Assembly (NCBI GenBank): GCA_016800925.1
Contig: JABCPU010000085.1
Location: 62,001 to 126,000, forward strand
DNA: 64,000 nucleotides
DNA from: Suillus spraguei
Lineage: Eukaryota; Basidiomycota; Agaricomycetes; Boletales; Suillaceae
Direction of reading: 5' to 3'
In this document: piece after piece, positions 1 through 64,000 of the stretch
Position numbering within the stretch: the first letter of the stretch is position 1
Layout of the letters: the number at the start of each line of letters is the position of its first letter
The notes under the pieces: model-generated
Databases searched by the model: none
Told to the model about the DNA's origin: nothing
Seen by the model: only the letters and a program-made list of their open reading frames with translations
Made by a program: the position numbers and the translations under genes

Positions 1-861
1 CGTTCAAGGTCTGCAACTGTTAGAACAGCGTCAACCGCGATCTGAGCGAATTGCTGCAACTCCTTCGACACGCTGGACCAAATTTAAAGCATATTCAAGG
101 AAAGAAAGGACTAGCGCACATTTTGCTGCCTAGACTGGTCATCGCGGTCTTGATAAGATTTTCTTTGTTTTCAGGTGAGAACTCGACACGATCTGAGATG
201 CTATCGAGTTTCTCGCAAGCAACAGTACAGGCCCGGTCAAAACCATCTGCTATACGGATGGGATGAATACCACGGTCTAGCAGATCTTCACTCTGCTCCA
301 AAAGTGCACCAGCCAGTACTTCAAATGAATTTCAATAAGAGGAAGGAGACAGGCACAAGTTAAGATCGTACCGACAACACCAGTAGTCCCGTCTCCGATC
401 TCCTCGTCCTGGCTTTTGGACAGCTGCACGAGGAGCTTTGCAATTTGATGCTCAACCTCCATTTGTCCCAAAATAGTTGCACCGTCATTCGTCACAGTGA
501 TCTCGCCGTCAGGCGATATGAGGATTTTATCCAACCCTGCGTGATTGATCGATCAAGCTCCTGTGTGCAGCGCTTTAATGGAGCTCACCTCGAGGTCCTA
601 GAGAAGTCCGGATTATGTTTGCCACTGTCCGTGCCGCAAGAATGTGCGACTTGGATATATTTTGTGAACTCGGCACTGTTGATCGGCAAGAAAATCGCTT
701 ACCTTGATTGCCTCTACACCATGAGTTCTTGTTTTTCTTCCCTGCTCCCTCAGGATGATGAACGGTCGGCCATACTGGAATAATTGAGCACGAAGTATAG
801 TATGATTTGGCTATGGGATATTCACCTCATCAGTTGCATATACAGCTTCTTGTTGAGCCAT
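1..861 (-). CDS. CCT5: T-complex protein 1 subunit epsilon (CCT5), N-terminal part
   Basis: Subunit of the cytosolic TRiC/CCT chaperonin that folds actin, tubulin and other proteins using ATP. On the minus strand six exons join in phase: 861-826, 774-703, 649-589, 536-372, 318-120 and 72-1, with the C-terminal two thirds beyond the left edge. The start [12 protein letters not shown] is the usual fungal CCT5 start. Next come [35 protein letters not shown] (equatorial, ATP site), VTNDGATIL and the nucleotide-binding GDGTTGVV, then [16 protein letters not shown] and HPIRIADG. Introns are 46-54 bases, and all phases agree, so no lesion is visible. It is divergently placed to the PP2A gene, with about 170 bases between the two start codons. 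The family assignment is secure from these group II chaperonin motifs; epsilon identity rests on the N-terminus. Confidence 0.95.
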
Positions 862-1034
862 GATTTTGTTGCTGAACGCGTCGCGTTTTGGAGACTGAGG
901 TGACACGATTATTGCGTGACAATGACCTTGATAGAGTGTGCGTGATTCCGTGACATGGGGTTTAGTGGAAATTACAAGGGACGCTCTTCATACTCTTCTT
1001 CTGTCATTAACTTCCAGCACAGTCCAAACTTATC

Positions 1035-2337
<1,303 letters not shown>

Positions 2338-3392
2338 TGTTTGTCGATATTGTACATAGTGCCTGCGTCGTGTATCCTACCTTGGGGCTGCGTCAGTCTC
2401 AACAACGAACATTATATACCATGTTACACGACAGAGTAATCACTACTCATCCTTCAACGTCATTAATTCGACATTCTTCAAGATCATTTTCCATAAGATG
2501 CTCATTGCTTGTTATATAGCCTCCCATTATGGACTGTGTATTGTAGGAGGACAAAAGAATAGAGAATTGTGATGAGTCTTTGTATACTGTAGTGTGCGGT
2601 ATTGCATCGGCCAGTGGCTAAGGCGCGACGCCGGAGTCCGACGTCGGGCCGATGAAGATAAGTATGTGGTCAGTAACGCCGAGACAATATATATCATCAA
2701 CTGCACTAGTACTTACTACTTACTACCAAACACTGTAGAAAGTATGTGTTGTACAAACTCGTTGGATTGTGCACTAGGATCTGTGTACACCGTGTGATCT
2801 GGCATGCGTTGTTATACAGTGACGTATATTCGGTCACCGGTGGATAGATGCACTGTAAACCATGTCAGAAATTTTATTTTTCCTTACATCAATCATGTAC
2901 GAACGAATGTCGGGCGTAGCTTCTAAGAGTGCTTCGATGGGCCGTACAATGATGAACATGAGAACCGGACAAAAATTCCTGTTCGAACCGTGGTTCTGGA
3001 CCGGACCGCGACAGCACTATTGGCCACACGTGACCTTGACTTCCAATTTTATGTCCAGTTCAATTTCAGCTTTGCGCAGTATTTTGCACCATCTAAATTC
3101 TACATGATTACATAAGTGTAGACTCGCATCCCTTAAACTGTGATACATATGGATATGCGACCCCGACATTGTCGGAGTCCCACTGGCACTGATGGCTAGT
3201 TAGTGATCTAGCGCTTAGTATCGGTAATCAGACTAGCGTCTATCGTACTGTACTGCCCTCAACCGCATACAAATGCACGTGTACCGAACCTCTCCTCACT
3301 CTCACCTGAACTTCATCCACAGATACCTACCCTCGTCGTCCACACACCGTCCAGCCCACTTCACTCCTCCTTGTTATTATGCGCTATTTATC
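2338..3392 (+). other. Intergenic stretch with one GC-rich hairpin
   Basis: No gene is supported here. Short open frames exist but have no recognisable motif or splice pattern. The only structure seen is a perfect 8-base inverted repeat, CATCGGCC at 2605-2612 and GGCCGATG at 2647-2654, with a smaller CGACG/CGTCG pair inside. The loop contains GTGGCTAAGGC, which resembles a tRNA D arm, but the whole unit is only 50 bases and has no T arm. Confidence 0.4.
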
Positions 3393-3394
3393 GT

Positions 3395-4437
3395 TGTGCC
3401 CGGTAGCTGGGAAGGCCAATATAATACACTTGAGCGTGAGTCCCATGTCACCTTCATATTCGTTTTGTGCCTCATCCCCGCGCTCTGTTTACAGTCATCA
3501 GGGTAAACAATCTTTCACTCCCTTCCGAGCGTGTATCCGCAGGTTTTTACGTCTCCATTAATCCTATTCGAGGAGGTGCTGGAAATCAGCTGACCTTGAA
3601 CTATCACCCGACGAATCCAAAGTGTTGAGTGACGTCGTGATTCTGTACAGTCTATAATAGCTTTCTGGTGCGATTCAAAGACTGATCATTTGTCTGTAGA
3701 TCGTTACGCGAGGTACCTGAATTATCGATGGTGATTAGCTTACCCTATGACCTCGATCGAATGCTAGGCAATGGGGAAGTCATTGCAAAATTAGAGACGT
3801 CGTGGAATGAGCTACTCGATTGTGAAGATAAGCTTTTCGGTAAGTAACCTTCTGCTCACTCGTTCGCGTATACTTATATCTCGTAGACATCTCCATCTCC
3901 TTCCCGTTCGTCCTGGGCGATTACTCTTCCTTCACTCTGAAGACCGTTATTATACATCCTTGCGACAATCAGGACAGCGCACTACTTGACGTGAGTAACA
4001 TCAGCCTTTGCGCTGTTGTTTTTTGTTGACGGAACACCTGCTTCAGTCTATCGTTGGATGTGAGATTAATCGAGACACGGATGCGGGCATAAACGATTTG
4101 CCACATACGTGACAAGCAAGACGGTCTCTCACCTGAACCATGCTGTACAGCATTTTCAGTTAGTCCTGGGCCAATGTCTGGTCGGCCATCTTGACCAGGC
4201 AGCGACTGTCAGCAGCCTTAGGTGGGCCCGCCTTCAAGACTACATCTACATCTTCAAGACATCGATTCCATCACCTCTCTCTTCCGCGAAGCCCTTGCAT
4301 TGCGTCCGCAGGGCCACCCCGATCATCCATCATCTATTTATGACCTCCTTATTATAGTATTCATCTAGATATCACCGCCATCTATATCCATGAATCCGCG
4401 CAACTGTCCTACAAGCTATTGCCCCTCTGTCTAGGAT
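3395..4437 (+). pseudogene. TPR-family protein of agaricomycetes, broken
   Basis: A multi-exon gene relic related to a large mushroom family with an N-terminal conserved domain and C-terminal tetratricopeptide repeats; its function is unknown. Recognisable pieces in order: PGSWEGQYNTLE near 3395, FYVSINPIRGGAGNQ near 3543, LREVPELSMVISLPYD near 3706, DISISFPFVLGDYSSF near 3884, HPCDNQDSALLD near 3955, then SIVGCEINRDTDAG at 4048. The TPR part starts near 4110 (TVSHLNHAVQHFQLVLGQC) and continues as FREALALRPQGHPDHP in a different frame, then IYIHESAQLSYKLLPL in yet another. At least two frame changes and in-frame stops (for example after GINDLPHT near 4107) show it is inactive. Weak TPR-like traces may continue to about 4760. 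The family match is from memory of related proteins. Confidence 0.7.
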
Positions 4438-5010
4438 ATGACTATCAACGTCACTCTCATACGTACTCACCCCTTTCTTTTACATACGCAATCACTCTTC
4501 ATTACATGCCTCAGATATACTTTCTTTTAATTCTCCATCTCAATCACTCCCCATCAAATATCATCTAGTCCGAGCCTCTCTGATTCTTGAGACTCTAGAG
4601 GGCACCTACTTTGTAGTTTTGTGGTCATTGATTCTGTGATCCGCGCATGCATCCACCTTTGACAAGTCGTTTTGAGCGCTCTGCGTTCTGGGTGATGATC
4701 ATCGTCCACAACTTGAAACACTCAACAACCTTGCAGGGGCTCCCAGATCATGTTTGAACGTACAGTACAATTTGGTGGCGGTGAGGTTCTAGATGAGTGC
4801 ATTCAATGTCATTGTCACCATTTCTCTGTACCGCATCCTGAGGGACATTTCATTTCAACATGATTTTGCCCGACTCACTTGGCCTTGTCACTCACATCAT
4901 GCTTCGGTTATGAAGGTACTTTAATGAGGATACAAACAAGCACAGCGGGCCCTGCCACGTAAGTGTTTATGCATCCTGGCTAAGTAGGGTCTCATTGTCA
5001 CTCATCGCAC
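4438..5010 (+). other. Intergenic stretch, possible TPR debris
   Basis: No intact gene. A short frame near 4680-4760 reads LCVLGDDHRPQLETLNNLAG, which could be a decayed TPR unit of the preceding relic. Nothing else is recognised. Confidence 0.35.
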
Positions 5011-5068
5011 GATGTTACTCTATGCCATGGGGGTGAGTGGATCTTTGATTGAACATTTCTGCAAGCAA
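5011..5068 (+). pseudogene. Short relic of a QOX gene (exon 2 fragment)
   Basis: The stretch reading TTACTCTATGCCATGGG through GTGGATCTTTGATTGAACAT and on to CAAGCAAGACGG closely matches exon 2 of QOX copy B around 14966-15020 (the part encoding LYAMGASGSLIEHFYEED). No flanking exon remains. It lies about 250 bases beyond the 3' end of QOX copy A but in the opposite orientation, so it comes from a separate copy. Confidence 0.7.
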
Positions 5069-5321
5069 GACGGAACTAAAAGACTAATATGAAGTACATA
5101 CGACGAGTTGCATGTTGTGAGTATTGTCTACCATAAGACCCTGCCCCAGCAGACAATAATCACGGATATATATAAATAAAAACAAAAAGCTTCTGAAGCT
5201 TAAAGTCGTAGTCAAATCGAAAATATAACAACGAAAGTGAAACATAGTGAGATAATGATAATTTATAGGGTAAGCGGGGCTTGTGATACATACATCTCAA
5301 TCTCAAATCCTTCGCACGCCC

Positions 5322-6984
5322 CTAATCCTTCACAGGAAACGCTTCTTGACTGAAGGGCCTCCTGCCCTCGTCTGTCCACTCCTCTGTCAATCTCGCAGCC
5401 CGAAGGAAGAGCGATCCATCCAACGCTTCTGCGCCCTCCAGTCCCGTATCCTTGAAGTAGCCCTTGGGCCGTGTTCCATAAATCGACGAGAAATGCGCAA
5501 AGGCACGCTGAATCTTCGACATATGATCATTCGGGTGCGTTATCGCAGACTGAACGATGTCGAGGAATTCGTTGGTCACCTTGTCTTCTGACGATTCAGA
5601 AAGATGCGAAGTGCCATTAACGAACCCTTGAATGTCGAGCGAAGGGAAGCCGCGTGCGATCCACCACCCAAGAGTCGATGCAAAGTATGCCCGAAGCAAA
5701 ATAATTTGCGACTTTTGCGTCAGGTAGGGCAAAAGGGACGTGAGGAAGAGGGTTGGCGTGACCAGATGCATGCTGGAGCGACCAAAAAGTCAGTATTTTT
5801 TTCGCAGATCCAGATTGAAGCCACTTGCAAGATGAAGTCTGCTGTGAAGCCCTTGCCTTCCTTCCATCCGCCAACGGTGTAGATGATGGCGTTCGCCCAA
5901 ATACATTCTTCCATCTTACGTTCGATTTCGCCCGGCTGAGACACGTCGATCGTCCATTCTTCAGCGTAGCGCCATACAGTATCGCCGTGCGTGGACATCA
6001 GGCCCTCGAGATCTTTAAAATACTTCTTGACTTCCTTCCGTGAGAATTCCGGATCTTGCTGGATCTTGGCAAGAATAGAAAATGCATGATTTCTTGGCTG
6101 TCGTTCGAGCCGAGAGGACGCAGGAGATGTCTTTGCATTAAGGAAAAGCGAGGCGAGGCGACTCGTCTCCTTTTCTACAATCCCGCTGGGGTCGAAAAGA
6201 TGCGGCGGCAAAAACTCATTCTCGTGCACGCTGGCCATTCCAAGACCTCGACATGTCTGTCAGTGACCTGTTTGCGATGATATGTCGGGTCGCTCACCTT
6301 CGACAACCATGCCTGGGATGCCCATCTCCGCGCCGTATCCCACATGGATGAACGCGTGGAACGCACTTCCAAGGAAGCGCGACAACAAGGCCGGCTGTGC
6401 GGACGCGTCTCGTCCGTCTATGAAGTTGTACTTCTTAGAGAAGACGTATTCCTCGAGCGTGGCGCTAAGGCCCTTTTCCTCCAAAACCTTGGTAAAGAAG
6501 TTTTTGTACGCGAAGTAATATCTGACAGGAAATTGATTGAGCGGAGCTTCTGAAGCATTCATTTTAAACTCACTTGTTGTCGCCTAGATGATCGACGAAG
6601 TTCTCTTCTGTGATAGCCTCAGGAGGCGTGATGGCGAGGCGCTGGCGGCCGCTGTCTTGCTTGTAGTACTCTTCGATCAGAGATCCGCTCGCGCCTATGG
6701 AATAAAGTGCTAGCGCGCGATGCGAGATATGGCTTGATCGACGCTCGAGTCAGCAACATGAAAGACGAATCAGTTAAGACGCGCACGCACTTATGCAACG
6801 GCTTGTCGTGGAAGAAGATGTGGTGCTTCGTATGGTTGTCCTTCAAGACACGTATCAAAGCTTCCACTGTTTCTGCGGAGGGGCCAGGATACCGCGCAGG
6901 GGCAAGTACGTGAGGTGGATAGGATGGGGTGGGGAACAGGGCATCGAGTTCGCTGTCACGATAAGTCTGTTGAACTACAGCCAT
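5322..6984 (-). CDS. Questin oxidase-like protein, copy A
   Basis: Member of the questin oxidase-like family (DUF4243; relatives include the AflY type), thought to catalyse oxidative ring cleavage of anthraquinone-type substrates; the substrate here is unknown. Inferred exons on the minus strand are 6984-6791, 6732-6574, 6521-6298, 6246-5829 and 5772-5322, giving 481 residues, the same as the other copies. Conserved blocks are the start MAVVQQTYRDSELDALFP, the NHxSHRALALY block, SGSLIEEYYKQD, the histidine block FHAFIHVGYGAEMGIPGM, HAFSILAKI, LGWWIARGFP and FAHFSSIYGTRPKGYFKDT. The fourth intron begins GCAAGT instead of GTAAGT. It differs from copies C and D at few residues (for example KSQIILL versus KSQILLL, EDKV versus EAKV). 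No lesion is visible. A TATA-like site lies 75 bases upstream. Confidence 0.85.
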
Positions 6985-7850
6985 CTTTGAGTTTGAGTGG
7001 GGATATCAGAATGCAGGAAGGCTTGTTTTGCTGAGTGCATCCCGAATCACCAACATGCATTTATACCCTTGTCGGCTGCTCGTGCATCTGGGGACCGTCC
7101 AAACACCACGTAGTAGAGTAAGTGTTTTGTCAGATGCCAAGCCCAAACGACTGCAAATCCAAATCTGTCTGTGTGAAAATGTTTGAAATGCAGTTGATTC
7201 GCTGCAGAAGCGAGAAATTGGTCAGATCTGGAAAGGGTACGAAAATGACGTAGCAAATGACGCGGATTCCGAGGTGTCAGTCGTGAGATATCCTCAAAAA
7301 ATCACTATGTAGCTGCACCAAGGAACTGCAGTCTAGCGTCGCAAAGTAACAAAGCCATGTCTGTCTATGCATGGATTTACGAAGAACGTTAATGACTCGT
7401 CAAGGACATCAGAAAACACCATTCACGAGAGCGGTAGGACCAAAACGCAGAATTAATCGTGCACTACAATGAATGTTGCTGATCGGAATGATGCTAGCCA
7501 TTCGTTCTCCACGTGGGATCATGCGCGAAGCTTTGCGGTCGGGTTCATGAGAAGCAGCGAACCAATCCATGCGAGCAAGGTGTTTCGGACGCCGGAATGT
7601 TGACAGAAGGAGCATGGAGATAGCTTTGGAAGGAATTGGTACGAATAAACCTGCGGGTGCCGAAGGTCAGACATGCACCAGTACCCCGCCCCCCTGGTTA
7701 CTTCTAGAAGGGTAGCATAGCTTTGGGAGGGATTGTGGATTCGTCCGGGACCCGTGGTTGCCGAATGTAAGACCCATACCGGTACCCGCCAATTACTTGT
7801 GGACACTGTCTCGGCGTAAGCGTCGAGTCTGCCATCTCAGAATAGAACAT
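6985..7850 (-). other. QOX upstream region, part of a segmental duplication
   Basis: This region is alignable by eye with 38434-39220, the upstream region of QOX copy C, but with indels and substitutions that increase away from the gene. Together with the gene and about 160 bases downstream it makes a duplicated segment (about 5160-7830 versus about 36600-39220). The open frames in it (for example 7519-7806) are not conserved in length between the copies and are not supported as genes. Confidence 0.7.
7059..7065 (-). promoter_or_regulatory. TATA-like box of QOX copy A
   Basis: TATAAAT on the minus strand, 75 bases upstream of the start codon and at the same place in copies C and D; copy B has one 66 bases upstream. 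Conservation of the motif and of its distance supports a core promoter. Confidence 0.6.
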
Positions 7851-8305
7851 AAAGAACAAAATTAGAATTTAAAAAATCAGTGCATACCCCAACTGTGGCG
7901 TTCATAACTGCCCCGCTTCGTGCAAATAGGCGTGGAAGCGGACATCAAGGATTCATGACACGTTGCTCGCAACAATCATGCTCTCCCCACCTCTCTTTTA
8001 GACTTCATTGAATATCCACGCTTTATTCCCATTGTACCCGGTGCCAAACCCGAGTACTTGTATCATCCACAGCCTAGGTTAGGGACTCTCATACAATGAA
8101 CTGCACAGCAATGGTCCCGCGGATCAGAAGACTTGCGCATCTAAAACGGCCGGCGGGAACGGCGGACTGATGGGGATGGCTCCATCAGGGCATTTGGGAA
8201 GTCGGAGACGCGGCGGGGGACACAGGTGTCCCCCTTTTCCTAGATAGAATTGTACTACATAGGGTATCGTACCCCACACGGTCATAAATTGGAATTTTAA
8301 AAAAA

Positions 8306-8465
8306 GGATTCATGACGAGGCAGATAGTATAATCCTGCTAGTGCAAAAGGACCCACCTGAAAGGCTGTCACAGTAGACGATAACACTAACAGACAGTCAT
8401 ACAAGAGGAAGGGTTAACACAACGAGCGGATGCCGGGCGGGAAGGATATGTCTACGAGGAGCAAG
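8306..8465 (+). repeat. Direct repeat unit 1
   Basis: Starts near AAGGATTCATGACGAGGCAG and runs past AACGAGCGGATGCCGGGCGGG. A second, diverged copy lies at about 8936-9125 in the same orientation. The first bases also resemble 7938-7960 (AAGGATTCATGACACG). No coding potential is seen; the units may be ends of a small transposable element. Confidence 0.65.
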
Positions 8466-8935
8466 CGAGGGCGGAGAGCAGCAAGAGAACGAGATCAGCG
8501 AGCAAGAGATCATTCTGGAATAGTTTTTTTTTCACATAGAAAGAACAATATTAGAATAAAATCAATGCTTGCTCACCTCGATGAACAAGCAAGCGCCAAA
8601 AGCAGCAAGAGAGTGAGAGCAACAAGCGAGAGAATGAGCCGAAAATTTGAGTCCCACCACCAACTCACACTGTTCTCGCTCTCACAGACAAAAACACTTG
8701 AGGCCTTGAGGATGACAGCACATCCCGGAGGTTGGAGAAATGATAGGTAAGGACCTGTTATTGCTCGTCGTCTGGTTGAATGCCTTCACACGTTGCCTTC
8801 GGCCACCTGCCAGGTCCAAAAACCTAGCGCCGAGATCCCTCGGGCCGGTTATTTTACTCGAGTTTAACTTTTGTCGAGCGATTTTACGGTCAGGTGACCA
8901 AAGCAACTTCCCCACTGCGAACATGCGTGGAAGTG
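8466..8935 (+). other. Purine-rich low-complexity stretch between the two repeats
   Basis: Contains many GAGCAAGCGAG and AGCAAGAGA-like short repeats. The overlapping open frames (8430-8750, 8682-8924) have the biased composition of this repeat and are not supported as genes. Confidence 0.5.
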
Positions 8936-9125
8936 AACATCAAGGATTAATGACGAGACAAATAGTATAATCCTGCAAGTGAAAAAGACCCACTTGAATT
9001 ATGGCTGTGGTATTATACAGCAACACTAACACACAGTCAAACAACTTGAAGAAGCAACGTGGAAGGAAAGGGTTAACACAGCGAGCGGACGCCGGACGGG
9101 AAGAATATCAGGAAGGTTATGTGTA
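8936..9125 (+). repeat. Direct repeat unit 2
   Basis: Diverged copy of 8306-8465: AAGGATTAATGACGAGACAA at the start and GAGCGGACGCCGGACGGGAA near the end, with an insertion of about 25 bases in the middle. Confidence 0.65.
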
Positions 9126-9283
9126 CAAGAAGAAAGGGAGTGAGATCAGTAAGCGAGTGCCAAGAACAGCAAGCGAGTGAGATCAGTGAGCAGGAGATCA
9201 TCGGAGTTGGACATCCTAAGGCTCAGGTGCCTATTCCCACGGCCAAATCATTTGTGTTGCGTTAAGGGATGTCCAATTAGACA

Positions 9284-9955
9284 TGCTCAATTCTTAAGAG
9301 TTGTCAAGTCCCACCGTGCCTTAGAACCAAACAATTTAGCCGACCGGGTGAGGCTTCATTTGCAGCTACCGCGCTTACTCCGCCTTATCAAACAATCAAG
9401 GTCACAACAGTGTGCTCGCTATGCAGCGAAAACGGGAGCTTTGTGAGCTCTTAACTATCCTTTCTGCCTCATCTGCTATGTTGGGCATCTCACAACGCAC
9501 TCGCCTCGAACTTGAGCACTTCATTTTCGCCGATGGTGACAATGATGACCATCATCGCACTGCTGCATTTCTCACAAGAACAAACGATATGTTGGTGGTC
9601 ACGAGTGATACTCGTGTATGACATGTTGTACTCTTGTGGAATATGACTTGGAGGATTGTTGTAAGTCCTCTGCTGAGCACCATCAATGTCTTGTAAAACA
9701 CTATAGACACCATGTGAAGAATCAACAGTGTTGTATAGTAAGTTCTGCGCTGGATTGGTATAGCGAAGTGTCTGCAAAGACATTCAAGACTTCAAACTTC
9801 AAACATTGAAGTCCGTCACTGGATGTCTGTTGTCAGTCATCCAGGATGCATACCGGGTTCTTACCCTTTCTGGGAACCGAAATTACGATCGCAAATAAAG
9901 AGCTGACAACTCTTGACCGTGACAACTTAAGTACTTAAGAATTGAGCACGCCTTA
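9284..9955. repeat. Fold-back (MITE-like) element, uncertain
   Basis: The sequence TGCTCAATTCTTAAG at about 9284 recurs inverted at about 9938-9952 (CTTAAGAATTGAGCA), and GAGTTGTCAAG near 9298 has an inverted partner near 9906. The interior has no recognisable transposase. Open frames on both strands (9412-9621 plus, 9490-9783 minus) look like nothing known. The ends and target-site duplication were not resolved. Confidence 0.45.
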
Positions 9956-10023
9956 TATACCGTATCTGAGTTGTCTCAGACATGTTTCAAACTCGGTTCG
10001 AACACGGACGGGCCCTCTTTTAG

Positions 10024-10640
10024 ATGTTGTCCCACTTGTCGAGTTCACGGTCTTTGCGCACAGCATCCTCAGCCGTTTTTCCTAACCTTTATGCCCGTGA
10101 ATGTCTCTCAACCACTCTGCGCTTTCACCTCCCACAACCTACAGACATCAACGCTCAGCACGACAGAGTGACTGCCACTACACGTATGGTCGAGAGCATT
10201 CCGTACCATTTTTTGGCTTCTTCATCCTCATCCACCACCCTCTTCCATGAAGTATAGCATATCATTGACAAGAGTACTTTACATGATGAAATTTCAATCA
10301 TGAACCAATTCAAATTCCCACGTCTGAGTGGGATGAGGATGCAATATGAATCATCATTACCAATGACAGGAACATGTATGCACTATGTAGGGTGTATGAG
10401 GTAGAGTTGCGGGCCAGGAGATGTAATGAGAGAGGGCGGGATGTTGACTGCGAGCGCGATGAGGATCTGGCGCAGTGGCACTAGATCTTAGCGTGGACGT
10501 GCTCCCCGGTTTTGGCTTCCACAAAAGTGAAACGACCGCGCAACGGCACAGCTAGGCCGCAGGTACCAGGAATGAGGAGGAGCAAAGATGACGGCATTTA
10601 CAAGCACTAGGGTTGGTCAGTGTCGTAAGGACCAATGTCG
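10024..10640. repeat. Copies of a dispersed repeat also present at 22.3-22.5 kb
   Basis: From about 10315 to 10620 the plus strand resembles 22270-22475 plus (shared ACCAATGACAGGA, GTGTATGAGGTAGAG / GTGTACAAGGTAGAG, GGATGTTGACTGCGA / GCA, AGGTACCAGGAA). From 10024 to about 10140 it resembles the minus strand of 22400-22525 (GTTGTCC.ACT, CTTTGC.CACAGCA). The 10 kb locus therefore contains two oppositely oriented pieces of the same repeat. The family was not identified. Confidence 0.55.
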
Positions 10641-10857
10641 ATCTTCCTCGACCCCACCTCCTCCGGCGCTAGTGTATTTCCGATTGTCCTCATTCTCTTT
10701 AGCAGAGGAGGAATCCGCCGCGTTATACTCATTGTGGAACTGTAAGTTGATAGCTTGGTCTATGACATTAAACGGTCCATACTCGTACTGGACGTGCATC
10801 CACTTGATTTCAGCTCCAAATTTGAAGGAACACTTCACCACATGTAGTTTCCTTGGA

Positions 10858-11030
10858 CGGGAATTCAAGACTTCCTCGGTGCCACCTCACATCTTTCGCC
10901 AAGGGTTAGGCGCTAGCTCACCCTCAAAGTTGAACGATCATATGTTGAAAACTCAGTACTTCAATGGGTACGGAACTGGAAGTCCTAGAGCCACCGGATG
11001 TCCACGAGAGACTGAGGGAGGGCATGAAAC
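10858..11030 (+). pseudogene. Relic of the QOX last exon
   Basis: ATTCAAGACTTCCTCGGTGC followed by CACCTCACATCTTTCG matches the QOX copy B last exon near 16034 (encoding IQGFLGATSYISS), and GGGTACGGAACTGGAAGTCC at about 10967 matches the later block encoding KDTELEGAEALDG near 16213. The sequence between is shorter and frames are lost. It lies inside a 204-codon open frame (10588-11202) that is therefore probably chance. Confidence 0.6.
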
Positions 11031-11738
11031 CCTCAGACAACAAGGGTTTGGATCAAATATATTGATTGTTCAACAGATACGCAGCGGTGACAGTTATGGA
11101 GCACAAGATAGACTGAGGAAGGGAAAAGGACGGAGTAAAGGGCCTTCATCGGTTAAATTGAAACTCAGATGTCACCGCTACTCGGACCCATGTTTTGCGT
11201 GAGTTCTGCCGATCAAAGACTCAAATTTCAAAGACCGGTTCGTTAAACACCGAACACTAGGCTACACTAGGTCAGCATTAAGGAAAGATGTCCGCTCAAC
11301 TATCTTCCTTATAAGGTCTGAACTAGTAGGTACCCCACGATCCTCGCTCTTCCACTTATGCCCCCTTGCGGCGAAATTATGGCACTATGGCTTGCAGGGA
11401 ATAGGGAAACGTAATTCACTACAGAGTGCTACGGAGCACAATTCAACCCGCTGATGCTGACTCGTTACGTTCATTTTCTATCATCATTCCTATCATCGAT
11501 GCCCCTGCAAGATAATCCTGATTTATAGAAGAATGAGTATTGAAAAATGTTATCTCAACCGCTATCTAACTCGCCGAGAAGATCCAAGGTTGGCAACTTG
11601 ATTTCAACCTCTCAGTGGCACTGCAGTGGCCCACGATGGTCGCATCAATGGAAATAATGAATCCATAACTAATTATTAATGTCGACATATGGTTGGATAT
11701 ATAACTAAGTTTATAATCGCCCTTGCTCCTTTATCGGA
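11031..11738 (+). other. Intergenic stretch
   Basis: No gene or repeat recognised. An AT-rich stretch with GGATATATAAC at about 11694-11704 lies 35-45 bases before the next start codon and could serve as its TATA region. Confidence 0.4.
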
Positions 11739-13679
11739 ATGCTCTCCACCAGGAAAGCCGCAGCCGTTTGGCTTTTCCTTGCCTTTCAACGGGTTCTGAC
11801 TGCACAAACTCCTCTGTCGGCTCATCCACCTTTATCTTTTCACCCAACGGTCGAAAATGATCTTCGACAATGGGATATTGGTGAAGCGCCTGCGGTGAAC
11901 GCCACAGGACATCTGGTGTTCGAAACGGCCAATTCCCTGCTTCAGCATTGGGCAAACACGCGCTATCGTAATGGTATGTCTGAAAATATTGAACACCTCG
12001 CAGATGTCACGACTCATCGTCTACATCCTGCAGGCCATACAATAGTCCCAGGGACTATTCCCATTGGTACTCTCCTCTATCATGGAGCCGTCACCGGTGG
12101 TCCCCATTTACCGACCGCTCTGGATTGGGTGGCTGTAGAGCCAGACCACTCCATGATTTTCTGCCATGGGCCAATCGAAACAGGATGCTGGCACCTTACC
12201 ATTACCGTCACTAGACCGATGAAAGTCCTCTATTTTGATGGAAGCAGCGCTGCGAAACTCCTTGAGGGCACAATGGACACCCAGGATCTTGTGGCATGGT
12301 CAGAAATGAAACCAGAGTGGGTGAACAATGAAGAACAGCGCATCATGGATCTGTGTGAATGGGGTCAGAAATATGGCGTGAATGGCTTCGTGAGGTTCGT
12401 TGTATTTCGAGTTACGTCAATGTTCGATGCTGATTTGTGAGTTACAGGATGGAAATGAATTTGTGCGAATCCACAAGTAGTTCTTTGAGCAATTCGTTAC
12501 TAACGACGGCCATAGTGAGGTCATGATCTGCAACTTCACCTCTCACATGGAGGTCGTTTCGTTTTTAAATCTCGAGAGCACTCGCTTTGGGGTCGGCCCG
12601 CCTACGGATCTGCCAGAGGATCCTAATACTGGTAAGTGACCATGTCTATGTTTTGACATAAGTCTAATATATTCTCGGACATCAGTGCATCACGCCTTTG
12701 AAGTAATGCATTCTGCTTCATCGCGCGAATTTTATCCAGGAGAAACCCGGATTGTCCTTGATTTTTCTGGGCTAGTCTCCTTCTACGATACCGCTCTTGT
12801 TCCCTCCTTGGTGTCGCAGCGTGTAGGCTTGGAGCGGTGGGATCATCGAGTAGGGGGGATTTCATCCGGGGATATAGAACGTATCCAAGACAGGCTAGCC
12901 CAAGCGTTGGTACGACCACCCGTGACAACCAGCGGTATTGACTGGAAGACCGTCTTGCGGCTAGTGGTTGATCGATACGCCAGCCGCCTGGAGATGATGC
13001 AGTACCTTTTGAACATGACGTTGGACGACAGGTCGATTTTTGACCGCGCGCAACAAGTCCAGAGACGACTGCGCACCGTGCTTTTACCCTACACTGTGTT
13101 TGCAGCTCGACCTTCCAATACTGTCACCGGCAGCGCGATAAATTCATGGGCTGCACCAGTATTTCGGGAATGTGCTACATCGCACACGGCCTCCATAGTA
13201 GCTCATGGAACAACATTGACGCTCTCTGACTCTGAACATTTACTCCTGCAGGCGGTACGGGAAACTACGCGTGAAATATGCCGCGTCATTACGAAGATGT
13301 GGGCTTCTGGATTGATGGTTGGAGTCGACCCTTTTTATCCTCCGGAACAACGCCCTGAAGCTGACCATATACGTACTCTCATGAGCGAATGGAAGGAAGA
13401 CATGACACGATTAGTCTCCTGGTTAGACTGGAGCGTGTTAGTGAAGTGCAGACCAGCCTGTGGTATCGAGGTAGCAAAGTCAAGTTATGTGTTTATAAAA
13501 TGACTGACCTCGTCATGTAGGAGATGTGCTACTTGCCTACTTGGCCCTTGGGGTTTTTCCCGACTTCCGGTGTTGATGACGATGCTGGAAGAACTTCCGT
13601 ATGGCCAGACCCAAATAAAGGGGAATGGAAGAGACCACAGCCCAAGTGCATCAGGCGGCTGGAGCCATATGGTTTTTAG
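11739..13679 (+). CDS. Conserved secreted protein of basidiomycetes, function unknown
   Basis: Five exons, 11739-12394, 12448-12462, 12516-12631, 12686-13470 and 13521-13679, join in phase to 576 codons plus stop. Residues 1 to about 22 (hydrophobic WLFLAF core, then LTAQ) look like a cleavable signal peptide, so the product is probably secreted or in the secretory lumen. Blocks that I recall as shared with homologous basidiomycete proteins are NATGHLVFETANSLLQHW, PGTIPIGTLLYHG, VLYFDGSSAAK, FEVMICNF, YPGETRIVLD, RWDHRV, WSVLVKCRPACG, EMCYLPTWPLG and the end PKCIRRLEPYGF. Several cysteines in the last 60 residues could form disulfides. The second exon is only 15 bases. No catalytic motif is recognised and I do not assign a function. 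No lesion is visible. Confidence 0.85.
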
Positions 13680-14613
13680 GATACATAATTCACTGATCTA
13701 GCGACGTCTGATCACTTCTTATCATACTGAATTGTACTTCCCTCACTGTACTACTTACTATCGCTCTAGTCAGGCCGCCAACTCCAACCTGGGGACCGCA
13801 TGCGCATTAGATGCAGCTAAAATGTCTCAAACTGCAAGTAATTATTACGTGCATCTTATACTCAGTGATACCTTAAGGGTATCGTACCCTTGTTTCTTGT
13901 GGAAGTGGGTAGGCGTTCCTGGGAGCTTCTCACGATCATTAATATATCGTAGTTGAAATTGGTTATGTAAAATACGTCAGTCTAGAAAAGTTGACACATA
14001 CTTTGCCTCTTTACTGGTTTCCGCGTTTCCTTGCCACAGACTTCACATCAACGCTGCCTCTGGTACCCGTCCTCGCCTAACAATTTCTTTGACTGCAACC
14101 CTCGCTGTCCCGGGCCATTCTTTCTTCGACAGAGATCTAAACTTGGCTCATGTCCAGAGTTGCGTGTCAAGGAAGGATTGAAGCAGTGTGTTATATACCC
14201 ACAGTGCACTCGGAAGTTGAAGCTAGATATCAAGCCCATCACCACGATCCATGCTCGTGACGAACGGGCCGCTGACTTTTGAAGTCTTAGACCCATCCAG
14301 GTCCAAGGAGTACTACCTGTGTTTTGTCACTTTCATCTCTGATCGCATCTACTGCGCGCTGGTCTATAGTCACCGGTGGCGAGATAAGATCCATGATACC
14401 GGGCCACTTTTGCAGCCGTTTGTATGAGGCTGCTGCATACATCGACAGGACATAGACGCCTAACACAGGATTTTTGGCTTTGGTATGTGATCCGGATCTC
14501 ATGACAATAGTGACGGTTCTATCAACGTCTGCTGTCATGGTCTGTGTTTGAGTGCAGACCAGATTCCTTGGATGCACAAGCACCACACCTCAGCGCCCTG
14601 TAACCAAGAAGGA
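13680..14613 (+). other. Intergenic stretch upstream of QOX copy B
   Basis: Several short open frames on both strands, none with a recognisable motif. The last 80 bases before QOX copy B resemble the corresponding upstream bases of the other copies (CTTCTGCATTCTG.TA and CTCAAAGATGGCTG). Confidence 0.4.
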
Positions 14614-14620
14614 TATAAAT
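14614..14620 (+). promoter_or_regulatory. TATA-like box of QOX copy B
   Basis: TATAAAT, 66 bases upstream of the start codon and matching the conserved site upstream of the other QOX copies. Confidence 0.6.
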
Positions 14621-14685
14621 ACATGCTCCCGAGGATGCATCCACCGAAACACCCCCCTTCTGCATTCTGGTAGGCCCGCTCAAAG

Positions 14686-16341
14686 ATGGCTGCAGTCCAA
14701 CAGACTTATCCTGGTAGCGAACTCGATGCCCTGTTCCCTTCTCCATCTTCCCCACCGAACGTGCTTTCTCCTCCGCAGTATCCTGGTGCTTCCCCAGAAG
14801 CAGCTGCAGCTTTGACATATGTCATGAAGGAGAACTACACAAAGTACCATATTTTCTTTAACTACAAGCGATTCCATAAGTGTGTATGCGTCTTGACTAA
14901 TTCGTGTCTCATGTTGCTGATTCGAGCGTCGATGAAGCCATATAACTCATCGCGTTCTGGCACTTTATGCCATGGGCGCGAGTGGATCTTTGATCGAACA
15001 TTTCTACGAGGAAGACAGCGCCTACCAGCGCCCGGTCATCGAGCCTCCCGAGGTTATCACAGAAGAGAACTTCATCGAACATCTAGGTGACGACAAGTAA
15101 GTTAATAGTTGTTTCAAAAGCGCCGCTCAATCAAGTTCTGTCAGCTTTTACGCTGCGTACAAAACTTTCTTTAGTAAAGTTTTCGAGGAAAGGGGTCTCA
15201 GCGGTACGCTAGAGGAATACATCTTCTCTAAGAAATACAACTTTATGGAGGGACGAGACGCATCCGCTCAGCCAGTGATGTTTGCGCGCTTCCTTGGAGC
15301 TTTGTTCCACGCCTTCATCCATGTAGGATACGGCGCGGAAATGGGCATCCCAGGCATGGTTATCGAAGGTGAGCGACGTGAAACATAATCGCAAACAGTT
15401 CCCTGACAGATATCTCAAGGTCTTGCCATGGCCAGCGTGCACGAGCATGAATTCTTGCCGTCGTATCTTTTTGACCCCAGCGGCACGACTGCAGTGGAGG
15501 AGGCAACGACACGCCTTACCTCGCTTGTCCTTAATACAAAGACATCTACTGCGCCCTCTCAGCTCGAACAACCGCCAAAAAATCATGCTTTCTCCATTCT
15601 TGCCAAGATCATGCAAGATTCGAAATTCGCACCGAAGGAAGTCGAGAAGCATTTTAAAAATTTCAACGGCCTGATGTTTGAGCATGGTGATGTTATATGG
15701 CGCTACGCTGAGCAATGGACGATCGACCCATCGCAACCAGGCGAAATCGAACGTAAGATAGAAGAATGTATTTGGACGAGCACTATCCTCTACAGCATTG
15801 GTGGATGGAACAAGGACAAAAGCTTAGCAGCAGACTTCTTCCTGTAAGTGACGTCAATCTGCATCTGCGAAAATACTAATTTGCTGGGCGCTTCAGCATG
15901 CATCTGGTCACGTCGAGTCTCTTCCTTCCATCCCTGTTGCCTTACCTGCCGCAAACCTCACAAGTTCTTTTACTTCGCGGATACTTTGCATCGATTCTTG
16001 GGTGGTGGATCGCACGCGGCTTCCCAAGATTGGACATTCAAGGCTTCCTTGGAGCCACCTCATATATTTCGTCAGAGGCCAAGGTCGCCAACCCATTCCT
16101 CGACATCGTTCAGTCTGCAATAATCCATCCGAACGAACATATGCCAAAGATTCAGCGCGCCTTTGCGCATTTCTCTTCCCTTTATGGCGCACGGCCCAAG
16201 GGCTACTTCAAGGATACGGAACTGGAGGGTGCAGAAGCACTGGATGGATCGCTCTTCCTTCGGGCCGCGAGATTGACTGAGGAGTATATGGGCGAGGGTA
16301 CGAGGCCCTGGGGCCAAGGTGGGTTTCTTGTAAGGGAGTGA
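14686..16341 (+). CDS. Questin oxidase-like protein, copy B (diverged)
   Basis: Same family as copies A, C and D. Exons 14686-14879, 14938-15096, 15145-15368, 15420-15843 and 15897-16341 join in phase to 481 residues. Conserved blocks include NHITHRVLALYAMGASGSLI, FHAFIHVGYGAEMGIPGM, HAFSILAKI, LGWWIARGFP and FAHFSSLYGARPKGYFKD. It differs from the others at many positions, with two compensating two-residue indels (PSGTTAVEEATTRL in exon 4; a shorter GATSYISSEAK in exon 5). Intron 4 has the canonical GTAAGT donor where A, C and D have GCAAGT. It is followed by a RecQ-like helicase element. No lesion is visible. This copy represents an older branch than the A/C/D group. Confidence 0.87.
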
Positions 16342-16596
16342 GGGATTTACGCTGTATTACAAACACCGTTCAGCCAATGATTTTTAAATGTGTTGATTGT
16401 CTGACGAGTCGCCCAGTCGCCGATGTCCATTCGTGGCGAGTCATGCATCTCAAAGGGGGTAATGATTGTCTGTGCGAACTGTCACAAACTGACTCGTGCC
16501 ATTTATCTTCCTTGAACCCTGGTCTCTTCTCTGAACCATGGCGCGAGTGTCGGACTCCGTTCCAGCCTGGGAATATTAATCCCGAAATCAGGATTC

Positions 16597-19240
16597 TGAG
16601 CAGGCTCCTTCCCACCACTCCTTCGAGTGTAGAGGGGCGGCATACTAGGATGCGGAACTATCCGAAATCACGTGACTAATTCAATCCCAGCACAACCCCC
16701 TCTCACTCTCAGTAGCGGCTGGAAGATAACATTTGTAAACATCGTCAGCTACAGTGGCTGAACCGATCGGAACGTGAAATTTACTTTGTGTAGACCGAAC
16801 TTAGGGTTAGAAAAGACATAGGTATTTTTTGTATTAGTCAATCAAAAGAATTCTCGCTACGTAGCAACACGTGCTCGCCATTAATGGCTTCGGCCGCTCC
16901 TATTCCTTCCTTGAGCCAAATCTGGTCTGTGACACAACAAAAATTTGGTATCAGACCTTGTTTATGGCAACTGAAGGTTGCAGAAGCACTGCTGAAAGGT
17001 GACCATGATGTTCTCTGTACTGCAGGTACAGGAATGGGCAAGACACTAGGTTTCTGGATACCATTGTTATTCCGTCAAGGTATACAAATTGTGATCACAC
17101 CTCTAAATATGCTTGGCAAGCAGAATGCCGCATTGCTTGCCAAGGCAGGCATACAAGCTATTTCAATAAGCAGTGAGACTGCAACCCCTGCAAATTTTGC
17201 TGTGAGTCTGACTTTGGACTGCAAAACTTCACTCACAGAATAATACCTCAAGGCTATTTGTGCACTCAAGTACCAAGCGGTACCTGTTAGTTCCGAGCAG
17301 ATTATGAAACCCAATGGAGAGTTTGAAAGGCTACTAAAGGATGACTTATTCTTATTCAGTTCCTGGATTATCAGCATCATCATTGATGAGGCACACTGTC
17401 TTACCGATTGGGGAGATTTTTGGCCAGAGTACAAGGAGCTTGGACGTCTCCGCTATATCTTGCCGCAGACAGTCCCCATCATGATTACATCTGCCACACT
17501 CACCAAACACGCTCTCTCAAATGCAGTACACCTCCTTCACATGCGGGCTGACAAGTTGACCACTATCTGATGTTCTACGGATTGACCAAATATTAAACTT
17601 GGAGTCCATAAAATAAAATACACACTTCACAGCTACACCGACCTAGCATTCTTGAAACCAGCTGGTTGGAAAAGAGGGGATCAGCCACCTCCAAAATTCC
17701 TCATTTTTTTCAATGACATACAAGATGCCATCAATGCTGCGTGTTCACTTTGCAAGCGCCTGCCTTCTGAGTTCCGTGACAAAGTCAAATGGTTTAACTC
17801 AGACATGTCGAGTACTTACAAGGATGCAGAGCTTGAGAACCTCCTATCAGGAGAAACATGGGGTTTCTGTACAACTGACTCATTTGGAATGGTAAGGCGC
17901 AAAAAACTTGAATCAAACAACAACTTACAGACTGCTAAAAGGGTATGGATGTTCCAGATATCAAGATTGTCATCCAGTGGCGGGCAACCTGCCACCTTGC
18001 TACATTATGGCAATGCTTGGGGCGTGCTGCACGAAACAAGTACTTGATGGGCACAGGGTTGCTTTTTGCTGAGAAAGAGCACTTTGATGATGAGTGGGAG
18101 GCTCAGGCCATCAGAAAAACACAGTGTGAGAACACTCGCAAGCAGAAAGCAATGGACTTACTGGAGGCACGAAACAATAAACACCGCACAGTTGTTCCAT
18201 CAGTACCCACTAATGTCCCCCCAGCTTTGTCCTCTCAAGTGGCCAGTGAAGAAGATTCAGATATCAAGCTTGATACCACTGTGATACCAAGTGTGAATAG
18301 TTTGCAGAATTCCAAGGATGCAATTGAAAACGCTCACGTAAACAAGACAACTAATACCCGAGCTGAAAAGAGGAGGAGGGAGTTGGATTTTGGCATGGAT
18401 TACCTCATAAATGCTGATAAACATATGGCATTGATGTGTAGAAGGAAGATCTTTGATGTGTGCTTTGATAATGAAGCAGCTGGTGAGAAATTTCAATTGA
18501 ATTGAAATGGACTGCACTTAAACCTCTCAGACTTTGACCACCTCACTTGCGACCCAGAATAAATTATAGGCTGTTCTCGCTGCCTAGTTTCACAGGCCAT
18601 GATTTGTTGTGACATTCACCATCCTGAGCACTTTTCTACCTACTCCTCACCAAATGATGATCCCTCTGTCATATCCTGGCATTCCCGCATTCCAAAATAC
18701 AAACAGGAAGCGCGTGACCTTGCATTGCAGGACACCCTTGATGATTGGCGCGAGGAGAAGATGATTTCAATATATGGCTCGGCTCATCTCAATGACCTCG
18801 GCCCCTCCCTTGTCCTACCCAATTCCATGCTAGATCATATCATAGACTGCGTGCACCACTGCAAAATCTACAGCACGCTCGACCTAAAGAAGGAGACTGG
18901 GTGGACAGACATTGATAGGTTTGGTAGTGAGATCATTACACTTATTCAAAGGCACGCACCACCTGTTGCAAGCCCTTTTGCTATAACTCCTCTAAGGTGT
19001 GCTGCCAATACTAATGTTCCACCTGTATTGCAAACACCATCCACATCATCTCCTTGTCCTGCTGCCACATTCATTTTCCAATGCTCCCAAGCGTAAGAAC
19101 AAGTGTGGTGCCTGTAGTCAAGAGGGTCACAATGGTGAGTTTCTGGCTGTTTGTATTATAACTCTAACAATATTTATTCATCAACAGTGCACAATTGTGT
19201 CTGTCCAAGACACCCATCTCACACCAGACCGGACAAAGAA
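16597..19240 (+). pseudogene. RecQ-like DEAH helicase of a repeated element, decayed
   Basis: Superfamily 2 DNA helicase of the RecQ type. The start is ATG 16884 (MASAAPIPSLSQIW). Walker A is AGTGMGKT, motif Ib region ITPLNML, motif II DEAHCLTDWG, motif III SATL, and motif VI QCLGRAARN (RecQ usually QR.GRAGR). Then a cysteine cluster (CSRC..., CCDIHHP) resembles the RecQ zinc-binding region, and a CCHC zinc knuckle CGACSQEGHNVHNC is completed across an intron near 19135-19188. Introns such as 17892-17941 can be drawn, but stops (TGA near 17568, TAA near 17614, TGA 18505 and TAA near 18560) and frame changes show it is dead. The 5' leader from 16597 (CAGGCTCCTTCCCA) to the start is shared with 39358 onward, so the unit is a repeated element. 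RecQ-type genes linked to telomeres are known in fungi. Confidence 0.8.
16798..16810 (+). repeat. Telomere-like motif in the helicase element leader
   Basis: ACTTAGGGTTAG lies about 75 bases before the helicase start codon; the fungal telomere unit is TTAGGG. The second copy of the element at 39.5 kb has ATTAGGGTTAG at the same place, followed by the same AAAA. Confidence 0.45.
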
Positions 19241-19554
19241 AACATTCTCATCACCTCCTCAGCAAGGGAAGGATTTTGTCAAAGAGAGGACCAGCACCAA
19301 ACTCGCGAGCCTTGTCAGTAATTTGGTGGAGGGTAGTTTTTGTACAGGAGGGGTACCATTCTTTATCTTCAAAAGTAGACACATGATTTTGCGCTCCTTC
19401 ATCTCATCCACTGATAGCTCTGTTTCATCAGGCCAAACATTCTCATCGCCTCCTCATATCCTGCTTAAACTAGCTCAACCAATACATCGTCTAATTCTGC
19501 CCTACTTTCTCCCGTATCCACACCCTCGCCCTCATCTTCCTCGTCTACCTCTCC
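19241..19554 (+). other. Proline/serine-rich tail region of the helicase element
   Basis: Downstream of the zinc knuckle the plus strand encodes only low-complexity Pro/Ser/Leu frames (CTC, CCT repeats). No domain recognised; the end of the element was not found. Confidence 0.35.
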
Positions 19555-20607
19555 TCATGCTGCTTTTTCCATCATCTCCCTTCCTTTGTCAATCAAGTCA
19601 GCAATAAGAAATTGGCTCTTCCTGCCAGGTGATGGAATGTGTGGGGATTCCTTGGCTAGCTGAATAGACAGTAATTCAAATGATTTCCTCATGTTTGGTC
19701 TCGCATGTTTCAATGTGAGGTGCACAAGAAGAAAATTCTTTTGTATCATTGTCTGAGCATTCTGGTATGCCTGTACCAGCTGGGACTCAAGGAGAATGTG
19801 CTCGACTGTGTGGTTAGGTCCCTTGCCACCATTTTTGACCTTTGTGAATAGATTGTTCAATTCTATACACCAGTCAACAGCTTGCCAACTCATTTCCTTT
19901 CCGGTGGGATTCACAAGAATATGGTAACGTATTGCTTGTCTAGTATCACATGATATTAGTCTCTAATCAAGTACAATCTGTTAACAAATGTACCGGAGCC
20001 CAGGCAGATATACAAAGTGAACATTGATGAGAAAATTCGACATATGTGTCGCATACTTGTGCTTGCCAGTTGCTTTGAGTATAGGGATCCATGCAACCAT
20101 GCATGTTTCAGTACGTCCAATATCACCACGGTTCATTGCATAAGATAATTCCTTGTAAAGCATGAAGTATTTGTTCATCAACAGCGAGTTTTCAAATTGG
20201 ATGTCTCGCTCCTTTTCTGGCCTTCGATGAATGCGCTGGAGCTTATGATTTGCTACATAAGTCTGTACCAATTCATTTGCCATTGTCATCAAGTCCTCAA
20301 GGACTGGCTCAGATGCTGCAAATTCCTTGAGGCTTCTATAAGTTGGAGACTTGCTTTTCGCATGGATTCGCCAACAATCAAGCCGATGACATGTGCCTGA
20401 ACTGTCAATGAGCACATGCATCCATCAAAATCTGGGTTTGGAACAGTATATGCCTGTCTCTCTGGGTCGAAGTTGCGTGATGTCTTGCATAAGGCTTGTT
20501 CCATCTTCTCTTGCTAATGATGGCTGCAGGAAACACTGCCAGATGGCATCAGTGCACGCCATTTTCAAATGAAAGAGACTCAGAATGAAGATAACATGTT
20601 GCAACCA
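19555..20607 (-). pseudogene. DUF6589-family protein, truncated and with a nonsense codon
   Basis: Minus-strand frame that runs LFHLKMACTDAIW, TSLMQDITQLRPRETGI, then an in-frame TGA near 20422, WMHVLIDSSGTCHRLDCWR, MNKYFMLYKELSYAMNRGDIGR, ILKATGKHKYATHMSNFL, VHFVYLPGL, an intron near 19930-19990, RYHILVNPTGKEMSWQAVDW, and HIPSPGRKSQFLIADL. These blocks are typical of DUF6589 proteins, which are abundant and repetitive in mushroom genomes; their role is unknown. The N-terminal part is cut at 20607, where an LTR begins. The truncation and the stop make it a pseudogene. Confidence 0.8.
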
Positions 20608-21230
20608 GTGTAACAAACATATTGGCGCTGGCCTTAAAACCCTATCTTTTGGCGCATGTCTCATGTCTATAGGAATCTCCACCAGTCCAAAGGTCGTCTT
20701 ACTCCTTTAGCATTGCCGGGGCATCTCACGCTTACCACACACCATACCGACTGCTGCACCACATTCCATGTACCAATGTCCTCCCATGTCCTTGCCACGT
20801 CCGCATAGCTCCATTTGGTGCATTGTTTGTTTTATGTCCGTTATCTGCACGCACCACCGCTCTTTACCGCTTTCCTGCACTACCGCTTTCTCACGCTTCA
20901 CTGCTACACTACTGCTTGTTTTACTGCAGAAGTTCCCACGCTTACCGCAGTTTTACTGTTCATGCCACTGCTTGCCTACTGCATTCCCATGCTTACTGCT
21001 AGTTTTACCGCAAGTTTCCCACGGACTGGAGGTCACCGCTAGCATCTCGCTACCTCTGATGGCATTCTCGCACCACAGGTTGGGCATTATTGAACTATAC
21101 TAACTTAGCATTCCCTTTAGGGTCGAACGTTCTTGCCTCGCAAGAGTAGCAGACTAGGTAGAGCGCAAGACTCGCATACTAGCTTAGGCCGTGGTTTATC
21201 TACAGCCCAGGCTAGATTGTATCTTTACAC
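20608..21230 (+). repeat. LTR of family 2 (TGTAACAAAC...TTTACA), copy 1
   Basis: Starts TGTAACAAACATATTGGCGC and ends GTATCTTTACA. It resembles 24755-25689, which starts and ends the same way. The interior is rich in repeated ACCGCT and TACTGC words. It abuts the truncated DUF6589 frame on one side and a 5'-truncated family 1 LTR on the other, so it sits at a rearranged junction rather than in a clean target. Confidence 0.65.
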
Positions 21231-21816
21231 TGGCTATGTATATTGCTGTCCTGCTTATTGATATGTTACCTATGTCTCATTTCTGACTTGTGCTTATTGA
21301 TCTGCTGTGCATTTACTAATAGACTTCCATTATACATTGTACATAGCCCTTGGTCCTGGACTCGTTGATTATCTGTGCCAGTTACTTACAGTATATGTAT
21401 AAACCACTTGTAAATCTCTGTAGAACCTTAGTTTAAATATCATCTTAGATTCTGCTCATTCTGTTCCTCCAGACTTAAGTTCCTTCTGACTCTAGTCACC
21501 TTCTGAGACTTGGGATTAATTCCTATAAGTCTATATCTCCAACTCTACCTTTGAGTAGTCTACTTCCATTTGTTTCTAGTTAGGAACTCATTCCGACACT
21601 AGCCTTATACTTTGTTCCACTCTTACATTCCAGATAACCTTTGGATGTAAGATATCCATCACCTTCGGACATCTGGATCCATCACGCGATCACCTTCAGA
21701 CCTTCAGACATATATCTTCCCTCTGAAATAAGGGGCAATACTCAGGAAAGGGGCACAGTATATGAACTGAGGCCAAAGCCCTTCAGATCCTTTACCTTTT
21801 GAGTATGGTCTTAACA
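21231..21816 (+). repeat. LTR of family 1, copy a (5' truncated)
   Basis: Begins inside the family 1 LTR at GGCTATGTATATTG and ends GTCTTAACA. Matches the 3' part of the LTRs at 22727-23445 (inverted) and 24218-25913. The five bases after it are GAACC. Confidence 0.75.
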
Positions 21817-22726
21817 GAACCTCAGATTGTTCTAGCTCTTTGGATACATAAGCATGAATGTTGTGCTCTGTGGAATATCATCAATTGTCACCTGTCAAAT
21901 ATAACACCATGAAACTCATTATTGATGTCATCAAGCGGACAGCATGAACCAAACCCTCCCACATCTTTGAACCACTTAGCAATGGTATGGACAATGGCCA
22001 GAGTCCAGACTGAAGATGAGACAGCTACCTTAAGTCATTGGAACACACCTTACAAATTTCTGCCCTTCAGATAAGACAACAAAACAAGCCTGCAGACCCT
22101 CAAACACTACTCCATTTCCAGCCAGAGGATAATGTAATCATTCCAAGTATATGGTTGAGCATATCATCCCATGGACTGGGGACATGTGAGAGATGTGCGG
22201 CCCAGTTATGACAGGTGCACTTGAGAGCATCAAAAGCTATTCGACTGCGTTCCAGTGCATCACCTGTGAAATTCTCATGCTTTGATATGGTGGGTGAGAT
22301 GAGGGTACAATATAAAATTATGACTACCAATGACAGGATCACATATGTGCTATGTAGTGTGTACAAGGTAGAGCTTCAGTCTGGAAGATGCAACGAGGGA
22401 GGCCTGGATGTTGACTGCAAAGGCCACAGGTACCAGGAAGGAGCAAGAGCAATGATAGTGGCATTCATGAGTACTGGAGTTGGAAAAAATAGCCAAGAGT
22501 GCTGTGTGCAAAGGCTGTAAGCTCAATGAGTAGGACAACAAAGATGCTGTAACTGATGTAAGTAGGACAATAAAGAGGATAATACATAGAAAAAGTTTTA
22601 TACCTTTTTCCAGCAGAATGTGTGGGGTTCAACCTTTACTAAATAATGTCAGTTGAACAGTAACATGCCTTTTGAAACATTGGGAGCCAATGTATACCAT
22701 ATATTGCAGAATGGTAACAAAGTACT
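21817..22726. other. Transposon-derived segment between inverted LTRs
   Basis: Minus-strand frame 22100-22366 reads DALKCTCHNWAAHLSHVPSPWDDMLN and resembles transposase-like debris, but I cannot name it. Bases 22270-22525 are shared with the repeat at 10.0-10.6 kb. The segment lies between two inverted family 1 LTRs and was probably inverted by recombination between them. Confidence 0.45.
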
Positions 22727-23445
22727 TGTTGAGACCATACTCAAAAGGTAAAGGATCTGAAGGGCTTTGGCCTCAGTTCATACACTGTGCCCCTTTCCTG
22801 AGTATTGCCCCTTATTTCCAAGGAAAGATATACATCCAGACGTCCGAAGGTGACAGATATGTTACATCCGAAGGTTATCCGGAACATAAGAATGGAACGA
22901 AGTATAAGGCTAGTGTCGGAATGAGTTCCTAACTAGAAACAAATGGAAGTAGACTACCCAAAGGTAGAGTTGGAGATATAGACTTATAGGAATTAATCCC
23001 AAGTCTCGGAAGGTGACTAGAGTCAGAAGGAACTTAAGTCTGGAGGAACAGAATGAGCAGAATCTAAGATGATATTCAAACTAAGGTTCTACAGAGATTT
23101 ACAAGTGGTTTATACATATACTGTAAGTAACTGGCACAGATAATCAACGAGTCCAGGACCAAGGGCTATGTACAATGTATAATGGAAGTCTATTAGTAAA
23201 TGCACAGCAGATCAATAAGCACAAGTCAGAAATGAGACATAGGTAACAGATCAATAAGCAGGACAGAAATATACATAGCTGGAATACTGGAGACAGGAGG
23301 ATTGCCAAAAGGAGGTAGATGCAGATGTCCGCAATGCAGTTAGAGTGCAAGAAGTAGGAAGTTTTGGATGAGTGGTCCAGATAGGATCTGTGGACTGGAT
23401 GGAAGCAAGATCAATCTGATCTGATCAAATGTATGGTATATGACA
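22727..23445 (-). repeat. LTR of family 1, copy b (complete, minus strand)
   Basis: On the minus strand it runs from TGTCATATACCATAC (at 23445) to GTCTCAACA (at 22727), 719 bases, with TG...CA ends. The flanking pentamers do not match each other (minus-strand 5' flank GAACC, 3' flank AGTAC), but GAACC equals the 3' flank of copy a. Confidence 0.8.
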
Positions 23446-24217
23446 GGTTCTTTCATTTTATTTTTACATTCACAACTATATCTGATCATATATACAGTAT
23501 TATACATTGTTTTGTCATCACAGTATGTGGGCTGTGGCTTGCATGGCCCAAGCCCCAGCTTTCAGCCAGCTTGAGCTCATGGCTCAGGCTTAAAATCTGG
23601 TGGGCCTAAGCCCCCCCAGGCTGAGCCTAAGCCATGGCTTTGAGCCCAAGCTGGGCTAGAACATCACTACCTGTATGCTACTGGTGCCTCCAATCTCACC
23701 CAATGCAACTTAGTATCTATCTCCCATCATTTCTTACCTTCTATCTGTGAAAACTTCTCCATGATCTCTCAAAATGAAGTTAGCACCATCATATTCTCTT
23801 CTTTTTGACTTTGCATGCTCCCATTACAGGATCACCATGAATATGCTCACCCCTTACATACAACAGCTCAACATACACTTCTAGCATATAAAGGCCATGT
23901 ACTGATAGCCACAAGGTAAGTAACTAAACACTCAGAGTCCCTCCAATGTCTGATACTATTATCTCCCAATCTATGATTGTCCCTCATAGCCAGGCAATTC
24001 CTGAGTTGTGCTATGATGGCGCAGGGAATGTGTATACATGTGATGACTTAGGAAAAGTGGCAGGCCCATCTCGGGATTGCACAGACTGTCGCTCATGTGT
24101 AATGATCTGAAGGCCCTCAGGCATATGCAAAGTCTAGGCCTCCTGGTCATTGAATTTTGGCTGTTGGTAGAGTGCAAAGGGTGTGTAAGAGAAGATCAAG
24201 ACCAAAGTGAAGGTATC
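23446..24217. other. Non-coding stretch with a GCCCAAGCC-rich fold-back
   Basis: At 23525-23660 the words GGGCCTAAGCC, GGCTTAGG-like complements and AGCCCAAGCTGGGCT form dense short inverted repeats, as seen near ends of some DNA transposons. The rest has no recognisable gene. Confidence 0.35.
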
Positions 24218-25913
24218 TGTCATATACCATACTTCTGATCTCAGATCAGATCAGATCAGATCGATCCTACTTCCGTCCGGTCCACAGATCCTGTCCGGAT
24301 CACCCATCTGAAAGTTCCTACTTCTCGCACTCTAACTCCCTTGTGGACATCTGCGTCTACCTCCTTTTGGCAATCCTCCTGTCTCCGGTATTCCAGCTGT
24401 GTATATTTCCTTCCACTTATTGATCCGTTACCTGTGTCTCATTTCCGACTTATGCTTACTGATCTGCTGTGCATTAACTAATAGACTTCCAATATACATC
24501 ATACATAGCCCTTGGTCCCGGACTTGCTGATTATCCGTGCTAGTTACTTCCAGTATATAAACCACTTGTAAATCTCTGTAGAACCATAGTTCAAATATCA
24601 TCTTAGATTCTGCTCATTCTGTTCCTCTGGACTTGAGTTACTTCCAACTCTAGTTATCTTCCGAGACTTAGGATTGATTCTTACAGTCTACATTTCTGAC
24701 TCTACCTTCGGGTAGTCTATCTCTGTTAGTTTCTAGTTAAGGAACTCGTTTCAATGTAACAAACATATTGGCGCTAGGCTTTAAACCCTATCTTTTGACA
24801 CTCGTCTCATGTCTATAGGAGTTACCACTTGTCCATGGCTGTCTTACCCCTTTAGCACTTCCGGCAGCATCCCACACTTACTGCACACTGTACCGATTGC
24901 CACACCATGTTCCATGTACCAATGTCCTCCCATGTCCTTGCTGCATCCGCATAGCTCCATTTGGTGCATTGTTTGTTTTATGTTTGTTATCACTGATTCC
25001 ACAGCAAGTCTTATTACATGTTGCCTCATGCCGCAGCCACCTCGCACTATGTTTACATATAGCAGTTACTGTATTTGAGCACTACTGATCTTGCATAGAG
25101 CATTCCGAATACATATGATTTAGGATATAAGCACCGCGTACCCCGCATGATACAGTACCTGATTTTACCCCATTGCACATACTATAGGTCAGGATTAGTG
25201 TCTAGCTCTGGAACCACCCAGTAGTAGACTTAGTCTTTAAAGTTCATTACCATTTGTTAATCGATCTCGCTCTTTCACCATTACTGCTGGACTCTTGATT
25301 GCTATTTTTATTGAACTTCTCATGCACCGCTACTTTACCACTGAAAGTACTGCGGCCTTCTTTGCAGTTTCTTTGCACCGCTCACAACCTTACCACTACC
25401 ATATCGCTCACTCGATGTTACTGTTACTGACTTTGTTTCAACGACGCTAGTACTGCTACTTACTACACTAGTTCTGGCAGCATCACCGCTGACCGTGGCA
25501 ACTTACCGCCGACTACGATGCTACATTCACACATTGGTTTGACTCAAACTTGACCATACTAACAGGCATCCCCCTTTAGGGTCGAACACTCTTGTTTTGC
25601 AAGTGAAGCAGACTAGACGGAGCGCAAGACCACACATACTAACTTAGGAGGTAGTTTATCTACAGCCCAGGTTAGGTTGTATCTTTACACCAAGACTAGT
25701 CTTATTCCTCGTTCCACCTCCATGTTCTGGATAACCTTCGGACATGTCATATCTGAAACCTTCGGACGTCCAGATCTGCTACGCTACCACTTCCAGATCT
25801 TCGGACATATATCCTCCCTCTGAAATAAGGGGCATTACTCGGGAAAGGGGCACAGTACACGAACTGAGGCTGAAGCCCTTTGGATCTCTTACCCTTTGAG
25901 TACAGTCTTGACA
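24218..25913 (+). repeat. LTR of family 1, copy c, with a nested insertion
   Basis: Starts TGTCATATACCATAC and ends GTCTTGACA. It is flanked by a perfect 5-base target-site duplication GTATC (24213-24217 and 25914-25918), so it is a complete solo LTR. Positions 24755-25689 are a second LTR inserted into it; without that insert it is 761 bases. A GATCA microsatellite (about 24238-24260) lies near its start. Confidence 0.85.
24755..25689 (+). repeat. LTR of family 2, copy 2, nested in family 1 LTR
   Basis: TGTAACAAACATATTGGCGC at the start, GTATCTTTACA at the end, 935 bases, flanked by TCAA (24751-24754) and CCAA (25690-25693), a 4-base duplication with one change. Removing it restores the colinearity of the surrounding family 1 LTR exactly. 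The family 2 element is therefore younger than this LTR. Confidence 0.8.
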
Positions 25914-26093
25914 GTATCACATGACAGTACTCGGGATGATGGCAAAGATCTGCTATAGGCTGATAGCATGCATAGTAGAGTTGAGATAGTGTAGCACAAA
26001 CCCAAGTGCCCCTGTGGCATCAAGGGCACATTTATTTATTCATGGATTTCCATGCACAGAGACATTGTCATGAGGAATTGGCATCTTAGCATG

Positions 26094-26509
26094 AACTGGG
26101 GTGGTGTCACCAATGACAACTCAAAGGAGCTATCAATTATTGGGAAGTTCTACAATGCTGCAAAGAGAGCAAGGGTTTGGTCTTAGAGTCATGACTCAGA
26201 GATGATCAAGAATAGAGACTAAGGCTAAGGAGTGCTTAGACTTAGAGATGATTCAGACAACTAAGGATTGGAGGTCGTTAGCGAGGAAGTTCCAGGTAAA
26301 ACCCAGTAAGATTAAAGTAGAGAATACAAGTGTAATACACTGTGCTTAAATAAGCTAATATGTGCACATAGACCAAGGAGTTGTGAGAGTGTAACTGCGT
26401 ATCCTAAGAAGGAAGGCAAGATAGTACAGACATGTTGAAACATATGAGTCATAGTCGCATGATATACAAGTAAGGAAGAAAATGTATAGGGGCACATACA
26501 ATTGTAACA
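26094..26509 (+). mobile_element. Copia-type retrotransposon 3' fragment
   Basis: Similar to the minus strand of 60489-60930: AACTGGGGTGGTGTCACCA, GGAAGTTCTACAATG, GGAGTGCTTAGACTTAGAGA, TTCCAGGTAAAACCC and the LTR-end block GGGGCACATACAATTGTAACA. It contains the last part of the polyprotein downstream of RNase H, with stops, and an LTR remnant ending at 26509. Confidence 0.7.
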
Positions 26510-26609
26510 CATCTCATACCAGGCTTATGCAAAGCCTGAAGTAAGTAGTGAGGAGAAGGTGGACACATCAACACCCATTGTAGTGATGAACGCTCTATCA
26601 TGTTGGCTA

Positions 26610-27104
26610 TCATATAGTACTTTCCATGGAGTGTTGATGCGAGGATTTGGAAGCAGTTGTGGTCGGCAAAAGGTATAAATAATGTGGGTGTCGAGTGTCA
26701 ATGCGCTCCTGCCATGATATCTCACTCCCAGCAATGATAGCAGCAGTGAGGACCTTAATTCTTTCATTGCCATCACAAAGTTCAGCCTCATCTTCATTGA
26801 GGAGCAGCTGCTGGATTGCAAGGCTATTGTCCATCAAGGATTGAACTAAATCTAAGAAGAAAAGGGGAATGGGTGTGAATGTTGTCGCTAGCATGTGGCT
26901 TTTGTGTAGGGCCATGTGCTTTTCACTTATGCTCGTGTGCATTTTGGTTAGCTTGCCTACCACAGATCTTCCCATTTTCAGATGCAACTGAGGGCAAAAT
27001 GAAATTATTAGGATGTGGCCTGAGGTCAGGGAGCCAAAAGCACAATAGGTCATGGACTCGTTTAATTGAATGAGTGTATGGCAGATTATCCCAGTGTAGA
27101 TTAA
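26610..27104 (-). CDS. Unidentified open frame interrupted by a PIF element
   Basis: Minus-strand frame open from the edge of the PIF/Harbinger insertion at 27104 down to a stop at 26610. It encodes ICHTLIQLNESMTY, KMGRSVVGKLTKMHTSISEK, QQLLLNEDEAELCDGNERIK and ISWQERIDTRHPHYLY. I do not recognise the family; the basic and acidic clusters look like a nuclear or transposon-associated protein. It is truncated by the insertion, so the 5' part is missing or on the other side of the element. Treat as a hypothetical fragment. Confidence 0.35.
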   Translation of the reverse strand, partial: LIYTGIICHTLIQLNESMTYCAFGSLTSGHILIISFCPQLHLKMGRSVVGKLTKMHTSISEKHMALHKSHMLATTFTPIPLFFLDLVQSLMDNSLAIQQLLLNEDEAELCDGNERIKVLTAAIIAGSEISWQERIDTRHPHYLYLLPTTTASKSSHQHSMESTI

Positions 27105-27454
27105 GGTCCTGTTTGGACAGCAAAATTCAAAATTCAAAATTCTATCATGTGACTCACCCATGAGACTTGCCAGTTCATCTGGGAGATGCTGGGTCAAAGC
27201 AATCATATGTAATAAGGTGTACTACTGATAATCTTTATTATCTGTATATATATGTCCATATGGCCGCCATCGTCATCATCCGATATGCTCACAATTCAAT
27301 CAAAAATCAGGCTCTGCAACAGCACAATGCCAGAGAGCAGGCAGAGCTTTGTAGCCATCACCTCATGCTACTTATCGGTTGTATAGTAACACAAATATCA
27401 GCCCTGTATCATTGCCTTTTTTTTACCCCCATGCCAATATTCCATACCATGCCT

Positions 27455-28674
27455 CTGCCCTGGCAGGTCAGGCATGGGTTCTTGAGCTCATGACAGGCCA
27501 CCGGACAGGATCTGGCATAATCTAGGTGTCAACTTAGAAGTATTTGAACAACTCCTCCATGTTCTTTGGGAAAATGAATTTCAGCAGTCTTGCAATGGCA
27601 TCTCAGTTGAGGAACAACTAGCAATTTTTTTATATACCTGTGTGACTGGTCTTTTGACTCACCACATTGGTGAGTGCTTTCAGCGCTCCCCCTCCACAAT
27701 ATCAAGGTAATTAGAAATACCTGCTGCCCATCTAATGGTGTATCTTAATTTTTGGCTTAGATACTTCAAGGACATGGTCACCTTCTTTTCAGATGACCCA
27801 TTTTATTACTCCCAAGTTCAATTTCCCACCACAGATTCCCCCACCCCTCCTTCAATTGCTAATGACCATCACTTTCATCTGTTCAATAAATGTATTGGTG
27901 CCATTGAAGGAACCCACATCTGGGCCTTTGCAACACTTGTAGATCACGCTTACATGCGTAACCGAAAAGATTATATATCTCAAAATTGTTTATTCATATG
28001 TGATTTCAATTTTCACTTTATCTATGGATTTTGCAGGTGGGATGGCTCATCTGCCAATGCAACAATTTGGAATGATGCATGTGAACATGACCTGCGCATT
28101 CCCAAAGGCAGGTACCTCCTTGCAGATGCAGGCTTCAGGACTTGTGACACACTACTTGTCCCTTATTGGGGTGTGTGTTATCATCTCAAAGAATGGTGTT
28201 TGGCAAGTAACTTGTAAGTTTTTGTACTCTCATCTTATTTTTGCAATTAAAAAATATTCCAGCCCACAAAATGCAAAAGAACTGTTTAAAGTTCGGCATT
28301 CCTCACTGTGCAATGTGATTCAGCATATATTTGGGGTGATGAAGTGCCAATGGTGCATCTTGCAAATCCCCCCAGAATATAACATGGCCATTCAGGCCCT
28401 TATTCCTCTGGCACTGTGTGCCTTGCACAATTTTATTTGTGAAGAAGACCCCAAAGTTTTTTATCAAGACTACGAGGCCAATATCCCAGAAATATTTCAT
28501 GCTGACAATGTAAATGAAGGAATGGCAGCAGGCACAGTTCGAGGGAGTAACACTCAGGGGGAGCTTGCAAATGGGCCACTAAGTTCTGCAGAGAAGAGAA
28601 GAGCTGATGCACATCGTGATGAAATAGCTGCTTTAATGTGGGTGGATTATAATTATATTGCTAAGAATGCTTGA
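27455..28674 (+). pseudogene. PIF/Harbinger transposase (DDE_Tnp_4 type), catalytically degenerate
   Basis: Reads AWVLELMTGH, then after a one-base shift near 27500 DRIWHNLGVNLEVFEQLL, EEQLAIFLYTCVTGL, an intron about 27713-27760 joining TISR to YFKDMVTFF, then FNKCIGAIEGTHI, MRNRKDYISQNCLFICDF, WDGSSANATIWNDAC, RYLLADAGF, VCYHLKEW, another intron near 28215-28260, KELFKVRHSSLCNVIQHIFGVMK, and LALCALHNFI. The family triad is D (IDGTHI), D (HD or AD before the small residue block) and E (NVIERVFG). Here all three are changed: E in IEGTHI, N in SANAT, and Q in NVIQHIFG. With the frameshift this indicates a dead enzyme or one freed from catalysis. Confidence 0.8.
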
Positions 28675-29126
28675 ATATGTAGCATACAACGAAATATTGC
28701 ACTGAGAGGTACTTGTACAGAATTGACATAAAAAAAATAATATAATTTATTGAGCTATACCTGAGTATTTCCACACAGACCTGCAAGCTTCTTTTGTGCC
28801 CAAGATGACTTCCACAATGGCACATTCAAGTTAGCAAACACTACCACTTCATTTGGGTTCACTGTCAGAAAATCAGTGAGGAGCAAGACATCACCTAACC
28901 CCAAACCTTCAGTATTAGCAAGGGAGGCAATTGTGCACCCAAGGGAAGTAGGACAGGGACACTCAGGTTGGTGGGTGGATGTTGACAAAAATGAATGCAC
29001 ACATTATGGCAAGGTTTGTGCAATTGATGTAAGGGCTGTGCTACCCTCCTGCTGAGCCTTTGCAGCTATGGAGTATGGGTGAGAGCACTTCCTTGATAAA
29101 TCTCCATCACCCAGCACACTATATTT

Positions 29127-29965
29127 TCACTTGCCCTGGCTAGCACTTGTGAGCTCTGAGTTGCTTGTAGATAATATCATATGAGAGCTGGGCACAGCTG
29201 GCAAGGTTCCTGCGCTACCTATGCCAATGTCATCAGCAGCAGCCCTGAGCTGGCTGAAGTTCATTGTGTTGGCAGTGCCTGAGGGGGAAGAAGGGGGGGT
29301 ATTGACGAAGTGGAAGAGGCACCTATGTGCACTGGTGGTGGAGGGGCCATTGAAAAAATATAAAATATAAAACATACAGAAACTTCAGGCTGTTTCCTAG
29401 CATGGGGCTGATGCATTACAAACTTGCTTTTGGCAGCGTTCAGCATTAACTCCCCAACAGTGTTAAACTACAGGAATCCCTTGAAAGAGAAAGGTTTTGA
29501 TTGCAGATGAGCCTAAAAAGAGCGAATGATAAGTCAGTTTTAACTGAAATCTTGCGCAGTCTCACCTTAGTATGTGCATCCCATGCACCACTAGTTTCAG
29601 GTGTGACTGATACACTGTGCTCATCATTCCATGAGAAGACAGAGAGTGACTTGATATTCTTGACTACACTGTACTGCTTCTTTAGCTGTAATAATATGAG
29701 CTGCTGTAATCAATAGATATTTGGTGATGAAACTTACAGCATTCCACTTTGTTTTGCAAGATGACTGGGATTTTGGAGTGCCCTTCTGGGTGGGATATAA
29801 TGTGTTGAGGTGCTTGGCAGCATCTGAAGATACTGGTTTGAAGCTCATAGTATCCTCAGCCTCAGATTTTCAGGTTGAAAGAAAGGCGATGAGGTCCCTC
29901 TCTTCATCCAGCTCCCAGTGTGTGGCAGCTTTGTGAGAGGTACTAGTATTATCTTGTGAGCCCAT
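29127..29965 (-). pseudogene. Myb/SANT-like DNA-binding protein of the PIF element, broken
   Basis: Minus-strand start MGSQDNTSTSHKAATHWELD at 29965, then ERDLIAFLST, an in-frame TGA near 29875, MSFKPVSSDAAKHLNTLYP, SSCKTKWNA, an intron near 29690-29745, LKKQYSVVKNIKSLSVFSWNDEHS, ETSGAWDAH, and FSFKGFL before another stop near 29468. This is the Myb/SANT-like domain pattern (conserved W residues, LNTLYPTQKG, KWNA) found in PIF-associated second proteins, which bind the terminal repeats. The Pro/Ser/Thr-rich tail can be followed to 29127, and a further open frame (28755-29000, minus) may be the C-terminus. Confidence 0.7.
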
Positions 29966-30383
29966 CTGATTGTCAATGCCTCACAATCCATGAGAATGGA
30001 GGGAGCGCACAGAGTCTATGCTGGAGGAATCAGACATGGTGGTCACAAAGGCAGGTGTTCTATAAGGGACAGATTTAATAGAATATCTAGTAGTACACCT
30101 CTTATTAGTTATGATTATGATTGCTTTGACCTGGCATCTCCTGGATGAGCTGGCAAGTCTCACACAGGTCATGTGGCAGGATCATGTGGTGTAAATATCA
30201 AATATCAAATATCAAATTCACCTGTCTAAACAGGGCCTTAGTAACATATCATCAGTATTAGTAATATTTTTGAGACTCCAGTATATTCTATTCTGAGTTA
30301 TTTTGCCTATGGGAAAGTCATCCAATATGTAGATAAATAGAAGTAAATATGGAATAAAGCTACTGGTGAGATACTATTAGTTA

Positions 30384-31751
30384 CCACTAGTTCATGCACT
30401 CCCTACATCTCATGCACTGCTCAAAACAACTCTTTTTTACTATTAATCTTCAAACTAATACATGCATATGAATTAATAAATCATAAATATGCCTTACAAA
30501 CTTGAATGAACCCAATCTAATAAGAAACAAAAGAGATATTTTTATGGTGGTGACACCACTGATGTCACTCTTGCTGTCACCTGCTGGTACTGCCATAGTG
30601 GAGTTTCAAACTCAAACATGCTACCAGTAATGCATCTGAATGTGTATATGGGTGAGTAGGATGGCATGCACTTGAGTTGCTGGGATGTGGGAACATCCCA
30701 GAGATTCTGATAAAGAGGCTCGCATTCAAGCTGCTGTCCATGATGCCTTGAATGGTGTTTATCCCAGTTTCTGGAGTGCTGCTATAGCTCACAAGGTGAG
30801 CACTCCCTTAGTTATTTTGACTTGGATGTAACTCAGTCTTCCTTTAGATACCCCCGCAGACTGTGCTTCAGGAAATTGTGGCCCTTGGAGATCATTACTC
30901 AGTGAATCCTAAGAAAGGGTTTTGGTGCCATCACAACTCGGATTCTGCAACCCCTCTCCATCACCGAAAACTAACTCTGTGCTCACTGGTCAAATATTCA
31001 AGATGGTAAATGTTTATCCTGGCAAGAATTGGGTCCGCCACTTCATTTCTTGTCATGCAGATATCACTATTGCAAAATCACAAGGCCTGGATCCAAAGCA
31101 TGCACAAAATTTCAACAAGTCAATGATCATGGAGTATTTTGATATGTGCAAGGCCTTGGATAACAAGCAAAAAGGAATTCCACTGGAACACAACCAGAAT
31201 GTTGATGAAAAAGGGTGTCAAATGGGAGGTGGTTTTCAAAATTTGTCTTCTCAAAAAGCAATTGAGAATGCTATCATATTCACAGTGATAATTTAGAGCT
31301 GGTCACAATAATTGAATGTGTTTCTGCAGCTGCAATTCCAATCCTCCATCATTTATTTTGGCTGATGGCCCCATTAATACTGAATACAAAAATGTTAAAG
31401 ACATCAGAAAGTCAGTTCTAAACTAAATTCCAGTTGTGGACACTACTGATTCAAGTAAATATAGCATTGCAACTTCTCCAACTGGGTAGATTCAGAACTA
31501 TTTGCAGCCTGGTTTGAGAAACATCATCACAGCCATTGCCATCCAGGCATCTTAATAATGATAATGTTTATATTACTTTGGCAGCTCACAATACATATTT
31601 TAGATTGCTATATAGCCAGTGATTTGTATATACAGTATACCTTCATTAATGTCTAGTGCTGAATGGCCTTTGAAACCAGCTAGTGTGACAATACCATGAC
31701 TTTCCATGACTTTCATGACTGCAAGAGATGTAGGGAGTGCACAAACTACTG
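30384..31751. mobile_element. Pogo-like DNA transposon, decayed
   Basis: Inverted ends: CACTAGTTCATGCACTCCCT at about 30386 and its counterpart ending at 31751 (AGGGAGTGCACAAACTACTG), with TA next to each end. The interior holds a pogo/CENP-B-like transposase relic on the plus strand. Confidence 0.7.
30650..31550 (+). pseudogene. Pogo/CENP-B-type transposase relic
   Basis: Pieces in order: HPRDSDKEARIQAAVHDAL and SFWSAAIAHK (N-terminal HTH), an intron ending near 30848, IPPQTVLQEI, GLDPKHAQNFNKSMIMEYFD near 31087, VDEKGCQMGGG near 31201 (the D before EKG corresponds to the first catalytic Asp), NLELVTIIECVSA near 31290, ILADGPINTEYKN, and SIATSPTG near 31465. These are the blocks of fungal DDE_1 superfamily endonucleases with CENP-B HTH domains. 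Multiple stops and frame changes are present. Confidence 0.75.
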
Positions 31752-32274
31752 TACCATTTCATTCAATTCAATAGTCATGCGTCATAGCGACCTCTGCTAT
31801 GTACAAATTTGGGCACCTGTCACCTGTCACAGATGTTCATGTCGATATCATGTCAAATTGTCATAGTGGAAGCAAAACTTGCTTCTGAAATGGTCTCGTT
31901 TCAATGTGCAAATGCTTACAGCGCTATTTTGGGGCTACAACATGACTACAACTATGACTATGCTTCCTCACCATTGTGGTGGCACCAAAATGTGTGTATG
32001 TACAAACTGTTTGGTTTGCATTTCATTCTCCCATGCCCTAATTCCCTGTTTTGCATTTTATCGTCTTCGACATTCCCTTCCTTGACTGTGTCAAGATCCG
32101 CATGTTCAATCTTGAAGTCCATCATTTCAGCCTTGGCATGTGACACATGATGTCCTGTGTCCTCAAAGGCTGTCACACTTGCAATGACTGCTGCAAGTGG
32201 TAAGTCACTGTCATCATTGAAGCATGAGTCTTGTAATTCAATGTTGTCTTCCAGGTTGTCACTACTGACTGTCA
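31752..32274. other. AT-rich stretch without an identified gene
   Basis: An acidic minus-strand frame (31958-32275, start MTVSSDNLEDNIELQDSCF) exists. Acidic C-terminal tails of this kind occur in DDE_1 transposases, and it directly follows the DDE_1 relic on the same strand, but the link is not proven. Confidence 0.35.
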
Positions 32275-32414
32275 CTGCTAATCTCTCTCAAAAGTATAGT
32301 CCTGTTTGTGTCCTAACTACATTGATTCGTCCCTTGCTGCTATCGCCTCTCACCATCTCTTATCTCACTCTCATTCTGTTCTCTTTTCCCCTTTGAACCA
32401 CTGCAAGCCTTACA
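32275..32414 (+). repeat. 140-base inverted repeat, left copy
   Basis: CTGCTAATCTCTCTCAAAAG through GCAAGCCTTACA; its reverse complement lies at 33648-33787 with only scattered differences (for example CTATCGCCTCTCACCATCTC versus the same sequence inverted). Confidence 0.8.
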
Positions 32415-32429
32415 TATGACAGATTGAAG

Positions 32430-33640
32430 CCACGGACTCAGGACATTTCGAAAGCCTGACACAAATGTCCATAAGCTCAGTAATAAGGTAACAAATTTGT
32501 ACACACCTTTTTCATGACAGTAGGCTTATTGACAGTATGGAAGGCATCCTATAGCCATGCAACATTTCGATCACGTAGCACACCAATATGTTTGTCAATC
32601 AATACATTTTTCTCTCCTTGATCCAGCTGTTTGGCTACTTCTCTCACAACATCAGCATGGTAAGATCATTTTAAGAAATTCTTGAAAACCCGCTGAATCC
32701 CAACATCGCAGGGCTGGAACAGGCCTTTGCAGCCACCTGGAACATAGTTCAAGATGATTGTAGGGTGTTTGTTCTTTATCCATGTGCAAAACTCATCTGA
32801 TCAGTGTACTGACCAGATGTCAATCTGCTACACAGCCTTCTGCATCAGAGGTAAGCCCAGCTCTTCCTTCTTTTGGTCAAAATAATTTGCAATAAGCTTA
32901 TCATCCAGGCTACTCATCATCTCTTGGGTGGACCAGTAGGTTGTCATGTCAGAGTACTCAAAGAGGAAGCCTGTGTCCATGCACTCATTATAATAATGTG
33001 AGTTTGCACTAGGACAAGAAAACTTTGAATGACCTTGATAGATAGCCTGGAGTTGGAGTACTGTGCTGTTATTGGCAATGGACACCATGATCGTAAATGC
33101 GCATTTTTCATCATTACCCACAGTTGAGACTTTTTTGGATCCCGTCTTTGCCCATGTCAGGTTAGATCCTTGTACATAGATTACCTGTGTTTGGTCAGAG
33201 TTAACATAGAGTTCTGTAGGAATGTCCTCGTCCTTGATCGTGTATGCCAGACGCAAAAATGCATTCTCACACATTTCCTCCCAGTTGCTTGGTATTTTCT
33301 GAGCTGCCCATGTGGCTCAACGTTCAGACCAGTGCAAGGTTGTGTGCAACTAGTTTCAGAGGAATGAGTCAGAGCATTGAAAGGTAAATCCATCTTTTGC
33401 TTTCTGCTCAAGGATCTTGGGGGCTTTCTCAGAGACCATAGCAAGCACAATGGCACGAATTGTAACAAGGGTGAGTGTTACACCAACTTCCTGAAGGGAT
33501 TCAAGCTGATGAATGATATCCTTCTCGACATCAGGATAATTTGTCTAATGTATTGTTAATGTATCATCTTGAAAATACTTCATCAAGCATGTACAAAGAC
33601 TCCTCATTGGTCATCATTTGAGTGACCTTGGTGGTTACTG
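32430..33640 (-). pseudogene. DDE_1 transposase relic of a Ulp1/HTH/DDE_1 element
   Basis: Minus strand, in order: DIIHQLESLQEVGVTLTLVTIRAI near 33510, KILEQKAKDGFTFQCSDSFL near 33410, then an open frame 33274-32828 with ENAFLRLAYTIKDEDIPTEL, YVNSDQTQVIYVQGSNLTWAKTG (first Asp), VSIANNSTVLQLQAIYQGHS and TTYWSTQEMMSSLDDK. After a stop come QIDIWSVH (second Asp), HPTIILNYVPGGCKGLFQPCDVGIQR near 32720 and VNKPTVMKK near 32525. This is the catalytic half of a family of mushroom DDE_1 elements. Nonsense codons and frame changes are present. Confidence 0.75.
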
Positions 33641-33647
33641 AGTTCTG

Positions 33648-33787
33648 TGTAAGGCTTGCGGTGGTTCGAAGGGGAAAAGAGAACAGAACGAGAGTGAGAT
33701 AAGAGATGGTGAGAGGCGATAGCAGCGAGGGACAAATCAACGTAGTTAGGACACAAACAGGACTATACTTTTGAGAGAGATTAGCAG
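33648..33787 (-). repeat. 140-base inverted repeat, right copy
   Basis: TGTAAGGCTTGCGGTGG through GAGAGATTAGCAG; inverted partner of 32275-32414. Together the two copies enclose the DDE_1 relic. Confidence 0.8.
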
Positions 33788-34259
33788 ACGAGACGCTCTA
33801 AGGACTTTCTAAGGTGCTTTTTGAGCAGGGAATCTAGGATAGAATTCACTGTTGATACCAGAGTGTACATGAGCCAGATATACAGAAAATGATTAAGGGT
33901 CCTCGGTGATGGATGAGCTGGACGATTAGGTGAGAGCAGAGGCAGAAGAGAGTGGTGTCGTGCTTGACAGGGTAGAGTAGAACAGAGAGGAACAAGAGTA
34001 CAAAAATTTGAATGAGTGGCAGTATAATGAGTATGGTTTTGGTAGAATAGCAAGGGTCGAATATTAGTTTTGAGATGGCAAATTGAGAGTAGGGTGACAT
34101 TAACACAAGAAAGGGCCTGAAAGTTGACAGAGATGATGAAGTTGTTGTAAGGGATAGGGACCAGGAGCATATGTGTTGACGACAGCAGTAAAGGAAGAAG
34201 GAATGTATCCACATGACTTTTGGATGCAAAGTGTGACACTGTTTGCATCACTAGGTCAC
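33788..34259 (-). other. Low-complexity insert inside the composite element
   Basis: A 156-codon minus-strand frame (34251-33781) is rich in Leu, Ser, His and Pro with no domain. It separates the HTH part (upstream) from the DDE_1 part, where related genes are continuous, so it is more likely inserted or intronic sequence than a gene. Confidence 0.45.
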
Positions 34260-35815
34260 GTGGACCGTCTGGAACATGTCATAAGGTCTGAGTGTCAGAG
34301 TTTGATCTGAAGCATTGGGCTGGGAGCAGAGGACATCCAGTCCTTACATCTGCCATATGAAGGGCAGCTTCACTCCACCGTGGTTTATTTCCACTTTGAT
34401 CTATCCACCCTTCCACTGTGCTACATGCAAGGTTCTTAAAGATTTTAGGATTGTGATTCTTCAGTCATTGGACTAAGCAAGTGGCACTCCACTGGACTCC
34501 AGGATGTTTTGCAGCTGCGTCAATTTGACTCCAGGTGAATGGCCCATGCCAATTATGATACATGGCATCCTTGTGTTCATGTTTCTGCTTGCAACCTTGA
34601 GCACGAGTTTCTTCTGACGTATAAACTCTTTCTCAGCACAATTTGGACGCGAAAGCTCTGTAATTGATGTCTTCTGGCATTTAGGTTAGTCATCTCTCAA
34701 ATCAACAAGGTGGCAATGCTAAATAATTTGTGTTACTTCATCTGATCCAATCATCAAGTCTACTCCTACATACCTTCAACTGACACTTTGATCCTCCAGG
34801 TGTTTGCTCTCCTTGAGCAATCTCTGCATTATACTGAGCTTTACAGACTTTCTGTTGTCACTCCTTATTCTTCTGGCACACAGCCATTCTTTTGCATAAG
34901 GCATCCATCTCACTGAACTCTTTAGCATCCTCCCACCCTTGTTCAAGTTTTGCATTGACTTTTCCATCTGCTTGTCTAGCTCTTCTTGTGTGCAAGGCTT
35001 CACAAATTTCATGATGTCTCACACATGCCCTGCAGCCTGGTCTTGGATTGCCTCATGGATTGCTGATATCCAATATTCCTTTGTGCGCTTGGTATGAGGT
35101 TGCTTATCTCTTGTGTTGTCATCAGTGGACTCATTGAGTCAGTCATCAGGGCTTGATGTGTATTGGTTTTCAGCCATGGGCAACTCAACATCACTTGAAA
35201 TGTCAAGATTGTAGCATTGTTTTGACTCACTATCACTTGAGTGAGACTGGGGTGTGGCATGGGCAGTTTGGGTGTTGTCCTCAGGTGCCATGAATGTAAA
35301 TTCGAAGTTTTCACTGATCGATTCAAAACTCTAGGGTTATTTACAATCAGCAGATCAGAGAGCAATAACAGTGTACATACCTGATCAAGGTGTTGTTCCA
35401 TAACTTCTAACATCATCTCAAGCTGACCATTGGCAACAAGCATAGCATCTACGAGGGGATATGAGTCAGGGAGGAAGTGATGGGCTAATGCATTGAAGGA
35501 CAGCAAGCCACACAAAAATGTGTCTTGTTGGTGAGTGATGGCAAGTGGCTGCACCGTAAACTGACACCCTGAATGATGCTTGGTCCAACACTCTAGAACG
35601 TCCTTCATGACACACTTGCTCTGATCTAGCGAGTCTCCAAGTAAGATGAGGTCATGTTTGAAATCCAGGATGACCGCAACCCAATGGTCATCATTGATAT
35701 TCACCAGGAATGCAACCTGTCTCCGGAGCCCCGAGGATAGTGCATGCCCAATTTCACAAGCACGTATGAAATATTTATCTTCTTCATACTCCCTTGTCTG
35801 ATGTGTTTGCCATAG
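34260..35815 (-). pseudogene. Ulp1-type cysteine protease plus HTH domain, 5' truncated
   Basis: Minus-strand open frame from the palindrome edge at 35815. It reads QTHQTREYEEDKYFIRAC, then NINDDHWVAVILDF (catalytic His), LILLGDSLDQ (catalytic Asp), and THQQDTFLCGLLSFNALAHHF (oxyanion Gln and catalytic Cys), the C48/Ulp1 pattern of SUMO-protease-like proteins often carried by eukaryotic transposons. It continues as a charged helix (CTQEELDKQMEKSMQNL, 35012-34776) and, after further frame changes, HNWHGPFTWSQIDAAAKH, FKNLACSTVEGWID and GNKPRWSEAALHMADV (HTH region, about 34560-34330). The true N-terminus is missing because the left palindrome edge cuts it; the first 23 codons of the open frame (35884-35816) are antisense ICMT sequence. 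Confidence 0.75.
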
Positions 35816-36282
35816 CAATATGGTGCCCTTTGCGGACACTGAGTGAGTTGGAAGGTGAAAAAACGTCCGAGGGTGCAATAACACCGCCAGCGGATGAGAC
35901 CCTCTCCGGCAGCGAGTGCGGTACCCAAGATGAAAGAGAGAGTAATGGGAGTGTCACAGATTTTTTGATCGATCGTGTACTGCGTGATCACTTTAATGAC
36001 CCGTATGACGGACAGAGAGTCTGTTGTGTGAGAAATAATGGTAGCGATCTCTGCGAAAGAAACAGCCCGGTAAATTGCCTGACGCGTCGCTCTATAAAAA
36101 CAATCAATGCAAACACTCGCCTTTATAACCGGAAACCCATATATAATAAGCCAAGAAAAGACCCACTCATTATATGTTTGGTGAATGATCTCTTTACTTG
36201 GGGGAACGTTTGGAGGTGTGAACGAAATTTGTTGCATGATAGCAGACGAGAGAATAAGTAGAACTTTGAAAAGTGACGCCAT
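35816..36282 (-). pseudogene. ICMT-like methyltransferase, truncated copy
   Basis: Isoprenylcysteine carboxyl methyltransferase family, membrane enzymes that methylate the C-terminal prenyl-cysteine of proteins such as fungal pheromone precursors. This copy starts at 36282 (MASLFKVLLILSS), has the same sequence as the right copy down to the block LGRFFTFQL, and is then cut at 35816 where transposon sequence begins. The S-adenosylmethionine-binding C-terminal half (GPYAVVRHPSY onward) is absent. Confidence 0.85.
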
Positions 36283-36770
36283 CTTCACGAAAGCAACTGA
36301 CCTTCCAATGGATGGTTTTTATGCATGAATAACTCGCGCGCTGGTGCTGTACCCAGTGATCGAAATGCAGCAGAGTCCGCATCCATAAAATCAGGTACTT
36401 CAAGTTGCTTAGTCCATTTCAACCCTTCAATATTCAAACTTAACTCGACACGCCAGCCTGAGAGAGAACAAACGGACTAAAATTGCTCGCCCATAATTGT
36501 CGAAAAAAAATCATCGCCTTGCATCTAACGAAAACTGGAGAAGGTAGTGGACAAGTGCTTGTATGCATTCTGTGCTTAATGGTTAAATAAGAGGTTACGT
36601 GTCCCAACGGACAATAAATACTGATAAGAAAAGCCCCTGAAGCATAATTAAGTCATAGTCAAATGCAAAACATAACACTCAAAGTGAAATATATACTCGG
36701 AAACGAAATATTTAAAAAGAAAAGCCATAGGATGAGCAGTGCTTGTAATGCACAAATCCTTCGCACGCCC

Positions 36771-38433
36771 CTAATCCTTCACAGGAAACGCTTCTTGACT
36801 GAAGGGCCTCCTGCCCTCGTCTGTCCACTCCTCTGTCAATCTCGCAGCCCGAAGGAAGAGCGATCCATCCAACGCTTCTGCGCCCTCCAGTCCCGTATCC
36901 TTGAAGTAGCCCTTGGGCCGTGTTCCATAAATCGACGAGAAATGCGCAAAGGCACGCTGAATCTTCGACATATGATCATTCGGGTGCGTTATCGCAGACT
37001 GAACGATGTCGAGGAATTCGTTGGTCACCTTGGCCTCTGACGATTCAGAAAGATGCGAAGTGCCATTAACGAACCCTTGAATGTCGAGCGAAGGGAAGCC
37101 GCGTGCGATCCACCACCCAAGAGTCGATGCAAAGTATGCCCGAAGCAAAAGAATTTGCGACTTTTGCGTCAGGTAGGGCAAAAGGGACGTGAGGAAGAGG
37201 GTTGGCGTGACCAGATGCATGCTGGAGCGACCAAAAAGTCAGTATTTTTTTCGCAGATCCAGATTGAAGCCACTTGCAAGATGAAGTCTGCTGTGAAGCC
37301 CTTGCCTTCCTTCCATCCGCCAACGGTGTAGATGATGGCGTTCGCCCAAATACATTCTTCCATCTTACGTTCGATTTCGCCCGGCTGAGACACGTCGATC
37401 GTCCATTCTTCAGCGTAGCGCCATACGGTATCGCCGTGCGTGGACATCAGGCCCTCGAGATCTTTAAAATACTTCTTGACTTCCTTCCGTGAGAATTCCG
37501 GATCTTGCTGGATCTTGGCAAGAATAGAAAATGCATGATTTCTTGGCTGTCGTTCGAGCCGAGATGACGCAGGAGATGTCTTTGCGTTAAGGAAAAGCGA
37601 GGCGAGGCGACTCGTCTCCTTTTCTACAATCCCGCTGGGGTCGAAAAGATGCGGCGGCAAAAACTCATTCTCGTGCACGCTGGCCATTCCAAGACCTCGA
37701 CATGTCTGTCAGTGATCTGTTTGCGATGATATGTCGGGTCGCTCACCTTCGACAACCATGCCTGGGATGCCCATCTCCGCGCCGTATCCCACATGGATGA
37801 ACGCGTGGAACGCACTTCCAAGGAAGCGCGACAACAAGGCCGGCTGTGCGGACGCGTCTCGTCCGTCTATGAAGTTGTACTTCTTAGAGAAGACGTATTC
37901 CTCGAGCGTGGCGCTAAGGCCCTTTTCCTCCAAAACCTTGGTAAAGAAGTTTTTGTACGCGAAGTAATATCTGACAGGAAATTGATCGATCGGGACTTTT
38001 GAGGCATTAATTTTAGACTCACTTGTTGTCGCCTAGATGATCGATGAAGTTCTTTTCCGTGATAGCCTCGGGAGGCGTGATGGCGAGGCGCTGGCGGCCG
38101 CTGTCTTGCTTGTAGTACTCTTCGATCAGAGATCCGCTCGCGCCTATGGAATAAAGTGCCAGCGCGCGATGTGAGATATGGCTTGATCGACGCTCGAGTC
38201 AGCAACATGAAAGACGAATCAGTTAAGACGCGCACGCACTTATGCAACGGCTTGTCGTGGAAGAAGATGTGGTGCTTCGTATGGTTGTCCTTCAAGACAC
38301 GTATCAAAGCTTCCACTGTTTCTGCGGAAGGACCAGGATACCGCGCAGGGGCAAGTACGTGAGGCGGATAGGATGGGGTGGGGAACAGGGCATCGAGTTC
38401 GTTGTCACGATAAGTCTGTTGAACTACAGCCAT
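36771..38433 (-). CDS. Questin oxidase-like protein, copy C (left palindrome arm)
   Basis: Questin oxidase-like (DUF4243) enzyme; exons by correspondence with copy D are 38433-38240, 38181-38023, 37970-37747, 37695-37278 and 37221-36771, giving 481 residues. It is the exact mirror of copy D at 41334-42996 and nearly identical to copy A. The conserved histidine block FHAFIHVGYGAEMG and the end FSQEAFPVKD are present. Intron 4 uses a GC donor (GCAAGT). No lesion is seen. Its 5' neighbour is the helicase element fragment and its 3' neighbour the truncated ICMT gene, transcribed in the same direction. Confidence 0.87.
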
Positions 38434-38507
38434 CTTTGAGTTTGAGTGGGGATATCAGAATGCAGGAAGGCTTGTTTTGCTGAGTGCATCCCGAATCACC
38501 AACATGC

Positions 38508-38514
38508 ATTTATA
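38508..38514 (-). promoter_or_regulatory. TATA-like box of QOX copy C
   Basis: TATAAAT on the minus strand, 75 bases upstream of the start codon, mirror of 41253-41259. Confidence 0.6.
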
Positions 38515-39357
38515 CCCTTGTCGGCTGCTCGTGCATCTGGGGAACGTCCAAACACCGCGTAGTGGAGTAAGTGTTTTGTCAGACGACAAGCCCAAACGAC
38601 ACGATTCTCTTGCAAATCCAAATCCGTCTGTGTGAAAATGTTTGAAATCCAGTTCATTCGCTGCAGAAGCGAGAAATTGGTCAGACCTGGAAAGGATACG
38701 AAAAAAACAACAACGACGTAGCAAATGACGCGGATTCCGAGGTGTCAGAGTCGTGAGATATCCTCAAAAAATCACTATGTAGCTGTCACCAATTAGTTCT
38801 AGGAACTGCAGTCTAGCATCGCAAAGTAACAAAGCTATGTCTGTCTATGCATGGATTTACGAAGAACGTTAATGACTCGTCAAGGATGTCAGAAAACTCC
38901 ATTCACGAGAGCGGTAGGACCAAAACGGGAATGATGCTAGCCATTCGTTCTCCACTTGGGATCATGCTCGAAGCTTTGCGGTCGGGTTCATGATCATGAG
39001 AAGCAATAAGCCAATCCATGCGAGCAAGGTGTTTCGGACGCCGGAATGTTGACGGAAGGAGCATAAGGAGATAGCTTTGGGAGGGATTGGTACGAATAAA
39101 CCTGCGGGTGCCGAAGGCCAGACCTGCACCAGTACCCCCCCAGTTACTTGTAGAGGGGTACCATAGCTTTGGGAGGGATTAAGGATCCGCAGACCGAGGT
39201 AATCAGGTAGTATACAAAGTCCCACACTACTCCCAAATGCGGAGTGTGCATAAGTAGCATTTTGTCCTCGGACGACGCCACGGCGTCGCTATAAGCGTTT
39301 TACATAAGGCCTGGTCAATTCTAAAATGTCGTTGTCAATGTCGACTTGACCTTACGG

Positions 39358-39911
39358 CTCAGGCTCCTTCCCAGCCACTGCTTCGAGTGTGGAGGTGGCA
39401 TACTAGGGTGCGGCACTATCCGAAGTCATGCAAAAATTCAAACCCAGCACAACCTCACACTCTCAGCAGCGGCTGGAACATAACACATGTAAACATTGTC
39501 AGCCACAGTGGCTGAAACAGCGGCAAACGAAATCTATTGGTGTAGAATGATATTAGGGTTAGAAAATATTTGGTATTAATATTGCTGGAGTTCGAAATAA
39601 CATGCGACGTGTCCGCCATTAATGGTGCGATGGCTCCTATTCAATCCCTCAGTCCGGAGATTCCTTCTTTATCTCAGATTTGATCTGTGACACAGGAAAA
39701 ATTTGGAGTCAGGGCTTGTTTATGGCAACTAAAGGTTGCAGAGGCTTTATTGAAGGGTGACCGTGATGTACTCTGTACTGCGGGGATGGGCATGGGCAAG
39801 ACATTAGTGTTCTGGATGCCTTTGTGATTTTGTCAAGGTATTCAAATTGTCATCACTCCCCTCAATATGCTCAGCAAACAGAATGCCACGTCACTCGCCA
39901 AGGCAGGCATA
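39358..39911 (+). pseudogene. 5' part of the RecQ-like helicase element, left arm and spacer
   Basis: Begins with the same leader as 16597 (CAGGCTCCTTCCCAGCC), includes ATTAGGGTTAG near 39553, and a start MAPIQSLSPE near 39631. It reads KFGVRACLWQLKVAEALLKG, Walker A as AGMGMGKT (the Thr of AGTGMGKT is Met), FWMPL, then ITPLNMLSKQN and LAKAGI. TGA codons replace Trp in SQIW and a Leu after MPL. The frame continues through the 56-base spacer to 39911, in line with the copy at 17030-17155, so left arm plus spacer are colinear with the element. Confidence 0.8.
39856..39911. other. Asymmetric spacer (56 bases) at the palindrome centre
   Basis: Only unpaired part of the inverted repeat. It encodes TPLNMLSKQNATSLAKAG-type helicase sequence colinear with the left arm. 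The right arm then starts abruptly with TGATGACAATTTGAA, the complement of 39841-39855. Confidence 0.9.
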
Positions 39912-40409
39912 TGATGACAATTTGAATACCTTGACAAAATCACAAAGGCATCCAGAACACTAATGTCTTGCCCATGCCCATCCCCGCAGTACAGAGTACA
40001 TCACGGTCACCCTTCAATAAAGCCTCTGCAACCTTTAGTTGCCATAAACAAGCCCTGACTCCAAATTTTTCCTGTGTCACAGATCAAATCTGAGATAAAG
40101 AAGGAATCTCCGGACTGAGGGATTGAATAGGAGCCATCGCACCATTAATGGCGGACACGTCGCATGTTATTTCGAACTCCAGCAATATTAATACCAAATA
40201 TTTTCTAACCCTAATATCATTCTACACCAATAGATTTCGTTTGCCGCTGTTTCAGCCACTGTGGCTGACAATGTTTACATGTGTTATGTTCCAGCCGCTG
40301 CTGAGAGTGTGAGGTTGTGCTGGGTTTGAATTTTTGCATGACTTCGGATAGTGCCGCACCCTAGTATGCCACCTCCACACTCGAAGCAGTGGCTGGGAAG
40401 GAGCCTGAG
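39912..40409 (-). pseudogene. 5' part of the RecQ-like helicase element, right arm
   Basis: Mirror copy of 39358-39855 with the same stops and the same AGMGMGKT motif; it ends at the palindrome centre. Confidence 0.8.
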
Positions 40410-41252
40410 CCGTAAGGTCAAGTCGACATTGACAACGACATTTTAGAATTGACCAGGCCTTATGTAAAACGCTTATAGCGACGCCGTGGCGTCGTCCGAG
40501 GACAAAATGCTACTTATGCACACTCCGCATTTGGGAGTAGTGTGGGACTTTGTATACTACCTGATTACCTCGGTCTGCGGATCCTTAATCCCTCCCAAAG
40601 CTATGGTACCCCTCTACAAGTAACTGGGGGGGTACTGGTGCAGGTCTGGCCTTCGGCACCCGCAGGTTTATTCGTACCAATCCCTCCCAAAGCTATCTCC
40701 TTATGCTCCTTCCGTCAACATTCCGGCGTCCGAAACACCTTGCTCGCATGGATTGGCTTATTGCTTCTCATGATCATGAACCCGACCGCAAAGCTTCGAG
40801 CATGATCCCAAGTGGAGAACGAATGGCTAGCATCATTCCCGTTTTGGTCCTACCGCTCTCGTGAATGGAGTTTTCTGACATCCTTGACGAGTCATTAACG
40901 TTCTTCGTAAATCCATGCATAGACAGACATAGCTTTGTTACTTTGCGATGCTAGACTGCAGTTCCTAGAACTAATTGGTGACAGCTACATAGTGATTTTT
41001 TGAGGATATCTCACGACTCTGACACCTCGGAATCCGCGTCATTTGCTACGTCGTTGTTGTTTTTTTCGTATCCTTTCCAGGTCTGACCAATTTCTCGCTT
41101 CTGCAGCGAATGAACTGGATTTCAAACATTTTCACACAGACGGATTTGGATTTGCAAGAGAATCGTGTCGTTTGGGCTTGTCGTCTGACAAAACACTTAC
41201 TCCACTACGCGGTGTTTGGACGTTCCCCAGATGCACGAGCAGCCGACAAGGG

Positions 41253-41259
41253 TATAAAT
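41253..41259 (+). promoter_or_regulatory. TATA-like box of QOX copy D
   Basis: TATAAAT, 75 bases upstream of the start codon, conserved in copies A and C and at 66 bases in copy B. Confidence 0.6.
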
Positions 41260-41333
41260 GCATGTTGGTGATTCGGGATGCACTCAGCAAAACAAGCCTT
41301 CCTGCATTCTGATATCCCCACTCAAACTCAAAG

Positions 41334-42996
41334 ATGGCTGTAGTTCAACAGACTTATCGTGACAACGAACTCGATGCCCTGTTCCCCACCCCATCCTATC
41401 CGCCTCACGTACTTGCCCCTGCGCGGTATCCTGGTCCTTCCGCAGAAACAGTGGAAGCTTTGATACGTGTCTTGAAGGACAACCATACGAAGCACCACAT
41501 CTTCTTCCACGACAAGCCGTTGCATAAGTGCGTGCGCGTCTTAACTGATTCGTCTTTCATGTTGCTGACTCGAGCGTCGATCAAGCCATATCTCACATCG
41601 CGCGCTGGCACTTTATTCCATAGGCGCGAGCGGATCTCTGATCGAAGAGTACTACAAGCAAGACAGCGGCCGCCAGCGCCTCGCCATCACGCCTCCCGAG
41701 GCTATCACGGAAAAGAACTTCATCGATCATCTAGGCGACAACAAGTGAGTCTAAAATTAATGCCTCAAAAGTCCCGATCGATCAATTTCCTGTCAGATAT
41801 TACTTCGCGTACAAAAACTTCTTTACCAAGGTTTTGGAGGAAAAGGGCCTTAGCGCCACGCTCGAGGAATACGTCTTCTCTAAGAAGTACAACTTCATAG
41901 ACGGACGAGACGCGTCCGCACAGCCGGCCTTGTTGTCGCGCTTCCTTGGAAGTGCGTTCCACGCGTTCATCCATGTGGGATACGGCGCGGAGATGGGCAT
42001 CCCAGGCATGGTTGTCGAAGGTGAGCGACCCGACATATCATCGCAAACAGATCACTGACAGACATGTCGAGGTCTTGGAATGGCCAGCGTGCACGAGAAT
42101 GAGTTTTTGCCGCCGCATCTTTTCGACCCCAGCGGGATTGTAGAAAAGGAGACGAGTCGCCTCGCCTCGCTTTTCCTTAACGCAAAGACATCTCCTGCGT
42201 CATCTCGGCTCGAACGACAGCCAAGAAATCATGCATTTTCTATTCTTGCCAAGATCCAGCAAGATCCGGAATTCTCACGGAAGGAAGTCAAGAAGTATTT
42301 TAAAGATCTCGAGGGCCTGATGTCCACGCACGGCGATACCGTATGGCGCTACGCTGAAGAATGGACGATCGACGTGTCTCAGCCGGGCGAAATCGAACGT
42401 AAGATGGAAGAATGTATTTGGGCGAACGCCATCATCTACACCGTTGGCGGATGGAAGGAAGGCAAGGGCTTCACAGCAGACTTCATCTTGCAAGTGGCTT
42501 CAATCTGGATCTGCGAAAAAAATACTGACTTTTTGGTCGCTCCAGCATGCATCTGGTCACGCCAACCCTCTTCCTCACGTCCCTTTTGCCCTACCTGACG
42601 CAAAAGTCGCAAATTCTTTTGCTTCGGGCATACTTTGCATCGACTCTTGGGTGGTGGATCGCACGCGGCTTCCCTTCGCTCGACATTCAAGGGTTCGTTA
42701 ATGGCACTTCGCATCTTTCTGAATCGTCAGAGGCCAAGGTGACCAACGAATTCCTCGACATCGTTCAGTCTGCGATAACGCACCCGAATGATCATATGTC
42801 GAAGATTCAGCGTGCCTTTGCGCATTTCTCGTCGATTTATGGAACACGGCCCAAGGGCTACTTCAAGGATACGGGACTGGAGGGCGCAGAAGCGTTGGAT
42901 GGATCGCTCTTCCTTCGGGCTGCGAGATTGACAGAGGAGTGGACAGACGAGGGCAGGAGGCCCTTCAGTCAAGAAGCGTTTCCTGTGAAGGATTAG
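41334..42996 (+). CDS. Questin oxidase-like protein, copy D (right palindrome arm)
   Basis: Exons 41334-41527, 41586-41744, 41797-42020, 42072-42489 and 42546-42996 join in phase to 481 residues. Domain blocks as in the other copies: YRDNELDALFP at the start, NHISHRALALYSIGASGSLI, FHAFIHVGYGAEMGIPGMV, RYAEEWTIDVSQPGEIERK, LGWWIARGFP, FAHFSSIYGTRPKGYFKDTG, EALDGSLFLRAARL. The histidine-rich FHAFIHVGYG segment is the most likely catalytic or metal site, by family analogy. Introns 1-3 are GT-AG; intron 4 starts GCAAGT. The predicted residue across that junction is Phe, where copy B has Leu. Same strand as, and upstream of, the ICMT gene. Substrate unknown. Confidence 0.88.
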
Positions 42997-43484
42997 GGGC
43001 GTGCGAAGGATTTGTGCATTACAAGCACTGCTCATCCTATGGCTTTTCTTTTTAAATATTTCGTTTCCGAGTATATATTTCACTTTGAGTGTTATGTTTT
43101 GCATTTGACTATGACTTAATTATGCTTCAGGGGCTTTTCTTATCAGTATTTATTGTCCGTTGGGACACGTAACCTCTTATTTAACCATTAAGCACAGAAT
43201 GCATACAAGCACTTGTCCACTACCTTCTCCAGTTTTCGTTAGATGCAAGGCGATGATTTTTTTTCGACAATTATGGGCGAGCAATTTTAGTCCGTTTGTT
43301 CTCTCTCAGGCTGGCGTGTCGAGTTAAGTTTGAATATTGAAGGGTTGAAATGGACTAAGCAACTTGAAGTACCTGATTTTATGGATGCGGACTCTGCTGC
43401 ATTTCGATCACTGGGTACAGCACCAGCGCGCGAGTTATTCATGCATAAAAACCATCCATTGGAAGGTCAGTTGCTTTCGTGAAG

Positions 43485-44238
43485 ATGGCGTCACTTTTCA
43501 AAGTTCTACTTATTCTCTCGTCTGCTATCATGCAACAAATTTCGTTCACACCTCCAAACGTTCCCCCAAGTAAAGAGATCATTCACCAAACATATAATGA
43601 GTGGGTCTTTTCTTGGCTTATTATATATGGGTTTCCGGTTATAAAGGCGAGTGTTTGCATTGATTGTTTTTATAGAGCGACGCGTCAGGCAATTTACCGG
43701 GCTGTTTCTTTCGCAGAGATCGCTACCATTATTTCTCACACAACAGACTCTCTGTCCGTCATACGGGTCATTAAAGTGATCACGCAGTACACGATCGATC
43801 AAAAAATCTGTGACACTCCCATTACTCTCTCTTTCATCTTGGGTACCGCACTCGCTGCCGGAGAGGGTCTCATCCGCTGGCGGTGTTATTGCACCCTCGG
43901 ACGTTTTTTCACCTTCCAACTCACTCAGTGTCCGCAAAGGGCACCATATTGTCACGACCGGACCATACGCTGTCGTCCGCCATCCATCGTACACCTCAGG
44001 CATTACACATATCATCCTGCACGCATCGCCCACTTCGTGGCTTAGACACTCCGGACTTTTAGATATCCCTGGATTCAAATTTGTTGTGGTGGAATGGCTG
44101 CCGCAGATCACGCTTCTTATGATAAACTTCATGTACAGGGTCAGCCAAGAGGATGAAGCACTGGAGTCAGCTTTCGGAGATAAGTGGGAGAGGTGGCCGA
44201 AGGCAGGTAAGTACCGACTGATACCTGGCGTCTATTGA
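43485..44238 (+). pseudogene. ICMT-like methyltransferase with a 4-base duplication frameshift
   Basis: Isoprenylcysteine carboxyl methyltransferase family, a multi-pass membrane enzyme using S-adenosylmethionine. The start at 43485 gives MASLFKVLLILSS with a hydrophobic N-terminus, then SFTPPNVPPSKE, ITLSFILGTALAAG, IRWRCYCTLGRFFTFQL up to 43922. The next family block SVRKGHHIVTTGPYAVVRHPSYTSG begins in another frame at 43927. Between them ACTC is repeated in tandem (43919-43922 and 43923-43926); deleting one copy would join the blocks as FQLSVRKGHH. The rest (YRVSQEDEALESAFGDKW, YRLIPGVY and stop) is intact. The lesion also exists in the left arm, so it predates the palindrome or was copied with it. 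A missed intron is unlikely because the shift is only 4 bases. Confidence 0.8.
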
Positions 44239-44467
44239 AACGACAGCTGACATATTGGTGCTTTGCGATGGTCCCAATTATTCACCGTTAATATTAATCT
44301 TGAATGTAGGCAACGTGATCATACGAGAAGATCATCGCTCTTTTTCCTCCGAAATTGAAGGGCACGCTGGTAACTAGACTGACGTGCGATATTTTTTGAT
44401 TTCGACTTGCTATTTATGTACGTAATGCAATACCGTCTGCTGTCAGCCTCAGTCAAGCGAAACAACA
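44239..44467 (+). other. Spacer downstream of the ICMT gene
   Basis: AT-rich, no gene seen. Confidence 0.4.
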
Positions 44468-44770
44468 ATGGTAGCATCATGTCCCCTGCTCGCGACGTCT
44501 ACTCCGCCATGGGCCCCGGCCAATGCACTAGTTCACGGTGTTAGCAAAATAGAGTTCACCAAAATAGCCCGTAGGGCTGCCGTCGTCAGCGAGAACATCA
44601 AGCTGCTCAGTGTAAACTTGTAAAGTACGCGCCTTTCCTGAAGAGCACCTAACATTCATCCAAGAGTCAACCAAAATTTCCCATGGATTCAACAGCAAAT
44701 CGAGCAAGCGAAGGAATGCAACGAGCGCACAAGCACAGTGCTATTTATGGCGCTTGATCATCTCACCACA
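44468..44770 (+). pseudogene. Relic of a FunK1 kinase 5' region
   Basis: Resembles 50250-50540, the first exons of the FunK1 gene: GCATCATGTCCCCTGC, GTCTACTCC.CC, GGGCTGCCGTCGTCAGCGAG, CCCATGGATTCAACAGCAA and ATCGAGCAAGCGAAGGA. Frames are broken and the homology stops near 44750, so only the N-terminal part was copied. Confidence 0.75.
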
Positions 44771-45589
44771 AATGAGGCGAAGTCGAGCGCCTATATTGTT
44801 GGGTTGTTCAACATCTAGGTACTTGTTATGAGTTCTCCTGCATGACAGAAATGGCAGGGTGCGAGCACCAAGGGCAGATGATATGGAAAGCCAGACCACC
44901 GTAAGCCAGACCACCGTGCTCTACTTCCCAGGCTTCCACTTCTGAGAACCTTCCTGGTAAGGTAAGTGCTTCCATTGGCCTCTGAACATCCCATGCGAGC
45001 ATTCTAACGTGACATGTAGATTTATTCATGCTACCGAAAGGGAGTAGGTTATGCCACTGGGACCTCATTCAAATCGGTCGACTTCCTGTGTCTGTTGCTT
45101 TTGACCTTGAATCGCATTCTTTTCTTCTTCAACTACTCATTCGCTCGGCCATTTGGGCCCAAGTTCGTATCTCGCTGAAATTTCCATGGCCTCAATGATT
45201 CATTGCCGTGCGTTCACCACCGATGTTGAGTTCGAGGTCGCGTGTGGTCTCGATGTTGTGTTTGGGATGAACTGGACTTCTGCGTGGCCGCCGTTTTGTG
45301 GGAAGATGAGACTCTATGTCTGACCTTCAAGGTGGTGACAGTGTCTCGTTGTCCTCGTTTTTTAATATCTGCTGATTTCCTTCTGTGTTTCTAGAAACTT
45401 CATGTATACTTAGTGGTAATTTCAATCATAATTGAACCTGCTGATGATAGTGAATTAGAATTATTTCAGTCTTCCTCCCTCGTCGGGGCATTTTTATGGT
45501 CTCGCAGACGTTCAGACCCAACCTTTATGCTGACCGTGTCAATCAGGGTCCACATACGTTTTCAACTTAGGAAGTCTCGTCAAGAGGAA
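44771..45589. other. Intergenic stretch
   Basis: No gene recognised. A short direct repeat AAGCCAGACCACCGT occurs twice at about 44890-44920. Confidence 0.4.
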
Positions 45590-46250
45590 GAGTTAAATAG
45601 CCTGGCCAGTGTGGTCACCACAACGGAATCAAAATCTGTTTCTCTTGGGCTACGTGGGTTTGAAACCTGCTGAACTACAGTTTTTTCTATCGGAACACAC
45701 TTTGTCATTCATTCATGGATGATTTCTTTACAAGTTCACCGTAACTTGCCTTAGCCGGTGGTTGCTACAACATAATCAAAATCTCTTGGACTATACAGGT
45801 TCGAAACCTGCCGAGTTTTTTTTCTCTCGGAACATACTTTAATATTCACTCATGGATGATTTCTTTAGAAGTTCGCCGTAACTGGTCTTAACCAGATGGT
45901 TACCACAACAGAATCAAAGTCTGTTTCTCTTGGACTGTGCAGGTTTGAAACCTGCCGATGACGAGGTTTTTTTCTGTTGGAACACAATTTGAAATTCACT
46001 CATAGATAGTTTCGGAAGTTCACTGTAACTGGTCTTAGCCTGGTGGTTGCCGCAATAGAATCAAAATCTGTTTCTCTTGGACTCGGTAGGTTCAAAACCT
46101 GCTGATGACAATGTTTTTTTCTATCAGAACATTCACTTATGGATGGTTTCCTTGGAGGTTCATCTTAACTGGTCTTCGCCCTGGTGCAAATTGTTGTTGC
46201 AACATTAATATTTACTCCATGGCGAGTCGTGCCTTCGGACATGTTTCAAA
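45590..46250 (+). repeat. Tandem array of four tRNA-Leu-like units with T-tracts
   Basis: Four units with a period of about 142-147 bases, plus a fifth cut-off unit near 46165. Each has an A-box-like word (TGGCCAGTGTGG at about 45603; TGGTCTTA.CC in others), an anticodon-arm-like hairpin with ACAGA/TCTGT stem and 7-base loop containing CAA at the anticodon position (Leu codon TTG), and a T-arm-like hairpin GCAGG-TTYGAAA-CCTGC carrying a B box (GGTTTGAAACC, GGTTCGAAACC, GGTTTGAAACC and GGTTCAAAACC near 45657, 45800, 45943 and 46090). A run of six to eight T follows 10-15 bases later, as in Pol III terminators. Acceptor stems do not pair well, so these are not mature tRNA genes; a tRNA-derived SINE or amplified tRNA pseudogene fits best. 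Confidence 0.65.
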
Positions 46251-47585
46251 ACACTGATCATATTGCGTGTCGTGACTCGTGAGGCTGCCGCAGGTTACAA
46301 GTAGTTCTTCTTTGGGTTTAATTGATGCATATTGGATGAATTGATGTCTGTGGACCACTGCACAATGCACTTGCAATCAAGAAGAACTTTGCAGGCAGGG
46401 CCTATCAGTAAGTATTTTGAACAGTCTTTGCTGCTGGGGCACATTCGAAGGTGTGTCTAAATCATTGCAATCGCTGTTCACCAAGGTGGAACATATGTCC
46501 AAACCTTCTCTGGAAGCCCTTGCGTCTTGACATAGTTAATAATTTGCAGGCACAAATTAGTACTGTATTTATTTTTCATCGTCTGTTTTCACAAGATATG
46601 CTTGCAGCCGAAGCTCCTGCACACGCATTATGACTGAAGGTCAACAAAATTTTAGATTTTTCGAACAGTCGTGAGTCGCACAAGGTTTTCGGAGGCCAAT
46701 AGAAGCTACTTGCTGATTGACTGCTGCCCGGGCCTGGGTTGCACGTAACACTTAGCTCACTAATCACTGTTTACAGTTAAACTGCAAACTCTGCAGTCCG
46801 GTAGTTTGACTTATGGGTTGACAAGCGAGTTTACAAGTAGTAAGCGCAGGGTTCTGCTTGGAGATAGTTCCGTCGCATACAATACTAGCGGTCACCGAGG
46901 AGCGAAAAGCATGCATAAAAAAGGGTTTGTTGAACTCCTGGCTTTCACGCATAGCTTTGACATCGGTGAAGCAGATAAAAAAAATGAAGAACGCCTAAGT
47001 TTCCTCTACAAGGTCAAACATGATAATGTAATGATGGATGGCAGAATTATGCTGATGTGTGCGATTGTGTACTATGTATTGACATGCTAACTTATCCATC
47101 AGTTCACTGATGAAACGCCATAGGTTCGTGAGGACTTTCTGTGCGTCCGATCTCGTGAATTATACGCGTACTCTTGGCACAGTAAACAACTGCAGTTGAT
47201 CGTCTAGTTGTGTCGACGAGGATTGTGGTAGACATGAATGCACGGTAGCCGGATGCGTTCAAGAGTTGTTTGGACTGCGACGAAAGGATTTTGCTGAATA
47301 GCGATGACAAGACCACGACGCATGTGTCCTTAATCGGGAATTATAATAGAGCGGGCTATATCGATGGTCACCGGTCAAATTGAAATGCGGTCGTACGGGT
47401 CATGGACCATGTCGTCTGAATCATAGTCGCGACGAGAAGACGTGAAATCAGTCTTGGACAGAAACTTGTCGGAGTTACCCCATATGTCAGAGTCATCCGG
47501 CCCGAACACCATAACAACTCGTCACTCGTTCATGCCAGTGATCAGCGCTCAGCGCTCAGCGACCTACCACACACCAAGAACCACG
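46251..47585. other. Intergenic stretch
   Basis: Open frames at 46806-47090 (plus) and 46764-46952 (minus) have no recognised motif. Nothing further can be supported. Confidence 0.35.
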
Positions 47586-48152
47586 ATGGAATTTATTCCA
47601 CGTCATCCTCAACCATTCACATTTCAGCAAGCTATCTCCTTTGATCCCGAAGTTTCTGCAGATGGTGTGTTTTCCTAATCTCAAAAGCCCACATGCAAGC
47701 TCATTCAACATCAACTTAAACATTAGAAATTAGTCGTCTTCAGAACTCCATCTCTCACTTAAGACGCACGCAAGAAGAACTCCAGGAATATCCAGAAGAC
47801 CCAGACATCGCACAAGCAATCAAAGAAAATAACGAGACGTTGTCAGTACCAGGCAATCCTCGGACTTTGCTACGCTTATTAAGATCGGGGCATCCACACG
47901 CACAGAGCAGCGCAAGATGAGCGGATATTCATGCTCAGGTTGGCGCTCACTCAACGCGGAGCGTCGAATGCAACTAGCGCTCACTATGATCTTCCTCCTG
48001 AACCGAAGCCTGAAAGCGGACATGGCAGGCATGCTGGATTTACTAGTGATAATGGCCTCGACCCGCCGGACGCGCCTCTTCCGGGAGACAACTCGGGTCT
48101 TGGGCCATCGAATTCGACCGGGGATGAACAAGAAAGTGGTGTGCACTTGTAG
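47586..48152 (+). CDS. Small coiled-coil protein, function unknown
   Basis: Exons 47586-47664, 47727-47841 and 47906-48152 join in phase to 146 codons plus stop. The start ATG 47586 gives MEFIPRHPQPFTFQQAISFD, the N-terminus I recall for a conserved basidiomycete family, and is preferred over the upstream in-frame ATG at 47483. Residues about 28-70 (EISRLQNSISHLRRTQEELQ...AIKENNETL) form an amphipathic coiled coil, then DERIFMLRLALTQRG and a Pro/Gly-rich disordered acidic tail ending GVHL. No enzyme motif. The heptad pattern suggests a subunit of a larger complex, but the partner is not known. Introns are 62 and 64 bases with GT-AG ends. Confidence 0.75.
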
Positions 48153-48930
48153 CCCTACGTCATTCTTGATTATAATTGCCACACTGCACGTCATATAATC
48201 ACTTTACGCATTGGCCAGAAAAGATATTGCTAATCTATGTCACAAGTGTAAATTGATCCTAGCCTTGAAGCTTGAGCCCCGGCCAGTGTGCAAATGGAAT
48301 AGGTCATGTTTCCCGCTCCGGGGGCTCTCAATTCTAGCGCGACTTTCTCTTCGTGCTAACGACTGGTTCTAGTTCTGATCAAAATGTAGCTCTGACATTA
48401 TGCTCAGCTTAGGTTCAACCATCCGTGGTCCCTGTGCTTTGGATCAGAATATGGACGCGTCGGTGTTGCTGATTCTAGCATTACTCTCGCGCACAGATTG
48501 GTTGACCCTTGTATGCAGCTACCACCGAGGTCATTATGGCCCGGGCAAGGGGCATTACTAGTACGTTCTTGAGAGAGAATGTTTTGATAGAGTTAACGCT
48601 AGGACGGTCCTGAGCTTGGGGTTATCATGAGAATCCGAATCGGTAGCATCTCGCATTTGGTGATATGGTTGCTATTGCCCAAACATAATCATTGATTGGA
48701 TATCTGAATAGAATAGTAGAAGTTGGTGGTAAAAGTGGAATATATATGTCATAAATCCTCGAGCGAAAGTATAACGGAAAATGACCATGATGCATCACTC
48801 CTTGCCAGGTAGATTGAGTCGACTCGAAGTCACTAAAAGTGCGCTATCCACGCGGTGGTTATTGTCATCTTAGCACGACAAGCATATGTGCAAGCAGGCA
48901 CACATCTTCTGGGCGGTATCCTGGCCCTCC
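48153..48930. other. Intergenic stretch
   Basis: No gene recognised. Confidence 0.4.
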
Positions 48931-49487
48931 TCATTTTTGACGAACTCTCATGTCAATATGCGGCAGATAGCTAGCGCAGCTGGGCAGCAGGCCTGGCCCC
49001 TTCAAGACACTATCCTTGGCCACATCGCCAAACTTCTTGATTTCGCCTTCTGTCTGGCCTCCACGTGTGACCTCCGGGATTGTGCTAAAGTCACCCCCTT
49101 CGGTTCGCAGCGCAGCTAGTGCCTCGATCAACCACACTAGGCAATTCCACTGCGCATCATTCTGCACGAGCGGTACTTGCACGATGATATTATGTATGCG
49201 TTCCGCCTGCTTGACTAACGGTTCCTGTGCAGGCAGCTTTGCGATGAGCACCCTCCCTATGACTGTACCTTCTCGAAGACCATTCACGACTTTATGTTCA
49301 TACTGCCATTCTGACATGCCGTTGAGATTGAATTTGACGCCTGATTGGATGGTGTTGATGGCCTGGTACATGTGGCAGTCGTGGACGGAGTTTCTTGCTT
49401 GGGTGAAAGCATGAGAGTGAAGTGAAATCCTGGCTTTGAGTTTCGATGGTGAAGTGCAATATATAAACGGTGCTTCTTGCGAGGCAT
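48931..49487 (-). pseudogene. DUF6914-like protein, frameshifted
   Basis: Minus-strand start MPRKKHRLYIALHHRNSKPG (49487), then FHFTLMLSPK, and after a one-base shift near 49400 HDCHMYQAINTIQSG, WQYEHKVVNG, GTVIGRVLIAKLP, QNDAQWNCLVWLIEAL and EIKKFGDVAKD, ending at 48931. This is the pattern of a small fungal family (DUF6914, assigned from memory) of unknown function. A more decayed copy in the same orientation lies at 53052-53530, on the other side of the FunK1 gene. The frameshift could instead be hidden by an unusual intron, so some doubt remains. Confidence 0.6.
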
Positions 49488-50261
49488 GGGTCTGTAAGAA
49501 AAGATATTATGACGGACAAGAGTAGTTCAAGTGGTTCCTTACAAGCGCAAAGATATGAACTAGTTTCGCGTTAAGGAGGCAGGACGCAAGTTACTCATTG
49601 GGCAACCAGTCTAAACCCGCCGGGTGATACGAGATAAGAAGGGTTTCCTGGGAGGGATCATATGTATTGATTGTCCGACATCACCCAGAATGTATAACAG
49701 TGACCATTAACGGTAACATCCAGCACAGGTATCTCAAAGAGGGTAATGATCAGTGTGTGTAGGAAGACAACAAAATACCAGGAGAGAACCATGACCGAGT
49801 CATGTATTTGTCTTCTCTGTGGACCATGGCGCGAGCGTCGGACTTCGTTTTACTCTGAGAACATAAATTCCAAATCAAGGCTCTCAGAACTTCTTGGAGA
49901 CTCGGAATAAGTATCATAATTGATTGATGGCGTACCGAGAATAAAAATTATGTAGCAGATTATAATAGCGGAAGGACGTCCCTCTCCATGAAGCGGTTGT
50001 TTCTGACAGGATTGAGCATTGAGCATTGGACTTGACTGAAATCGATTTCCATGACTTAGTAGAACAAGTCAGGGTCACGTGAACGTGTTGATAGGGACGC
50101 GTCCGCGTCGGAGTCCACAAATCAAACCACATCAGACTGACTAATGGTCCATCACATTTGCGCCACATTGGTCGACCAGATATAAGGCAAGCAGGCAGTA
50201 GTCGTCTTCTTGGGTTTCTCCACAATACTCAGTTAGCGTACCGACGACATCACCTAGTGTC
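49488..50261. other. Intergenic stretch upstream of the FunK1 gene
   Basis: No gene recognised. The minus-strand frame 49914-50225 has no motif. Confidence 0.4.
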
Positions 50262-52923
50262 ATGTCCCCTGCCGGCGAGACTGGCACATCATCTACTCCA
50301 CCGCGCGCAAGTGCACCAGCTCATGGTGCTAGCACAATAGAATCCACCCCGAACAGTCGTGGAGCTGCCGTCGTCAGCGAGAACATCAGCCTGGTCGGTG
50401 TCCAGTGCGCATATTTCCTGTTTTATTGAGTGGCACCTTAGGATCTAACATTCTATCAAGTGTCAAGAAAGTTCGCCCATGGATTCAACGTGATATCGAG
50501 CAGGTTAAGGAGTGCAAGGCAGATGCCATGCTACAAACCCTCCTGCAGTGTGCTTGTTCCTCTCCGGAGACTCCACAGCCCGAGCTTCTGCAAAAGTGCC
50601 TCAAGGCAGTTCTGCCTGTTTGCAATGGACAGATTTCCGCTGGGGGCATACACTCATCAGGCATTGAGGCAGCCCTGAAAAAATAGTGAGTGCTCATTCA
50701 CTAATCGAACGTTTTCAGACTTACAACGATTGCAAGCGTACGCCCAGGAGTAGAAAACAACTTTTACAGTCCATTCATAGAAGCCACCAACATCGCGCTT
50801 ACTTGTCTTCAGGAAATCAAGCTTAACGGAATGGGCGCTCCTGTCCCCGCCGTGGACATGATCTGTCAGCAGAACGATATGCCCATGTACCAAAACCACC
50901 AGACTGTGAAATCAACTCGAAAGCCCGATCTCGTCTTTCTTCCTTTGAGCAGCGCATGTGCTCTCTTCCAGGATGAGAAAAGCGGCAAGAAAGGCAAACA
51001 GAAGGGCAAACAGAAGGTCGACGAGAAAAATAATGAGAAGCGCAAGGCTCACATGGCCAGGAATGCAATGGCAAAGCCACCAACAACACTCCCCTGGAAA
51101 GATGTCTTAGCTTCCATCGAGTTCAAGAGAAAGACGTCAGGGAAGAAGAAAGGTATTAAACCGCAGGTACCCTCTTCGTATAATGTGAAAGACTATATCC
51201 CTACCAAACCTGAATATTTGCCGGTGGATCATCTGAAGGCTGAAGATCCGGTGCCAGCCCCTTCGCAGATCCCAGTAACACAGCCTGCGTCCAACACTGC
51301 AAGTAAGTGATTGTATTTTTGATTCTAAGATCAAACTAATGGGCTGAGCTGCAGTTGTATCTTCTGGCCTTACCACAAAACAACCTTCCAAGGGAGGGTC
51401 CAGCTCCAAGCGCAAGGCCACAGACAATCTGGAATCCGCCGTGAAAAGATCCAAGATCGACACGGACGACCCAGATGCCGAACTAGACGTGACCGTCCAA
51501 ACGGGTTTGTACGCCGCCGAAATGTTTGCAGCCAATCTTGGAGTCAATTGTTTGCTGAATCTTATCGTTGTCGGTGGGTTCATTCGTCTGCCAAGATTGG
51601 TGGCATTCTTACCAAAGTTTTTCAGACGACGTGATTTGGATCTGGTATTATGATCGCCAAGGTACCATTCAAAGCTCTGGTATCAACTTTATTCAAGATC
51701 TCCCGCGATTCATGGTGCTGTTGTTCGCCTTACAACGATTCAAGTTTGAAGATTGGGGCCGAAACAAAGACTTCCTCCCAGTTCAAGTTGAGGGGAAACA
51801 ATGCCACGAATTCAAAATTAAGGATGACAAACTTGGAGACGTAGATTTGTTGCTTCACAGCAGCCATGACGAAAGAGTGACGCACTACGGACTTCAAGGA
51901 AGGGCCACCAATGTCATTCCTGTCACTAGCGAAGCGCTCGCGAAGAAGTACGGTAATTTGCAGGATGGGATGGTGGCCAAGATCTTTTGGGGTGAGGCGA
52001 GTCGCACAAGCGAGCCGGAAATCTTGAAAAGTGTCGAGGAGATCGCTAAGGCGCACGATACCGTAAATGGCCATATTCCTGAGCTGCTGTGGTACCACAA
52101 GTTCATGAAGCTCACATCCTCCATCCGAGAAGCCCTCGGCGTTCCAGAACCCGCCACGGGCAGTCGCGTGCTCTATATTCTCGTATTCCGCAAGCTCTAC
52201 CCCATCACGAAGAAGCTTAATGACACAGAGCTTTTTGATGTATGGCGCCAGTGTATCCTATGTACGTGTCTGGTTCAATTTACGTGGCGCAAGGTAACAT
52301 AGCGTGCAGGCCACCTAACTCTGTGGAAGGAAGGGGTCTATCATCGAGATATCAGCCCTGGAAACTTGATGTGGTATATGAAGAACGGCAAACTGATCGG
52401 TGTCTTAAATGACTACGATCTATCCTCGTTGGCGAATGTAGCGGGTCCTCAGGGCAATGAGCGCACGGGCACGGTGCCGTTCATGGCGCTCGAGCTTCTC
52501 ACCCCAAGCGCTCAACGAGGAGAAGTCAAACACCTGTATCGCCACGATTTGGAGTCGTTTATGTGGGTTTTTGCCTGGATTTCCTTGCGTTACAGGCAAG
52601 GAATCCTTCTACCACGGGGATTGCGCCCTTTCGACGAATGGGCAACTTTAGGCGCTGTGGCATGTGGCAAGGAAAAGTTGTTCTTTCTCAATAATATGAC
52701 AGCTTCCGCACCTTCGGACATAAACCAAGACATATGGAATTTCCTTGTGGATTCTCTTCTGGTGCTTAAAAAGGATGCCGACAACCGATACTATCGTCGC
52801 CTCAGACGGTCATCGAGTTCAGGAGAAGGCCAGCAGCCCAACACCGAGGACTCGGATCTCGATGCTATCCTATCTAAATTTACAAGTTTAGAAGGTTGGG
52901 ATGAGCTCAGCAGACCTAGATGA
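50262..52923 (+). CDS. FunK1-type protein kinase
   Basis: Fungal-specific FunK1 kinase, a family greatly expanded in mushrooms. Six exons, 50262-50397, 50442-50685, 50737-51302, 51355-51573, 51626-52261 and 52310-52923, join in phase to 804 codons plus stop. The N-terminal 120 residues include VRPWIQRDIEQV, then a kinase-like N-lobe with DMICQQNDMP, KPDLVFLPL, a Lys-rich linker (DEKSGKKGKQKGKQKV) and an NLS-like SSKRKATDN. The C-lobe has RVLYILVFRKLYPI, the catalytic loop YHRDISPGNLM, DYDLSS in place of DFG, and RTGTVPFMALELL (activation segment and APE equivalent). HRDIS..N and DYDL are the usual FunK1 forms. Intron 2 must use the acceptor at 50736, because the one at 50718 would make a stop. 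It looks functional and probably nuclear. A 5' relic of a paralogue lies at 44468. Confidence 0.9.
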
Positions 52924-53051
52924 TTTTCTTTACATGTCACCCCGTACATAGTTTTGTGTCAATACTTGTAACTTTGAGTTGTATATTTACAATACAAGTC
53001 GTTGACGGTTACTTTCCATAGAGTCGTGTGTGAAAGCTTCACCAGTAGGGA
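52924..53051 (+). other. FunK1 3' flank
   Basis: Short AT-rich spacer; no gene. Confidence 0.3.
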
Positions 53052-53530
53052 TTAAATACCTCGAAGCAGTGCGATGTATCTTGCCACCCAATCATTTGCG
53101 ACTTCCGATATCGTGCTGACTCTTGACTCGCAGCGTAATAACTTATGTATACTGGGTAATCCCACTGCCCCACAAGTGGTACTCGCAAGGATGTCATGTA
53201 GTACGTGCTCTGCCTCCGTGACCAATGGTTCGTGTGCAGCCAGCTTTACGATGAGCACCCTTCCTATGACTGTACCTTCTTGAACACCAGGCCCTCAGGG
53301 GGGCCATTCACGACTTTGTATTTGTAGTACGTACCACCGTTCTAGCATGACGCCTGATTGGGTCGTGATAGATGTGGCAGTCATGGGTGAACGTATTGTG
53401 AGTTTCTTGCTTGAGTGAGAGCATGAAAGCGGAGTGAAATCCCGATATTAAGTTGCGATGGTGGAGGGTGGTGTAGTGACTAAATGGTGCTTTTTGTGAG
53501 GCATGGGTTCATGAGAAGGGATCTTGTGAT
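53052..53530 (-). pseudogene. Second, more decayed DUF6914-like copy
   Basis: Minus strand; the block GTVIGRVLIVKLAAHEPLVTEAEHVLHDI matches GTVIGRVLIAKLPAQEPLVKQAERIHNI of the copy at 48931-49487, and an N-terminal MPHKKHHL lies near 53500. Stops and frame changes occur between them. Confidence 0.65.
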
Positions 53531-54585
53531 GAACAAGGGTAGTTCAAACGATTCCTTACCAGCTGTGACGGCCAAGGGGACGTACGTATATTTCGTGTCA
53601 GTTAAATTAGGCCGTCATGCATTAAAAATGGACGCGGGGCAGTACAACACAGCAGCAGGGTAAAAATTCAATCTTCGCCTGCTTTCGATGATTCCTCATT
53701 TTAGCCCGATGTGACTGAAGCAGACAAGAGGAGAAGGTGCGCGTGAGATGACAGATGGAGTACGAGAAGGAGCACCACATGGATATTCGCACTTGGAGAG
53801 GTGCTGGCCGTGCTGGGAGGATTCAGCAAGGAGTCAGTAAAAGTGAGCCATTGATTCAAAGCCTCATATCTGCTGGCCCTTGATTCAGAATTCCCACGCC
53901 CGGACTCCAGCTCCATCACACATCTTGTTGTCATCGCCACATACGCTGGATGATCTCGCTTAATGGTACCTCCCAAGTACGTCCTCCACAACTACTTGGC
54001 TGCTGTTTCATGACCAATTTTTTGAACTCGCTAGAACTCTGTGGCATCGGGTCACACGTGCGGAAAGACTGCCGAGTTGGGCTGTGTGCACTGCACGCGC
54101 AACTCTCATACCAACATTGTAAAGAAGGAATGTCCAATCATTGTCTTCTTAATTCGGTCTGCCTGTAGGCCCAGAATAATGGCAGTGTGCAAGAACATCT
54201 CGATAGTAACAATGAAAGCAATTTGCCGAACTTCCACATCAAACTTTCTCAGTGCTTCGCAGTTTCATGGCCAAACATCTACTTCGACAATTGAATGATA
54301 TCGTCGTATGGCACGTGCCTGGATAAACTTTCTTCATTGACTTTCAACCTGAAACACTTACTTCACCAAATCATTCCTTAATCTCCCTTGGGAGTGGTAG
54401 TAAGCACCGGATAATGGCAATATATCTAGCATGTTATCGTCATACGTTTACCCAGGTCGCTGCACCAGTTTTCTCATCCAGGGTTCCATAGAATGAATGT
54501 TGTCTCAAATGATTTCTCCTTGCGGTCATTCATCGAAGCGAATCGTATTGACAGCTACTTTGCAGGTTCGTGGAGAGCGAGTCTA
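53531..54585. other. Stretch without a recognised gene
   Basis: A plus-strand frame near 54035-54298 encodes a Cys-containing peptide (SGHTCGKTAELGCVHCTRNS), and a minus-strand frame covers 53701-54137. Neither has a recognised domain, and the two overlap the same bases. Left unassigned. Confidence 0.35.
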
Positions 54586-56171
54586 ATGATGATAGTGATA
54601 TGTCAATTTAACATTGGCTACGGTTTCGCAGTCGCCTCCGCTGTTGTGTTGATATACGATTGGGGTCAGCAAGACTGAGTATTATGAGAGAACCACTAAC
54701 ATCTTTATTCCAGCACTTATGTTCTGTCAAGAGGTAGGTTGACGATATTACTGAAGCATCCATCTCGCTGAGAATGCTTTCACAGGTTGAACTTATCTGA
54801 GTAAGCGGACTCCCGCATCAAAACAACGACGTGAAGACGTAACTAATTCGCTGCAGAAGAATCGCTGGTCCCTCATGACGGTGTTGTATACGCGGTTTGC
54901 GTTATCAGTGTGGTGGGCAAGTTGTGCTGAATCAAAAATCCTAGGTACGCTATGTTGGAATAATATATTATGTGTATGTTGGCGAGGTTGAGCAACCGGT
55001 GTTGTACTTACCTGCCATCTCTCATAATCAGCATCAAAGTATTGCGCATGTCTCCTCGCACACTCTATTTCCATTTTTTCTGACTGGTGGCATGCAGTAT
55101 TTGTTTTGGTGGCGGCTACAGTGAGCATTTCACTTCTATGTCTGCATTCCTGACCAGTAAATTGCACTCCCATGCAGCGGTGAGTGAGATTCTTGACCGA
55201 CTTCTTAGTTCAACATAATGATTGCCACAGTTGTGAGTTTATTCTTGGCATACGATCCTTCATAACGTTACTCAATTTTTCAGGCCCTGGTGGGTACATC
55301 GCACTGGATTGAATATGTGTCACCGTAAATGCTATACTTGGGGGTGAGCTATGCTATCGCAATACTTTCGTAGTATTGAATTGACTCAAACGTCACCCAA
55401 GTGATCATGATTGCTCGGTTATATGCCATGTATCAGCAATCCAGAAACGTGCTCATGTTTCTTCTTATCATCTTCCTGGCTGTCAACATCGCTGACGGAG
55501 TGCTCACGGGAATAATAATGAAGGATGTCTCAGGGGGTAAGGTTCATCATGAGTGAAATACATGTGCGCCAGGCTCATTGACGAATACCAGAAGCATTCA
55601 TTCTCTCAGGTGTGTATCAGTGCACTGTTAGCTTTGGAGGAGATAGCTCACTCATGGGTTCTCGCGACTGTATGGGAGGTCGTCACACTATGTTTCACAG
55701 TCTGGATCGCTGCCAAACACTTCCGTGAACTACGATGCTCATCTGCAGGAGGTATTGTCGGAGACTTTTGCACGGTGTTGATTAAAACTAACGTGCTTTA
55801 CTTTGTGTGGTGAGTTCATAATGTGAATGCAATTCTCTTGACTGCTAAAATTTCGTGGATGCTTTGTTCCTATTTCTTACTTCAACCTTGCTTTTCTGTC
55901 TTCGACAACCTCAGTGGTATCCCGTTCCTTCACTGAGTGCTGTATGTGTGCATGGCTCACCATCCTGTAGGAACCATATTCCATGAAATGGCGTATTTAT
56001 ATCGGTCTTATTCAAATCTTCGCGCTGGCGGGGAAATATGTACTGGGACCACACCTGATCCTTGGTGTTCGACAGTATCATGCCAAACTTGTGGCCGGCG
56101 CAGATACAGCAACTAGCATGACTCCAATTGTTTTCCAGGAGCGTGTGTATGACAAGAAATGCTCGGTATGA
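54586..56171 (+). pseudogene. DUF6533-family seven-helix membrane protein, probably damaged
   Basis: Multi-exon gene with the blocks of a large agaricomycete integral membrane family of unknown function (DUF6533). Recognised in order: YGFAVASAVVLIYDW near 54617, ALMFCQE near 54714, VELI near 54786, RWSLMTVLYTRFA near 54866, VIMIARLYAMYQQSRNVLMFLL near 55400, IFLAVNIADGVLTG, IAHSWVLATVWEVVTLCFTVWIAAKHFREL near 55645, GDFCTVLIKTNVLYFVW to 55811, IYIGLIQIFALAGKYVLGPHLILGVRQYHAKLV near 55990, and FQERVYDKKCSV before the stop at 56171. After VELI the sequence is TGA then GTAAGC, where relatives have Trp split over the donor, so a stop codon seems to have arisen by one extra base. Start and several exon edges are uncertain. 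Confidence 0.65.
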
Positions 56172-57667
56172 TTAACACTCGTCGGGTACTCTGCAGAGAG
56201 CTGGTGATCTTTTTTTTGTATCCATGAACCTTGTGTTACTTGGTTTCTGAAGTGGACAATATATTTCACGACTTGGCTAGTAGATTGAAGTTATTTATTT
56301 CTTATTTGTCAAGTATACTACATACTAGATCTTAAAATCTGACGGAGACGGACGGGTATGAACACCGAGCAAAACTTTGCCTTCATCGTCGACGCCACTA
56401 AACATTCTGTATTACATTGTATGTATGCTGGCTTACAAAATCGTACCTTGTGCCATCGAAATTCATTGGCCAATTCATTGTGTTTTGTTGATCTCATAGG
56501 TCAAGCTCATTTTTTTATGATTCGGAGTTAAGGTTCATTAGTCCAGCCATTAAGATGAAGATTAATTGGCTTGATCGCACTCTATAGCTATATCCATCAT
56601 ATATCATAGTCACGTATCATTGTCAACGTCACTGAGTGGTCATAAGTACTGTCAGTGAGATCTATGGTATTAGCCAGAACAATGAAGACGCGTTGCTGCG
56701 GTAGATTCAGTGTCATGCGCATAAAGGTTCATGGGTTCAATGCTTAAGCTACTGAAATTGATTGTTTCTACTTCCAGTATGTGACTCGTCATGCCCGATG
56801 TTGTATCTTTACTAGTAGTAGCTCTTCTCTTGCTGACGGCGAAGTGTGCTTCTGTCACGGTTACCATCCAGGGTGTACGATACCGTGGTGCAAATGAGAC
56901 GCTACCAGGCAATCATGAACCAAATTGCTGACAATCCTCTAGCTCAGGCTAACATGTTGCTACTTCCCAGGCCAGAATGATTCCAAATGATCATCGCACA
57001 CTTATGTGCTGACCGTCGGACACGTCAACCTATTATGTAAAAGTCCCGATCACAGCACCGTAGACCGGTCTTCAGACATACCTTTTGGGATTCACCCTTC
57101 TGCAAGTCGGTGGGTGTTTTGCTCGCATACTAGCACTCCATATGTGACTGACGAGTTGAAACACTAGTACGTTCAGCATGCGGCTTGCGGGTACTCGTGG
57201 CAGTGTCAAAATGCGTCAACCCTTTACATCGTTTTCCTCCGAGTCAGTACTCAACTCCGGCCAGGTTACCTTCCGAATTGCTAATGTAATTTAGCTATGT
57301 GATCGCTTGTACAAACATCCTAGAGGTCAGCATTAATATGCGCCCACGAGTCCGTTTTCAAATTGATGCAATTGCCATGCGAATATATATAACAAAGCCC
57401 CAAACGCGTGAAGGTGACGCGGTTCCCGGTTACGATAGGTGCATGATCAACAGTCTCATTCTATACACATCCCAAGTAAGTTTTCCCAATGCATGATTTT
57501 GCGATAGAATCACCCTGACACCGTGACTAGATGCAACAAGCTGGCATTCTGAGTCATTCACGACAGCTTATATTAACATTCAATATTCACAGAGTAATCC
57601 CAGTAGATTTTCCCCTGTTCCCGCATCTTGTGAGTTTGTTTCTCTATTATGTTACTAGTAATGCATA
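56172..57667. other. Intergenic stretch with an orphan signal-peptide frame
   Basis: A plus-strand frame 56791-56931 encodes 46 residues starting MPDVVSLLVVALLLLTAKCA followed by SVTVTIQGVRYRGANET, typical of a secreted protein N-terminus, but it stops at once and no following exon is evident. The rest has no recognised gene. Confidence 0.4.
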
Positions 57668-59854
57668 ATGGGTGTAGTCATGCTACAGCTACCTGACCTA
57701 CACACTCCTGGTATCACGCAGCTCGTTCTCGGTGCTACAGCTTGCATTGGGGCTATAGGAGTGATTATCCATACTTACCTTCGTAAATCGTGCCTGCCTC
57801 CTTCTCCTCCCACTTGGCGACTTCTGGGACACTTTATACCTTACTCCAGGTGAAGTTTCACATTTGGCCCCTTCGTTTTTGTAATCTAATTTTACCTCGT
57901 TCCTGATCAGCCGCGAGTCATCTCTCACTATAGAGCGGTGGATCGACGAGTATGGCCCTCTGATTACTATTCGCGCAGGAATCCAGACCGTCGTGATTAT
58001 CGGCCGATATAAAGTTAGTCCCTTCATGATATGTGATCAGCCACATGTTCAACACTTTGTAGCAGGCCGTGATGGATATAATGGAGAAGCAAGGTAGAAT
58101 CCTAGCTGATCGACCTCGCCTTATTGCTGGAGAAATTCTTACACGCGGAATGAGCCTCTCTTTGACGTACGCTGGGGACAGGTTCCGTCGGATGCGTAGG
58201 TTCGTCGCTGCGATGCTGTAAGGGCTCAAACACTAATCTTACTTTTCAATGTGGTGCAGATCACTCCATGCACATCTTCAGCCCAAATCAGCTGAAGCGT
58301 ATCAGCCTTTGCAGATGTCACGAGCGAAAACCGTGATACTCAATATCCTTGACGATCCACACAACTTTCAGAACCACGTGACAACGTAAGTGGTTTCCTA
58401 GGTACGGCGCAGGGGTCTGATAGTATGTTACTTGCGAAAATTGGAAGTTATGCCGCAGATTCGATCATGAAAATTACATACGGGAAGACCACGCCGATGA
58501 CGGCAGATGACCCCGAAATTAGGGAGATTAACCAGCAGCTCCAGACATTGAGTACAGTCTTGCGCCATGGCAATTATTTGGTGGACTCCATACCATGGCT
58601 CAAATATGTTCCTTGGTATGCGCCAGAATTAAGAGACGAGTTCGAGCGGACAATGCGACTCTTCAGAGGCCGGCTGAATCGTGTGAAACAGCAGCTAGTA
58701 CGCATCGTCTTGCATATCTTCACATGATATTTGAGTTGTTCCATAACAGAGCAATGCGGACATCGGCCCTTCGTTTTCAAAACACATGCTAGAAAATGCG
58801 CATCTCCATGGCTTGACGGAGGACGAGATAGCGCATCTTTCTGGCGACTTTTTTGGAGCTGGAACCGTACCAGTAAGGCGTTTTCTATTTTTCCGATTGT
58901 ATATACTCAGATAACGTGTCAGACCGCTGTGACGATATGCATTGTGCTAATGGCAGCCGCACATTTCCCTGAAGAGCAAGCTAAGGTACAGGCCGAGATT
59001 GATGCAGTCATCGGAAGGGAACGAGGTAGCTCGATTTTGCATCGAACTTATGTCAATTGAATGATTTATCTGCCAAAGCACCAACATTTGATGACAAACC
59101 ATCCCTTCCTCGTCTGGACGCCTTCATCTCTGAGGCTTCGAGGTGGAGACCGATGGTTCCCGACGGTGAGTCTCTGAATGGTCGGTCATACATCTGAAGT
59201 TCACACAGTCCACCTCACAGGAGTGCCTCACCGAACGACTGAAGATGTCATCTGGGCAAGTGCTCTCTGAATCATTTGTTGTCGGCAGGATAATATGATA
59301 TCTGTCCGCAGGACAACTATTGCATTCCCGCTGGAACTACGGTAATTGGCAATCACTGGTAAGTCGATGTCATTCAAGATACGATATATCAAATTGTCAC
59401 CGCCTCAGGGCCATTTCTCGAGATCCAGATGTCTATCCCGAGCCTGATGCATTCAAGCCCCAGCGCTGGATTGACGACCAAGGTCGCTTGAGGGACGATC
59501 TCACATTATTTGCATATGGATTTGGTCGGCGGTAAGCACTGTGTTTTGTGATATGTTTTCTGTGATTGTCCTTGCTTCCAGTGTATGCCCAGGTCAACAT
59601 GTTGCGAACAGGTTAGACTTTTTTCCACACACATGATTTCCCAATCTCACGTGAAATTTTACAGATCGGTGTTCATAAATTCGCTTCTTATTCTTTGGGC
59701 CTTCGAGCTCAGTCTGGATCATACGAAGCCGCAGGATGACACGGCGTTCATGAGCGCCATGGTACCAAATGTCCCTTGCGCTATCAATTTTCGGACGAGG
59801 GTCCCAGAAATAGAGCTTAGGCGTATGATGCAGAATTATCCTGAGGCTGAGTGA
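57668..59854 (+). CDS. Cytochrome P450 monooxygenase (13 exons)
   Basis: Heme-thiolate monooxygenase anchored in the ER by an N-terminal helix (LVLGATACIGAIGVIIH) followed by a Pro-rich hinge PPSPPTWRLLGH. Exons 57668-57849, 57911-58013, 58066-58199, 58260-58385, 58424-58697, 58750-58872, 58923-59025, 59079-59165, 59221-59255, 59312-59358, 59409-59531, 59582-59611 and 59665-59854 join in phase to 518 codons plus stop, a normal length. Motifs: C helix RFRRMRR, the I-helix region GDFFGAGTVPTAVT, ExxR as EASR, PxRW block FKPQRW, and heme loop FGRRVCPGQHVA with the cysteine ligand. The intron after exon 9 has a GC donor (GCAAGT). The I-helix normally reads AG.DTT; here it is AGTVPT (or AGTT if the donor at 58867 is used). 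The family resembles other mushroom multi-copy P450s; substrate unknown. Confidence 0.88.
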
Positions 59855-60488
59855 GAAGCCTTGATGGATCACCACTAGAGGGCCGCGGCGGGGGATGAAT
59901 CATCAAATCGTTCATCTCTTATCATGTCTGACTGGTGTAATATAACCAACTATGCATTTTCTTCATTAACGTCTGGCTCTGAACTTTGAGTAAGTTGTGT
60001 ATGCATTCTGAATCGTATTGCAGAAATGTAGAGTTGCGAGGCATGTACGGCTTCCAGTTCGTTTTCCTATGGTGGACACTGGACGATAAGTTACGGTTCG
60101 ATTTGCTGATATGCCGCAACTTATTTTGAAGTCCGACCAATGTTTGTTCCGAACTTTATTGGTATGCACCTATTCACGCTATGGTCCTGTCACATGAATC
60201 CTGCGCGCCGTGCTCACTAAGAGTCAGTTCGGTAAGATAGACCTCATGCAAATACATGTAGATCACATGACTTTTCGTGACATTTGTGTTAAAAAGCCTA
60301 CTGTCTTGATGACAGGCAAGCGAACAGGGAGAGAGAGAGAGCTAGAAACACAAGGTATGATCTCAGTTTCTGTTCAAGAACTCAATTAACATGTGCGCTA
60401 CATCAGGAAATTCACACATTCCTCCAGTGGAGGCTAAGGCAATGGTGGCTTGGTTATCACAGAAGATAGGTGTGGGGAGGCTGGGAGG
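59855..60488. other. Intergenic stretch
   Basis: No gene recognised. Contains a short GAGAGAGAGAG tract near 60330. Confidence 0.4.
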
Positions 60489-61344
60489 TGTTACAATCGT
60501 ATGTGCCCCTATTCATTTCCCCTTTGACTCATTTACTTGTACATTACATAACATGACTCTGACTCATATGGTCAACGCATCTGTACTATAGTTGCCTTCC
60601 TCCTTTGATATGCACTTACATTCTCACGACTCTCTTGATCCGTGCACACATATTGACTTATTTAAGCACATTGTACTATGCTTGTATACTTTACCTCAAT
60701 CTTACAGGGTTTTACCTGGAATATCCTTCGCTTAGGTCTCCAACCTAAGTCGTCTTGAATTGTCTCTAAGTCTAAGCACTCCTTAGACTTGTCTTTGAGG
60801 CCGAACCCTTGATTGTACTCAGAACGCGTTCCTTGTACTTTCACCTTGTCCTCTTCTGGACATTGTAGAACTTCCCAGCAGACCATCTGTGTCTTTTCAC
60901 TGTCGCTGGTGACGCCACCCCAGTTCGTAACAGGAGGCATGTACAACTCCTTGAGGAGTAGTTGCAGGTAAAGTACTTTTCTAGCGACACTTGTCAGGGC
61001 AATATACTCAGCCTCCACTGTTGACAGTGCAATAATGGGCTGTTTGCGCTGTAGCGAGCAAAGTCATGCTGACTGTCAAACCCCCATTTTCGACAAGCAT
61101 CTCATTACAGTCTGTGGCGGCAACCGAAGAATTCCCTTATAGCGAGTATATAGCCTTTTTGCTCTGCTAAGGCAGAACTATTCTACTTCCGTGGACCCTT
61201 ACCGGATCCTCATGCTGATGCCCTCATGTCCTGTCCAATTCCATCTAGATCCATTAGTGTGTGTTAGCGATCTAGCCAGGCACTAATGAACTTGAGTGGT
61301 GTCTGCAATGGGTGCTCTATCAAGAGCGGTGGCCCATGCATATC
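60489..61344 (-). mobile_element. Copia-type retrotransposon 3' end (RNase H and LTR remnant)
   Basis: Minus strand: SLQRKQPIIALSTVEAEYIALTSVA (61060-60985) is the copia RNase H signature (ALST.EAEY), followed by LQLLLKELYMPP. The frame continues to a stop at 60662, then sequence shared with 26335-26509 and the LTR end, seen on the plus strand as TGTTACAATCGTATGTGCCC at 60489. Upstream polyprotein sequence (minus) runs to 61344 with frame breaks and resumes beyond the solo LTR at 61820-61879. Confidence 0.75.
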
Positions 61345-61819
61345 TGTCACAACCCACAAACGAATTAACGCAAGGGCAGAGACTAGGACTCAAACTAAGG
61401 TTATCACAAAAAGAGATAGGAGCAAGGACGTCTTGGATTGCTACAGTTGTAGATACAAGAGGTTTGAACTAAAGAACTACTACAGCGAAACTAGCTAACT
61501 ATATACACATATTGAAACTGAGATGTAAACTGAGTTTGAAACTACTAGCCAATCATAAAATAGAAATGAGAATCGTACAATGTGATAGTTGTGACATTGT
61601 TATGACATCATATTCTAGAAGATTCTAAGATCACGTGATACTATCTTATCTTATCTTATCTGATAGCATCATAAAAGATCTCTTCATCTTCATCAAGAAG
61701 TTCAGTTATAGAAGCGGATATGGGGATTTTGATAGGATTTGGATTTGTCTTAGCGCTGGGTTTAGATGCTTTAGGGAAATTGAGAAAAGAGTAATGATTT
61801 GTATTTGGAATTCGTGACA
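61345..61819 (+). repeat. Solo LTR inserted in the copia remnant
   Basis: Starts TGTCACAACCCACAAACG, ends GGAATTCGTGACA, 475 bases, TG...CA. Flanks are ATATC (61340-61344) and GTATC (61820-61824), a 5-base target-site duplication with one difference. Contains a TATCT repeat near 61640. Confidence 0.75.
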
Positions 61820-61879
61820 GTATCGGTCCCCTAGTGCAGAGTGCGCTAGTTGCATTGGTTGGAGGTGGGCGCCATGCGC

Positions 61880-62627
61880 TGTCTCACAACCTACGTCACA
61901 GGGACGAGGTTCTTGATGACGATCAAAGACATAGAAGCGATGAGCTTCTATGAAGTTTGAATAGAGACGATAAGCTTATGAAAAGCTTATCGAAAGGAAG
62001 TTCAGGGTTGAAGATCAAGTAGATTCAAGTTAAAGAAGTACAAAGGCTATCTGTGCATATTTATATGTAAGGTTGAAGTGGAGTGTGAATATGTAAGTAT
62101 CACTGAATTAAGTATGAAGTCAGATAACCAATAAGAGGACACATGCTCACAAATGAATCAGAGGCGTATCAACCAATGAGAATGTGCATGTGCGCGAAAG
62201 AGTCATAAGTGCGGAGCCGAAGGTATAAAGGGTATGAGCCAATGAGGCGACGCACAAGTCAAGAAAGGTAAACGGTAAAAGGATAAAGCATAACACGATA
62301 CCAAGACATCCTTGAAGGTAGATAGGGGGTTCCCGTGAACCGAGCGAGTGCATGTGTTGAAGCGCAGGGTAATGCGACGAGCGCAGAGGAGGTGCTTGAA
62401 GCGCGAAGCAAGAGAGGCATGTATAGGCATGGAGGAGGTAGAAGGTGTGTGAAGAGGGTGTGTTCAGCAATGATGGAGGAGACGAGCGTAGGGGAGGTAA
62501 GGGGTGACGATGGCAAGCCAGACGAGGTAACAGAGGATGAGGATGGAGGCCTTGTCGGGATGAGAGTAGACGGCGATGCATAGGAGGAAAAATGATAGTA
62601 GGGGCGCAAGAAGGTGTTCTTGTAACA
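61880..62627 (+). repeat. Probable gypsy-type LTR
   Basis: Starts TGTCTCACAACCTACGTCAC and ends GTTCTTGTAACA, 748 bases, TG...CA. The flanking pentamers (TGCGC and GTGTG) do not match, so it may be one LTR of a disrupted element whose leader is 62628-63044. The reverse-strand open frames in it are composition artefacts. Confidence 0.55.
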
Positions 62628-63044
62628 GTGTGTAGTTACTTCACTTCCGCCGTTACTAAATCTATGGCAGGATTTACCTTACATCTCAAGGGGCCACTGC
62701 ATGCTGTGCACCTCTGAACTAATACCCTGTTTATTTTATTTCTCGCTACCGGACTCACCTAATGATCTTGTACACGCATGAATATGTTAAAAGGACTCAT
62801 CATACATACCGTTACCATTACTGCCTGTTACATCCTGTCTATTGGACTTAGTATCTGAACCCTCGCTAGTCTGAATCAATTTGCCTTTGAACTTTTCTCC
62901 ATTCAAATCTCACTCATCGATTTAACCGCCAGTAACTTCACCGCTTGAAGTACCATGCTACTTTTGACTTCGCTACTTGTAACTGGACTGCAGCCAGTGA
63001 TCTCGCTGGGTTGCTACCCCTTTTACTGCCTCTTTTGTCACATA
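62628..63044 (+). other. Retrotransposon leader-like stretch
   Basis: Rich in TTACC, ACTTCACCGC and TACTGCC words, like the interior of the family 2 LTRs; ends with the TA into which the Tc1/mariner element is inserted. Confidence 0.35.
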
Positions 63045-64000
63045 CAGTGGCTCAAAAAACTGTCCGCATGTTTTGGCCTTTTTACACTATCTATAATATT
63101 GTGTGAGAACAAACAAATGCCTCAAGTATGACCTCCCTTGGCTTTAATTACTGCCTCTATCCTTCTAGGCATACTCTCAATTAATTTCTGGCAATTCTCA
63201 GCTGTGATCTTCCCCCATTCCACTGCTACTCTCTCCCAAAGCTCCCATACTCCTTTAGGGGGGTTTTCATAGGCTTGAAGCTTTTTCTTGAGTGTTCCCC
63301 AGAGATGTTCAATGACATTGACATCAGGAGACTGTGCTGGCCAGTCAAGAACATTGATGTTATGTTCTTCAAACCATTCCCTAGCTCTTCTGGATGTGTG
63401 CTTGGGATCATTATCCTGTTGGAAAATGATATCTTCTTCATCAATCCCTGATTCTGCCAAGCTAGGCAGCAAGTGGTCATTTAAAATGTCCACATACTGC
63501 TCAGCATTCATCTTCCCCTCAACCTCAGCAAGCATTCCCACACCATTCCATCCCATACAGCCCCATACCATTAAAGAACCTCCTCCAAACTTGACAGTCC
63601 CATTAACCTCTCTGTCTGTTAGGCCATCTCCCTTCTTTTTCCATACATACACCTTCCCATCTGACCCAATCCTATTGATTTTGGTCTCATCTGACCATAT
63701 AACACGCTTCCAGTCCTCTACAGTCCAGTGTTGATGAGCTAAGGCAAAGGCTAGTCTTCTCTGCCTATGTTTGATGGAGAGAAGAGGCTTTTTCTTCTTT
63801 GTTACTGCCTTGAGATGAGCTGCCTTGAGAACATTCCTCACAGTTTGTGAAGAGACAGGGGTAGTGATGGTGGAATTGATATAATGGGTGGCTTGGACAG
63901 CATTATCAGCCTTTCCTGTAGTGATATGTTGGATAATAGCCCTTTTGTCAGTAGAGGTAAGCTTGGATGGACGTCCTCCACAAGAGTTTTCCTTGTCTGG
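63045..64000. mobile_element. Tc1/mariner element, left end (runs off the window)
   Basis: A terminal-repeat-like end CAGTGGCTCAAAAAACTGTC starts at 63045, directly after the target TA (63043-63044). The transposase is encoded on the minus strand and starts beyond the window edge. Confidence 0.85.
63122..64000 (-). CDS. Tc1/mariner transposase (DD34E), C-terminal part
   Basis: Cut-and-paste transposase with DNA-binding HTH domains and a DDE nuclease core. The open frame enters from the right edge as PDKENSCGGRPSKLTSTDKR and runs without a stop to 63122. HTH part: KRAIIQHITTGKADNAVQA, TPVSSQTVRNVLKAAHLKA. Catalytic residues: D in VIWSDETKINRIG, D in IIFQQDNDPKHTS, and E in SPDVNVIEHLWG; 34 residues separate the second Asp and the Glu, so DD34E. 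KKKLQ and a basic C-terminus follow. With an intact frame and an end repeat 77 bases from the stop, the element may be recent and active; the other end lies outside. Confidence 0.92.
   Translation of the reverse strand, partial: PDKENSCGGRPSKLTSTDKRAIIQHITTGKADNAVQATHYINSTITTPVSSQTVRNVLKAAHLKAVTKKKKPLLSIKHRQRRLAFALAHQHWTVEDWKRVIWSDETKINRIGSDGKVYVWKKKGDGLTDREVNGTVKFGGGSLMVWGCMGWNGVGMLAEVEGKMNAEQYVDILNDHLLPSLAESGIDEEDIIFQQDNDPKHTSRRAREWFEEHNINVLDWPAQSPDVNVIEHLWGTLKKKLQAYENPPKGVWELWERVAVEWGKITAENCQKLIESMPRRIEAVIKAKGGHT

Follow-up and report, generated by a model that had tools for sequence, protein, structure and literature searches.

The 64,000-nucleotide window of Suillus spraguei DNA analysed here (C1091:62001-126000) carries a perfect palindrome with 4-kb arms, which is probably an old inverted duplication whose arms were homogenised within each locus after two loci had separated. 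The argument draws on a second locus, contig C457 (89,885 bases), found in a search of the 86.2-Mb assembly of 1256 contigs. It holds the same palindrome, and at both loci the kilobase inverted arms are more than 99% alike.

The arms in the window (35816-39855 and 39912-43951) are reverse complements at 4040/4040 positions with zero mismatch, position p pairing with 79767-p, and are thus exactly what the preliminary description had claimed, including the 56-base centre; beyond the arms, pairing within the window is at chance level. A perfect 4-kb inverted repeat of 4040/4040 positions rules out a chance origin. The repeat finder returned the arms as the longest inverted pair in the window (I1; 4040 nt, 100%, 56 nt apart), followed by a pair of 1848 nt at 98%, formed by an arm and the third copy of the questin oxidase-like block, and by one of 446 nt at 97%. 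The last of these is a second inverted repeat (21233-21678 and 22834-23279, with 1155 nt between), to which several pieces at 20.6-25.9 kb are related. A tRNA scan and an Rfam scan of the window each gave 0 matches.

Table 1. Coordinates of the palindrome, its genes and related blocks in the window
Feature	Position	Strand	Remarks
Left flank	34350..35815		Only at the window locus and C457 among 40 of 212 candidates scored
Left arm	35816..39855		4040/4040 pairing with 43951-39912; sister arm C457 ~33982-38134
56-nt centre	39856..39911	+	Remnant of helicase-derived inner arm; same 56 nt in both C457 arms
Right arm	39912..43951		Sister arm C457 38285-~41965, 476 nt shorter
Questin oxidase-like gene, left copy	36771..38433	-	Five exons, 481 aa; 1663 nt identical to right copy
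Questin oxidase-like gene, right copy	41334..42996	+	PF14027; five exons, 481 aa
Right-copy exons	41334-41527, 41586-41744, 41797-42020, 42072-42489, 42546-42996	+	Splice model
Third questin oxidase-like block copy	5304..7743	-	Differs from the arms by 2.67% (2398 aligned positions); outgroup
Fourth, older questin oxidase-like block	14679..17345	+	About 80% alike; longer helicase stretch
Methyltransferase/reductase-like gene	43482..44235	+	Crosses right breakpoint 43951
Methyltransferase-like gene, left copy	35816..36288	-	Truncated at left breakpoint, fused to unrelated sequence
DEAD-box helicase gene start (fragment)	39660..39911	+	Inner end of left arm; mirror 39912-40107 on -

Each arm contains one complete gene, the questin oxidase-like one, with the start of a helicase gene at the inner end and part of a methyltransferase-like gene at the outer end (Table 1). 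Of ten pieces of the window compared with Pfam (E <= 0.001), six gave no family; matches were obtained for the questin oxidase-like gene, for a fungal protein kinase, for the helicase piece and for the methyltransferase-like gene in its second half. The kinase domain (51568-52302; PF17667, E 6.3e-10) lies in a stretch with many relatives, about 80% alike, across the genome.

The two "QOX" genes of the preliminary description are borne out if the abbreviation is taken as questin oxidase-like. The match to PF14027 covers profile positions 6-339 of 340 at 272.6 bits (cut-off 27, E 8.6e-81), a score that came from an earlier 478-aa splice; the corrected five-exon model, in which the last intron is GC-AG, gives 481 aa. 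The copies are divergent, the left one running down the minus strand and the right one up the plus strand. They are identical over their whole length, free of internal stops, and the reading frame is intact in all four arms at the two loci. The two proteins of C457 are likewise identical to each other and differ from those of the window at two residues, 356 and 385. The closest protein match, best of 120 listed, is one of 481 aa from Suillus decipiens (P0001; 449/481 residues equal, 93%), and many of the 120 are from Suillus. The third copy also has an intact frame when the arm gene model is applied to it, and the low dN (0.0045) against dS (0.0344) between it and the arm gene suggests selection on a working protein. 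With both genes intact and a TATAAA motif 81 nt upstream of the start codon, it is plausible that the palindrome doubles the dose of the gene.

At the outer end of the arms, residues encoded by 43909-44235 match ERG4_ERG24 (E 3.7e-7) and ICMT (E 1.7e-6), while 43482-43960, the first half of the gene, matches no Pfam family; by our reading the gene is isoprenylcysteine methyltransferase-like. Because an apparent frame change, seen by eye, lies near 43912, it may be a pseudogene, or a splice may have been overlooked. A paralogue (C363:83339-84252) aligns with 43465-44362 at 77%, unbroken across the right breakpoint. Since the gene is continuous there, as it is in the paralogue, and the left copy is cut at 35816, the right junction looks ancestral. 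At the inner end, the helicase fragment matches DEAD (PF00270, E 6.6e-7, for a 90-residue piece in which two stops were written as X) and is 81% alike to 16902-17153 in the fourth, older block.

The palindrome of C457 has a 150-nt centre, and its arms pair perfectly over an inner stretch of 3575 nt. The right arm lacks 476 nt (corresponding to about 43391-43866 of the window), and 4 nt are inserted within a few bases of this gap. Both contigs place the outer junctions at identical bases, and single substitutions lie close to the left junction. To the right of the palindrome C457 is collinear with the window at 98.8% over 10.3 kb (BLAST alignment), and to the left it is collinear in pieces at about 94-97%, with one block inverted; global alignment counted 102/10,192 and 27/6,246 substitutions on the right and 37/1,466 and 78/2,730 on the left. 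The bases joined from the two contigs (114,000 + 89,885) contain no N.

The inverted block, about 2 kb long (32275-34349 against C457 29400-31955), has at its two borders inverted copies of a dispersed repeat of 0.7 kb (33648-34348, and a 140-nt piece at 32275-32414), and its C457 version holds an insert of about 0.5 kb. On the other side of the palindrome, 45583-46186 is a cluster of imperfect tandem repeats with a spacing of about 140 nt (families D8 and D20), and the stretch with this cluster begins a dispersed repeat with many copies elsewhere.

We regard C457 as either a haplotig, that is, the other nuclear haplotype, or a segmental duplicate, and the argument for conversion holds either way. 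A full-length second copy of positions 51500-53500 of the window lies at C457 (99%); for 8300-10300 none of the 40 candidates scored, of 85 in all, is a full-length second copy. The RNA polymerase second-subunit domain occurs at three loci (C325, C480 and C411), and a single homeodomain pair lies on C325, a contig other than that of the window, in an assembly whose contigs are not placed on chromosomes. These counts are as in a haploid or collapsed assembly, against which stand equal-scoring contig pairs (C295/C551 and C382/C61); taken together the signs are equivocal.

The four arms, two from the window and two from C457, were aligned, and 20 substitution columns could be read in every arm. 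Left out of these are three columns in which C457 is represented by its left arm only, with a letter other than that of the window, and one column in the window centre, single-copy there and agreed on by both C457 arms. In 18 of the 20 columns both arms of each locus agree and the loci differ; the other two are specific to the C457 left arm, both within its outermost 71 nt, and none is common to corresponding arms across loci. A 1-nt indel outside these columns follows the locus pattern as well. Counted by pairs, the arms differ at 0/4040 positions in the window and at 2/3674 aligned positions, plus the gap, in C457, against 18/3564 to 24/4096 between loci; the 95% upper bound on arm divergence is 0.042% (0 in 2 x 3564) vs 0.505% between loci. 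On a correct assembly, arms are more alike within a locus than between loci, the pattern of concerted evolution.

Because both loci have the same outer breakpoints, the palindrome is, on this comparison, older than their split. In a duplication of that age new mutations would be expected on single arms; each of the 18 stands in both. Using the third copy as an outgroup, we could polarise 10 of the 18 sites, 5 derived in each locus, so arm-to-arm copying of mutations seems to have taken place in both lineages; exchange between the third copy and the arms may have occurred too, and the other 8 sites are unpolarised. The fourth copy supports 4 of the 10 polarisations, contradicts 2 and gives no information on the remaining 4. 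Eight of these 10 changes run from G/C to A/T, and the GC bias known for such conversion is not seen among them. Arm-specific substitutions are confined to the outer nucleotides that the C457 arm deletion severs (2/89 vs 0/3585, p = 0.0006), where there is little homology to copy with.

Of the origins proposed in the preliminary description, a palindrome maintained by conversion is accordingly the one that the data favour: 18 of 20 columns are locus-fixed, the polarised sites divide 5 + 5, and the breakpoints are shared with C457. A recent fold-back duplication, as put there, is not supported, given that C457 has the same breakpoints and carries other variants common to both its arms; a fold-back as the beginning of the palindrome is likely nonetheless. 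Support for it comes from the centre of C457, which aligns with the paralogue at 17.1-17.4 kb as the continuation of the left-arm helicase (score 253.5 vs 164.5 in the other direction). A single-copy centre that continues one arm, a mark of fold-back duplications, is thus present in C457.

The window lacks C457 38082-38393, 312 nt that comprise the 150-nt spacer together with 53 nt of the left arm and 109 nt of the right, and the imbalance between 53 and 109 nt of lost arm accounts for its 56-nt centre. As the missing sequence is helicase-derived and present in both C457 arms, the centre of the window is the derived state, reached by this off-centre loss. Such a loss would be expected if a hairpin tip were cut and rejoined. 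A crossover between the arms could have flipped the centre, which makes a fold-back origin less certain. The fold-back would have been primed by a short inverted repeat in the ancestor before duplication, and no relative lacking the duplication was found.

We propose the following history. An inverted duplication would have arisen of a block of about 4 kb comprising the methyltransferase-like part, the complete questin oxidase-like gene and the start of the helicase, probably through a fold-back within the helicase gene, with a break, fold-back priming and copying. The left methyltransferase-like copy may then have suffered the second break and been joined to the present left flank, which fits the cut gene on that side. 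Once two versions of the locus, nuclear haplotypes or products of a segmental duplication, had separated, each gained its own mutations, and, if the assembly is taken at face value, arm-to-arm copying, by gene conversion or an equivalent repair event, put these into both arms of their own locus. Later the centre of the window lost 312 nt off-centre and kept 56, presumably by cutting and rejoining. The likely outcome is two identical, divergently transcribed and apparently intact copies of an enzyme gene. Parallels for the first steps come from yeast, for which such fold-back products and their secondary rearrangements are described (PMC10622511). Origin-dependent inverted amplification (as outlined in PMC4689423) and template switching between inverted repeats (as outlined in PMC8604942) are possible mechanisms.

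The correctness of the assembly bears on all of this. Perfect palindromes arise from missed-adapter and fold-back reads, and the preliminary description had offered an assembly artefact as one of its options. That assembly or library preparation produced the entire palindrome is nevertheless highly improbable: a chimeric or fold-back read would re-enter the same flank, and here there are two different unique flanks, both of which recur with the same breakpoints in C457 around another centre, with an arm-specific 476-nt gap, two arm-specific substitutions and no N in the joined bases. Given the same two flanks in two contigs, we reject a chimeric read as unlikely. A subtler possibility is that the palindrome is real and that its arms were merged into one consensus per locus during assembly, which would give identity without conversion and the same locus-fixed pattern of columns. 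We think this rather unlikely, because the C457 arms are held apart by the 476-nt gap, the 4-nt insertion and two substitutions, the centre of the window is asymmetric, and the third copy, at 2.67%, was assembled separately; such evidence of separate arms counts against a general collapse, and less against collapse of the inner arms alone.

With two real loci, the identity of the window arms might still reflect a recent duplication without conversion, formed separately at each locus or shortly before the split. The common breakpoints, together with 18 substitutions that tell the loci apart in both arms, make this very unlikely, since each of the 18 must otherwise have arisen twice, and on these locus-fixed columns we reject it. 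We also reject a mobile element bounded by terminal inverted repeats of 4 kb, an idea to which the long inverted arms and the dispersed repeats nearby lend some appeal and which we consider barely credible. Paired arms with these ends occur only at the two loci among the scored matches (17/17 candidates; best 40 of 70), with no dispersed copies; no direct repeat that could be a target-site duplication abuts the outer ends; and a gene leaves through the right end, unbroken in the C363 paralogue. Closer to our preferred history is a single whole-arm copying event per locus, by a long break-induced copy or a re-formed hairpin, in place of repeated conversion. Identity is uniform over 3575 nt in C457 and 4040 nt in the window, for which one event per locus is enough, and the data, which come from two sister loci of one genome, fit repeated conversion equally. 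We give the single event a minor share of the probability, counting it in part apart from homogenisation by arm-to-arm copying, of which it is a variant.

Quick breakage is expected of a long palindrome whose centre is very short, as in yeast and bacteria. Among the papers that our literature searches listed, judged mostly by title and abstract opening, none described a nuclear gene palindrome with arm conversion in a mushroom, which is weak evidence of absence. We offer, as a speculation that we would ourselves rather doubt than assert, that mushroom nuclei may keep nearly spacer-free kilobase gene palindromes over evolutionary time, by trimming the hairpin tip off-centre and by continually copying from arm to arm, and that such palindromes may regularly hold matched pairs of metabolic genes outside sex chromosomes. 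A palindrome at two sister loci with different centres, in which the variants between loci are a natural record of arm copying, provides a small fungal system for palindrome survival and for the speed of arm homogenisation. It is also a warning that identical duplicates in an assembly are not necessarily recent.

Among known systems, human Y palindromes such as P6 have long inverted arms kept near-identical within a chromosome by arm-to-arm conversion that is GC-biased (as summarised in PMC3723533). Their arms are far longer than those in Suillus, where the centre is 56 or 150 nt, and P6 shows a GC bias whereas the 10 polarised Suillus sites show none; the human Y is a sex chromosome, and no location on a sex or mating-type chromosome is known for the Suillus palindrome. 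The hsp16 modules of Caenorhabditis elegans are inverted gene modules, 416 bp apart, that stayed identical while their flanks diverged, and conversion was proposed for them (as outlined in PMC3966223); they belong to another gene family, and each module already comprises two genes. For the fold-back inverted duplications of yeast, the proposed common origin is fold-back priming at a break, with secondary rearrangement of a dicentric product (as presented in PMC10622511). These are laboratory events, whereas the Suillus palindrome appears older than the split of its two loci and its priming step is deduced from sequence. We place the Suillus palindrome with the gene-conversion palindromes, a known kind, in which it is of interest because its centre is very short and because a second locus allows its history to be read.
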